Below the pieces are notes generated by a model. It saw only the letters and a program-made list of their open reading frames with translations. It was not told the DNA's origin and searched no databases. DNA of 64,000 nt from Magnolia sinica (lineage: Eukaryota; Streptophyta; Magnoliopsida; Magnoliales; Magnoliaceae): NCBI RefSeq assembly GCF_029962835.1, contig NC_080584.1, positions 81,186,862 to 81,250,861 of the forward strand. The letters are read 5' to 3'. Positions 1-64,000 of this stretch are shown here, one piece after another (position 1 is the first letter of the stretch; each line of letters opens with the position of its first letter). Position numbers and translations under genes: made by a program.

Positions 1-463
1 GAAGGAATAGAGAGAGCCAAGTATATCTTAAGGTGTTGTACTTCCAAGCAGATAAATTGGCAGCCATTTTCCTGCAATTTGATGATGCCAAACATATAGT
101 CAACTTGATACTGCTATCCTGTGTATTGTAAGAATAGATTGGAGAAAGGGCACCCTGGCCGATCATGCCATCTGGATTCCAGTTGAGGAATTGCATTGCT
201 CTCAACTTGTACTTGAAAGGTCGTTTACAATGGTAGGAAATGCCATTAAAACTAGCCATTGCCTCTTTACTAAGCTGAATTTTCACAAATCAATCGAGTT
301 TTGCATCTAGGAACATCCGAAGATTGCGTTTGGATTTGGAGAGAGTCGAGTTTGGGAAGAAAATGCAAAAGAGTAAAAAGTAGATATCTATCAGAGAGAG
401 TCGAGTTTGGGAAGAAAATGCAAAAGAGTAAAAAGTAGATATCTATCATGAAATGTTTTCACA
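1..463 (-). repeat. Left arm of a large inverted repeat (partner 36229-36634)
   Basis: Read on the minus strand, this stretch matches 36229-36634 on the plus strand, with only about two differences in the first 60 bases. It may continue past the left edge of the window. It is 57 bases longer than its partner, mainly because a 55-base unit is present twice here (339-393 and 394-448) and once there. The match stops at about the point where the CACTA element begins. I recognise no gene in the unit. A more diverged relative of part of it lies near 38735-38900. Confidence 0.85.
339..448. repeat. Tandem duplication, 2 x 55 bp
   Basis: Two adjacent 55-base copies each begin GAGAGAGTCGAG and end near ATATCTATCA. 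The inverted partner at 36.2 kb has one copy, so the duplication arose after the two arms separated. Confidence 0.9.
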
Positions 464-2797
464 GTACAAGAAAACTAGCGTTTACCGGCGGTCATAACCG
501 CCGCCAAAACAAAGAAAACCGCCGAGGAATCCTTTGCCTGCGGTTAGTTAACAGCTGATAATGCCTTAGTCGGTAAAGGCTTTACCGACGGCCAGGACCT
601 TTATTGACAGTTGTGCTGGACACCGCTAAATCGTCAGCTTTTGCTACATGACCAGAAAAGTGGTCAAAAGCTACGGATAAAATCCGTAGCTAAAGATGAG
701 TACCCACTGTGTGACCGTAGCCAGAGAGCAAATCTTTCTCATTAAAAAAAAAAAAGATGTGAAATTGAAGACAAATTTCTGGCAGAAATGTACAAGAAAA
801 ACAGATTGCAAAACAAATTTAATGGATTCACTTGCCAAAGGAGTAAAGCCATTAAATGGATTTTTCCCTGCTTTTGAATTTGCTAATAGATTCCTAGCAT
901 TTCGAATATATGATGCCAAACCACCTAGATAGCTTGAATTAAGCCGAGTTACCTATAGAAAAGAGCTACTTGACATCAATAAGCAGATATTTGAAGAGTA
1001 TTAACAATCTTGCTGAAAGGTACAAAGCAATGTAGGTTTCCAGAAACCCATCAAAATCAGTTTGGTCTTCTACCAGAAATTTGTGGTCAGCAAGGCTTCC
1101 AAAGATATATTTCAAAATACTCATAATAATAAGAAAAATAAATGTTTGAGTGAGGAAAATGGAAGGTTAAAAGTTGAAACCGATGTTAAACTTTTGCTGC
1201 TTGGACTTGGAAATCAATAGAGACCATTTAATATTTCCAGGATACAACAGCTGAGTTGTAAAAATATACTGAGAATGCATGGAATACAAGGTTCTTGTAC
1301 TCGTAAGAACCAAAATAATAATAACAACAAAAAAAAGTGCCATGAAAAATGAACCTGATCAAAGAAACTTTTCTTTTCTTCATCGTCAACACCTTGTTCT
1401 GGCCAATGTACAAAAAGATGACTTTGTCCCTCCGCCAACAACATTTTTGCAAGCTCAATCTGGCAATCAACAATCAAGATAATGAAGGCAATGAGAATGA
1501 TATCAAAGTAGAACTTTTGAGAATGGTGCCTAAATCTTGATGATGGTTTAATGGAAAGCCAACATTGATGGTTAATCTAATTAGCAAGTCTCTGTTTCTG
1601 CATATTGTTGATGTTCTCAATGAAGTGGTGTTTGGTTCTGTTGTGACATGGGGTGTTTGGTTTCAAACTAAAAGCCTGGCTTTATCTCTACATATAAGAC
1701 TGTTGATTTAGAGAGACTATGGGACCACTGAAACTCCATTAGTTTAAAGGTTTTTGTCTTCCCTATGTTGTTGAAGATCTACTAGGTTCAGCATATATTT
1801 CATAGGCCACAAAATGAAGATCACAAGACAATTTTATTCACAGTCCATGGAACATGCCCAAAAATGGTTACAGTCTCTCAATCTGGAAGAGCCTGCCTCA
1901 TCCTCAATCTGCAATGGATCCCACATGATCAATATTGTGGATCAACGATAATGAGCCCCCCGTGTATGAAATGGGTACATCAGGATACTAAGTACCATTT
2001 TAAATTCTAGTGCATTGGGAGTACACAAGTTCTCATGGCATGCTTGGAAATTGGAAACCCAAGTTTGGTTAGTGAGGTTTGGTTGAAATGGAAACATGAA
2101 GTGAAAATCTTTAGCATCAAGGTAATCCTACAAGCATATATTGTACTAAAAACAACCTGGGTCCTTCAGTCTTCCAAACTCCAGTTGGGCCACAGAATAG
2201 CATTGTTGCAATGGGTCTATCAGGGTCCTTCAGCCCAATGCGGGAGAGATGGCATTGATAGCATCATCTTGGCCAATCTCACGATTCCTAAGCTGCACAA
2301 AACAAGATGGATTGGAGGGTTTTCCTTTGATGTGATGATTTTTGTTGTTTGGATAGCACAAAACAGGATGGATTGGACTCTGCTTTTCCATAACTTAGAT
2401 TCTTGACGCTAGAAACAAGGTGAGTATTGTAAGAAGAAAATGAGATTTCCACGTACTACACAAACAGTAAAAAAGCATATGTATACCTCCCAAAAATAAC
2501 AGGTAAATGGGAGTCTGGATTCAAAGATCATGTAACTAGTGTAGCAAAAAAAAAAAAAAGAATTGCATATGCTTGTGTCTTTCTGAAATAAACGGAGGCA
2601 GTTTGATAAAATCGCAGAAATAATCAACCATGCTGGTTAAAAGAGCATGGGTATTTGATTTTGATCACTTCAAATAAGAGAAGAAAGAAAATTGATCACT
2701 TTCAATGAGAAAAAAGAAAGAAAAGAAAAAGAAGAAGGTTGGAAGGATGATTAATCTGACATGACAAATATTAAAAACTAGCATTAACAGTTCCCAC

Positions 2798-3015
2798 CTT
2801 AGCTTTTGGAATGAGAGAGCCCTTGGATTCATCCTTCATGTCAACTGTAGACATCAAAATCCCTGCTCATGATGGAAAAATAGATTATTATTATTAATTC
2901 ACAAGCGTCGACTAGGGAACATGATAGGCAACAACCCAAGTTGGACTTACTCTTCTAATAGCCAGCCCTCTTTCTTCAGAATCTCTGCAATTGTGATGGC
3001 CGTAGTGATCGTTGA
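2798..3015 (-). pseudogene. Alba-domain protein gene fragment (two exon remnants) inside the CACTA element
   Basis: On the minus strand, about 3015-2951 reads ITTAITIAEILKKEGWLLE and ends at a good donor (GTAAGT at 2950-2945). 2862-2798 reads ILMSTVDMKDESKG...PKAK between an AG acceptor and a GT donor (GTGGGA). Plant Alba-family nucleic-acid-binding proteins contain a similar string, of the type AEILKNNGxxVEKKIMTSTVDxKDxxRGRPxQKAK, and I recall an intron near this junction. The two pieces are one base out of phase with each other, and I could not find the N-terminal exon or the downstream IEI..KSEKFDELM exon. It is therefore best read as a broken, captured fragment. Alba proteins bind RNA or DNA, but no function is expected here. 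The call rests on about 40 residues compared by eye. Confidence 0.55.
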
Positions 3016-6000
3016 GGTAGAAAAGCAAGCAAGTTGAGCTAACATAATGGTGATAATAAATACCTCAAGAATGCTATTGAATCTCACAACCTATATAAAT
3101 GATTCCAACCCATTTATTTGGTTGTATTAATCATGTTAATAACCTATGAGGATTTTTTTATTAATAATCTCCTACTTGCATATAATCATCTCCACTTTTA
3201 ATATCTTGGTATAGTTTGGACTTTGAACAATCAAGTGTCCTTTTGAGAGGTTGGCTTGTCCTAAATACCAACAAAGCCAAACCCAAGTCACATGGATTAT
3301 ATTTCCCTGAAAGGAAATGACTATTGTCTGTTAATTTCTTCAAAATAGAATATTATCCATAGATCACTCTTTTGATTGTACCATCACATGCATTTAAAAC
3401 CTTTGCTTCAGATGTAACAGAGATTACAGTTAGATATCCATTAGTGTAACTAAGCTGAAAAACTTCAGGCACAAAAACATCACTAAGCTATATAAGAGCA
3501 TGACCTGAAGAATCGAAAAGTTCGTAACTTTGAATGAAAAACCCTTTTTTTGGGTAGTTAAAAATATACGAAATTCTTGTAGTTGTGTAGAAATGTGAGC
3601 CCAATTAAGGTCAGCGATTGTCAGATTTCTGAATTGATTATAAAATGGTGGGTCCTACTTTTCACATAACCAAGTATAACATCCCAGCTTGTATGATTCA
3701 ACTGGGCCCACAAGAGCAAATGGTATGATTTTTGTCTTTTGACAACCAAGAGTAAAAAGTCTGAGGAACTTACTAGTTTATCCTCTATGTGATCACCATT
3801 GGGTTCAACCACCTTTTTAGCAAGCCAGCCCAATGTGAAACTGTGAAATTTGAATTTGAGAAACTGTGAAATTTTGTAAAATTGCGATCAATTACCAAAA
3901 GACATGAGTAGATACAAAAGAACTCAGCCAGCCCAAATCAAATAGACAAATACCCAACAGTTCCTCATTCTCACCCCTTGAGCAGATTTTCAAGAAGCAA
4001 TGGTGGAAACAGAAGCAGGGGAAGATCCCATTCCAGCCCAATGTTCTCTTCATTGCTTCAGATGTAACTTGATTCCATACCTGCCTCTATATTTTATAAT
4101 CCTATTCATTGAAAATCCCATGGAAGAATTGTTCAGGGCTAAAATTGAATGTAACTTGATTTATAAAAATAAATAAATAAATAAAAGGAAGCACATATGA
4201 TCCGCTAGAAAACAAAAGGCTATAGTATTACTGTATCAAATATGGAAGGCATTGTATCGCCAATCTTCCAAGAAGATACAAGAGCCTGCATTCAAATTCC
4301 AGAAACAATCAACAACTGAAACTGACTATTTTATTAAGACATGATACTTGCTAAATAACAGTATTTTTATTTCCAGCTGCTTTAAATGGAAGCACGAAAA
4401 TAAGTAACACCGCATAGTACTGATTTTTTTTTTTTTTAAAGATTGTGACTGCATGAAAAGAAAATCTCCTTATTCAACTAACACATGATACTTGCAAATG
4501 ATTACATACATCTCTGTATGTGGTTGTATTTCTGGCTTGTTCACCATGGTAGCGGGAATCAATGGCAACAGCTATATATCCTCATGAAGCATGCGCCTGA
4601 GGAAATGAAATTGGCAGTTGAGATGCCATGCTGTTGTGAATTCTGTATGATGACAAAATGAAGGTCCCCATTGTGGATGGATCATAGCTTGAAATCACAC
4701 TGACCAGACGATCTGAGTAATCAGGATCCACTTGTCAAGTCTCTTTTGAGATTCTGAGTAATCAGGATCCACTTGATTGGAATTGGTAGGATTTACAATA
4801 AGGACATCCCTTATGTCCATCCCTGGGCCCCCCAAAACTTTGCCATTTCTAATTCTATTGGTCAATCATCATGCAATACTTTTAGAGGACCCAGAGGGCC
4901 AAAGATACGCACAATATTCTCCAAAGGGCAGGAGCTCACTTGGCATCCTCATGCAACTGTTTCACAAGCATCTTTGCATCATCTCTCATGGCCAAAAATA
5001 AAAAATAAAAAATCATGCAGTGTCACCCTAAAATCAACAGAAAAGAAGCACTAGAACTACCAGCACAACTAATGCAACAAGCAGGAATATTCATTCCACA
5101 GCTTTATCATTCCATATTTCGTAAATTGTAAGATATTAGGTATACCCAAAAAAAAAAAAAAAAAAACCAACATCAGGAATTTTCTAGGCAGGTGAATATT
5201 GTGATAATTTAATCATAATTGGGCTCCAGCATGATGCAGTGAGTCAGAAGTGAACATGACAAACCCAGTGATCACAATTTGGCCTTGATAGACCATCTTA
5301 AAGTCCATTGAAAACTTGGCTGGATCATCATCCTCCGCCACAAAGTAACTAGTGAGAATTTCAATATAAAGATAACATGAAGTGGGCCACCATTCATTCA
5401 TCAATCTCACCGTTTGTTCCAATATACCTGAAAAGTGTTGAGAAAAGAGACGAGCCCTTGAGAGGAGATTGAGCAAGATCTCAATGTTGAATTAGCTCTT
5501 TTATTTCTTTCTACATCTGCACAACAAAAGGTCAAGTCATCTATGTTTAGGCCATAGAAACTTTGGCTCTCTAAATGCCAAACAATTTTGAATCCAAAAA
5601 TCAAAAATTGGATTTGGGTTTTGAATTTCTGCAGTTGAGGCCCTAGGAATTTAAAAACCCAAAATGAAAGTTACCGTTTTCTAGCATTGGAGAGCCAAAT
5701 TCAAAGAAACAAAACAACCAAATGCCATTTCAAAGTCATCTTCCAGAAAGAAAGGAAAAAAGGAAAAGAAAAGAAAAATCCACTTGAGTTCTTTGGAATC
5801 CGTACCGTAAAGCTTGAGTTGTGTTTCAAGATCACGGATCCCACCCAAATAACCTCCACTACTGCCATCGGGCTGTTTATCAATCAACCACCTCCTTTTC
5901 TTGGTCATCATTTCTTCAAGAATTCAACTCAACAAACATAAAAATACTATCAAACAAATCCCAAACCAATTTCCAAAGAAACCCAACTTCAATTCAATGA

Positions 6001-6774
6001 AATCGTCAATGAAAACAAATAATTCTGCATGGAAAAAAAAAAAAAAAACACTAAAAAATAAACCTTTTTCTATGGCACTCTTGCTTTGCACCAAGGCCTC
6101 ATCTCTTTCGGTAAGCTTCCATGCCAAATTAATGTGTATGATAACCATCAATCATGTTTCAGCAATGATCCACGTCAAATGTCTACTTTACACACACAAC
6201 ACAATTAGATAATGATATTCAGACAATCACTGTAAGAGTATCTCCAATTACAGCTACAAGAACATTTGTGTCTAGGTCCCACAACGTGAGAACATCTTCT
6301 GCAGCACATGTCAGTGAACATTGTTATGAAAGAGAGATTGATGCATAGATATGCCAAATTATATAATGTATATATGGAAATGCTCTGTCCAATGGCCCAT
6401 CTGACTACAAGACAGGCCTGATTTTTTGGGCTAACGAATCTAAACGCTGAGATCATCCCAATGGATGGACCATGCTCCAATTGTCTTCCAAATAAAGGAG
6501 ACTATTACTCAAAACTTTGGCCTATTTCCCTCATACCATCAATTTTCAGGACCCTAATTTCAAGGGTTAGGATTGTCCCAACATTGGGATTGAAGTGGTT
6601 CACTTCACTTCAGATCAAAGGTTTGGATCATCAAACCAAATATCAGCCCGCTCGTACACAATCCAATCACAAGACAATGAAATGGAACCATAATTGAAAA
6701 TCTTAGTTCATTGAAAATCTCCCTAATTATGGCCAATATGCCGCTCCTTGGGGAATCCGTGCAATGAAAACAGT

Positions 6775-6935
6775 AGGCCCCATCACAAAGATCACCTGGT
6801 ACAAAATTCAGGCCACCTGTACGTTGAGTCAGACCGATTGTCCATTGATTCCAATGGTGTGGCCCACCCAATGAAAGAGCAGAGCCACCTGATTTTTGTA
6901 CCAGGTGATCTTCACGGTGGGACCTACCAGGGAAG
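6775..6935. repeat. Foldback miniature repeat
   Basis: The left half contains GATCACCTGGTACAAAATTC and the right half its near reverse complement, TTTTTGTACCAGGTGATC. Both are flanked by GGCCC or GGGAC sequence, so the repeat is palindromic. A related half occurs near 38080-38110 (GAAGATCACTTGGCACAAAA). Confidence 0.6.
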
Positions 6936-8999
6936 GGAAAGATATGCTGAATGTGATCAGTTTCCATATAGATAACCAAATTGAGTCCCTCTAACATCCA
7001 TTCATATACACGTATGACAGTATCGACCATCTTGGTGGACATTGTTTGCAAATGATACACTTGGTGGTTCCGTAAGGGGCCCACCTAAACAGAAAAAAAG
7101 GAGAAAAGGGGGTATCAGAATCAAGGATGGAACAGTACAGTGACCCAAAGCTTCCAAAAGAGATTCAAATCAGAGAGCACATTCATTCGAGCGATAATCA
7201 AATTGGGGCAAAATCAGATTTAAGTATGCACCACGCAAGCCATTAGCAATAGCAATTTGGAAAATGATGTGGATCCAATACATGGTTGGCACGTAAACGA
7301 GCTTTATTGCACACGGATGTAGGCAAAGCTCTAGTGTCTTTTAAATTGCTCTTAAAAGTGTTTTTGAATAGAAAAAAACACTATAAAAAAAAGTTATCCA
7401 GCATATGACTTTGCAACAGAGTTTTGCTGACTATGGCATAAACAATGCTCCTTGCCTTCTAGAAGCAATTTTGATTAAATCAATAGAACAGGTGGAAAAG
7501 AAGAAGAAGAAGAAAAGTATCAAGCATATGTTTTAACAGCAACAATAACAAACACCAAGAAAAGAACTGTAGAAACCAAAACCTGTGACCACTTTAGGGG
7601 CTACCTCAATGCTCATCAAAAGAGCAACCTCCCTAAAATCAGTTGATTTGACAAGTCACCCTACTCCAATTTAACATCCAGCATAAGGTAAATATTTAGT
7701 AGCAGTTATACAATATGAGAAAACCTATTTTCCTAGTACTAACTAAAACACAAGATGAAAGACAAATGCAAGTCCAATATCTTCATTCAATCCCAGAAAT
7801 ACTCTACTGCCCTGATCACAAAACATAAATTTGAATCTAAACTTGATTGTTGTGCAAAATTAAATTCAAATCAAAGGAATGGGTTGAACAAAATCAATGT
7901 TTAACTTAGACAGGACAGCAATAGTACTCTTGCTAAATTAAAATCAAGGTTGCAATTCAAGTTAGAAATGTACCCTCAATCTGTCCGACAAGATTGAAGG
8001 AGTGATAAGCTTGTACTAGGGAACCTCACAATACAACCATCACTGTGTCACAACTTGGAAATGGCAACAAAATGAATCAGAACCCTTCCGCTGGTCCACC
8101 CAAATGACACAACACAGAGACACCAAGACCTGCTCAAATCTCTCAACTTTGCTAGAATCTCCTTGCTCATTAAAGTAACATGAGTAGCTAATGTCCGAGA
8201 AATAATCTTCGCATAAGCAAATAAAAAAGATAGCATAAACATACATTTAATTCCAAAGGGAGCAATACAGCCAGACAGCTAGTACTTCTATTAATTGGTT
8301 AATGCATTTCATTGTGGGATAAATAAGAACACCAATACTAATGATGAAGCTAGATAAGTACATATGCAAAAAAAAAAAAGGAAACAGGGATTGAAAGACA
8401 AACAATGGGATCCACAAATTTTTCTATTCCAATCCAGGAAACACTCTAAAATTCCAATCATCATGACGATCCATATGCTTAAAGATTCACGGCAGCATAA
8501 TATACAAAACGATCAGCATCTGATCTAATTGAAAAGCAGTTACAGTATCATGAAATCATGAAAAATTATATTAAAATGTAAACCACAGAAACATAGCTTC
8601 TTACAATTTTCCCAAATTCCAAAATACCTATAATTTTCCATATCATGATCAGAAAAGCTACTAATATGACAGATCGCCTTCCATACGAACCAAATAGTAC
8701 ATCTCCTCTACTCCATTCCAGTAAAAAGACAATAGAACAAAATTGATAAGAAAAATCCAAACATGAAATATACGAACAGATCTACCACAAAATCAAACCA
8801 CTACAAGCACCAAAACCTAACCCTAGATCATCCCGATCTATTAGAATCAGCAAAATCTCCCAAAAAGAGAGGAGAAAACGCAATCTAGAGATATGGAAGC
8901 TCAAATCTCATTAAGAAAAGATAACAAAAAAACTGAGATTCAATGCTTTCAGTTGAAAATCGCTACAAGAAAACGCATCTACAGAAGATCCAGTGCAGA

Positions 9000-9440
9000 A
9001 AACAGAAAAATTAGGGCAAAGATGGGAAAATCACCTGCTTATGATAGAATCGAAGGAAGATCAAGATCTCACAGAAAGCGAGCGAAAGAGAGCTAGGGTT
9101 TTTTTTTTTTTTTTTTTTGTTTTTTACCAACTCCTCCGATCTCCGCCATGGAGATGAAGGAACGATAGTGGAGAGAGCATTCGTGTGAGAGAGGAAGGCC
9201 ACTAGCAACACTTGAAACTTCAAAGAGTGAGAGGAGAGCGAGCGGAGAGGGAGAGGGAGAGGGACAGGGAGAGGCAGAGGGAGAGGGAAAGGGAGAGCGC
9301 GCAAGAGGGAGAGGGCCGGAGAGGCAGAGAGAGGGAGGGAGATGGAGAGGGAGAGCACGCGAGAGTGAGAGGGAGAGAGAGTGAGGGAGAAGGAGAGCCA
9401 GAGGCAGAGAGGGAGAGGCAGAGATGGAGATACGGCGCAA
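9000..9440 (-). promoter_or_regulatory. Leader-like block: CT-rich tract, AAACCCTAG and 5'-UTR-type donor (possible captured gene 5' end)
   Basis: Read on the minus strand this is a long CT-rich tract (9440-9220), then an ATGGCGGAG near 9150, then AAACCCTAGCTCTC and ...ATAAGCAG before GTGATTTTC near 9040. These are features of plant 5' leaders followed by a first intron. It lies inside the right end of the CACTA element and points toward the Alba fragment, so it may be the promoter and leader of the same captured gene. That link is inference. Reading frames in the GA-rich tract (GERE and SLSLSL repeats) are compositional and not real genes. Confidence 0.4.
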
Positions 9441-9556
9441 AGAGCTTTATTTTATTTTTTTAATAGAAAGGGAGCCTTTGCCAGCAGCCGTTAAAACGGG
9501 CTGCGGCCAAAGGGCAAGCCCATCAGTCGGCTAAGCCCTATTTTGTTGTAGTGTCA

Positions 9557-9745
9557 TTAGGTGTGCTTGGGTACCACTATTTTCTAAAATTGATCTTTTC
9601 AACAATTTCATTATAAAACGTCATGTTTCACCTTTATGGGTATATTTTGCAAAATTGTAAATTCCATAATAAAGACTGGATACATCATATCCCACTAAAT
9701 ACATAAAATCCTTCTACATGCATCATGAGGACTAGCATAAAGAAG

Positions 9746-9782
<37 letters not shown>

Positions 9783-10140
9783 TTAACACATACACACGCA
9801 CCCCACACACTCACGCTGGTGGAATTTCACCACCTATGGGTACTCGAACCCTTGACCGGGAGTTGAAACTCCTGAGAGAGTCTACCACCCGAGCAAGAGT
9901 AAGGACCCTAGCATAAAGAAGATGATCATTGAATGGAAGAGATGGTCTTCTAGCATGCATAAACCTCAAGCCACCAGCAAAATGACGGCCATTGTCAGTT
10001 CGATGCAGCAAATCATAGTAATTCCTGAAGTTTCCATCTCTAAGCTGATACTTGACAATCTTTCCAAGTATGTATATCCACAACACCTCTTCTCCTCTTC
10101 TTTGCAGAGAAAGATGCAAATCAACAAATGAAGTAAAACA
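9557..10140 (-). pseudogene. Duplicate of the 3' end of the F-box gene, with SINE inserted
   Basis: 9557-9731 matches the sequence downstream of the F-box gene (11031-11205). 9924-10140 reads RRGEEVLWIYILGKIVKYQLRDGNFRNYYDL on the minus strand in blocks, matching the C-terminus of the complete protein (RGEEVLWIYIPGKIIKYQIRDG). Only the last 65 or so codons are represented and the F-box is missing. The SINE at 9748-9907 separates the coding match from the downstream match. It is a partial duplication and not a gene. Confidence 0.85.
9748..9907 (-). mobile_element. tRNA-derived SINE with 16-bp target duplication
   Basis: Perfect 16-bp direct repeats CTAGCATAAAGAAGAT flank the insert at 9732-9747 and 9908-9923. 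Read on the minus strand, it starts GGGTCCTTACTCTTGC, has a box A-like CTTGCTCGGGTGGTAGA (9897-9881) and a box B-like GGGTTCGAGTACCC (9851-9838), then a short body and a tail of (AAT)n. It interrupts the F-box-derived duplicate. A second, diverged member lies at 61611-61750. Confidence 0.88.
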
Positions 10141-11208
10141 TGCAATGAAGTTCTTAGCAAAAACAATGCTCTTTTGATAAGCACCAATCAGTCCTTGTAA
10201 TGTCTATGATTGATGAAAGGTTTGGGTAAGGCTAGAGAAGTACTTCAATTAAGAGTGATCTCCCATAAGGCTTGATGGTGCGCCTCTAGTAATTAAACCA
10301 AGACATCCATAGAAGTGTGAACATGCATGTGTGTGAGATCCAAGCCATTCATTAAGTATAGGCCCTACTGTTCATACTTTTTTCTATAACTCAGATGGAA
10401 TGAAATTTTGTAGCATGAAAATAAACGTGATGATGAATGACTAGATAAAAATATAAAATTCATTCATTAACTAGAAGTACCAGAAATGTTGCAAGCAATA
10501 GACCTGTCAAAACTGAAAATTTGTGCAATCACCAAGTTGGTGCCGATGAACCAGGAATCACTTGGCCGGTATGGGTTGGACTCACTGACAACCAAAGAGG
10601 AATCATCTAACTCTTTCTTCTACTAAAAATTTGTAAGAAATGATGTATATATATTTTATTAGAACTGAAAAATAGATTTTCTTCTCATTGCAAATAGGTC
10701 CTTATATAGACCAATTACACGAACCTCTCTTAACTACATTTAAGAACAACCATGAGTCCCAATACATACTACAAATTTCTAAAAATAAAATACAACTTAA
10801 AAACTATTTTAAAAAAAAGACCATCCAAGGGCATACATGGATCTCAAAATTTCACTTATTTCCTATACTTTCCACATGGCCCCAAAGCCGAGGCTTAGGC
10901 CTGATTTATGGGCTGAATACTGAGGCTTAGGCCTGATTTATGTGCTGAGCTTTTCTCATGAATTGGTTAGTATTCATGCGAAGAAAATGCATAAAAGTAG
11001 AACGTATATATTTATCATAAAATGTTTTCATTAAGGTGTGCTTGGGTAACATGAAAATTACAATTTAACCACTATTTTCAAAAACTGATCTTTTCTATAA
11101 CTTCATTATAAACATAGCATGTTTCGTCTTTATGGGAATATTTTGCAAAATTGCATATTCCATCATAAGGATTGAATACATCACATCCTACTAAATGCAT
11201 CAGGAGCA
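10141..11208. other. Spacer between F-box fragment and F-box gene
   Basis: AT-rich sequence with no gene recognised. It contains a tandem duplication of about 29 bp near 10893-10948 (GAGGCTTAGGCCTGATTTAT twice), the CACTA empty site at 11028-11030, and the region matching the downstream flank of the fragment (11031-11205). A short stretch at about 10200-10275 matches 37390-37470 in inverted orientation. Confidence 0.6.
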
Positions 11209-12468
11209 CTAACACAAAGAATGTGAAGATTGAACGGATGAGAGGGTATTCGAGAATTTAAAAACATCATGCCATGAATACCCGGAAAAATGAAGGCCAT
11301 AGTATGTTCGACGTGGCAAATCATAGTAGTCCACAAAGGTTCCATCTCTAATCTGATACTTGATGATCTTTCCAGGTATGTATATCCACAACACCTCTTC
11401 CCCTCTTTCTTGAAGAAGAAGATGCAATACAGTAAATGAAACACAAAGCGGCCCGCGCTCTGGGTATTTCTCTTTGTCTGGGTTGAAGTATATAACTCTA
11501 GGCACCAACATCTCAGGATATGCCTTCACCATTGCATCGAGGTTAACATGATACCTAACGCACCACTGAGAGTAGTCATGCTCCATCTCCCATATATCGA
11601 ATTCAATTGGCAATATGGTCTTGCAACTATCATCAGTCTCTATAAAGTATAAATGCCCATTTGACTCTCCAAAATATCTGCATGTCTGGGAGTCCGATCG
11701 GCTTGATTTTGGAGGCATCTTCGTTGTCCAAAAGGATTCCCTTTCAACATGGAAGGAGACGAATGATTTACGAAGAGTTGTCCAATGCAGTGCACCGTTC
11801 CATAACACTCCCTTCTCATTGAGCAACCAACGATCTTCATAGAAAGCTTCTACTGATGCTCTCCACAACCCCGTCTGAGAAGAATAGATATCTATGCCGA
11901 CATGTTTGAGTTTTGTACGTGATACGCATACTACTTTGTAGTGGGGGGACTTGGACGGATCAAATACAATGCTGCTGCAGTAGATGAACTTGTTTTTAGG
12001 AAGTTGTGGAAGAAGCTTGTATTCCATGATGGTAGGGTTGCAAACACAGTAGGTAATATCTTCACCCATATTACGTTGACAGAAGAGAAGGCCGTTGCAG
12101 GAATTCTTGAGTTCGAAGCCTTCTTCTAAGAAAGAGAGAGATGGATCGGGGACTCCGGAGTTAGGTCTATCAATTGGAGCAAATTCGGGCGATAAATAGT
12201 CGAAGATTCTAGGAGCTGGCTGAAGGAAGAAGGAGGAGATGGAGGAATCTGGAGAGGGTCGGTGGAAGGAGTAGTGTTTTTGAGAGAAGGTGGGATCTGA
12301 GATGAGAGAAAGCCAATGCTTGGAAACACACTTGAATCTGAAAAGAGATTTAACAGGCAAGTGAGTGAAGATTTTTGTTATTATATCACCATTGTCAGTA
12401 AACATCTCCATTGCTGTTGTAATGACTGTGCATCCCTTTCTTTTTTTATCATCCATCATCATCGCCAT
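11209..12468 (-). CDS. F-box protein, At5g07610-like (F-box plus F-box-associated domain)
   Basis: An uninterrupted single-exon frame of 419 codons starts at the ATG at 12468 (MAMMMDDKKRKG). The frame is open 30 codons further upstream, but only from a TTG, so 12468 is preferred. Residues 27-66 form the F-box (DIITKIFTHLPVKSLFRFKC, then VSKHWLSLISDP). The rest matches the F-box-associated type of this family: CNGLLFCQ, YCVCNPT, VFDPSKSPHYKVVCVS, IYSSQTGLWR, GVLWNGALHW, RYFGESNGHLYFIE and a C-terminal WIYIPGKIIKYQI. Such proteins normally link substrates to SKP1-CUL1 ubiquitin ligases; the substrate is unknown. The length is normal for the family and no break is seen. A palindromic miniature element begins about 95 bases upstream of the start codon. 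The 3' end is duplicated at 9557-10140. Confidence 0.9.
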   Translation of the reverse strand: MAMMMDDKKRKGCTVITTAMEMFTDNGDIITKIFTHLPVKSLFRFKCVSKHWLSLISDPTFSQKHYSFHRPSPDSSISSFFLQPAPRIFDYLSPEFAPIDRPNSGVPDPSLSFLEEGFELKNSCNGLLFCQRNMGEDITYCVCNPTIMEYKLLPQLPKNKFIYCSSIVFDPSKSPHYKVVCVSRTKLKHVGIDIYSSQTGLWRASVEAFYEDRWLLNEKGVLWNGALHWTTLRKSFVSFHVERESFWTTKMPPKSSRSDSQTCRYFGESNGHLYFIETDDSCKTILPIEFDIWEMEHDYSQWCVRYHVNLDAMVKAYPEMLVPRVIYFNPDKEKYPERGPLCVSFTVLHLLLQERGEEVLWIYIPGKIIKYQIRDGTFVDYYDLPRRTYYGLHFSGYSWHDVFKFSNTLSSVQSSHSLC

Positions 12469-12561
12469 TATCAAAGGAAAAGAAGAAAAACGAAAGTGAA
12501 ACTTGCAAGAAAAGGAAACCAACGAGCCTTTTAATGGGCGAAGACAGACCGTTTCCAATGC

Positions 12562-12904
12562 GGACGCGGATTGCGTCCTACCTCTGTGAGGCCCACCGCG
12601 ATGTAAGTATTTTATCCACGCCGTTCACCGCTTCTATCAGACTGTTTTAAATTATCATCCTAAAAATGAGGTAGGTCCACAGCTCCAATGGACCACAAAG
12701 TGGGATTGAACTTCCACAATTAAAAAGTTCATGAGAGCAGGAGAAGTTTCGGATCAAACCATCACTGCAGCTTCCTTTGGTGTGGTTTGACCTACTTCAT
12801 TGTTAGGATGATAACTTAAAACGGTCTGATAGAAGCGAAAGGTGGATAAAATACTTACATCAACGTGGCCCACAGAAACGGGGGTGGGACGCACTCCGGC
12901 GTCC
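12562..12904. mobile_element. Palindromic Mutator-like miniature element, class I ends
   Basis: The ends are GGACGCGGATTGCGTCC and, inverted, GGACGCCGGAGTGCGTCC. The two halves are inverted copies over most of the length: GATGTAAGTATTTTATCCAC on the left against GTGGATAAAATACTTACATC on the right. The 9-bp TTCCAATGC occurs at 12553-12561 and 12905-12913, consistent with a Mutator-type target duplication. It has inserted into the end of the next element and lies close to the F-box promoter. Confidence 0.8.
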
Positions 12905-13427
12905 TTCCAATGCGGATTTGCAGGAAGTTCCTGCGCAAGCCTTTGCAAGAAGTTCGTGCGTTTGGAAATTAGGTGGGGCCACTGTGATGTTTGTTAGATA
13001 CGTTTTGTAAGTTCATTTTAGTACATGTCGTCGAAAATGAACCGCATCCAAAGCTTGAGTGAGCCGTATTAAAGGAAAATGTGGTTAGGGAAATTCGTAC
13101 CGTTAAAACCTTCCTAGTTCAACAGCGATGTTTAGATGCCATCTATACCGTTAATAATGTCATTCCTACTGAGATGAACTGAAAACAGAAATATTAGCAT
13201 GAATCAAAATTTCTGTGGCTCCACAAATATTTCAACTGTGAAAATTTAATTATCACGTTTTCGGCTCACTTGAGCTTTAAATACGGTTCATTTTTGATAA
13301 CATAATCTAAAATGAACTCACAAAACTGATGGACAGGGAGGATTTCTCATAAACATCACAATGGGTCCCACCTAATTTTCCACCGCAGGAACTTCCCGTG
13401 GAAGGCTTTCGCAGGAAATCCGCGTCC
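12905..13427. mobile_element. Palindromic miniature element, class II ends
   Basis: The right end is GGAAATCCGCGTCC, preceded by CGCAGGAACTT...AAGGCTTTCG. The left end is a mutated inverse with GCGGATTTGCAGGAAGTTCC. The core has GTGGGGCCACTGTGATGTTTG against CAAACATCACAATGGG-type inverse sequence. Related copies lie at 41650-42158, 57605-58681 and 59685-60207. Confidence 0.7.
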
Positions 13428-13464
13428 GACTCGGATTCGGGATTGCCTGCCTGGTGACCCGGGA

Positions 13465-13985
13465 TATCTCGGACGCGGTTTGGCTAGCGACGACGCCACC
13501 AGCCAGGTGGCTAGTGGTTGGTGCTATGTGGACCCCCACCATGATGTATGTGTTTTATCCAAGTCCCCCATCTATTTTGAAAAATAATTTTAAGTTATTA
13601 TCCCAAAAATTAGGTATACCTAAATCCCAGGTGCACAACACCATGGGAAAACACTAGTGATTGCATGTCCACCATTAAAAAACTCTTAAGGCCCACTGTA
13701 ATGCTTATTTGAAATCTAACCTGTTAATTAGGTCATACAGACTTGGATGAAGGAAAAAAAATATATCAATTTGATCCAAAACTTTTGTGGCCCTAGGAAG
13801 TTTTTAATGGTGGGAGTTCAATCAACACTATGTGATCCACTTAAGATTTGTATCAACCTCATTTATGGGTTCATAGCATAAAATGATCCGTAAGAATGAG
13901 CAGATGGCATGGATGAAACATATACATCATGTTGGGGCCCACAGGACCACTAGCCATTGGCTGGCTGCGGGGAACAGCCCTATCT
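13465..13985. mobile_element. Palindromic miniature element, class III (CACCAGCC/GGCTGGTG) core
   Basis: The left part has CACCAGCCAGGTGGCTAGTGG followed by CCCCACCATGATGTATGTG. The right part has ACATATACATCATGTTGGGG and CACTAGCCATTGGCTGG. The copy is degenerate and its ends are approximate. Cleaner copies are at 40234-40760, 42200-42743 and 58132-58667. Confidence 0.6.
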
Positions 13986-14124
13986 GCGTGATAGACCACA
14001 ATAGGTCAGGAATCTAAAGCAAATCCACTCACTCCACTGCGGTAGGTCAGAAATCTAAAAATAAGGTGGGTCATAACATGAAAGAGTTGCTATTAAACCC
14101 CCGGGGAAAGTTTTGTAGGGAATG

Positions 14125-14640
14125 AGGACGTGGATTGCCTCCTACCCAAGTAATCCTTCCCGGCAGGGCTCTATGTGGCCCACCGTGAGGTAAGTATTTT
14201 ATTGCCGTGAGGTAAGTATTTTATCCACGTCATTCATAGCTTTTATCAGATTATTTTAAGGACTAATACTAAAAATTAAGCAGGTCTACAGCTCCAGTGG
14301 ACCACACTAAAGGAAGCTGCAGTGATAATACACCCACCTTTGAAACCTTTTTAAGGCCGCCGTGGTGTTTTTTTACCATCCAACCTATTCATATGGTCAT
14401 GTAACGTGGATGAAGTGAAAAAAACAAATATCAGCTTCATCCAAAACTTCTCCAGCTCCCAAAAAGTTTTAATGGTGGATATTCAATCCCCACAATGTGA
14501 TCCACTTAATCCTTGTATCTACCTCATTTTTTGGCTCATATATTAAAATGATACGAGAAAAAATGATTAACGGCGTGGATAAAATACTTAAATCACAGTG
14601 GGCCCCACAGAGCCCTGCCCCGTAGAATTACAGTCCAGGC
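14125..14640. mobile_element. Palindromic miniature element, class I
   Basis: The left part has GGACGTGGATTGCCTCCTACC then GTGGCCCACCGTGAGGTAAG. The right part has ATAAAATACTTAAATCACAG and GGGCCCCACAGAGCCC. Inside, a 23-bp unit (CCGTGAGGTAAGTATTTTAT...) is duplicated in tandem at about 14183-14230. Confidence 0.6.
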
Positions 14641-15843
14641 GGATCCTACAATTTATCTGAGTGGTAATAAACCTATGAACGGTTTGGATGCCATGTAGAC
14701 ATCATGGTCAGCTCCAAGAAAGTTTCAACGGTGGTCCACCTGAGATTTATATCCCTATCATTTTTTGTATCAATCCTAAAATGATCCTTAAAAATGGATG
14801 AACGGAGTGGATGAAACAAATACATTATGATGGGGCCCACAGAGCACCGACCACCAGCCACGGGGCTGGTGTCAAGGGCAGTAGCAAATCCGTCTCCATT
14901 TGTCAAGGGCATATGTCTGTCGTCCCCTCCCACGTCGTTACTGGTCGCCGTCCATTCATTTTTCCATATCATTTCATAGCAAGACAGGCCCAAACTTCAA
15001 GTCGACCACACACTAAAACAGTGGATATTGAATTCTCACCGTTAAAAGTTTATTGGGGTACAAAGTTTTGGATCATGTGCCCTCGGGAAAGTTTCAACAG
15101 TAGACGTCATTTTCCTACTATATTGTTATGCGGTCCACTAGACCTTTGGATCTGCCACTTTTTAGGCTCATGCCTTAAAATAAGCTGAAAAAACTGGACA
15201 CATATTACAATGACCCACAACCTGGACTGCCAAGCAATCATAATGAAAAATATATAGGCTTTTTACTTGTATACGGAAGCTGATTGGCTGGTGTACCAGC
15301 CAGCACCGACTTGGCTGGTGGGTTGACTTCACCGGGTTATGTGGGTGCCATCATGAGGTATGAGTTATATCCAAACTGTCCGTCCACATGGTGAGCCCGT
15401 AGTAAGTCTTGAGCCTAAAAATAAGACAGATCCAAAAATCAAGTGGACTACCATGCAAAAAGCAGTGAGGGATTGAATGCCTACATTATGAACAGATTAG
15501 ATGGAAAATAAATATTATGGTGGGGCCTATGAATGCATTACCGGTGAGAATCATTGTCCCAATGCTATTTGTGGTGTGGTCTACTTAACCTTTGCAATGA
15601 CTTATTTTGGGTGAAAGATCTAAAATGATCTCTCCAAATGGATGAAAGGTAATAAATACATCATTTTTAGGCCCACGTCTCCTTTGTAATCCAAATCACA
15701 AGGGAAAAAAAAAACACTTGCTTAATTAACTACTTTTTCTTCCCAAATGTAGGTAAGATATTATCTAGGTCGTACCCATTTAAAAATGGCCTGAGTAAGA
15801 CCCATTAAGAATTTGAGTCCAAGTCAGGTTGAAATGAGGTAAT
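14641..15843. repeat. Truncated palindromic-element pieces, no gene
   Basis: 14660-14880 is the right half of a class III element (ACATTATGATGGGGCCCACA, then CACCAGCC reversed). 14990-15250 and 15290-15700 contain further degenerate core pieces (CTGGTGTACCAGCCAGC; GGTGCCATCATGAGGTATG; GATCTCTCCAAATGGATGAA). I see no supported coding sequence. Confidence 0.5.
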
Positions 15844-17479
15844 TGTTGATGTAGAAATCTGGTTAACCCTCCTTGAACCTCCAAACACCTGCACACAAAG
15901 AAGGGAAATGAGACCCTGTCTTTTGGTGCATACCATTCACCGTAGGATAGGTTCTTGTTTATAGTTGCTCGATGAAGGCGACGTAGATGGTGATTTCCCT
16001 ACTTGGTAGGTACGTATTATAGAGGGAATCTATCTTCGAGCGTGTCACGGTTATCTTCTTAAATCTTCGTTAGAGATCTCAGATGGATCTCTTTGATGAG
16101 ACCTCCGAGTGGTTGGGGTCGGAAAACACATATGATGGGAGACCGAGGTCGAACATCCAAACTTATCTTCACAATCGTACTGATGAAGAACAATTTGAAT
16201 TAGTCTCTCATGCGAGCTATGGCCTATGGTAGATCTGCCTGTGAAGGTTATGTCCGAGCACTGAGACTGAACTCCCTTCCTTGATGAAGTATGGATGACA
16301 TCGGGGATGACCATCCTCTTCATCTTATCATACGGTGTAGGGACTTCGTTACAAGTTCAAAACTGCACAGCCTCGTGCATGAGATTTTTGCTCGAACAAC
16401 CAATTCGGACTGGCCTCAGTAAATCATAGACAAATCTCGTTGCAGGAGCTCGGAAATGGATGGGACCGTAAAAGTGGTCAGCTCTTGTCTTCTGTCAAAG
16501 GAAACGAGAATACTTCACCCTCTAACAGGTCTTTTCACCACCATTGTTTGGCCGTTGAGGAGCTCCTCGGTCAAGATTCATATTGGCCGACCATGGGACA
16601 AATACAAATGTCTGAGCTAACCCCACCTTTCTCACCATTTCATTTTTACCCATAACAATAACCCCTCTACTTCCGAGCTGACTACGTAAGCTCGGGAAGT
16701 AAGTCAGTGTAGTGAGGTCGGATTGATGATATCTGTGTATGGAAGGTTGAGTCAGTTCATCATTAATGCAGAGATGGGCAATATACGCGAAGATCGAAAT
16801 AGATTTGCAATGATGGTACGATGCGCTCGAGGCGGCATGCGCTGACAAGGCACTTTTTTAGTTTCTGACCTATGGGGTGCTGACACGTAATGGTTGCCTG
16901 GAGAGTCGGGTCGTCCATCGAAGGAGAAGTCTCCATGTGGCCACGAGCACATGCCGAAGAGCCTCTTCGGTTGCTGCATTAAATGTAGACAATTAATGCA
17001 TGCTGCCGAGCTACCTATAAGGAGGGGAGAACCCTAACGATCACAGTTATTTGCTCCCATTGCCTCTTCTCAAGTTCCCAGACTTAGCGATTTTCGATAA
17101 GTCAGAAATCTTCTACCCTGGCGACCTCTGCTTCCTCAGTTCTTTTCTATTCCTCTTTCATTTTTCATCCTTATTTCTACTTTTTGTTGAGCTTCCAACC
17201 GAAAATGTACGATATGTCGAATGAATGGGATGAACCTAATGCCTTCAATGGAGATTCGGAGTCGGATGACTGGGATCTACCGTTGATGACTTCCCAAGAT
17301 CCACCATCCCCGACCCTGTTATTAGGTGATAAGGAGACCTCTGGTTTAACAGAGAGAGCGGTGGCCCAATCCTTGGCTAAGTGGTCTAAAGATGTTAAGG
17401 TAGGCCTGCCTTGGCAGAAGGAGAGACGCTCGGCCCACTACAGAAGGATTCAAAGAGATCTATCTGTTTAGGTAGAGAC
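15844..17479 (-). mobile_element. Reversed remnant of a Tat-type LTR element (LTR plus 3' internal part)
   Basis: 15844-16657 matches the inverted LTR of the younger Tat element at 44560. It begins TGTTGATG, then has CTGGTTAACCCTCCT, CACCTGCACACAAAGAA and GAGACCCTG, and ends ATTTTTACCCATAACA. A purine-rich tract (minus strand, GAAGTAGAGGGG) adjoins the LTR as expected. Beyond it is a promoter-like stretch with CCTATAAGGAGGGG at 17008-17023 and a plus-strand reading frame from 17205 (MYDMSNEWDEPNAFNG...). In position and orientation this corresponds to the antisense gene of Tat elements. The remnant stops where the Athila-type LTR begins. It is old, partial and broken. Confidence 0.7.
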
Positions 17480-17483
17480 TCAT

Positions 17484-20400
17484 TGTTGAGACTCAAATAT
17501 TGCATATTTTTTCCTATTTATATCTTGGTTTTATGAACATGATAATGCTTAATGGTATATTTTATACATGTTTGTGTTGCAATGTGAGTTTAAGAGCTTG
17601 AATTGAAAAGAATGCTAAAAGCATGGATTTAAGGCTTAAGAATTGCTAAAAGCAAAGAACGGATCTTTGAAGACCAAGATGGAAAATTGAAAGACCCCAA
17701 GATCCAAGAAAACCAAGTAGAAAAGGAAGGAGATCAGAAGAGCAAAGTATTGAAATTCACTTCACAATCTATGTCATTGATCGGTGTTCGATGACGTCGA
17801 AGCCATCATTTGATGACATCGAATACAGCTTGATGGCATTGAATTTTCACAGGAAAATCAAGTTGGTGTTAAACATATTGGATGCAATTCTCGATAAACC
17901 GAAGACATGATCGATGACTCGAAAAAGATGCTCGATGACATTGAAGACTGTTCGATGGCATCAAATTTATTGAAGAAATTAAAGTAACTCGTTGGATTGT
18001 TTTGGATACTTTTTCAATGGATCAAAGACCCTTCGATGGCATCGAAGGACTTCTCGATGACATCGAAGGAAGGTTTGATGACACAAAGACCTACATAGTA
18101 CGAAAGGAGAAAATGCGCAACTTCCGGATTCAAACCCCTTCGACGACATCGAAGGCGTTACGCAGAGTTATGTGTACTGCGTAAATTTGAGGCGATTTTG
18201 CAATTTTGTGGAAACTAGCCTATAAATATAGGTTTCCTAAGTATTTTTGGGCTATTTAGGGTTTTAAGGAGTAAAGCAAAAGGGGTGGAGCCGTCATTCA
18301 AGAGTTTCTTCTTCCTTTCTTCCTAGTTTTTAATGCTTTCTTTAAGGATTTTATATCCAATCATGTCTATGGTCGGCTAAATCCCTTAGCTAGGGCTAAG
18401 GGGTAAAGCTTGTAGCATGATTGAGATATTTTTCTTATTTGATTCTTGTTCTTGTTGAACTTCTTTGATTCTAATTTGATATTTAAGGAATACTTTAAGT
18501 TTTTAATGGTTTGTTGTGATTCAAATTACAATGGATCTGTGATTACTTTGAGTATCTTCTTTTCCTGAATTGAGATTGTGAAGATAGTAAATCCTGTTGT
18601 TCACCATCGTCCTTTAGACATGGTTAGGTGATGGAATCTCTTCAAATCTTCACAATTCTCCTATGGTGGTTATGGATTGATATATCCTGTTATTTGCCAT
18701 TATCTCTAGGGCATGGTTTGATGATAAAATCACTTCCAATCCTCACAACTCTCATCTGTTGAGAATTAGGTCAATGAAAGTTTAGATCTGACTTTATTGA
18801 TATATCTTTCAATTAAATAGGATAAGACTTCAATTCCAATTGTGTTCCTTGAATCAAATGAGGAAATATCCTAATAGCTGCAAGTGGATCCCTGGAAACC
18901 TCAGTTCCCACTTTTAAATTCTTAAGTTTCTAATTAAATACTTCACAATTACTCTATTTTATTCCCAATTTAGATTTAGATCTTCTTCTAGTTTTGATTC
19001 TAGTAACCTTCAGAATACACACAAGATTAGTCCCTATGGATTCGACTTCTGTCTCACCAAGATTATTACTATATCGCAACCCTACACATGGGGTTCTGAA
19101 CAAGTTTTTGGCACCGTTGTTAGGGAGTAACGATTGCATTTTTCTAAATTTAATTAGATTTGGAATTATGTTAAGATTAGGGTTTATTTACTTTTTATTT
19201 TTAAGTTAGGGTTTTTTCTGAATTATTTTTAGAAACTAACTTATCTTTCTATTTCTAGGTTAGGAATTTTCTTAATTTGTTTTTGGAAAGTAACTTGCTA
19301 TTCTGTTTTGCATGATCTTAATATAGAAACTTCTAATTTGCTAACTTCTTTCTAAATCTCTCTCTTTCTATTTTTAGATTTCTTAATTGCTCTAGTTTTC
19401 TCTCTCTTAGGTTAAGGTTAGCTTAGTTACTTGGGGGCTGAGAGTGTTTCATGCCTAAGTGGGTCCATGATAACACTTGACATCTCTTGAGTGAAGGAGG
19501 ATTAGTTGAGGGGTTATCTATCCATCACGGGATTAGACACCACCAGATATCCTCTAGGTTAACTGAAGTTACAGCTGTCAATCAACCAGTTAACTAACTT
19601 CCAAATCCACCTCAACCTAGGGTTGAGGAAATTCAGGATGAAAATGAGGTGCATCAAGCACCCCCACCTTGTACTTTACGAGATTATTTACAACCGGCGG
19701 GGGTGAGCACACCTTCATGCATGGTTTTTCCAGAAAACACAGGAAACATGTATATCAAGCCAAGTGTGATCCAACTCCCAAAATTTCACGGACTTGAATC
19801 TGAAAATCTATATTTACACTTGAAATAGTTTGATGAGATCCTAACCACTTTATACTTTTCTAATGTGACTGAAGACACAGTCAGGCTGAAACTCTTTTCC
19901 TTTTCTTTGAAAGAAAAAGCTAAGACGTGGTTACATTCACTACATCCACGATCTATTAGTAGATGGAATGACATGACAAGGGAGTTCATAAATAAATTCT
20001 TTTCATACCATAAAACAAACACCCTTAGAAAGTCAATCATGAACTTTGCCCAAAAGGAAGAAGAAACATTCTTTCAATGTTGGGAGCAGTTTAAGGATAT
20101 TGTCAGTTCATACCCACAACACGGTTTTAAAACGTGGTGCATCACAAACTTCTTCTATGATAGACTGACATCCTTCATGCGCCAATTGGTCGAGATAATG
20201 TGCAATGGGGAATTTATGAATAAAAATGTTGACGATGTATGGGATTATTTGGATAGACTTGCTGAGAACGCATAATCATGGGACATCTCCCCAAAACCTA
20301 GCACCACTTCTAAGCCTACTCAATCAAAAGAGAGGGGCGGAATATATCTTCTGAAAGAGGAAGACGATATAAATGCTAAAGTGGCTAATCTCACAAGGAA

Positions 20401-21740
20401 ACTTGAGGCCATGGAACTTAAAAAGGATAAGATTAAGAAAACTATTTGCGGTATTTGTGCTTGCAATATTCATACAATTGAAAATTATCCAACAATACCT
20501 GCATTTCAAGAAATTCTAAATGAGCAATCAAATGCCGTAAACAATTACCAGAGGTCTTTCAAAGGACCACCTCCAATACTTACAATCCTAGTTGGAGAAA
20601 TCATTCAAATTTCAATTTGAGGAATAGACAAACTGCTACTCCTCAAGGATACCCTAATCAAATTCTAAATCAAGGGAAACCTCAAGAGGATTCTGTCCTA
20701 AAACATCTTAAAAATCAGGAGCTTTTTAATCAAGGTATACTACAAGCCTTTTAAGACCTTACAAAGGCCATACAAGGGCTTCAGACAAAATACGATTGGG
20801 AAAAAATAAAGCCTTTTAACTCAATCCCTTCCCAATCCAAAACAACAATATGAAGTCATCGACCCGAGCTCTTCAAATCAAATGAAGCAAGCTAAGTCTA
20901 TTACCACTCTCAGGAGTGGAAAAATAATTGACGAAACCATTCCAATAAGGGCTGAAAAGTCCAATGACCTGAAAGAGGACAACCATGATAGATCTAGCAC
21001 TACTCCACATAAGTTAGAACCGAAACTTCAAGGCAAACTAGTTGCACCATTCCCCCAACGGTTGATTACACCAAAACCTCTCTCTAACTCTCAGGATATT
21101 CTAAAGGTGCTGAAACAAGTGAAGGTTAATATTCCTCTACTAGATGCCGTTAAACAAATACCTTCATATGCCAAATTCTAAAAGACTTATGTACGACCAA
21201 AAGACGGCAAAATATTCAAAAGAAAATCTTCTTAACAGAAAAAGTGAGTGTCATCCTAAAGCAAGATGTGCCACAAAAATATAAATATCTTAGTAGCCCA
21301 ACCATCGCTTGTGTAATTGGAAATTACCGGAATGAGCACGCACTTCTTACCTTAGGAGCAAGCGTAAATCTGATCCATACTCAGTCTATGAACAACTGGG
21401 TCGAGGTGAATTAAAATCCACCTGGACCACATTAACTTGTCGATCGCTCAGTTCATGTACCGAGAGGGATAATTGAGGATGTGTTGGTCTAGGTTGACAA
21501 ATTCTACTACCCAATAGATTTTATCATCCTAGATATAAGTACGACCAATTGGTTAGTAGATGAGACTCACCTTCTGAAATAAAACCCAGTAATGCCTGCA
21601 TGTACAATTCAAATATTCAAAAGAACCCCTTATAGTACACCCCTCATAATGCGACTGTAAATAACCGAAATTGATACTATGATGACCACCCCATCCATTC
21701 CGTACCATTTTCTATGCCTATGTGTACGATGATCGATGCC
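17484..21740 (+). mobile_element. Athila-type Ty3/gypsy fossil: 5' LTR, primer site, gag and protease region
   Basis: The LTR-like block 17484-19102 (TGTTGAG...GAACA, 1.6 kb) is followed by a tRNA-Asp-like primer site TGGCACCGTTGTTAGGGAG at 19109-19127. A gag region lies at about 19.7-20.3 kb (KLFSFSLKEKAKTWLHSL motif). A TTLRSGK motif characteristic of Athila relatives is near 20.9 kb and a protease-like region near 21.3 kb. Reverse transcriptase, integrase and a clear 3' LTR are absent in view. The element is decayed, with several breaks. It appears inserted into, or joined to, the reversed Tat remnant, and is itself interrupted at its right by another Athila-related insertion at 21746. Confidence 0.75.
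17780..18160. repeat. Array of diverged palindromic units TTCGATGRCATCGAA within the LTR
   Basis: Ten or eleven copies of a roughly 15-bp near-palindrome occur over about 380 bases: TTCGATGACGTCGAA, TTTGATGACATCGAA, TTCGATGGCATCGAA, CTCGATGACATCGAA, TTCGACGACATCGAA and weaker ones. They are spaced irregularly. The related LTR at 21746 does not show the array. Confidence 0.75.
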
Positions 21741-21745
21741 CTTGG

Positions 21746-24048
21746 TGTTGAGGGCCAAATATTGCATATTAGACCCCAGTTATTGCCTGGATTTACGAAC
21801 ATGGTATTGTTTAACGGTTTAATTTAATCGTGTTTGTGATGCAAGGTGAATTGACAAGAATAGACTGAAAAAGGGTATTAAAAGCATGGAATTATCGCTC
21901 CAAAGTCACCAAGGCAAGGGACAGACTCTATGGGACCAAGATCGAGGATTTTCAAGCTAAAGATCAGAGAAATTCCAGCCATTCACCTTAACCAGGCCTA
22001 AAAGATATCCAAAATTCAAGATTATAGGGTTCCCACCATCTGATCAGCTCAAAACTTTATACAGGGCATGAGCACTCTAAATTAACCATATATGTCAAAT
22101 TTCAGCCAGTGGATCCCTTTGGAAGTGGCCCAACGGACAAATCAGCCCATAAACCACTGATTTTGAGCCCATTTGATTTCTAGATATGCTTCCAAGTTGG
22201 GTTCAACCCATTAAATGAGGTGATAAAATGTATGGATGGAGTGGATCTCTCGGAAACATCACCCTGGACTCCACCTAAGTCAGGGTGTGCATGGTGCACA
22301 AGTGCACTAGATGTGCACGGCAACTGCATCTCCTTCCAAAACAGGTTGGTCCTGTGACTGAGTCAAAAACGGCAACTGCCGTTTTGCTTCTTCCGCATAC
22401 AGTTGCGCAGGGGAGTTTTTCGGAAGCTGGTGGGCCACCATCATGGACCATATGTCCGATCCAAGCCATCCATCTTGTAGAGAATCTCGGGATAGTCGAA
22501 CCCATGTTTACCTCGTACATCAATGCAAGCGCACGTGCCGGTCACAAAAAGACCATTTTGCTTCATCCAAACCTGTGGCAGCATGATTTCTTCCGTGGGT
22601 CACACCGAATCTGATCTAAAACTGTCCCTTCCCATCCGAAATTTCGAGGAGAATAGAATTGACGATCTAGATTTCTCATAAAATATCAATCATGGGCCCC
22701 ACCATCAACACAACGCAAGAGCCCTTTCGCATGCTCTGTTTTCGTGTTCGGACAGTGTCCAATTTTTGCGGCAGTTGTGCGATCAATGGGATGATCAGGT
22801 GGACAATCTGGACCGTCCACATGGTGCAACAAGATTCCATGAGTCTAGCCTAGGTGTCAGAATAAAGTTCGGGACGTTCACCGTCTTGAAAATCTATTCC
22901 AAACACACGAGATGAGCGCCGTTTGCATGCTGTTGCAGAAGAGATTTCTTTCACCACTGACTGTTGTGGTAAATAGCTGTCTAGTTCTACACGCAGCCAC
23001 CAACTAGAATTTCCTATAAAGGAGGGAGAGAAACGTGGAGAGAGGATCCAAGCTTGGACGTGGAGCAGAGAGACAGAGAGAGTAGAGTTGTATTTTTCCT
23101 TTTTCTTTTTTCTTTTTGTTTGTTTTGTTTAAGGGATTTAGCCTAATCATGTTGCTAGGCTAAACCTCTTAGTTAGGGTTAAGAGGTGAAGCTTGTAGCG
23201 TAATTAGGAAGGTGGCTTTGCTTTGATTCATGATTATTGAACTCTTATGGATTCTAGTTTAATTATTAAGGAATACTTTTAGTTTTTTTAATGGTTTATT
23301 GTGACTCAAATTACATTAGATCTGCAATAGCTTTGAGTATGTTCTTTTCATTATGAGATTGTGAACTTGGGAACCCTGTTGTTCACCATCGTCTCATGAG
23401 TATGGTTGGGTAATGGAACCCTTCCTAACTTTCACAATTCTCTCATGATTGGCTGTGAGATTGGTAAATTGTTGTTGTTTGCTATAGTCTCCTGGACATG
23501 GTTAAGTGACGAGATCACTTCCAAATCTGCACCAATCGTATCTGTTGATGATTAGATCCACGAGAAGTTCAGAGATCTGATAAATCTCTTCTTACCAATT
23601 GGATAGGATAGGACTCTGATTCCAGTTGTGTCCTTGAATCAATGCAAGGTAGCTTCCCAATTGTTACAAGTGGATCCTTGGCACTCTAGTTTCCTACCTT
23701 TGAATTCTCTAAGTTTTAGATAAATAATTCATCATTATTCCCTCAATTATATTTAATTTAGATTTCATCTTAGTGTAGTTCTAGTTCTAGTTAGTTTCAG
23801 ATTACGTACAGGTATCAGCCCCTTGGGATTCGACCTCGGTCTCACCGAGTTTATTACTACATCACAACTCTATACTTGGGGAGTGAACAAGTTTTTGGCG
23901 CCGTTGCTGGGGATTGACGGCTATGTTTTTTGAAATTAATTAGTTTTAGTTAGTTTCAGATTACGTACAGGTATCAGTCCCTTGGGATTCGACCTCGGTC
24001 TCACCGAGTTTATTACTACATCACAACCCTATACTTGGGGAGTGAACA
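21746..24048 (+). mobile_element. Nearly empty Athila-related LTR element with target duplication CTTGG
   Basis: A 2.1 kb LTR (21746-23889, TGTTGAGGGCC...GAGTGAACA) is followed by a tRNA-Asp-type primer site TGGCGCCGTTGCTGGGGAT from 23896. About 60 bases later comes a copy of only the last 100 or so bases of the LTR (from about 23948 to 24048, ending in the same GAGTGAACA). CTTGG occurs at 21741-21745 and 24049-24053, a 5-bp target duplication. The element is therefore one insertion that has lost almost all internal DNA and most of its 3' LTR. Its start and end resemble the LTR at 17484, but it belongs to a different subfamily. Confidence 0.85.
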
Positions 24049-24053
24049 CTTGG

Positions 24054-24584
24054 CGAGACCTGGACTATCTATGTATAGTGCACACTTGACTGACCGGAAT
24101 CCCAATGCCTCGAAATATATTTCATATCGACCGCCCCATCGCCGCGATTGTGGAGCTACCACTCGTGCGTCTGTATGATGCTCCATTAGTAAGATATGCT
24201 ACGAAGAATCGTTGGTGTATCATGTGCGCATGACGCCATATATTCCATTCCACACATGTGTACAACATATGCTATGCACACATGCACCATGTCACACATA
24301 AGTGAGAGAATCTCTACCCATGTGTGTGATGTCATACACCCATACCACCCCTCTCTCATGTGTATCCAAAGTCAACCCTCATCCACACAACACTTTATGA
24401 ATGATGTCATCATGCCATGCCACTCCATGTTTCATTTAATCCGCCATTAATTCCTAATCATGAATTAATTTTCATAATCCTAGTCTAAGCTAACTAAGAT
24501 CACATTAATTGTATCTAACCACAATTATAGCAAATTCTCTACAAATACCCCTTCAATCCTCAACACTCTCACCAATTTCCTACC

Positions 24585-24622
<38 letters not shown>

Positions 24623-24984
24623 GAGTGGAGTGATCTAAGTGGGCCATCAATCCCATCCCTTCCATCCATCTCAACCAATCCATCCCATCAATCTCATCCC
24701 TTCCATCCATCTCAACCATTCATCTATTCCATCAAGGTGAGTACACCCTCCCTACTCATTCTTATTTTGTTTTCATTGTGTTTATGGATGATGAAGATAA
24801 TACGATTGATGGTGAAGATAATTATAATGATGATAATGATATGATTAATGGTGTGGCTATATAAGAGAAACTATATAAAACTAAATTATTCTATACTTCA
24901 TGTGAGACCCATTGATAGTGGGCCCCACCAGAATGTTTGTATGCCATCCAAACTATCTAAGAATGGCCCATTGGGTTGGCCAAA

Positions 24985-25020
<36 letters not shown>

Positions 25021-25986
25021 CATGCACACTCTTGCACACAACAAAAAAAAATAAATAAATAAATAAATTTACACACACACACACACACACAGATGCTCCA
25101 ACTGCTTAAAATAGAAGGGAGGGGTTGTGGGCCCACAACCCACCCACCCACCCCCCTTGATGTATGTATGTGATCCACACCGTCCATCCTATTTTTCAGA
25201 TCATTTTAGGCCTTGATCCGAAAAATAAAGTCAATCAAAATCTCTAGTAGCCCACACCATTGAAAATAGTGGTAATAACGATATTTAGTAATGAATAACT
25301 GTTAGGGCCCATTGTGATGTTTCTACACACCGAAACATATTGAATATTGGACTTATTGGACTTGTCATGAGCTCGGGAATCCAAGTGATGGATTAGATCA
25401 TCCTCATGTGGGCCCAACCTATGAAAAACCATCGAAAAACCAAAAAAAAAAATAGCAACAGGTGTTGGATGCTGTTGCTGAGCGTCCTGCTGCTTGGAGA
25501 GGGCTGGGACCCCATTGTGATGTTTGTTAAGCATCAACACCGTGCATTTGATGGGTCCCCTTTAAAATTGGGTTATCCCAAAAATCAGTCGTACACGGAA
25601 CTTAGGTGGCTCATACACCATCTAAAATCATGTGAAGACATGTTGAAACATATAAAAGCATTTCCCACCTGAAATTTGGATACATCTGAAACTTGGGCTG
25701 ACCCCTTAACCAAGTGGGACACACATAATGGATGGCTGGATTTGTGATCCACGCCTCGGTGGCCTAACAAATGATTATGAATATTCTAATTGAGGGTAAA
25801 CCTCTCAACTGTTGTGCATGGTGTTGCCCACGCAAGTCACTGATTGACTTGATTATAAGCCCTAGGCCGACCATGAAATGGTGCATCTAACTGATGGGGT
25901 AGATGTTCAACACGCACCATGGTGGGCCCACACAACTCGACCTCATGGGGAGTTCCCATGAGCTGGACCGCATAGAACCTTTTCCC

Positions 25987-26017
<31 letters not shown>

Positions 26018-26504
26018 TGTAAATAAAATTTGGGCCTCTCAATAATTATATGTTCTCCTCATTAAAGCCCAAATCAAAACCCATATAAGCCCACCATGAA
26101 TACTTCGGTGTGTATTGGATTTAAGGCCACCCTATATGACAGGAATTTGTGGCCCAATTTTATAGATATCTTAAATAGTCATACTAGGCATCTAAATCGC
26201 CCAATACAATGCAATGATCAAATCATACAGTATGCAATTAGATTATTAGTAGGGCATTCATACATAAGAAGGGACGTTAATTTATAGAAATGAGTAAGAA
26301 CTAAAATTACGATCAAATACCCTAGTTTAGAAATTATAAGGTCTATAATTCGATTAGTCATGATTAAGCAAGAAGAGAAAAGTATTTTGTAGTCGAAAGT
26401 ACCTAGCTACGAGGCCACAAGTTGACAACATCACGTAAGGATTGGTTATCCAGGTATGCAGCTCTTTAATTATCTTGCGCCCTGCATATCGGCATATCTT
26501 GAAT
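24054..26504. other. Gene-free spacer with microsatellites and palindromic-element pieces
   Basis: I see no supported gene. It holds (GA)n at 24587-24619, a 2 x 40-bp tandem repeat (CCCTTCCATCCATCTCAACC) at about 24648-24722, (CA)n at 24987-25017 and 25071-25091, and (AT)n at 25987-26014. GTGGGCCC-type core pieces of the palindromic elements occur at about 25110-25330 and 25490-25960. The ATG-rich frames around 24200-24450 reflect repetitive CATGTG/CACATG sequence. Confidence 0.6.
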
Positions 26505-28483
26505 TCTATCAATGGGTTGAAATACTATTTGACAGGTCTCAATGGGTTGAAATACTATTTGATAGGTCGACGGATCAGTTCGACAAGTTGAAATTCACAG
26601 AATTTCTAGTTTTAGTATCTGGACATTTTTTAGCCATATCGACAAGTCGACAAATGCAGAAATTTGTGCGTTTTTCAAAATTGTTTCCTTATTCAATTAG
26701 GACTTTTTTATTACACTTTTAGGGTTATTTATGAATGCCAAAAAAAAAATCATTTTTTATTTATTCAATCAATAAAATTCTCAGAAGTTATTTTATTTCT
26801 CTCATGGATTCAAGAAATCTCACTTGTGGATTCAAGAGGACCTTGTGAATTTAAGGCATTTATCAATCAAGGAAGACACCGATTGACCTCTTCACGTCCT
26901 TCCCTGCATTTATTGGTATCAGAGATAGGCTTTTTTCCTTGGATTTGTGGCTTCTAACGATGGGTCAGGCACAATCCAATGGACAGTGTTACGGGGAATT
27001 ATCCTTTAACAGTGGTGCCTTTCAGTACGGCGCAGCAAGTGTATCGATAAGTCATGCAATGGTTGCAAGATGTCATCAATCATTTGAAGAAAGTCGTAGG
27101 AAAAATCCATGTTTGAGGCTATGATCCACCTCCAATAGATGCTAGAATTCGTAATTTTGATAATCGCAAGATGATGCCGATGGCGAATTGCAAAATCACA
27201 CTTGAGAATGTGAGATCAAAATCACACTTGAGGATGTGAGATCCAGGGTCGAGGAGATCGATGACATGATCCTCCAACATCCCGGACATGACAGCGATCG
27301 GGTAGATCAGGTGGATCGAAAATTTAAGAAGAAAGTCGATCTTCCTAGCTTCGATGGCCAACTTCGCGTCGATGACTTTCTCAATTGGCTACTTAAAGTC
27401 AAGCATTTCTTCGACTACATGAACATCGCTGAATAGAAGAAAGCTAAACATATAGCCTATAAGTTGAAGGGCGGAGCTTCAACTTGATGGGAGTAGCTTC
27501 AACTCGAGCAGATGACACAGATGAAGACGTTAATCCATATGCAGTCGTGGATGAAGCAATTGTTGCGCACACAATTCTTCCCCAACAGTTATGATTACAT
27601 ATTGTTCTAACAATACAAAAATTATCAGCAGGGTAGCCGATCGAAGATGGGTTATGCAGAATATGCCAACAAAAAATGGTGCTAGAAGGTGTTTAAAGCG
27701 GATGATAATGTGCTAGTTCACTTACGTGAGAAAAATTCTCTGACTGTGATGTATAACAAGTTCATGAATAAGAAGATTGGCCATATTTTGATCCTTATGA
27801 AAGTTAATGATAACGCCTTTGTTCTTAATCTTCTAAAGGGGATGGTAGACCAACAAAGTATTGTAAACCAGGTCCGCTGAAGAACTCGAGGAAGTTGAAC
27901 ACGTATCGTGAACCAAACTCGAAGATGAGTTATTTTCAAGTGGAGGGACCTAATGTAGAATATGGATCAAATACATTCCCAACACACGTGGATTGGATGA
28001 AGCCTATGGAAAATTATTAAAATTTAGCATAATTCGACTAGTCAACAATTTGGTCGACAGGTTGAAATCCTGACAAAAATTTTAGATTGCTTGCTAGCTG
28101 ATTTCCAACAATTTAGACGGGTAGACATATCTGTCAATAGGTCGAAATACTATTCGATAGGTCCGAAGGTCAAAATTAACAAAATTTTCAATTTTAGTCT
28201 TTGAACATTTTTTAGCCATTTCGATAGGTTGACAAACACGAGAATTTGTGCGTTTTTTAGAATTTTTTTCCTTATTTGATTAGGATTCTTTGGTTACATT
28301 TTTAAGGTTTTTTAAGGATTATTTAAGATGCAAAAATCCATTTTTTGTATTCATTCAATCATGTTCCCAGAAGTTATTTTATTTCTCCCGTGGATTCGAG
28401 AAATTTCACTTGTGGATTCAAGAAGACCTTATGGATTCAACGCATTAATTGGTCAAGGAAGACGGTGATCGTACTTCCTTGCA
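26505..28483 (+). mobile_element. Chromovirus-type Ty3/gypsy fossil, heavily deleted
   Basis: Two related LTRs (about 26505-26908, 5' end shortened, and 27951-28483) flank a short interior. A tRNA-iMet primer site TGGTATCAGAG is at 26914 and a purine tract AAGTGGAGGGA precedes the right LTR. Gag-like sequence (VDLPSFDGQLRVDDFLNWLL) is at about 27.3-27.45 kb and a pol C-terminal module (LVHLREKN...NDNAFVLNLL) at about 27.7-27.85 kb. Reverse transcriptase and integrase cores are missing. It is old and broken in many places. Confidence 0.75.
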
Positions 28484-29167
28484 TCATGGAATTATCTAGT
28501 ATTATTAATAGGGACCATCCAATTTTTAAACAATTAGGATTGTCCAATGAAACCACAATATGCATGAGAAGGATGGTTCATATCTATGAAAGCACTCTCT
28601 TTTTATAATCATTATTAGTTATCTATTTCCTTAGCCACAACGAATTGTTTGAACTACCAGATCAAAGTGATTTTTGCTAGGTATGGCCAATTAAATGTGG
28701 ACTCTGGCTACTATCACTATATACAGTAGACTTGTATCTGGGCCAAAATAGGACTACGTACTTGCAGACTTTGTTATAAGAACCGTTTTAATCCTTCTGT
28801 ATGCATGTAGCATGTTAGGTCAATCCATACATTCCACGAAATTTGTAGCTCCAATGTGGATGAAGCATGGCCCAATAATTCTTCTGATCAAATTATTTGA
28901 ACCGTTCAAACTTTTCAAACTTTTGCTATCAAATGAATGGCTAGAAATAAATGGTTTCACGAAATATCCACCTTAATATGGATTTGGGGAGAGGAGGTAG
29001 AGAGAAAGAGAGAATAAATTTTTAAAAAAGCAGAATTCCATAAGCCCACGACTGCTCATTAAAGAGTTCGTGACATTGCTAATACATCCAATGAAATCTT
29101 GATTAGAGAGAAATTGAATTCTCTCCATTTATTTATACATATATAGTTTCCATTAAATAAATAGAAC
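28484..29167. other. Spacer; 28490-28715 duplicated at 35995-36220
   Basis: The first 225 bases match the sequence beyond the second chromovirus, sharing ATTATTAATAGGGACCATC and AAGTGATTTTTGCT. The rest is AT-rich and contains no gene I can support. Confidence 0.6.
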
Positions 29168-30683
29168 TCAGTTCACTGATCCATCCACGCAGAGCCACTG
29201 GCCCACAAAGAGAGCAGTGCAGTTGAGATTGGGGTTGAGGTCATTGAAGAATTCAGTGGTCAGATTGAACAATTGCCTGACCCCGAAGCATGTATCATCT
29301 GTTCGTACTCCAAACACCGATTCGCATTCTGGGATGGCGTCCGTCACTCCAAACCCAACTAATTCATTGAAAAAATACAGGAAGAAATTAATTAGTGCTT
29401 AAACAATATGGTGTTTGATTACTATTAAAGTTATTCTTAGTAATTCAGTTAGTATTTGGATACAGGGAAGATAAGTAATTCGGAAGCAATGCATCTTCAC
29501 CCTTTTCAAAAATATAACTATCGGATGGAAACTCATTTTTGTAACTGATATTAAATATCGAAAGGACTAATTTTGAGAATTAGATTTACACCTCTTCCTA
29601 TAATCCAAATACAAACATTTCCAAGGGTTTTCCTATCTATCCACAAGCAAGTATGACTGAGAACCCCATCCATCCACTAGCAAGCACATGTGCCCATGTA
29701 GAAATGGGTGTAAGATAATTAGTTCTACTAAGTCAACTGTCAAAATGCCAGGAACTTTCACACCCTAGTTATGTGTGATGTGGCCCCGGCTGATGTGTGT
29801 AATGGCCTGATTTTTAAGATAGATACACATACATGAGGCTGTGTGTGCGCAGATGCATACATATGTATGTGTGTCTGTGTACATATATGTGTGTGTGGAG
29901 AGAGAGATGTTCAAACCCAACAAGTGGTATGTCCAACTAGTTGTGTATTAGGCCCAGTATGGTGTTTGTATAACTTCCCACCATGAAAACGGGATGCCTC
30001 AAAAAACTGGTCAACCATACTATAATAGATGGCCCCACCATCAGAAACAATGAACTACCACTTAAAAGCCTTCATATTCATACGGATCCCATCTAATTGT
30101 TAGATTGATCTAATTTTTGGGGCATTCCATTTTCATTATTAGGGGTACCATAGTGGAAAGATAGTGCAAAACAATTAACCACTTACTCTAAAAGCTTGAG
30201 CTGATAGAGTATGGCGAATCAATCCCTTTATCTCATATCTCAAGTCCCACATCCCATGGGTTAGGACCTCGGCCGAACTCCCCTCGTGAGCCCCACTTCA
30301 CACGAGTGGGGCCCACTTCACATGGGCCACCTACCCCAAGTGTGTCCCGCATCCCACATGCCACCCTCACTCAGCCTGGTATGAAAATGCTCATGCATTA
30401 ACAGGTGAGGTAGCATACAAACACCACGGTTGGGTCCCACACACCAAATAGTTGGACATTTAACTCGTTGTGTGGGAGCATCTGGTATATTTTTGTGTGT
30501 CTACACCAAAAGGGTTGGCCCTTAACACAACATGACCCATCTGAGTTACACCCCTACCCGACCCTTCCTAATTAAATATTAACAGCCATACAATTTACCT
30601 TGAGCCATGGAAATGATGAGAAGAAAGGAGAGCATCAAAACCAAATGGAGAAACATGACACTTCTGCTGTTTTCCTGAGCCAT
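29168..30683 (-). CDS. Small secreted LysM-domain protein, two exons (30683-30599 and 29358-29168)
   Basis: Exon 1 (85 nt) encodes MAQENSRSVMFLHLVLML... to ISMAQ, a typical signal peptide, and ends at a CAAG/GTAAAT donor. Exon 2 begins after a branch-point-like CACTAATTAAT, a pyrimidine tract and GAATTAG. Exon 1 leaves one base and exon 2 supplies two, giving an unbroken 91-residue protein. Exon 2 reads PECESVFGVRTDDTCF, FNLTTEFFNDLNPNLNC and LFVGQWLCVDGSVN, matching the small plant LysM proteins (At5g62150-like, about 100 residues). Four cysteines are conserved in spacing. LysM domains bind GlcNAc-containing glycans; the role of this plant subgroup is not established. The protein should be extracellular. 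The intron is about 1.24 kb. A TATAAATAG box lies about 86 bases upstream of the start, followed by a CT-rich leader. Each exon is short, so the gene is easily missed. Confidence 0.88.
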
Positions 30684-30768
30684 GCCTCTCCCTTTTATTT
30701 TTCCCTAATACTAGAAGTAGAAGATGATCTCTCTCTCTTTCTTGGGAGTAGCTTCTCTAAGCTCCCCT

Positions 30769-30777
30769 CTATTTATA
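30769..30777 (-). promoter_or_regulatory. TATA box of the LysM gene
   Basis: Read on the minus strand the site is TATAAATAG, 86 bases before the ATG at 30683. A leader rich in GA/CT (AAGAAAGAGAGAGAGATC) lies between. Confidence 0.7.
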
Positions 30778-30939
30778 ATAGAAAGTGAACGAAAGAGGCT
30801 TACATAAAAGTCATAGAATCGATAATATCAGTGTTTTTTCACTAAGAGGCCGGCTACTACATATCTTTCTTTCCATAACATTTTATCCATGATAAATGTT
30901 CCACTGCTTTCTTACAGTACTTTACGTTATAGTGCATGT

Positions 30940-31400
30940 AGCTGCGCTGGGACATTTGGACAGTCCAACCGATCAATCTAGAGCATTCATTAGGTTTAAT
31001 GCAAAGTTTTTCATGGGTCACCAACAAAAAAAAAAAAAAAAAATCACATCGGTCTGATGGTTCAATCTATATTAATTGGACTTTATCTTTTATAACATTT
31101 GATTTCTAAGCCATGGATAGGATTGTTAGATTTTATTTTATTTTTTCTTAGGAATGCTTTTAGAACAATCAGCATAAGACCCAAAAAAATGGGTGGTTTA
31201 AATTATTGATTGGACCTATTTTATGGGAACACAATCTTGACTGTCCATTTTATAGGCCATTGGTTGGACGCCTGTAATAGTTCAATCAATCAAAATTTTG
31301 TGTGGCAGCCTTAGCATGTGTGCCTAGTGGAACATGTGTGCTAATGGACAGTCCAGATTGATCAATCGAGCTGTCCAAAAGGGCCCAAGGCATAGGCACA
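30940..31400. repeat. Foldback repeat, terminal inverted halves
   Basis: TTTGGACAGTCCAACCGATC near 30955 and, inverted, TTTTGGACAGCTCGATTGATC near 31385 form imperfect inverted ends followed by CAATCT on both sides. The interior is AT-rich with a poly-A stretch. There is no coding sequence. Confidence 0.5.
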
Positions 31401-31485
31401 CTGTATGACTTCTCTGTGACTTTATGCATGATTTTGGTACGGTATAAGGCCGGCTAATCCAGACTAGTCATGTAGTTATTCAAAG

Positions 31486-32077
31486 TAGGGGTGCACATCG
31501 AACCAGTAGAACCGTGAACTGGAGCGGAACCAACCAAACGGTCCGGTTTGGTCCATTCTAGAGTGCACCAATTCGGTTCCGGTTTCAAATATCAAAGAAG
31601 GTTTGGGGGTATGTAGAAGCGAAGCAAACCGTGAACTGATCCGTAGAACCGAACCATGGATCAAAACCACGGAACTGAACCATGAAACCGAACCTAGAAC
31701 TGAACCTGGAACCGAACAGGAACCCTTCGATTGTTTTCATATTTGACTCATGATTTATAGTTTATAATGCACTATTTGATTGCTTCCATAAAGGTATTTT
31801 TGCACACCTTATACAATATCTAAACCATTCATCAAATGGATCACAACACGAATGGACATGGGCTAGATTATAAAATAAAACATGTAATTGGGCTAGATTA
31901 TAAAAAGCTCAAAACTGTGGAACCGATCCAGAACCGAACCGGTTTTAACGGTCCGGTTCCAGTTTGGTTCTAAGGTGCTAACGGTTCAGTTCTGGTTCCA
32001 AATATCCTAGAACCGTTAGGAACAGTTCGTTCCGTTTCACCCCATAACCAGACCGAACCGACCCATGTGCACCCCTA
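31486..32077. mobile_element. hAT-type miniature element (592 bp)
   Basis: The terminal inverted repeats TAGGGGTGCACAT and ATGTGCACCCCTA bound the unit. The flanks ATTCAAAG (31478-31485) and ATTCAAGG (32078-32085) agree at 7 of 8 positions, matching the 8-bp duplication of hAT elements. The interior is rich in GAACCG/CGGTTC motifs and holds no gene. Confidence 0.8.
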
Positions 32078-32085
32078 ATTCAAGG

Positions 32086-33497
32086 ACACACTCTGGTGGT
32101 ACCGGTACCACATTAAGCTACGGTGGTACATGATGAAATTAGGGCCCACCTAATGTATTCATGACAACCAACCCGTACATCAGATTCACAGATTGCCTGC
32201 TACATTGACTGCAGGAAGTCGGAAGCTGGGTGGAGCTAGCCCACCATGATGCTTGTGAGAAATCCACTCCATCGTTCATCCATCTATTTTGCCAGCTCAT
32301 ATTAGGACATGAGACCAAAAAATTAAGGGTGCATTCAAAAATAAGTGGGCCACATGACAGAAAACAGTGGGGATTGAATGGCCACTATTAAAATATTCAC
32401 GGAGAGAGAAGTTTTGTATTAGGCTATTATTTTTGTGTTGTGATCAGCTCGTACCAGTGAAAATAAACCCAAGATGGTTTCAACAGTACCCTCCCCAGCC
32501 TACTTGAATACTGGATCGCCTCACTTTTAGGCCCATGTCCCAAACACGGATTAGCTGCCACTACAGATCCAGCCAGGTAGATATGGCCCGGATCATATGG
32601 GCCCACTTCAATTTATTCATTATTCCTTGTATATCCATGCTATCTATCTGTTTCGCAGGATTATTTTAGCCAATTGATCAAAAAATGAAACAGATATGAA
32701 TCTCAGGTGGACCACACATCAGGAAACAGTGATCATTGAATACTAACCTTTAAAAACTTGTTAAGGTCCGCCGTAACCATCCAACCTGTTGATAAGGTCA
32801 CGTAGAACAGGATGAAGGGAAAACACAAACATCAGCTAGATCCAAAACTATTGTGATCCCAAGCAGCTTTAAACGGTGGGATTTCAGTCGCTACTATGTG
32901 ATCCACCTGATATTTGTATCTTAGTTTTTGGGACTATGCCTTAAAATAAGCTGGCAAAATAGATGGACCATCTGGATATACAGCGCATACATAGAGGTGG
33001 GCCCCACAATCAGGGTCGCACTTCACAGCTAATCTGTATTTCACATATCCTAACATAAGCTGGCAAAATGGATGGATGAGTGGGTTTCTAACAAAGATCA
33101 CAGTGGCCCCACCTAATTACATCTGACCGTAGAAGTGTAAGGCACTCGCATGAACTTCCTGTGATGGGAAGCTAGGTGGGGCTCACCCGGATGTTCTTGA
33201 GAAATCCACCCCGTCCATCTATTTTGCCAAATAATGTTAGGACATGGGCGTAAAACGAGGAGGATTCAAAACTCAAGTGGCTGCACGACAGGAAACAGTG
33301 AGGAATGAAGCTCCACCGTTGAAACATTGATGAGGCCACAGAGGTTTTGGATTAAGTTAATATTTTTGGGCTTTCAGTTCATACGAATTAGAAGAGTCAA
33401 CGGGCTGGGTTAGAGTCGGGCCAAGTTCAGTCCTGACCTGGCCTACAATTTTAAATGTCATGCAAAAATAGTATAGCCCAAGCATGGCGAATGTATT
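32086..33497. repeat. Degenerate palindromic-element cluster, no gene
   Basis: Several truncated cores are recognisable, for example GCAGGAAGTCGGAAGC with CACCATGATGCTTGTGAGAA (about 32210-32260), GGACCACACATCAGGAAACAG (about 32710), TACATAGAGGTGGGCCCC (about 32990), and GAAGCTAGGTGGGGCTCACC (about 33170). None is complete. Confidence 0.55.
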
Positions 33498-35973
33498 TAC
33501 GGGACAAGTCGAAGTTCATAGAATTTTCAATTTTAATACGGGGACATTTTTTAGCCATTTCAACCGGTCGAGGGATGAGGAAATTTGCATATTTTTTAGA
33601 AGTTGTTTCCTTATTCGATTAGGCTCTTTGATTACATTTTAAAATTTTGTTTAGGGTTATTTAAGAATCCAAAAACTCATTTTTTTAATTCATTCAATTA
33701 ATAAAATTCTCAAAATTATTTTATTTTTCTTGTAAATTCGAGAAATCTCCCTTGTGGATTTAAGAAGACCTTATAAATTCAAGGCGTTTATCAACAGAGG
33801 AAGGCAGTGATTGACCTCATCGCATCCTTATAAATTCAAGGCGTTTATTGTTTACTTGTGTCAGTTGCTATCAGAAAGATGTTTTTTTTCCTCAAATCGG
33901 AGGCTTCTAATGGCACGTCGGGCACAATTTGATGGATGGTGCTCTAGGAAATTAATATTTAACAGCAGCGACTTTCGACATGGCACAACGAGAGTATCGG
34001 CCAGTCATACAAGGGCTACAAGCTGCCACCAATTACTTGATGAAATTGGACAAATTCATGTTCAAAGCGATGATCCACCTCTGATAGGCACTGAAATTTA
34101 CAATCATGCTAATCACAGGATGATGCCAGCAGTGAATCATATAATCATACCTAAGGATATGAGATCTAGCAACAAGGAGATCAAAGACATGATACTCCAA
34201 CATCCCGGACGAGACAGCTATTAGGTAGATTGGGTGAATCAAGAATTCAGGAAGAAAGTCAATCTTCTTAGCTTCAACGACCAACTCCACATTGATGACT
34301 TTCTTGATTGGCTACTTGAAGTTAAACGTATCTTCGACTACATGGTAATCGTTGTAGATAAGAAAGTTAAACTTTTGGCTTACAACTTGAAGGGTGGAGC
34401 TTCAACTTGGTATGAACAGCTTCAACTCAAGTGGGCGAGACAAATGAAGGTGTCAATCTCCACGTAGCCACCAATGAAGCAATTGTTGGGTACACAATTC
34501 CTTCCCAATGGTGACGATCACGTATTATTTCAATAATACAAAAATTATCAGCATGGTAGACAATTAAGTGATGAGTTATGCAAAGAATTCACATTGTTTA
34601 TTGACGAGAGGCGACCTAGTCAAGACGAAGTCGCGACAGGCCACTAGAATATAAGTAGTGTACGTGCGACCCCTATGAAAACGAGGAACCAACCTAAGAC
34701 TTCTAAAGTGGAGGGGCAGTCTCTTATAACCGAATAGAATTTCATCAAACAATCTGCGAAGATAGAAGATGTATATACATTAGTTGAAAGGGACAAAGAT
34801 GTGGAGCTTGTGAAAATACCAAAGAATCTAATTAATATTATTGTTATAGGAGTTCAAGGCAATTGTGCCTGATGAACTTTCTAAGGAATTGCCTCTCATA
34901 CGAGATATACGAAACCACATTGATATTGTCCCAGGAGCAAGTTTGCCTAATTGCCCACATTATCAAAAAGATTGCAGGATCTTACAAGCACAAGTAGAGA
35001 AACTGACCCATAAAAGTCAAGTCAATGAGAGTATGATTACATGTACTGTGCCAACTCATGAGTCTAATGTCAAAGGTAAGGAAGAGGCTAACGAACATTA
35101 GCGCCAGAATGCATTTCAATTGGATGATAATGTACTAGTTCACTTGCATGAGAAAAATATTCCAACTGCGTCGTATAACAAGTTGATGAATAAGAATATT
35201 GGCCATGTTCTGATCATTAAGAAAATCAACAATAATGCCTTTGTTCTTAATCTTCTAGACGGCATGAAGATCTCAAGGACTTTCAATGTAGTAAACCAGT
35301 CTAAGTATTGCGAACTAGGTCTGTTGAAGAACTTGAGGAAATTGAACACATATCATGAACCAAACTCAATGACGAGTTTTTTTTTTTCAAGTGGAGGGGT
35401 CTGATATAGGATGTGGATTAAGCACATTCTTAACACACATGGATCGACAAAAGCCTAGGGAGAAATCATCAAAATTTGGCATATTTCGACCGGTCAACAG
35501 ATCTGGTCAACAAATCAAAATCTTGATAGAAATTCCAAATTGCTTACTAGTTAATTTCTACCAATTTAGACAGGTTGACAAATTTGTCAACAGGTTGAAA
35601 TACTATTCAACGGGTCAATAGATCGGGTTGACATGTCGAAATTCACAGAATTTTCAATTTAGTCTCTAGACATTTTTTAGCCATTTTGACAGGTCAACAA
35701 TAGGTCGACGAGCGTGGAAATTAATTTATGACTTTTTTAGAATTTATTTTCTTATTCGATTAGGACTCTTTGATTATATTTTTAGACTTTTTTTAAGGTT
35801 ATTTAAGGATGCAAAAACTCATTGTTTATTCATTCAATCAGTAAAATTATCAAAAATTATTTTATTTTATTTCTCTCATTCTGTCTTGTAGATTCAAGAG
35901 AACCTTATGGATTCATGGTGTTTATCGACCGAGGATGATGGTGATTGACTTCATCACATCCTTCCCTTCGTCA
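33498..35973 (+). mobile_element. Second chromovirus-type Ty3/gypsy fossil, heavily deleted
   Basis: A shortened 5' LTR (about 33498-33830) and a 3' LTR (35402-35973, beginning TGATATAGG after the purine tract GTGGAGGGG) match those of the element at 26505. The interior keeps gag (about 34.2-34.45 kb, KKVNLLSFNDQLHIDDFLDWL), the start of a reverse-transcriptase region (about 34.85-35.0 kb, FxELPLIRDIRNHIDIVPGA-like) and a pol C-terminal module (about 35.1-35.3 kb). Most of reverse transcriptase and integrase are gone, and there are multiple breaks. Confidence 0.75.
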
Positions 35974-35994
35974 TAGATGGTCCATAACAATGAT

Positions 35995-36220
35995 CGGGTT
36001 TATCAAGTATTATTAATAGGGACCATCTAATTTTTGAACGGTTAGGATTGTCCAATCAAACCACAATGAGAAGGATGGTCCGTATGGTCCATATCTATGT
36101 AAGCACCCTCTTATTATAATCATCATGGTTATCTATTTCCTTAGCCATTGAAGGAATTGTTTGAACTACGTGATCAAAGTGATTTTTGCTGGGCATAGGC
36201 AATTAAACGTGGACCCTGGC
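35995..36220. repeat. Duplicate of 28490-28715 (flank shared by both chromoviruses)
   Basis: The sequence beyond the 3' LTR here matches that beyond the first element over about 220 bases, at roughly 85-90% by eye. The relationship therefore extends past the elements. Confidence 0.75.
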
Positions 36221-36228
36221 TACTATCA

Positions 36229-36634
36229 TGAAAACATTTCATGATAGATATCTACTTTTTACTCTTTTGCATTTTCTTCCCAAACTCGACTCTCTCCAAA
36301 TCCAAACGCAATCTTCGGATGTTCCTGGTTGCAAAACTCGATTGATTTGTGAAAATTCAGCTTAGTAAAGAGGCAATGGCTAGTTTTAATGGCATTTCCT
36401 ACCATTGTAAACGACCTTTCAAGTACAAGTTGAGAGCAATGCAATTCCTCAACTGGAATCCAGATGGCATGATCGGCCAGGGTGCCCTTTCTCCAATCTA
36501 TTCTTACAATACACAGGATAGCAGTATCAAGTTGATTATATGTTTGGCATCATCAAATTGCAGGAAAATGGCTGCCAATTTATCTGCTTGGAAGTACAAC
36601 ACCTTAGGATATACTTGGCTCTCTCTAATCCTTC
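36229..36634 (+). repeat. Right arm of inverted repeat (partner 1-463)
   Basis: Matches the reverse complement of the window start at about 97%. The match begins at GAAAACATTTCATGATAG, next to the chromovirus flank. Beyond 36634 the partner lies outside the window. Confidence 0.85.
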
Positions 36635-39600
36635 CCTGGCAAGCTGCAAGTTCTGCCTTATTCTAAAACCTCCAGAATCTGTCATTGCTGCTTTCCAAGA
36701 GGTCAAAGTCCATGTCGTTGCAGCCAACCACAAGAGGGCTATGGTTAACCTTAATACTTGCCCCCTTGGAATCAATCTCTACTCATCTTGGTCTGAATTC
36801 ATACCACCTACCCATTTAGGGCTTGTATTTTCTGCTTCTTGCTCGTAGATTGTCTCTGGGTTAGGCCCATTTTGGTCGGTAATCGTTTGCTGCCTGCCTT
36901 CCTATGACATTGAAGGTACAAACGTCATCCCAGGCATTTAATGGTACCACTTATCTTATTATCTGAGTTTCCTTTGTGAGAAATTATTAGATATGCAACA
37001 TCTATTGTGGATTTCAGTAATGACAGGTCACCGCTCTGCTCAATAGGACAATCTTAACCTTTTAACTTGTGGCCTACAGATAGTTAAGGACAGAAACACA
37101 ACGGTCCACATTAAGCATTTTTATTTTTTCAAAGATGAAGAAAATCCCCAAAGATCAGCCACTGGGATCTGCTTATGTAAATGCATGCTCAAAAGCTAGG
37201 ATGCATCCTTGCTTGGGGCCCCAATTCTTCAGTTAAGAGTGCTGAATATTACTGACTAGATGATCCACTGTAACATTCAATCCAATAGTTTTGATGGCCA
37301 GATTTGCTTCACCAGGATTAATGGCAATAATCAATCTTGCAAGAGGTCTATCATATGGAAATAAATGGAAGATTTCTCTTCTAATCCGCACATTTGCAAG
37401 CCTTATGGGAGATCACCCTCAATTGAACTTCTTTACCCTTGCTCGAGCCTTTCATCAATCATAGATAGTATCAGGGCTGATGGATGAATACTGAAAGAGC
37501 AAAGATTTTGCAAAGAACTTAATCCCTCATGCAACAAAATATTAAAGTGAATATAGGCTACATTCGTCATACATGTTTAGCCACCGAATAGTTTCACCAT
37601 CCTTTATTTTCAGGCCACAACATATAATCAGAGAGACCCACCTGACAAATGGTCAAAGATCTTGCACACCCATGAGGAGAATAGGATCCTTGCAAGTGTT
37701 GATCTGAGGTCTCGTAGGTCATCCGCTATCTTAATCAAAGAATTGAATTCTTCTTAAGATTATCCTAACATTGTATCAGTAGATGGATGAAAATGGCCTT
37801 CTTCCCAAATCACAAACTTGTTCTTTTTAATGAAGTCAACGTTAAATACTATGCGAATAAGAAAATCAATTTCAAACATACATGAAAAAACTGGTTCCTG
37901 GTAAATGCTTTCCAGAAATGACTGCACTGTGTGACCGGCAAGCGATGGTTTCACTAGTATGTAAATAGACTAATGGTTCACCTAAAACCCATATCATGCT
38001 AAGATAGTAGGAAACCCCATCTTTCGCACCAGCGTCTTTTATTTGTAGGACACCAACCCCTGCAAAAGTTGGATTCCACCATGAAGATCACTTGGCACAA
38101 AACTCAGGTCCATCACTCATCAGGCAGGCCACACTGTCAGTATTCAATGCAACCATATGGAAGAAACAAAAAACTCTGTATTTATTTCCTTCATCTTCTT
38201 AAGAGTATTATGGAGGGAAGTCTCCTCTTTTGTCTAAAGAAAGATTTCATCCAAAGTTTCACAAACAGTCTACTGTTAGATGGATTTAAGTGGATATCTA
38301 CAAAAATCAAATCCTTTTATGTAGAATCTTGAGTATCTATTAAGGGTGTGTTTTGTATGCATATGTGAACAATTTGAATGTAATAATGAAACATACAATT
38401 CAATCTAGGGAAATGACCAAATTGTAATTACATTTCCCTGTATTTATTGCTAGCGAGCCTCATCTCACAGTATATTCATTACAATTAAAATTTGGAAGGA
38501 ACATGAGTCCTTCAATATCAGTGCTAGGAACAAATTGGTCATTTCGAAAGACTAATTGTTGCAATTGGAATTGCTAAGGTGCTTAAATGCATGATTTGAA
38601 TGGGATCACATGCATTAGAAACAGGGAATTGAAATTACAGTTTTGTCGTCACATGAATTACAATGTTGCCATTGTCACTTTGGTCATTTCCTCTATATTG
38701 AATTGAATGCATCCAATTCAGTTTGCAAAAGCATCCAAAAGCACTCTTCAGATGCTCCTGGATGCAAAACTAGACTGATTTGTGGAAAATCAGTTGGGTA
38801 AAAGGGGCAATGACCAATTTTAATTGCATTTCCTACTGTTGGAAATGACATAGTTAGCCCTCCAATTGAATTCACATTCCATAGTAGAACAACTTGAGAG
38901 TAATGCAATTGCAATTTGTAGGCTGCTTTTATATGACACTTAGAGAGATGTAAGAAGTATTTGTCTATGCCTGCCCCAATCAACACTAATCTAGGCAGCA
39001 CCTGGATGCCAAATAAAAGCTCTATGAAGAGTGTCCCAATGAATGGCACAAATTAAAATAGGAATTCAAAATGTTCAATGCCTGACCACTGGTGTCAGAA
39101 ATTCTCAGTTATCTATTCAAAGATAGGGTTAGAAGGGAACAACAGGTCTTCAAATAGACTGTTAAGGGAATGTTTGGATGCACAATTGAATAGGATTGCA
39201 ATAATTTAATCTATAAACTGAAAATGACTAAATGCTATATAATAACCTCTGTAGCTGGATAACTTCTATTTTAGGGCTATTTAATTACTGATGCTAAGAG
39301 TATCACTATCATTTGATCCTTTCATCTTGATTGAACCAAATATGCACAATTCACATAAGTTGCTCAGCCAAACACATCCAAAATTCATTGTTTTTAGTTG
39401 CAACTAACAAGTGGATAAAGGAATCGGGCAAGTCGCTTGAGTGCAACAAAATACATAATTTAACAAGGGTTTGCTGCTACTATATTGGGAGTGTTTGGAT
39501 GTTATCTAGTTGAATTGCAATTGATAGTTGAAAAAAGTGAAAATGATTGAATTTTCAATGATATTGAGAGACTGGCTCAATACTTGGAAATCTCATTGCA

Positions 39601-40118
39601 ATTTGTTCAGTCCTCATGTTTAAAACTGATTGTTTAGAACTGTGCATCCAAATGCAGCCCAAGTGCTTCACCTATCCCTAAGCATATGAAAGAGAATCAT
39701 CATTTTTCTAGACATCCATTTTCATATTCAAGTGTGGTGACCCATTGGTGTTTTACACTACTTACCTGAGTGAGGAATCCACCAACGTTATTATTATTGA
39801 GAAAGGGCATGTTCATGGCCTATATGACCTGATCAATGGATAGGATCTGTCTCACATGTGATGCCTTTGCACCTGTGCTGTGAATTGCCTAATTATATTC
39901 TTTTGGACTGGATAAATCACTTGCTCCTCTATGGATGAGCAATGGTATGAATGACCATTTGATTTTAGCTGTTTAACTTGGAGAGATTGACTATTTTCTT
40001 CAATCGACCCATTTAAAAAGTTGAGCCCCCAATAGAGTATCTAGTATTTATGTATCCTTTAATTCAAGTTTTACTGGAAAAGAACTTCCTAGCACCTTGA
40101 AGAAATCATGGAGAAACA
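36635..40118. other. Gene-free spacer, unrecognised
   Basis: I find no gene that I can defend. On the minus strand 36775-36540 is open and reads RQNLQLAREGLERAKYILRCC, but I cannot assign it to a family with confidence. 38340-39620 is rich in AATTGAATTGCAATT-type sequence typical of a decayed miniature element, and 38735-38900 is a diverged relative of 36310-36460. 37390-37470 matches 10200-10275 in inverted orientation. Confidence 0.5.
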
Positions 40119-40214
40119 GATAGGTGAGATTTCTCACAAACATCACAATGGACTCCACCTAAGTTCCCAGTGCAGGAACTTCATGCGAAATGCTTTCGCA
40201 GAAATCCGCGTCCT
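40119..40214. repeat. Right-end fragment of a class II palindromic element
   Basis: ATTTCTCACAAACATCACAA, GCAGGAACTTCATGCGAAA and AGAAATCCGCGTCC match the right end of complete class II copies. The left half is missing. Confidence 0.7.
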
Positions 40215-40220
40215 AGGTAA

Positions 40221-41272
40221 GCGGATTGCTTCCGGAAACGGATTGGCTACTCCCCCTTACACCAGCCCCGTGGCTGGTGGTCGGTGCTCTGTAAGCCCCA
40301 TCATGATGTATGTATTTCATCCATTACGTTCATCCATTTTTAAAGATCATTTTAGGGATTTATTCCAAAAATAAGAGGTATATAAATCTCAGTTGGACCA
40401 CACCACACGAAAACAACAGTGATTGGATATCCATCATTAAAATCCTCCTAAAACCCACTGTACTGTTTATTTGACATCCAATCTGTTTATCAGGTCATAC
40501 AGACCTATATGAAGGGGAAAAACAAAAATCATCTCGATCCAAAATTTTTATGGCCCCCAAAATATTTTTAATAGTTGACGCTCATTCAACACTGTTCCTG
40601 TAATGTGGTCCATTTCAGATAGGGATATATCTCATTTTTGGCATCATGAATAAAATGATCTTTAAAAATATATGGACGGAATGGATGAAACACATACATC
40701 ATGGTGGGGCCCACAGAGCACAGACCATCAGCCATTGGCTGGTGTTGCCAATCCGTTCCCATTGCTTCCTACCCATACCCTCCTCCGGCAGGGAACGGGC
40801 AGCAGCTTTGAGTGGCTACCGTGATTTATGGGTCTTATCCACACCGTCCATCCATTTTTTCCTATCATTTTAGGATACAAAACCAAACATGAATGAGATC
40901 CAAGTTCAAGTGGGCCACAACATAGGAAGCAGAGGTGATAATGATTCTCACCGTTGAAAATTTTCTATGGCCCACCGTGATGTTTATTTGCCATCCAACC
41001 TATTTATAAAGTTACATAGACTTGAATGAAGAGAAAAAAAAAATCAGATCCATCCAAAACTTATGTAGTCTCCAAGAAATTTTCAACAGTAAGAGTTTAA
41101 TCCCCATTGTGTAGTCTAATTGAAGCTTGGATCTGCCTCATTTTTATTTTTATACATAAAATAATACGAAAAACTGGATGGACGGTGTGGATAAGACCCA
41201 TACATTACGGTTGCCACTCAAAGCTGCTGCACGTTCCCAGCTGGAGACGGGTAGGGGTAGGACGCAATCCGC
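40221..41272. mobile_element. Class I palindromic element carrying a nested class III element
   Basis: The outer ends are GCGGATTGCTTCC(TACCC) at the left and, inverted, GGGTAGGACGCAATCCGC at the right. The halves mirror each other, with CAGCAGCTTTGAGTGGC against GCCACTCAAAGCTGCTGC. The left terminal sequence is split by the element at 40234-40760. Confidence 0.75.
40234..40760. mobile_element. Class III palindromic element with 9-bp target duplication
   Basis: The ends are GGAAACGGATTGGCTACTC and an inverted ...CCAATCCGTTCCC. ATTGCTTCC occurs at 40225-40233 and 40761-40769. The core halves mirror each other: CACCAGCCCCGTGGCTGGTG and GTATTTCATCCATTACGTTC against GGAATGGATGAAACACATAC. Confidence 0.85.
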
Positions 41273-41649
41273 GTCCGTTCTGGTGACTGTCACGAGGAAA
41301 TCCGCTTCCGGAGAATTTGGGTCCAAGCAGTTTCGGGGCAATACATCCCTACCTATTGCAGTAAGATACGTCAATCTGGGTTATCTTACAATGATCGAAG
41401 CCGTTAATATGCCTAATTTCGAAAATATTAAAAATAAAATCTCCAATTGAATTATTTTAACCCTTTGATAAGTTGGTTCTTTTGCTTTGAACATTAACGG
41501 TAACCATAACCTTTGTGTAATCGAAGGCTTAAAATATTCAATCCGAGAGTTATTTTGGACCTTCCGCATCCAACAAGAACCCTATCAAATAAACGGTCTA
41601 GATTACTGAGATAAAACGACAATTCAACGGTAGAGTCCCAACGTATCAA

Positions 41650-42158
41650 ATTACAATAGTATGGAAAGTGTTCAAGCAAAGTTCCTGGAAATTCAGGTGG
41701 GGCCTACCATGATGTTTGTGAGAAATCCTTTCTGTACATCTGTTTTTTGATTTTATTTTAAGACATGTTGGAAAAAATGAACCGTATCCAAAGCTCAAGT
41801 GAACCGTACTAAAGGAAAATATGGTTAGGGAAATTCCTACCATTGAAATCTTCCTGGGTTCAACAGTGATGATGCCATCCATATCATTAAAAACGTCATT
41901 CTTATTGGGATGAACTGAAAACAAAAATATTAGCATGAATCAAAACTTCTATGGTCCCATGAATATTTTAACCGTGGACATTTAATTATTAGGTGTTCGG
42001 CTCACTTGACTTTTGGATACAGTTCCGTTTTTACAATATGTCTTAAAATGAACTCACGGAACAGATAAACAGGGAAGATTTTTCACAAACATCGTAGTAG
42101 GCCCCACCTGATTTCCAGCGCAGGAACTTGGGAAAGGCTTTGGCAGAAATCCGCGTCC
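41650..42158. mobile_element. Class II palindromic element (left end degraded)
   Basis: The core includes GTGGGGCCTACCATGATG on the left and, inverted, ACATCGTAGTAGGCCCCACC on the right. The right end is AGAAATCCGCGTCC. 41273-41649 between elements holds no recognisable gene. Confidence 0.65.
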
Positions 42159-42199
42159 AAACTAACTTCGATTTTTACAGGGAGTCTGGTTCCTGAGAA

Positions 42200-42743
42200 G
42201 TAATCGGATTGGCTACTCGCCCAGCCACCAGCCCGGTGGCTAGTGGTCGGTGCTCTGTGCACCCCATCATGATGTATGTGTTTCATCCATCATCCATTTT
42301 TAAAGATCAGTTTAGGGCTTGAACACAGAAATAAAAGGGATATAAATCTCAAGTGGACCACACCACAGGAAAACAATAGTGATTGGATATCCGCCATTGA
42401 AATCTTCTTAAGGCCCACTGTATTGTTTATTTGATATCCAATCTGTTGATTAGGTCATACGGATACGGACCCAGATGAACGGAAAAAAATAAAATAAAGA
42501 CCAGCTTGAACCAAAACTTTTATGGTACCCAAAAAGTTTTTAATGGCCTATTTTCAGTCAACATTGTTTCATGTAATGTGGTCCACTTGAGATTTAAATA
42601 TATCTCATTTTTTGGCTCATGGTATAAAATGATCTAGAAAAATAGATGGACGGAATGGATGAAAAACATACATCATGGTGGGGGCCACAGAGCACCAACC
42701 ATAAGCCATTGGCTGGTGGAGGGGAGTAACCAATCCGTTTCCG
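42200..42743. mobile_element. Class III palindromic element
   Basis: The ends are GTAATCGGATTGGCTACTC and, inverted, ...GAGTAACCAATCCGTTTCCG. CTGAGAA is repeated next to both ends, a possible worn target duplication. The core is the same as at 40234. Confidence 0.75.
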
Positions 42744-42839
42744 ACTGAGAAACACTTTTCATGCGGGGCCCACCTTATTATGTATATGTAATTTAACCAT
42801 TAAATCCGGTTTCCACATACGCTGCTCGTAATCTTTTGT

Positions 42840-43260
42840 CACTGTTGGGCCGGCCTTGATGTATTTGTTTTATCGACACTGTACATCCATTTCGAAATCT
42901 CATTTTACGCAATGGAACCAAAATTGAATTATATCCAAAGATCAAGTGGACCACACCACATGAAACAGTGGGGATAATGACATCTACCGTTGAAACCATC
43001 CTACGACCCACAATAACATTTATTTTCCTTCCAAGATGTTGATAAGGTAACATAGACCATCATCTTGATACAAAACTTGTGTCCCACAAGAACTTTTTAA
43101 TGGTTGGGCATTCATTCACAACTGTTTCATGTGGTGTGGTCCACTGAGATTCGGATCAGCTTCATTTTCAAATTCATTTTGTAAAATGATCTAAAAAAAA
43201 AAACGGATAGACGGCGTGGATATACAATACTTACATCAGGTGGGCCTTACAATCAAAAGT
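42840..43260. mobile_element. Palindromic element, degenerate
   Basis: GATGTATTTGTTTTATCGAC and CATTTCGAAATCTCATTTTA on the left are mirrored by GATAGACGGCGTGGATATAC on the right. Terminal sequences are unclear. It ends about 200 bases before the broken SRR1-like gene. Confidence 0.55.
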
Positions 43261-43457
43261 TAGTGTTTCCCCGGCTCACAGGATACGCTTTCCCTAGTTT
43301 CTCTCTTCGAATCGGTCTCTCCCTGTTGTATTACATTGACGATTAAACCACCACCAAATTTGTAAATAAGAAAACCTTTCTAGACTCTCAACCATCACCA
43401 AAATTCTAAATAAGAAAACCTCTCTAGACTCTTTATCTTTCTTTTCATCTTCTCATC

Positions 43458-44458
43458 ATGGAAGAAGACAAACAAGAAGCGCTGAGAATAGTAGAAGAAA
43501 TACATGTCACTGTCAAGGAATTGGAAGAGTCTGAATTCTACGGTAGAGCCCTCAACCTGTTGAATAATGATCAATCCATCAAAACCCAAATATCACGCGT
43601 TGTGGGCCCAATTCAGAACTAAAGATGGTGATATATGGCTTAGGTTCAATTGAATATAGCTTCTATTCCCAGTTCCAGCTATCATTAGCAATCTTGTTAA
43701 GGCGTGACTTCAACCATTGGATTGATGAGATCGAAATCTACGACCCCAAAACAACTAGAACTGATTCAATAGCGATGGAGATGTTGGGGTGCCGAGTTCT
43801 ATCCGAGAATGAGGAATGCATGAGGCAGTTGGAAGAACCCACGTTGTTTTTCACACCTTTTCTCGATTGCAAGCTCCTTGGAAATATTTTCAAGGCGAAT
43901 TGGTGCCCGGCTCGGTTGAACCGGATGATTTTATTGGGAAATAGCTTAGGAAGAATTGCAGAATATCATAATAGAGGTAGTTATGTAGAAGGAGAAATGT
44001 GGCGAATTGCAAACATAGAGAGATACATGGAAGAGTTCGCGATCGACCGATGTGGGTACCACAAACTATTCGTCCAAAGGCCATTCCAAATGCTTGGGTG
44101 GCACTTTTTCAACCTGTCCCCAGATGTGGACATGGATGCCTTGTTGCCGAGTAATGATATTTCTTCTTTTTTTTTTTTTTTTCCTTGTTCTTTATTTGGT
44201 TTTTACATGCATGGATTGTATAGGATGCAGTGAGTTTTTTCATGCATGGGTTGTAGGATGCAGTGACATTAGATGGGCCAATGTCACTATTGGCCCACCT
44301 GAGAAGTTTAAACCAGCATTTGATGAGATTAACGATTTGACGGTGGATGTTGAGTGTGTGTTTGTTCATGTTTATAGGGAAGCTAACTCAATGGCAGAGG
44401 AATTAGCTAACAGAGGAGCTAATCTAACTGAGCTGTGTGTTTTGGAATCGAGTTTATG
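43458..44458 (+). pseudogene. Broken paralogue of the SRR1-RNase H fusion gene
   Basis: The start ATG at 43458 opens MEEDKQEALRIVEEIHVTVK, matching the other copy from its 34th residue. One base is missing near 43605 compared with that copy (GGGCCC against GGGACCC), giving a stop after 55 codons. The match resumes in another frame from 43625 (MVIYGLGSIEYSFYSQFQLS...). The SRR1-like region then runs to about 44150 (NWCPARLNRMILLGNSLGR; HFFNLSPDVDMDALL). The following intron, middle exon and first half of the RNase H exon are absent, and sequence passes through a T-rich stretch straight into the last third (DIRWANVTIGPPEKF...HVYREANSMAEELA), stopping at 44458. A sequencing error could explain the one-base gap but not the missing exon parts. 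The leader shows an imperfect tandem duplication (ATAAGAAAACCT.TCTAGACTCT twice, about 43350-43432). Confidence 0.85.
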
Positions 44459-44559
44459 ATCTTTTATTATGGTTTTTAGATACTGAGAAATGTGGACGAA
44501 GTGGATTTTTGTTCATTGATGGCCCACCTTAAAGAGGCTCCATTTTTCATTGATGTACT

Positions 44560-45108
44560 TGTTGGGGGCAAAAATATAAGTCCGAAGACTCGGACTTAAT
44601 GCCTCGGGACTCGGACTTGATACCTCGGGTCGCCGAAGGATGCGTCAAATCCGAGGCATGGTTCGCTAAACCGAGACAATGGTTGAGTCGGTTCGAACGA
44701 CTTATCAGCGTTCCGGGCATGTGTCGGGCGGACCGCCTTGCAAGACCGACCGTCGCTAGGTCAGATCTCATCCCGGATATCTTGGGATAAGATCTCCGAC
44801 CCCGAAGCTCACGGGATCGGATGATGGCTCAAGATGGGCACGATCCTATCTCCGTGATACCAGGAGAAGATCCCGCGCTCGATATCAGGAGGACCCGAGA
44901 AGACCCAGCAGCTATAAAAGGAGGACCCTTGTCACCTTGAGAGGTACGGAACAAATCCCTCCTAAAAACCTTCCAATACTTTGAGACCCCGAGTCCAGGC
45001 CTGACTTTGGCATCGGAGGGTCCCCTGCTCGAGCCAGGGTCTCCTTTGTTTTCTTTCTGTGCAGGCATACAAGGGTCTAGGAGGACGAACCAGATAATCG
45101 CATCAACA
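44560..45108 (+). repeat. 5' LTR of the Tat-type element
   Basis: 549 bp with TG...CA ends. TATAAAA at 44913-44919 is the likely core promoter. The sequence contains repeated TCGGACTT motifs near its start. Confidence 0.92.
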
Positions 45109-45130
45109 GTTTGGCGCCGTCTGTGGGAAC
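45109..45130 (+). other. Primer binding site of the Tat-type element
   Basis: TTTGGCGCCGTCTGTGGGAA directly follows the LTR. TGGCGCC at the LTR border is common in Tat and Athila elements, in the position of a tRNA-primed minus-strand start. The exact tRNA cannot be named from sequence alone. Confidence 0.7.
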
Positions 45131-48100
45131 GTGCAAAAAGCCATCCCGTACCTCTATACTGAGCCCAATGGTGATGACTAGAAGGACGGTCCCAGAAGAA
45201 GATTTGAATGAGAACGCGATTACAGGGCCACCCGGTCCAATCGCCGTTCCCCCAGCCCAGAACGCACCTAACAACCGCCGACGAGGGGCGACCGGAACAA
45301 GCAATAATCAGCGGGGTCGCGACGATGGGCGGTTGGACAAGGAGGTTCAGGAAATCCGCTCTGATATGAATACGATGAAGCAGATGCTGGAACGAATGTA
45401 TCAGCAGCAAATGCAGCCACTCCCGCATCTTCAAGGGGAGACAGCGCGCGTACCAACGGCGGCGGTTGATCCTCAACCTTCTGCGCCGCAGTCTTTCCGG
45501 CCGAGCCAACCTCAAGGCGGGTCAGAACCATCTCCAGCGCATTCAGCCAACGCCTCCCTCCCCCCGACTGATCTTCGGCACGAAATAGAACGAAGAAGGC
45601 GCAATCGCCCTTCCATGGAAGGCACGGCAGAAAGCAGCGAACCTTGGAAAGCCGACATTCAAAATTTCAAAAAAGAAGTGCGGGAAGAGATGGCAAAAGA
45701 GATGGCGGACATAAAGCACGGCCGGAACGTACATTCAACCGGGTCCGAATCGAAAGCATCCCCCTTTGTGGACTCGGTAATGAAAGCCCGATTGCCCGAG
45801 AGATTTCGATTACCTCAAATCACTCCTTTCACCGGCAAGACTGACCCGACCGAGCATATTGAGTGCTTCAGAACCTATATGGAACTCCATGATGCCTCGG
45901 ATGCAGTAATGTGTCGGGCCTTTTCTCTTACATTGACTGATGTAGCTCGACTGTGGTTCAAACAGCTGAAGCCAAAGTCCATCAGTTCATTCGTTGAGCT
46001 GAGCGACGCCTTCCTCACCAACTTCATCGGCGGAAAGAAAAAATTAAAGCCCCCTGCACATCTGAATAACCTAGTCCAGAAGCAGGGAGAGCTATTGAAA
46101 GATTACATCAAGCGTTTTAATTTCGAATCCCTTCAAGTTCGGAAACATTCGGAAGAAACGGCCCTCAATGCACTCATGCAAGGAGTTAGGGATAAGCCAT
46201 TCCTGGCATCTCTAGACAAAACTCCGCCCGATACTCTGGCAGAGTTTATGGCACGGTCCGATAAATATGCCAACGCCGAGGAAGCGCGAATCCTGCGTGA
46301 AACTAAAACCTCGACCAAAGAGTCGGCCAAAAAAGAAGCCGACTCGGCCGGGGGAAGGAAAAGCAAAGAGGATCAAGCACGTGACGAGCGAAGGTCAGGA
46401 AAACGGCCGGATCGAAAATTTTCCATATACACTCCCCTGAATAAGACTCGGGAAGAGGTACTGATGGAAATAAAAAACGAAGGCTTTGTTAGCTGGCCCA
46501 GTAAGCTCAGGAGTAATCCTAATCGGCGGGATAAGGATAAGTACTGCCATTATCACCGCGATCACGGGCATAACACAAGTGATTGCCGTCACTTGAAAGA
46601 AGAAATCGAACGACTCATAAAAGACGGCCGACTCAGAGAACATATGGTCAAAGCTGGGGCATCCGAGGCGCGCCCGACCGAGAGTCAGCCTATGGAAGAA
46701 ATCCGGACGATTATCGGCGGTCCACAATGTGGGGGCGACTCAAACAACGCGCGAAGGAATCACGCACGAAAACTCAGTCAGCCTCGGTCCGAGCTCATGA
46801 TTATAGATCGGCCATCAAAAGAAAAGAAAAGAGAAAGGTATTGCATATCGTTCACTGAAGAAGACGCCCGAGGTATCCATCACCCCCACGATGATGCGCT
46901 GATCGTCTCGTTGGCGATCGCTAACCGAAAAGTGTTTCGGATACTCGTCGATACGGGGTCATCTGCAGACGTGTTATTTACTCAAGCGTTCGACAAAATG
47001 GGGATCGAACGATCCGCGTTACGCCCGGTTCGGACCCCATTGATCGGTTTTTCCGGAGGACAAGTATTGCCCGAGGGGACTGTCTCATTACCACTCACTG
47101 CTGGCACTGCCCCACATCAGACGACGATGATGGTTGACTTCCTGGTCGTCGATCAACCCTCGGTATACAACGCGATACTCGGCCGACCTTCATTGAGTCT
47201 CCTCCAGGCCGTGGTATCCACATACCATCTTACAATGAAATTCCCGACCGAATCAGGAGTCGGAATTGTTAAAGGAGACCAGCAAGACGCGAGGCGATGT
47301 TACATGGTAGCTGTAAAAGGAGCCGCCGACAAGAATCCGACCAACATATTAACAATCGAATCGTTGGACCCTCGGGGCGAGAATTATGAACGAGGACAGC
47401 CGGTCGAAGATCTTGTCTCAATCGCCTTAGTCGAAACAGATGGATCCAAGACAGTGCGAATTGGCTCATCTCTGCAGTCCCCTTTGAGAGAAAAGCTGAT
47501 CGCCCTGCTCCGAAAGTACGCCGACGTATTCGCTTGGAATCATGAAGATATGCAAGGGATCGACCCCTCCGTGGTGACTCACCGACTTAACGTCGATCCG
47601 TCATACCGACCGATCCGACAGAAGCGACGACCGCTCGGCCCTGAACGATACGCCATCATCGAGAAAGAAGTCAACAAACTACTCCAAGCTAGTTTCATAG
47701 AAGAAATACACTATCCAGAGTGGGTCGCGAATGTCGTGCTTGTAAAGAAGTCCAATGGGAAGTGGCGAGTCTGTATTGATTATACCGACTTGAATAAAGC
47801 CTGCCCCAAAGATAGCTTTCCGCTTCCGAGGATAGACCAGCTAGTAGATAGTACAGCCGGACATGAGCTCCTTAGCTTCATGGATGCTTATTCGGGATAT
47901 AATCAAATTGTAATGCATCAAACAGATAAATCAAAAACGACCTTTGTCACCGACAAAGGCCTTTATTGTTACCGAGTGATGCCATTTGGTCTGAAGAATG
48001 CCGGTGCAACTTATCAAAGGTTAGTTAACAAAATCTTTGCTCGACTTATAGGCCGAACCATGGAAGTATACATCGACGACATGCTTGTCAAGAGCATACA

Positions 48101-50811
48101 CGCGGCGGATCATGTGAATGATTTGGAAGAAATGTTTCTAATCCTGCGGAAGTTCCGGATGAAGCTAAATCCAAGTAAATGTGCTTTTGGAGTAGGCTCC
48201 GGAAAATTCCTCGGTTTCTTAGTCAGTCAGCGAGGAATAGAGGCAAACCCTGAGAAGATAAAGGCTCTGATTGATATGGAATCCCCCAAAACCATTAAGG
48301 ACGTCCAAAGATTGGCCGGACGAGTCGCAACACTCAATCCCTGTCCAGAGCAACGGATAAGTGTCTCCCTTTCTTCAAACAATTGAAAGGAAGACAAGCG
48401 ATGGGTTGGACGGAAGAATGTGAAGCAGCATTCCAGCAATTAAAATTATATCTCGGTTCTGCACCTCTCTTATCAAAACCTGAACCGGGGGAGTCGTTGC
48501 TCCTCTATCTAGCTGTATCCGAGGCAGCGGTTAGCTCGGCTTTGATACGAGAATCCGAAGGAAAGCAACTACCGGTTTACTACGTCAGCAAAGCGTTATT
48601 GCCAGCAGAAACGAGATACCCAAGCTTGGAAAAGTGGCCTTGGCTTTAATAACTTCCTCTCGGCGACTTAGGCCGTACTTCCATGCCCACACCATCATTG
48701 TAATGACCAACCTTCCGCTTCGCCAGGTACTGCAGAAACCAGAAGCTTCCGGCCGACTCACCAAATGGGCTATCGAGCTGAGTGAGTTTGATATTCAATA
48801 TCGACCAAAGGCAGCAATCAAAGGGCAAGCCGTAGCTGATTTTATCGCCGAGGGAACGTCTTCAGCCGAACTTTCAGCAAATGATACACCGAAGGACGGT
48901 GCAGCTCCGACCTCAACCGCTTCCCCTTGCCCTATTCCATGGAATCTGTATGTCGACGGTTCTTCCAACTCGAAGGCCGGTGGGGCTGGGGTTGTGACCC
49001 CGATCACACCTATATACAGTATGCCTTACGACTTGGATTTCAAGCGTCGAACAATACGGCGGAATATGAAGCGTTGCTACTCGGTCTCCGACTCGCCGCT
49101 AGCATGGAGGTCACGCACCTAAGCGTTTTCAGCGACTCTCAGTTGGTTGTTAACCAAGTTACCGGTGTATACCAGACACGGAAAGACCGGCTAAGGGCTT
49201 ACATGGAGAAAGCGAAAGAACTTATCAACAGATTTCAATTCTGTCGTGTAACTCGGATACCTCGTACGGAAAACAGCAAAGCCGATTTGCTAGCAAAGCT
49301 CGCCTCGGCCGAAGAAGACGATATACCCAGGTCCGTCCCTGTCGAATACGTCGATAAACCAAGTATAGACGAGCCAATTAGCGAGGCCGTCAATACAATC
49401 GACTCGGAACCATCCTGGATTGATCCAATCCGCCAATTCCTTGACGAAGGAAAGTTGCCAGAGGATCGCACCGAGGCCCGACGAATTAAGATCCGAGCTT
49501 CCCGTTACACCATACTCAACGGGACCCTTTATAAGAAAGGATACTATGCCCCGTTGCTGCGGTGCCTCAAACCCAGCGAGGTAAACTATGTGTTACGGGA
49601 AATTCATGAAGGAATCTGCGGAAACCACTCTGGAGGGCGATCCCTCGCCTACAAGGTCTTACGACAGGGATACTACTGGCCCACTATCCAACACGACGCT
49701 CGTGAGCTCGTTCAAAGATGCGACAGATGCCAACGGTTTGCGGCAATTCCGAGGCAAGCACCCGAGGCACTGACGCCGATGACTGGTCCCTGGCCTTTCG
49801 CACAATGGGGCATCGACCTCATAGGACCGCTCCCTATGGGAAAATGGCAGACCAAGTTTGCTGTGGTAGCAGTGGACTATTTTACGAAGTGGGCCAAGGC
49901 AGAACCATTAGCCAAAATAACCGAGCAGAAGATCACCGAATTTGTATGGAAAAATATTATCTGCCGATTCGGAGTACCCCGTACCATTGTCACAGACAAT
50001 GGAAGGCAATTTGATAATAGGAGCTTTCGTGAGATGTGCAAGAACCTCGGGATCAGGAATATTTATTCATCACCGCATCACCCTCAAACCAACGGACAAG
50101 TCGAGGCAGTTAACAAGATTATCAAGCAACATCTTCGGACCAAGCTTGGCCGGGCCAAAGGAGCATGGGCCGAAGAGCTCCCGAAAATTCTTTGGGCTTA
50201 CCGAACTACAACCCGAACGGCCACAGGAGAAACTCCGTTTTCACTCGCTTACGGCTCGGAAGCAGTCATTCCCGTCGAAATCGGATTACCTTCGGCTCGA
50301 ATCACCTTATTCAATGCAGAAGAGAATGAAGAACTCCTTGCACTCGGACTCGACCTTCTGGACGAACAAAGGGAAAGGGCAAGGCTGCGCACGGAGGCTT
50401 GACAACGACAAGTGACTCGGTTCTACAATACCCGAGTTAAGATTAGAAGATTCCGAAGGGGAGATATGGTTCTTCGGAAAGTGTTTTCCAACACTAAGGA
50501 GTTTGGGTCGGGTACACTGGGACCCAATTGGGAAGGACCCTATATCGTCTCGGGCACCATTAGACCAGGAACATATCGGCTAGAAGACCTAAACGGACAG
50601 TCATTGCCTCATCCATGGAACGCTGAACACCTCAAGGTCTACTATCCTTAGCTTGCTATTTGATGTTTAAAGACCCTGAGGAAGAGTAAAGCCGAGTCAA
50701 ATGAATAAAGACATGCTTTTCTTTTTCATTCGTCCGAATATGTGTAAGTACAAAAGCAACCGAATACATCGGAGCAAAAGAAAATATATACATATAAAAA
50801 AACCAAAGTCT

Positions 50812-53091
50812 TCATGCGTCGGCCCCGTCCCCGGCAGTTGTGCCTTCAGCGGCGGCGTCCGGATTCTCGGACTCTGAGGCTGCCCCGCCTTCGATTTCTG
50901 AAAGGTCAAGGTCAGGAAAAGACTTCTTTATATCCTTGACGCATTCCAGATATCCGCTCTGGAACAGGCGATCCCTCTCGTCCTCAAACTCGGCCGACTC
51001 AAGGAATGCTTGGACGGCTTGGTCCCTAGCCGTCTCGGCCTCCCGAGTCTTCTCCTCGGCCTGTTGAATGCGCTCCGCCGCCTCAAGCTTAGCCCGAGCT
51101 AAGTCATCCGCGCACGAAGCATGGACTGCCAGAACTCGCTGATTCTCCTCTTCGGCTTTGGAGAGTCGAACCAGTGCCTGAGCGACCTCTGCCTTCGCTT
51201 CGTCCAGGGCCCTTCTGGAAGAAGCCGCCTCTGCCCTCGCGTCTTCGGCAGCTTTCCGAGCAAGGGACGCCTCGCCTGTCAGGACGCCGACCCGGATCTC
51301 GGCCTCAGACAGAAGAGCCTGCAGCCGATGAGTTGAGGATAGCTCCCTGCTGGCCTTGATTAAGCAATGAGCGAGTTCAAAAAACATCCGGGCAGCGTGG
51401 CTGACGGTCTGCGACGACGGGGCGTTGTAGAGTTTCACGAACTCTCTTTCACACCCATGGGCCAGGGCCCAAGGAACCATCCCCGACACCACTTGCTGCA
51501 GGATTGACGGCCCTTCCTGGTTCGTCTCTTCCCCTCGGGAGGACGCAGTCCTCGTCTCTTCCTCTCCCCTTGAGGTCGCGGCCCCGGTCTCTTCTTCCCG
51601 ACTCGGCACCGTCGTCTCAACGCGCGCCGAGTCAGGTGCCGCCTGAGGATCCGAAGGCGCCTGAGGATCCGAAGCAGCAATCGCCGTCTCTTCCGCCCTT
51701 TCGTCCGGGTCGGGAATCACGACGACCGGAGGGGCAGAAGAGCTCGCTGGCTCTTTCTCCTTCCGCGGCACCCTCTGCCTCTTCGGTGGCCGAGGCTCTG
51801 AAAGAAGAACTGACCGCGGAGGTGCCTTCAACTTCGTGACTGGTCTAAGGGCAGGACGAGCTCCAGTCATCTCCGGTTCGGGGACAATCCTTAGGTTGGG
51901 ACGAGCTTCGGGCAGATCTGCAGAAACAAAAAAAGGAGGGGGAGAGTAAGGCGAAGTAAGTCGGGGGAAATTTGGAAAATTCAGAAGATTCGTTCTTAAT
52001 TACCTGTAACTTCCGAGTCCAGACCTGCAAGGTGAAGGCGCTCCGGCTGTAGAAGCACCTTCCAAGACCTGTCCCCCGGATCCAACGACTTTAACTCTTT
52101 GATCCGAGCCGAGGCAGTGTTGCCGAGCTTCGGCTTCTTCTTCGGAATATCTGCCAAACATAAGTTCGTCAACTTCAGGGTAAAAACAAAAAAAAAAAAA
52201 AAAAAAAAACCAAGTCACCTGCTCTTTGGAAAGCCCGAGGGACACGAGCCTCGTGGGACCCGGACTCATCCGTCTCCCAGCGACCACATGCCCAAAACCA
52301 ACGCTCTCTCCAGTGTTTGTTGGAAGTGGGAGGGTCGGTGATTAGGGAACCACCTCCGCCTCGCCAAGCAGCAAAGACGTAGAAGCCGGGATAGTTCGGA
52401 TTTACCCGCACCTGATACAGGTGGAGAAATTCATCGACTGTAAGTGGTGGTTGTTCCATCTCAGCCCACAACACTGCACATCCGAGTAAGTTCCTCCACC
52501 CATTCGGGACTATCTGCCCCGGGGCAATCTTTATGCGAGACAAAACTCCCGGACGATGGCCGAGGGGGAGACGCAAGCCGCATTGCATCGACACTTGGTA
52601 AATCGCGACGGCCCGGCAAGAGGGTGATCCGGTAAATCATTCGGGCGGGGAAGATAGGTGATGACCGACTGGGAATATGGTATCCGACTCGGATTCTGTC
52701 CAAGTGTCTCAGTCAAGACCGAGGGAACCGGACCGCTTAAATCTTCCCCTATCCTTCAGCAATTCGGCTGCGCGCCGACTCATTCGCCTCGATCAGGGGT
52801 TCCTTCGGCGATTAAAACTTCATCTTCTTCCTCCTCATTCTCCTCCATATCCCTTGGCAAGTTAGGCCTTCCCGGGCGGGTTAATAGAGACGACCCGCCC
52901 CGAGAAGGAACGACGGGAGCTGGGCGCTCCGCCGGAGCTTCGGTGACTCTCTCCGGTAGACAAGCAGCGTTGGCGTCCACTGCTATCTCCGTCAGTAAGG
53001 AAGGCGATTCCGCAACGTTCCAAAAACGTTGCGCTTCGCCTTCGTCTCCGGAAGCTCCCCCTTGGGGACTTTGAGAACTCCTATCCGCCAT
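50812..53091 (-). CDS. Antisense accessory gene of the Tat-type element
   Basis: Between pol and the 3' LTR, minus-strand sequence has high coding potential in several blocks. The first (from ATG at 53091) begins MADRSSQSPQGGASG. A middle block (about 52.2-52.6 kb) has DEFLHLYQVRVNPNYPGFY and SNKHWRERWFW, resembling the 'putative gypsy-type transposon' domain (PF04195). The last (50.8-51.9 kb) is rich in E, A and R and predicts a long coiled coil (ARKAAEDARAEAASSRRALD) with an acidic tail. Separate blocks with splice-like borders fit an intron-containing gene. Antisense ORFs in this location are known for Tat relatives such as Grande and Retand. Function is unknown. A TTATATAA site at 53266-53273 lies about 175 bases upstream. 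Confidence 0.7.
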
Positions 53092-53265
53092 TATTACCAA
53101 ATAAAGAGGAAGGAGAAACTCACCGGAGGGAGAAAGGAAAACGGAGATGGCGGAAAGAGGCACCGACGGTAAAGAAAAAGAAAAGGAAGGAGACGAAAGG
53201 CTATAGGAAATGCGGAGCGGGAATGGCAAGAGCAGTAAAAGTTTAAAGTGCGGGGCCCCTGACGT

Positions 53266-53273
53266 TATATAAG
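53266..53273 (-). promoter_or_regulatory. Candidate TATA box for the antisense gene
   Basis: TTATATAA lies about 175 bases before the minus-strand start at 53091. The stretch 53280-53570 upstream has no frame and holds CACGTGG and CATTAAATG-type motifs that recur in the older Tat remnant near 16.9-17.0 kb. Confidence 0.45.
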
Positions 53274-53571
53274 ATCGCCATACGGCGGAGACAATTAATG
53301 AGGAAATGATTCGACGCCTGCATCGATTCCCTCGCTCGACACGTGGCGCACGTCAACTGGCAATAATAATACCTTCGCTACGTGTCCAATCCTCATTGGC
53401 GGGATGTGTGATTTGACGACCGACGGCGCATGCGATGTCAGAAGCTGAACCGTCCCCCATCAAAGGCCTCATGGAATGCATTTAATGATCACGACTCATC
53501 TCGGACTGAGTTACGAACCGACTCCAAACTCGCTACTCCTCAGTGTCATATGAAACACTCATTGATGTACT

Positions 53572-54120
53572 TGTTGGGGGCAAAAATATAAGTCCGAAGA
53601 CTCGGACTTAATGCCTCGGGACTCGGACTTGATACCTCGGGTCGCCGAAGGATGCGTCAAATCCGAGGCATGGTTCGCTAAACCGAGACAATGGTTGAGT
53701 CGGTTCGAACGACTTATCAGCGTTCCGGGCATGTGTCGGGCGGACCGCCTTGCAAGACCGACCGTCGCTAGGTCAGATCTCATCTCGGATATCTTGGGAT
53801 AAGATCTCCGACCCCGAAGCTCACGGGATCGGATGATGGCTCAAGATGGGCACGATCCTATCTCCGTGATACCAGGAGAAGATCCCGCGCTCGATATCAG
53901 GAGGACCCGAGAAGACCCAGCAGCTATAAAAGGAGGACCCTTGTCACCTTGAGAGGTACGGAACAAATCCCTCCTAAAAACCTTCCAATACTTTGAGACC
54001 CCGAGTCCAGGCCTGACTTTGGCATCGGAGGGTCCCCTGCTCGAGCCAGGGTCTCCTTTGTTTTCTTTCTGTGCAGGCATACAAGGGTCTAGGAGGACGA
54101 ACCAGATAATCGCATCAACA
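53572..54120 (+). repeat. 3' LTR of the Tat-type element
   Basis: 549 bp, identical to the 5' LTR except for one C/T difference in the CATCYCGGATATC stretch. TATAAAA is at 53925-53931. Confidence 0.92.
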
Positions 54121-54125
54121 GTACT

Positions 54126-56671
54126 TTCACTAGAAAGTGAGTTTTCTTTGCATAGTTTTCCATTCTAATTGATTCTGTTGGTGTGCGCCATCTGAATTTT
54201 GGATATACCTGATTTTTGGATACCTCTCCTATTGTGACCTTGAAGAACTGATGGACGGACTGGATTTCTCACAAGCATATCTTGGGCCCCACAAAGGTGT
54301 ACATGAAATTGGTGTCCCTATTACCAGGTTTCCTCTCTAGAGAGGTTCTCAATGATACGTTTGTCCCTCATCTTTGAACGGTTTAGATAAGCTTTCAAGT
54401 CTGACAAGTGGGGCCACAGTTGGGAATGGCCCGTTGAGTTCCAATGTGAGTGGTCTCTCAAACTCACCAAACTTCGAAATTTTCCATTGAATGTGGAAAA
54501 ATGTTGTATTTGTGTTTTTAACCGTACATCTATAGGATATGAATGTAAAGGTCAGTATTTCATTATCTAGAAAACTTTTGAGGGATGGTTCATCTGGGAC
54601 ACAACACATCAATGGTCTGGATGACTGAACCGTGTTGCTCAATTCATATAATTGGAAACTGGTGTATGTTTTTCCTACGTGGCTAACTCGTATCCAACTA
54701 GTACTCCTCTCTTGGATGGGAGCCGATTAGGTGCCTACCCATCCTGGTGAATGAATTCTATATCCACACCGTCCATTCTCTGTTCCAGCTTATTTTTGTG
54801 TACGAAACCAAAAATGAAGCATATCCTAATCTCATGTGGACCACACCAAAGGAAATAATGGTGACTGACAATTACAAGCTTCCTGTGGGCCTCGAAAGCT
54901 TTAGATGCCCCGAGATTTTGAGTTGATGGGATTTTTGTGGGCACTAGATGAATGGCCCGCACTTCCACATTGATCAAAGGGTTTGGATGACGCTTTTGGG
55001 TTAATATCCATTCAAGATGCGGGCTTTGAATCGGATGGTCTGGATTGATATCCTAATGGGATGATCAACGCATGAACTATAAATGTAAACCAATGCTAAT
55101 TATCATTGTAACTGTCCATTTCGTGGTACAATATCATTGGCTCATATGAGAAATGGACTAGTAAACTTTTGGCTAGGGACCATTCGCCATTGGGACCAAA
55201 TTGTTTTTTGATTCTGGACTAATAAAGACTTGGCTTAACATGCCTATCATGACATGCATTTGTTGATAATGTTGGTGAGGAGAAAATCCAAAATGGATAT
55301 TTTTTTGGATGCTGCGGGGGTAGGAAATATTAAAGTTTTTGTTATTATATTGAAGTTGTTATTCACGGGACATGCATCCACATATCATATCATTCATGCA
55401 CTTAATAACCAATTTAGGAAATTATTTATTTTATATATTATTATTAATTATGCTTAATCATGTTAATAATATATGTAACTTAAGAAAATGAAACCGTTGT
55501 ATTGATCACTCAATCCCATTTAGGATGGTGTTTTGAAACACCAATTAAGCATTTGAAGCACCAATTAAGCGATGTTATCGAAGGAGGTGCTGCCGATCCC
55601 ATTTAGGAAGGTGTTTTGAAACACCAATTAAGTGATATTGTCAATGGAGGTGCTACTGAATCTCAAATAGGCAGGCATAGATCGGCTCACTCTATCGCTA
55701 ACACGCCCCCTTTCGTAGTTTTGTACGGAAGACTTTCGCATGAAGTTACTGCATTGGGATGTTAAGTGGGGCTAACATGATGTTTGTGAGAAATCCAACC
55801 CGTCCATCCGTCTTGTGAGATCATTTTAATACATTATACCAAAATTGGAGTGGATCCAAAACCCTAGTGTGTTGCATGAGAGGAAACAATCAAATTCAAT
55901 GACTACCATTGAAACATTTATTCGGGCATAAAAGCTACTTACCATACTAAGGTGTTTTGTGATTTTACTTCATCCCATTGAGAATGACCTTATAAACGGT
56001 TTGGATGGCATATAAATATTTAAGGTAGAGCACAGGAAAGTTTCAATAGTAGTAAAGTCTTTTTCCAGTTTTTCGTCTGGGGTGGTCCACTCGAGTTTTA
56101 AACTAGCCTACCTCACGTTTTAATGGTGGGCATTTAATCATCATTATATCATGTGGAATGTTCCACTTGAGATTTATCTTTGCTTCATTTTTTTGGACCA
56201 TGTTGTTAAATGATCTGTTGAGACAAAGGGACAGCGTGGATATACAACACATACAGCACATGCACTGGGCCCTAAAGTCCTGGCCTGGCCGAAGTCGGGT
56301 GTTTCCCCCCTGACCTCCCCGAATCTTCTCTCTATTGCCGGGTTTCCTATGTGGAAAAGCTCAATGATACGTTGCTCCTCATCTTTGAATGGTACACACA
56401 AGCTTTAAATTTTAACGAGTGGGGTCCAAGTTCTGGATGGCCTGTTGATTTCCAATGTGAGTGGTCTCTCAAACTCACCAAACGTTGGAATTTTTTCCAT
56501 CGGATCTGGATAAACCCTGTATTTCTCTTTTTGACCGTCCATATATAGGCGACAAATCCAAAGGTTATTATTTCACTGTTATAAGGAAACGTTGAAGGTA
56601 TGGTCCATCTACAATGGGCAACAAGAGATCAATGGCTTGGATTACTGAACTGTGTTGCTCCTTTCCAGGGG
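54126..56671. repeat. Gene-free stretch of truncated dispersed repeats
   Basis: 54300-54700 and 56330-56660 are related copies (AGGTTTCCTCTCTAGAGAGG / GGGTTTCCTATGTGG; both with CCAATGTGAGTGGTCTCTCA). 54715-55010 is the left half of a palindromic element (TATCCACACCGTCCATTCTC). 55725-56100 is the start of a class II copy (TTTGTGAGAAATCCAACCCG) and 56100-56290 the end of another. 55500-55640 holds a short tandem repeat with CACCAATTAAG. I support no gene here. Confidence 0.55.
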
Positions 56672-57153
56672 GAGCGGATTACGTGAGACCTGGATCCACC
56701 AAGGTGGGTGGGACCCCGACCGTGGGCGACTGGGATGTATGTGAGTACATCCACACCGTCCATCCAAAATTTGAAGCAGTTCCAAATCCCAGATGGACTA
56801 TAGAACAGGAAACAGTGGTAATTGATCATTCAAAACTTCTTGTGGGCCACAGTAGCGTTGGATCTAGATGAAATTTGTGTGGTCTCTTCATACAGGTGTT
56901 TGTAACCTTATCAACAGTTTGGGTGGCAAATAAACATTCTAGTGGAATCCATAAAGTTTTTAATGGTGTGGATTCAATCAAAGATTGTTTCCTGTGGTGT
57001 AGTCCATCTAAGATTTGAGTCAGATTCATTTTCGGGATCATCTCCTAAAATGAGCTTTCAAAATGGATGGACGGTGTAGATTTAAGGCACAAACATCACC
57101 ATGAGCCCCAGAGTCAGTGGTCCGGTGGATCCGGGGTCTCACCTAATCCGCTC
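56672..57153. mobile_element. Palindromic element, class IV ends
   Basis: The ends are GAGCGGATTACGTGAGACC and, inverted, GGGTCTCACCTAATCCGCTC. Inner halves mirror each other (GTACATCCACACCGTCCATC against GATGGACGGTGTAGATTT), giving a palindrome nearly 480 bp long. No convincing target duplication was found. Confidence 0.75.
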
Positions 57154-57604
57154 TCGTAGTCGTGGAGCCGACCCGAAAAAAAAAAAGAAGGAAATTCGAC
57201 GGTTATTAAAAGATCCGTGCAATCTTAACTCGCGTTGGATAGGTTGCGCACAGGGCACCACGTGGGTTTTACATTTATGAGATCAACACCGTCGATCAGG
57301 TACACTGCCTCATCTCACCTCACAATAATTAAAATTATGACAATCAAAAACTCAGATGGGCCACACCCTAAGAAAAAGTTGGGATGGAACATGAACCAAT
57401 AGTTTCGTGTAGGGCTAACTGTGGTGTTTAAATGCCATCCAATCCGGTCATCTGATGTATCTCATTAGGATGAAAGAATTACTAAAACATCAGTCTTCCA
57501 AAACTAAGGTGGGCCACACAACGTGAATTTATAGGTTTTTAGGTATAATTTTATGGAGGCGGCCCAACTGAGTGTTGAATTGAAGGCTAACAAGGGTTGT
57601 TGCA

Positions 57605-58681
57605 GGACGCGGATTTCCTGCGAAAGCCTTTCGCAGGAAGTTCCTGCGCAAGGATTCTGGGTGTGGCCACTGTGATGTTTGCGAGAAATCCAACCCATCC
57701 ATCAGTTTTTCGATTTCATTGTAGGACATGCTAACAAAAATGAGGAGGATCGAAAACTTAAGTTGAGCATACAAGATGAAACAGTGGGAAAATGAATGCC
57801 TACTGTTGAAGCTAGGATCTACCTAGATGTTTATATTCCATCCAAACCGTTTATAAGGTCATTTTAACTGAGATGAAATGCAAACACTAAGAACTTAAAT
57901 CGATACCAAACTTTTTTGGCCATATAAATGTTTCAACGGTGGTCACTAAATCCCTACTGTTTCCTCTTGCGTGGCCCATTTAAGTTTTAGATACACCTTA
58001 TTTTTATAGCATATACTAAAATAAGCTCAAAAAACGGATGAACAGAGTGGATTTCTCACAAACATCGCAGCGGGCCCCACCCAGAATCCTTGCCCAAGAA
58101 GTCCCTGCGAAAGGCTTTCGCAGGAAATCCGGGGAACGGATTGGCTACTCCCCCTGACACCAGCCCCTTGCTGCTGTTCGGTGGTCTGTGGGCCCTACTA
58201 TGATGTATGTGTTTCATCCATTCCGTTCATCTATTTTTAAAGATCATTTTAGGGCCTCATCATAACAATAAGAGGGATATAAATCTTTAGTGGACCACAC
58301 CACAGGAAAACAATAGTGATTGAATATCCATCATTTAAATCTTCCTAAGGCCCACTGTACTGTTTTTTTGACATCCAATCTGTTCATTAGGTCATAAAGA
58401 CCTGGATGAAGGGAAAAAACAAAGATCATCTTGATCCAATACTTTTATGGCCCCAAAAAGTTTTTAATGGTCGACGTTAATTCAACACTGTTTCCTGTAA
58501 TGTGGTCCACTTGAGATTATTATATATTCAATTTTTGTATAATATCATAAAATGATTTATAAAAACACATAGACAGCATGGATGAAACACATAGATCACG
58601 GTGGGGCCCATAGACCACCGAACACCAGCCATTGGCTGGTGGCAAGGTGAGTAGCGAATCCGTTTCCGGAAATCCGCGTCC
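57605..58681. mobile_element. Class II palindromic element with perfect 9-bp duplication, carrying a nested class III copy
   Basis: It begins GGACGCGGATTTCCTGCG and ends GGAAATCCGCGTCC. GTTGTTGCA flanks it at 57596-57604 and 58682-58690. The right terminal repeat is split by the element at 58132-58667. 57154-57595 upstream holds degenerate repeat sequence and no gene. Confidence 0.88.
58132..58667. mobile_element. Class III palindromic element nested in a class II element
   Basis: 536 bp, with ends GGGAACGGATTGGCTACTC and (inverted) GAGTAGCGAATCCGTTTCC. GGAAATCCG is duplicated at 58123-58131 and 58668-58676, which is host-element sequence. This makes the insertion order clear. Confidence 0.88.
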
Positions 58682-58938
58682 GTTGTTGCATAGACGCAAC
58701 ACGGTGGGCCCCCTTTCTTATTTTAACCGCATGTCTACAGGCAACATATAGAAAGATCTGTATTTTCATATCTAGACCATGTATTTAAAGCAGGGTGGGA
58801 CAAAATAGATCAATGGTCTGGATTAATGAACCGTGTGGCTCACGTGATGGAAATTGCCAATCTGAGATGAGAGAGGCTTCTAAAGATTTCCCTCACAAAA
58901 GGTTTCCTGTTATGACTGGGAAGTTGCAATCCTATGCT

Positions 58939-59680
58939 GGGGCGGATTGGGTGGTGACCCCAACACCACATCCCTTGTAACCGAAATCGGAATGTGTACT
59001 GAGTTCTCTTATCCTACTGAGTAAACTCAGTTGGGCCTAGCTTGAATGTATGTGGTCTATCCACGCCGTCCATCCGTTTTTCCATCTAATATAATGGGTT
59101 TAGCCCAAATTTGAAGTATATCCAAAGATCAAGTGGATCAGACCACAGGAAACAGTGAGGATAATGATTTCCACTGTTAAAAACTTTCTGGGCTCCACAG
59201 TGATGTTTATTTGTCATCCAACCGGTTCATAAGATCATACAGACATGGATTAAGGGAAAACACAAATATAAGCTTGATCCAAAACTTCTGTGGCCCCCAA
59301 GAATTTTTCAACGGTAAACATTGAATTCAACTGTTTCATGTGGTGTGGTTCATTTGAACATTGTATATGCTTCATTTGTGGGCTTAAGCTCTAAAATTAT
59401 CTAGTAGAATCGATAGACGGAGCGGATAAAACACATGATTAGGACCTCACAGAGTTTACTTAGTAAACTAAGTGTAGTGAGTTACTACAAATCCGCTCCC
59501 CTTGTAACCAACTATGTGGGGCCACCGTGATGTATTTGTTTTATCCACACCATCCATCTATTTTTCTAGATCATTTTAGGACACAATCCTAAAATTAAAG
59601 CATATACAAAGATCAAGTGGACCACACCACAGTGGGCCCCACAGGGTCATGACACCACGTAACTAGGTAGTGTATATATA
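58939..59680. mobile_element. Palindromic element with a nested relative (58982-59499)
   Basis: CCTTGTAAC occurs at 58973-58981 and 59500-59508, bounding an inner palindromic unit whose ends carry TACTGAGTAAACTCAGT and, on the other side, ACTTAGTAAACTAAGT. The outer unit starts GGGGCGGATTGGGTGG and continues after the insert as GTGGGGCCACCGTGATGTAT, with an internally deleted right half ending near GTGGGCCCCACAGGGTCATG. Confidence 0.65.
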
Positions 59681-59684
59681 CATG

Positions 59685-60207
59685 GGACGCGGATTTCCTG
59701 CGAAAGCCTTCCCCGGGAAGTTCCTGCGGTGGGAATCCAGGTGGGGCCACCATGATGCTAGTGAGAAATCCACCCCGTCCATCTGTTTTATGAGCTCATT
59801 TTACAATAAATAGCAAAAAAGTGAGCTAGACCCAAGACTCAAAGTGGGCCACACGGGAGGAAACAGTGGGGCTCCGTTGAAATATTTGCATGGACACAGA
59901 AATTTTTAATCAGGCTAAGATCTTTTCTTTTCAATTCATCCCAGTGGGAATGACCTTATAAACCGTTTGGATGACATAAAAACATCAAGGCGGATACCAG
60001 GAAGGTTTCAACGGTAGGCATTTCTTTCCCCAGTTTTCCCTATAATGTAGCCCACTTGGATATTGGATCCAGTTCATTGTTGGCCAAATGCCTTGAAATA
60101 ATCTCAAAAAACGAATAGATGGTGTGGATTTCTCATCAACATAAATGTGGGCCCCACCTACTTTCCCACCACAGTAACTTCCTGCGAAAGGCCGGAAATC
60201 CGCGTCC
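59685..60207. mobile_element. Class II palindromic element next to the SRR1-like gene
   Basis: It starts GGACGCGGATTTCCTGCG and ends GGAAATCCGCGTCC, with mirrored cores (ACCATGATGCTAGTGAGAAA against TTTCTCATCAACATAAATG). It ends 116 bases before the start codon of the SRR1-RNase H gene, so the promoter must lie inside it, overlap it, or be very short. Confidence 0.75.
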
Positions 60208-60299
60208 GTTTATTAGTCATTGTTCTCTATTATATATTACACATATGATAAAGCCGCTACCAAAATTCTAAGAAAACCTCTCCTAAAATCAATCAGACG

Positions 60300-60440
60300 G
60301 AAGCTCTTCATCTCTCCTTCATCATGGAAAGAGATGAAAAAGAAGAACTGAAGGAAGCTCTTCAACAACCCATCATTGAGGGAGATCAAAAAGAACTGAA
60401 GGAAGCTCTTCATCTCTCCATCATGGCGGGAGACGAACAA
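60300..60440 (+). repeat. Three tandem copies of a roughly 48-bp unit spanning the start codon
   Basis: GAAGCTCTTCATCTCTCC..CATCATGG.. recurs with GAAGCTCTTCAACAACCCATC and again GAAGCTCTTCATCTCTCCATC. The third copy contains ATGGCGGGAGACGAACAAGAAGC at 60423, aligned to the start codon of the broken paralogue at 43458. The duplicated leader is now translated as KEELKEAL / QKELKEAL repeats. Confidence 0.85.
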
Positions 60441-63400
60441 GAAGCAATCAGATTGATAGAAGAGATTCATGTCACTATCAAGGAAGTCCAAGACTCCGAA
60501 TTCTACATCAAAGCAGTCAACCAATTGCATAACAATCAATCTATCCAAACCCACATATCACGTGTTCTGGGACCCAATTCACGACTCAAGATGGTAATAT
60601 ACGGCTTAGGTTCAATTGAGTATAGCTTCAGGTCACAGCTCCAACTATCTCTAGCGATCTTATTGAGACGCGACTTCGATTATTGGATTGATGAGATGGA
60701 AATCTATGACCCCAAAACAACTCCAGCAGATTCGATGGCGATGGAGGCCTTTGGATGCCGAGTTCTGTCTAAGAATGAGTTTTGCATGAGGAAGGTGGAG
60801 GAACCCACGTTGTTTTTCACACCGTATCTTTTTTGTAATCAAATTGGATACATTTTCAAGGCGAATTGGTGCCCAGCTCGATTGAATAGGATGATTTTGT
60901 TGGGGAATAGCTTAGGAAGAATTGCAAAAGATGCAGATTTTTATTATGGAGATGAAGTGTGGCGCATTACAAGCATGCAGAGTTATACGGAAGAATTTGA
61001 AATTGATGTAGATAATTGTCCAGGTCCATTTCGTCATTTTGGGTGGCACTTTTTTAACGTGTGCCCTGATGTGGACATGGAGGCCTTGGTTCGAAGTAAG
61101 TTTTCTTCTCTTTTTTATCTACTTTGATTGGTTTTTTCATGGATTATAGGATTTAGATTTTAGACTGAAGAGTATGGTGTAAGCCCTGAATTGGGCGAGT
61201 CATGACTGGACCGGGTTTTAGGGGTTGTTTGGTACCATGGGATTTCAAATCCCCTTTACGTTTGGCGCCATAAAGTAACTGGGGGTTTCAAATAAAGGGG
61301 GTTTGAAATCTACAGCTAAAGCTTGGATTACATCTAAAATCCTTCCAAAAGTTGCATGTGTAACATGTGTGTCACTAGTCTATTAATCTATTGGATACAT
61401 GACCCACTAATGCTTTCTGAAAATAATTAGATTATCAATTGCATCACTATAATTACTTTAATATGATGATCAGTGCTGTTCAAACATTGTTCATGTAAAT
61501 CAACAGTCAAAACTTATTGGTTAGTCATTTGGACATGATCTTGTATTTGTGGCCATCTGGGATTTAGAATTTCATCATTTTCAGGCAAAGGATATATTTC
61601 AGGAGGGCTTTTTTTTTTTCTTAGCTTGTTAGTACACCCTACTGTCAGTTCACACTTCAATGTTAACCACTCCCACTAGAGAATCGTTACCAAGACCACA
61701 GTGTTGAAACGAGGTGTCTTTCACCAGTCTACCACTTGAGCTATATATGCATCGACTTATTACAACTATTGTGTCAAACTTTATGTCCGTTCACTAATTA
61801 AAGATAAAGTTGATTTAGTATTAAATTCATACCTGTACGTGTAAATACACATGCATAGTTATTTTTGGCTTAAATTTGATTTTGAATCCAGGATGCCAAA
61901 CACAACAAGAGGATTTCAAATCCAAGGGTTCCAAATCCACGCTCCTAAAGGGAACCCTGGAATTATGGTACAAAGGGGGTTGGGACTTAGGGCTCAAGAG
62001 GGATTTGATACCCAACACGAACTGGATGGTTGGATGTGAGCGTTTTCTTTATTTCAAACCTGGCAAGTTAATCAATTCAGGTCTAGATCTCAGCAACAGC
62101 CCAACTCATCAGTATCTAGTTCGGGTTTACATCGGGTCCAAGTCTGGTGGGGAGAATAGCCCAGGATGGACGGTTAGATTTGGTCGTTTGCAGTTCTCTT
62201 TTTAACCGCCCATCAAAATTTGCCAGTAGGATGGTTAGTTACTGACCATGTTAGATCCACGTTGGGGCCCTTGGTTTGGACGGTCCAGATTGGTATTCGA
62301 GTAAGTCACGTGTAGAGTACTTTTCCTGATCGGATTAGTCTACATAGATGAGAATGTATATTAACCATACGCATGCACACAATCATCAAACAGGATGGGA
62401 TACATGAATTTTCAATCCAAGCCATCCAACTCGCCTGGCCCATTATAGATCATCCATAACCCTAAAAAAATCATACTGAGCCGATATTAAACCTACGCTC
62501 TCCATGGTCCACTATTTGAATGGTTTGGATGAATATTTTGTTAATTTCAGTTGTCATTCTTTTATTGAAGGGGTTCCTTCGACTAAGGTGCGGCTACCAG
62601 AAGAGGATGAGCATGAGGAGGACTTCGAATATGAGTACGCATCGTTTGTTTTTTGCAGTTTTGATAGGGTGTGGTGGCCCCCCACTGAAGTAACTGTTAT
62701 GGGGGCCACTTTCCGCCCTTATATTGCATCTTAGATTATGATCTGAACCGTTGGTATTCTCAATTCTATGCTCGAGGGGTGACCAGGTCAAACATTTGTA
62801 CAGATGTTGATGGTTCGGATCAACCCAAGATCGACCAATCAGGTCCGATATTGGGTGAGTCTATCAAACGCATCCAAACAACAGCTTAACAGGAACTACA
62901 AAGCCCATGACCTACTGATGGGGGCCATATTTCACTAATCCAAACGGTTGACCCGATAGTACCTACAATGAATATGGTTATCTGATAAGTTATCTAGATT
63001 GGAAAATCTGAACCGTCTAATATTTTACAGTATGAACTATGTCCATATTACCGGCGGTTTTGGGTTTTTAGCGGCATTTTTTGGCCGCCGGTAAAGATCT
63101 GTTTTCTTGCTTGAATGTTTCATCATGTTCCATGCATGATCTGGGCCCTCCAATTGGACCTTAAAATTCCCTTTTTTTAGTGGTATTAAGCTAAGTAACT
63201 CAATACTAATGATTTTCTCCTTTTTGATCCACAGAACTAAAGGTGAGTACATCAAGATGATAACAGCAAAACTGTTCTTCAAGAATGACAAACCTGAGGA
63301 TTGGAGATATGAGCATCGACGGCCCCGTAGGTTTCGGCAAAGGTGGTGGCCCCCTCACCCTGGATGGATCAAGCTGAATTTTGGTGGTACAGATCCTACC

Positions 63401-63775
63401 AAGAGTAGGCCATCAGGTTTTGGTGGGATCTTCCACAATGAGCATGGAAACATACTATTATCTTACGCTGGGCCACTCAAAGATTATGATCCGATCACAG
63501 TGGGAATTGAGGCATTGAGGGTGGGAATGAGATGTGTTAAGCTCTTATCCACCGTTTCTAAATTGATCGTTGAGGGGGACTCGCTCAGCATTATCAGATG
63601 GGCCAAAGAAATTGTTGATCCACCCGAGAGGTTTGATGAAGCATTTGATGAGTTTAATGATTTGACAGAGGATGTTGAATGTGTGATTGTTCATGCTTAT
63701 AGGGAAGCTAACTCAATGGCAAGGGAATTAGCTTGTAGAGGAGCTAATCTAACTGAGCTTTGTATTTGGGAGTAG
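60324..63775 (+). CDS. SRR1-like protein fused to an RNase H-like domain, three exons
   Basis: Proposed exons are 60324-61095, 62571-62634 and 63235-63775. They join in phase to 458 residues, with donors GTAAGT and GTACGC and acceptors TTGAAG and CCACAG. Direct joining of the first and last exons would be out of frame, which is why the 64-nt exon (VPSTKVRLPEEDEHEEDFEY) is included; it is the least certain part. Residues 88-210 resemble SRR1 (SENSITIVITY TO RED LIGHT REDUCED 1): MVIYGLGSIEYS, LQLSLAILLRRDFDYWI, EIYDPKTT, FGCRVLSKNE, PTLFFTPY, NWCPARLNRMILLGNS. Residues 316-450 resemble the plant RNase H-like (RVT_3) family: PPHPGWIKLNF, GFGGIFHNEHGNILLSY, LIVEGDS, VHAYREANSMARELA. SRR1 acts in phytochrome-linked and clock signalling in Arabidopsis; the role of the fusion is unknown. 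The first 33 residues come from tandem duplication across the old start. No break is seen. Confidence 0.75.
61216..62035. repeat. Intron 1 miniature-element sequence
   Basis: GGTTGTTTGGTACCATGGGATTTCAAATCC near 61222 (in two parts) and GGATTTCAAATCCAAGGGTTCC near 61911 suggest the ends of one or two decayed miniature elements; a SINE lies between. The rest of intron 1 holds no recognised gene. Confidence 0.4.
61611..61750 (-). mobile_element. Second copy of the tRNA-derived SINE, in intron 1
   Basis: On the minus strand TAGCTCAAGTGGTAGACTGG (61742-61723) is a box A and GGTAACGATTC (61691-61681) a worn box B. The spacing and the GTTTCAAC between them match the SINE at 9748-9907. It ends in a short A-rich tail. 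It is older than the first copy and target duplications are not clear. Confidence 0.65.
63043..63100. repeat. GC-rich hairpin resembling CACTA subterminal sequence, in intron 2
   Basis: TTACCGGCGGTTTTGGG and, inverted, GGCCGCCGGTAA form a hairpin of about 58 bases. The same TTACCGGCGG/ACCGCC motifs lie just inside the left end of the CACTA element at 481-500. It may be a relic of a short CACTA relative. Confidence 0.5.
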
Positions 63776-64000
63776 AATTTATGATATTTTATAATGGTTT
63801 TTAGATACTATGATATGTAGAAAAAGTGTTTTTTTTTTTTTTTTTTTGTTCATTGGTTTTTCATTGATGAATGTGTTGGCTTCAATTTGGACATGTAATG
63901 GTTGTACTGTGTATGTATGTGCCGGGCATGTTAGAACTAAATACAATATAAATTAAATTGAATGATTTGTGACCTAGACATCGAAAAGGGCAAATTAATA

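Follow-up and report, generated by a model that had tools for sequence, protein, structure and literature searches.

An SRR1-like gene of Magnolia sinica with a putative degenerate RNase H-like last exon

RESULTS

Gene model and reading frame. The locus lies near the 3' end of the stretch of Magnolia sinica DNA that was analyzed, a window of 64,000 nucleotides from contig NC_080584.1 (all positions below are those of the window). It carries an SRR1-like coding exon followed, on the same strand, by an exon for an RNase H-like domain (Table 1). Rebuilding the three-exon model of the first-pass annotation reproduced its coordinates, its GT/AG splice ends, its phases (1, then 2), and an open frame of 1377 nt that encodes 458 residues and ends in a stop codon. 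The 48-bp tandem repeat at the 5' end extends the N terminus of the SRR1-like protein upstream, and initiation at the probable original ATG would cut 33 residues from it.

Splice sites were scored on crude scales made for this analysis, the donor scale being out of 8. The donor of exon 1, with GTAAGT on its intron side, is strong (6/8), and that of the proposed exon 2 scores 3/8. The acceptor CCACAG before 63235 scores 10.5. An alternative in-frame acceptor at 63243, which would give a two-exon model, scores 7.0 and is no better proven, since it is lower-scoring and lies only 8 nt behind CCACAG. The last exon also holds a possible start codon of its own (ATG 63257), and the open RNase H frame starts 95 nt upstream of the acceptor at 63235. 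Left unspliced, exon 1 runs into an in-frame stop ending at 61127, which would yield a protein consisting of the SRR1 part and a tail of 10 residues.

Table 1. Features of the SRR1-like locus and of its duplicate (window positions)
Feature	Position	Strand	Remarks
Upstream start codon ATG	60324	+	Inside 48-bp tandem repeat, 2.5 copies, 60320..60444
Probable original start codon ATG	60423..60425	+	Aligned with start of second locus (43458)
Exon 1, SRR1-like part	60324..61095	+	257 codons + 1 nt; donor CGAA/GTAAGT
Intron 1 (proposed model)	61096..62570	+	
Exon 2 (proposed), 64 nt, acidic	62571..62634	+	Not distinguishable from chance candidates
Intron 2 (proposed model)	62635..63234	+	
Last exon (exon 3), RVT_3 (RNase H-like) domain and stop	63235..63775	+	Acceptor CCACAG/
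First catalytic Asp position, replaced by Gly	63383..63385	+	NFGG versus FDG; MAFFT and profile alignment
Third catalytic position, Asp retained	63578..63580	+	EGDS, reference GDS; MAFFT and profile alignment
Fourth catalytic Asp position, replaced by Arg	63722..63724	+	SMARELA, reference AD; MAFFT and profile alignment
Second locus: exon 1 and initial portion of intron 1, duplicated	43458..44239	+	1-bp deletion near 43606
Second locus: last 60 RNase H codons and start of 3' flank	44268..44513	+	Juxtaposed to intron 1 sequence by internal deletion

Domains. An SRR1-like domain had been placed in exon 1 and an RNase H (RVT_3) domain in the last exon, and both assignments were confirmed by Pfam matches far beyond chance. 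SRR1 (PF07985) matches residues 78-216 with 82.2 bits against a cut-off of 24 (E 5.4e-23), and RVT_3 (PF13456) matches residues 333-446 with 51.7 bits against a cut-off of 21.6 (E 1e-13), spanning model positions 7-121 of 123 and so nearly the whole model. Both matches exceed the curated cut-offs, and therefore both domains are real. By eye, the SRR1 part contains YDP and ANW motifs. In fission yeast Srr1, residues D111-P112, H148, and W157 were shown to be important (available text of PMC10219947).

Other searches added little. The AlphaFold models of the SRR1 part (mean pLDDT 47.6) and of the RNase H exon (mean pLDDT 47.7) were too poor for use. Foldseek with the latter returned nothing at E <= 0.001, human RNase H ranking 19th (E 0.24), and the secondary-structure order of this low-confidence model, which by eye fits an RNase H fold, was given no weight. 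Against solved structures, exon 1 had no match and exon 3 only one weak match, to an uncharacterized protein (E 0.86). In non-plant collections, exon 1 had no relative among viral contigs or among genome contigs (the latter searched with the second-locus copy added as an alignment), and exon 3 had none in either, from which nothing follows for plants. The SRR1 family likewise gave no signal in one plasmid record or 14 control genomes, which is not proof of its absence from these non-plant collections.

Catalytic residues of the RNase H part. Six RNases HI of bacteria and archaea, taken from plasmid records (Azospira, Salinibaculum, Calothrix, Acetoanaerobium, Natrinema, and Nonomuraea), served as the reference set. 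All six keep D, E, D, and D at four positions, which we take to be the catalytic ones. DEDD is named as the RNase H catalytic center in the available text of PMC10508981.

The domain of exon 3 lacks the DEDD set expected of an active RNase HI. The first and fourth Asp are replaced (Table 1), and the second position is not Glu: it is Asp in both automatic alignments and Gly if the helix is read ungapped by eye (VGIEALRVGM in exon 3, AEYEALLLGL in the Ty3-type element of the window). As a means of detection, the profile comparison of exon 3 with the six RNases HI was weak (hhalign, E 0.0018, probability 14.8%), and an HMM built from the six failed to detect exon 3 alone (E 0.17). The domain is very probably no nuclease any more. 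With its catalytic residues replaced, the name RNase H would therefore describe fold and ancestry rather than activity.

A diverged duplicate in the same window. DNA homology links 60406-61161 with 43441-44239 and 63593-63838 with 44268-44513, in the same order, on the same strand, and past the stop codon. The second locus lacks exon 2 and intron 2, along with most of intron 1 and roughly the first two thirds of the RNase H exon. When the gap 61096-63600 was compared with 43000-44600, only matches of 10-14 bases (E >= 1.7) were found outside intron 1, none of them in exon 2, and comparison with 1-60000 gave no match at E 0.01. In Pfam, the SRR1 fragment of the second locus scores 102.2 bits and its RNase H remnant 19.7 bits, below the cut-off of 21.6.

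Because the homology extends into the beginning of intron 1, the second locus is a DNA-level duplication and not a processed copy, and the domain pair predates the duplication that made it. The first-pass annotation had described both parts at this locus in the same order. Collinear homology upholds the order, but the SRR1 part has suffered the 1-bp deletion and the RNase H part is cut to its last 60 codons. The further claim that the second locus shows the fusion to be no artifact could not be maintained: that locus demonstrates the age of the pair rather than its co-transcription, and, having lost 1 bp and a large internal stretch, it cannot show one protein. Its donor at 44150, homologous to that at 61095, reaches the RNase H remnant in frame through acceptors 44224 or 44257. 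Over all donors tried there are nine in-frame joins, which would lend mild support to splicing, any pair fitting about 1 time in 3 by phase alone.

Divergence between the two loci. The loci were compared over 217 SRR1 codons and the 60 shared RNase H codons, with bootstrap intervals. The SRR1 part gave dN 0.18, dS 0.71, and dN/dS 0.26 (0.17-0.38). A block of 113 of its codons differs at 16/7/36 sites by codon position, a third-position excess with p 1e-5, and the first 50 codons from ATG 60423 differ at 13/5/17. Purifying selection has thus acted on this part, at least for some of the time.

For the RNase H part, dN was 0.16, dS 0.31, and dN/dS 0.51 with an interval of 0.21-1.32 that includes 1, the ratio being pulled towards 1 by a partner that is itself broken. 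Its differences by codon position are 8/10/12 (third-position excess p 0.28), and its proportion of differing sites (30/180) is much like that of the 3' flank (12/63). Judged from these counts, purifying selection on the RNase H part is not clearly visible. The dS values of the two halves differ as well (0.71 versus 0.31; Fisher p 0.02 on rounded counts). The halves may lack one simple shared history, and gene conversion or chance could explain the difference.

The RNase H frame of 179 codons is intact at the first locus. When neutral drift of 0.1 substitutions/site was simulated 3000 times, 12% of the runs left it open if indels were excluded and 0.2% if they occurred at a rate of one per ten substitutions; at 0.35/site the corresponding figures were 0.4% and 0. 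The indel-free figures may be nearer, because the 246 shared bases of 63593-63838 and 44268-44513 show no indel.

Exon phase and the proposed middle exon. It had been claimed that the phases agree only when the 64-nt exon lies between the two domains. This proved incorrect, given that direct in-frame splices exist, such as 61095 to 63243 and 61099 to 63235. The AG sites preceding 63243 and 63267 both yield open two-exon frames with donor 61095. Without the middle exon, each of the donors 61042, 61060, and 61099 can also be joined directly to 63235, open and in frame.

Enumeration of the gap between donor 61095 and acceptor 63235 yielded 118 candidate middle exons that fit phase and frame. The proposed 64-nt exon is one of 20 that reach at least its level on both crude splice scores. 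As a control, 40 random introns were drawn from the dinucleotide frequencies of the gap. They contained on average 71.9 fitting exons (44-134), of which 8.5 were as good as the proposed one (1-19), and every one of the 40 held at least one phase-consistent exon as good. The real gap is thus rich in candidate exons relative to random introns. Since equally good candidates are many in real and random introns alike, the 64-nt exon is possible but of little weight and without statistical support. Exon phase as proof of this exon, or of the fusion, is ruled out by the candidate exons and the direct splices enumerated here.

DISCUSSION

The explanation that best accommodates these observations, and that we consider marginally probable, is a duplicated SRR1-like gene whose last exon is a degenerate RNase H domain of retrotransposon type, joined by splicing from 61095. 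The donor at this position would splice the SRR1 exon to the RNase H exon by way of the 64-nt exon, of another short exon, or of none (direct splice to 63243). The diverged duplicate argues for the join, as it keeps order and strand with homology past the stop, and the unbroken 179-codon RNase H frame counts on the same side. On the gene strand, the gap has a greater excess of T over A than 97% of equally long segments of the window, with 28.5% as extreme either way. Against the join stand the proposed exon 2, which the statistics do not support, the interval of the RNase H dN/dS, the codon-position counts and flank-like divergence of that part, the unequal dS of the two halves, the loss of most of the RNase H part from the second locus, and the ATG at 63257, which could begin a separate RNase H-like protein. 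We rate the chance of a single transcript that joins SRR1 and RNase H as somewhat better than even. We consider a fusion protein that works and is under constraint clearly less probable than such a transcript, and the chimeric gene is perhaps still forming.

That ATG, in frame just ahead of the RNase H domain, is one of the signs that would suit two neighboring genes duplicated as a block, an SRR1-like gene ending in "intron 1" and an RNase H-like gene starting at about 63257. Unspliced exon 1, with its early stop, would give a plain SRR1-like protein, and AATAAA-like signals occur in the gap at 61291, 61422, 61796, 61820, and 62486. Such signals are, however, common in AT-rich DNA. The strong donor that ends the SRR1 part and the good acceptor ahead of the RNase H frame, which count in favor of the join, are not expected of two neighbors, nor is an open RNase H frame that begins 95 nt ahead of this acceptor. 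We hold this arrangement to be rather unlikely. The replaced catalytic residues suggest a different possibility, namely that the unit is decaying, an SRR1-like paralogue with a fossil RNase H fragment that is functionless whether spliced or not. The RNase H part shows no codon-position bias between the copies, against the marked bias of the SRR1 block, and the second locus carries its 1-bp deletion and its large internal deletion. The intact frame at the first locus speaks against decay, and the missing bias comes from a comparison of 60 codons only with one broken partner. This reading, too, we judge unlikely. In that case, the tail being merely fossil, the locus would represent an ordinary gene duplication with a retrotransposon-type remnant.

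For the chimeric gene that we favor, the RNase H exon is presumably akin to plant L1 elements, from the look of the sequence. With the RVT_3 or archaea-like RNase HI of plant L1 and Tat retrotransposons it shares the near-full PF13456 match, and it differs from them in the replacement of the first and fourth catalytic Asp. In a Pfam scan for remains of a donor element, which covered 7 of the 13 plus-strand gap frames of at least 38 codons, no retrotransposon domain was found in these seven, the sole match being DUF3606 (E 0.12), below its cut-off. Derivation of the exon from the Ty3-type element of the window was rejected, as no tblastn match of the 458-residue protein (E <= 10) fell inside that element.

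If translated, the tail would most likely be passive, binding nucleic acid or a protein partner and positioning the SRR1 domain. We propose this role because inactive "tether" RNase H domains act so in retroviruses. There, according to the available text of PMC10508981, the degenerate RNase H has lost catalysis and kept its fold and substrate binding, and similar degradation of RNase H is reported for Tat elements. The likeness lies in an RNase H fold whose DEDD center is damaged, and it is one of mode of action and not of membership. In those systems, the tether is part of a polymerase protein with an additional active RNase H, whereas in the present case an SRR1-like protein would carry it as its tail. 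Quite improbable, in our view, is a plant protein, both fixed and expressed, whose catalytically dead RNase H fold directs the SRR1 domain to RNA:DNA hybrids or another form of nucleic acid; if true, this would provide a physical link between the SRR1 domain and nucleic acid binding.

Within the SRR1/BER1/SRRD family (PF07985; Arabidopsis SRR1), the gene is placed by an SRR1 domain well above the Pfam cut-off and set apart, if spliced, by its C-terminal RNase H-fold extension. No such extension is mentioned for the family in the available portions of PMC4203120, PMC6704554, PMC10219947, and PMC12455975. What SRR1 does biochemically is unknown according to the accessible part of PMC10219947, which reports structural likeness to methyltransferases and effects of fission yeast SRR1 on DNA damage tolerance and centromere rearrangements. 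Arabidopsis SRR1 affects flowering and clock-linked genes (accessible part of PMC4203120). If true, a lasting fusion would point to an action of SRR1 close to nucleic acid and render that idea testable.

Fusion of host genes with pieces of retrotransposons has precedents in plants, and the reference list of PMC4838847 includes maize Bs1 and chimeric retrogenes. Among the papers listed by searches of open-access literature, we found no report of an SRR1-RNase H fusion and no paper on a chimeric, domesticated RNase H domain in plants.

Other features of the window. A plant snoRNA match, an F-box gene, and a Ty3-type element give the window the look of plant nuclear DNA. The Ty3-type retrotransposon occupies 44547-54122 and starts about 90 bp past the end of the second locus. 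Its 564-bp end repeats (44547-45110 and 53559-54122) are 99.8% identical, so that the insertion is probably recent. The coding part is divided among several frames (45081-48386, 48299-48649, 48535-49122, and 48885-50402), and an open frame of 395 codons lies on the minus strand at 50812-51999, between pol and the right end repeat. Just 5' of the SRR1-like gene is a fold-back repeat of a MITE-like family (59685-60207), with arms about 71% alike. Related stretches are found at 12939-13427, 41687-42158, and 57605-58131 and elsewhere.

A match to plant snoRNA R71 (RF00097) at 20021-20127 on the minus strand scores 43.3 bits against a cut-off of 40 and could be spurious, as an open frame that is gag-like by eye lies opposite (19829-20275). 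An F-box protein with an At3g26010-like propeller (Pfam) is encoded in one open frame on the minus strand at 11209-12624, and by eye a possible partial second copy lies at 9811-10203 on the same strand.
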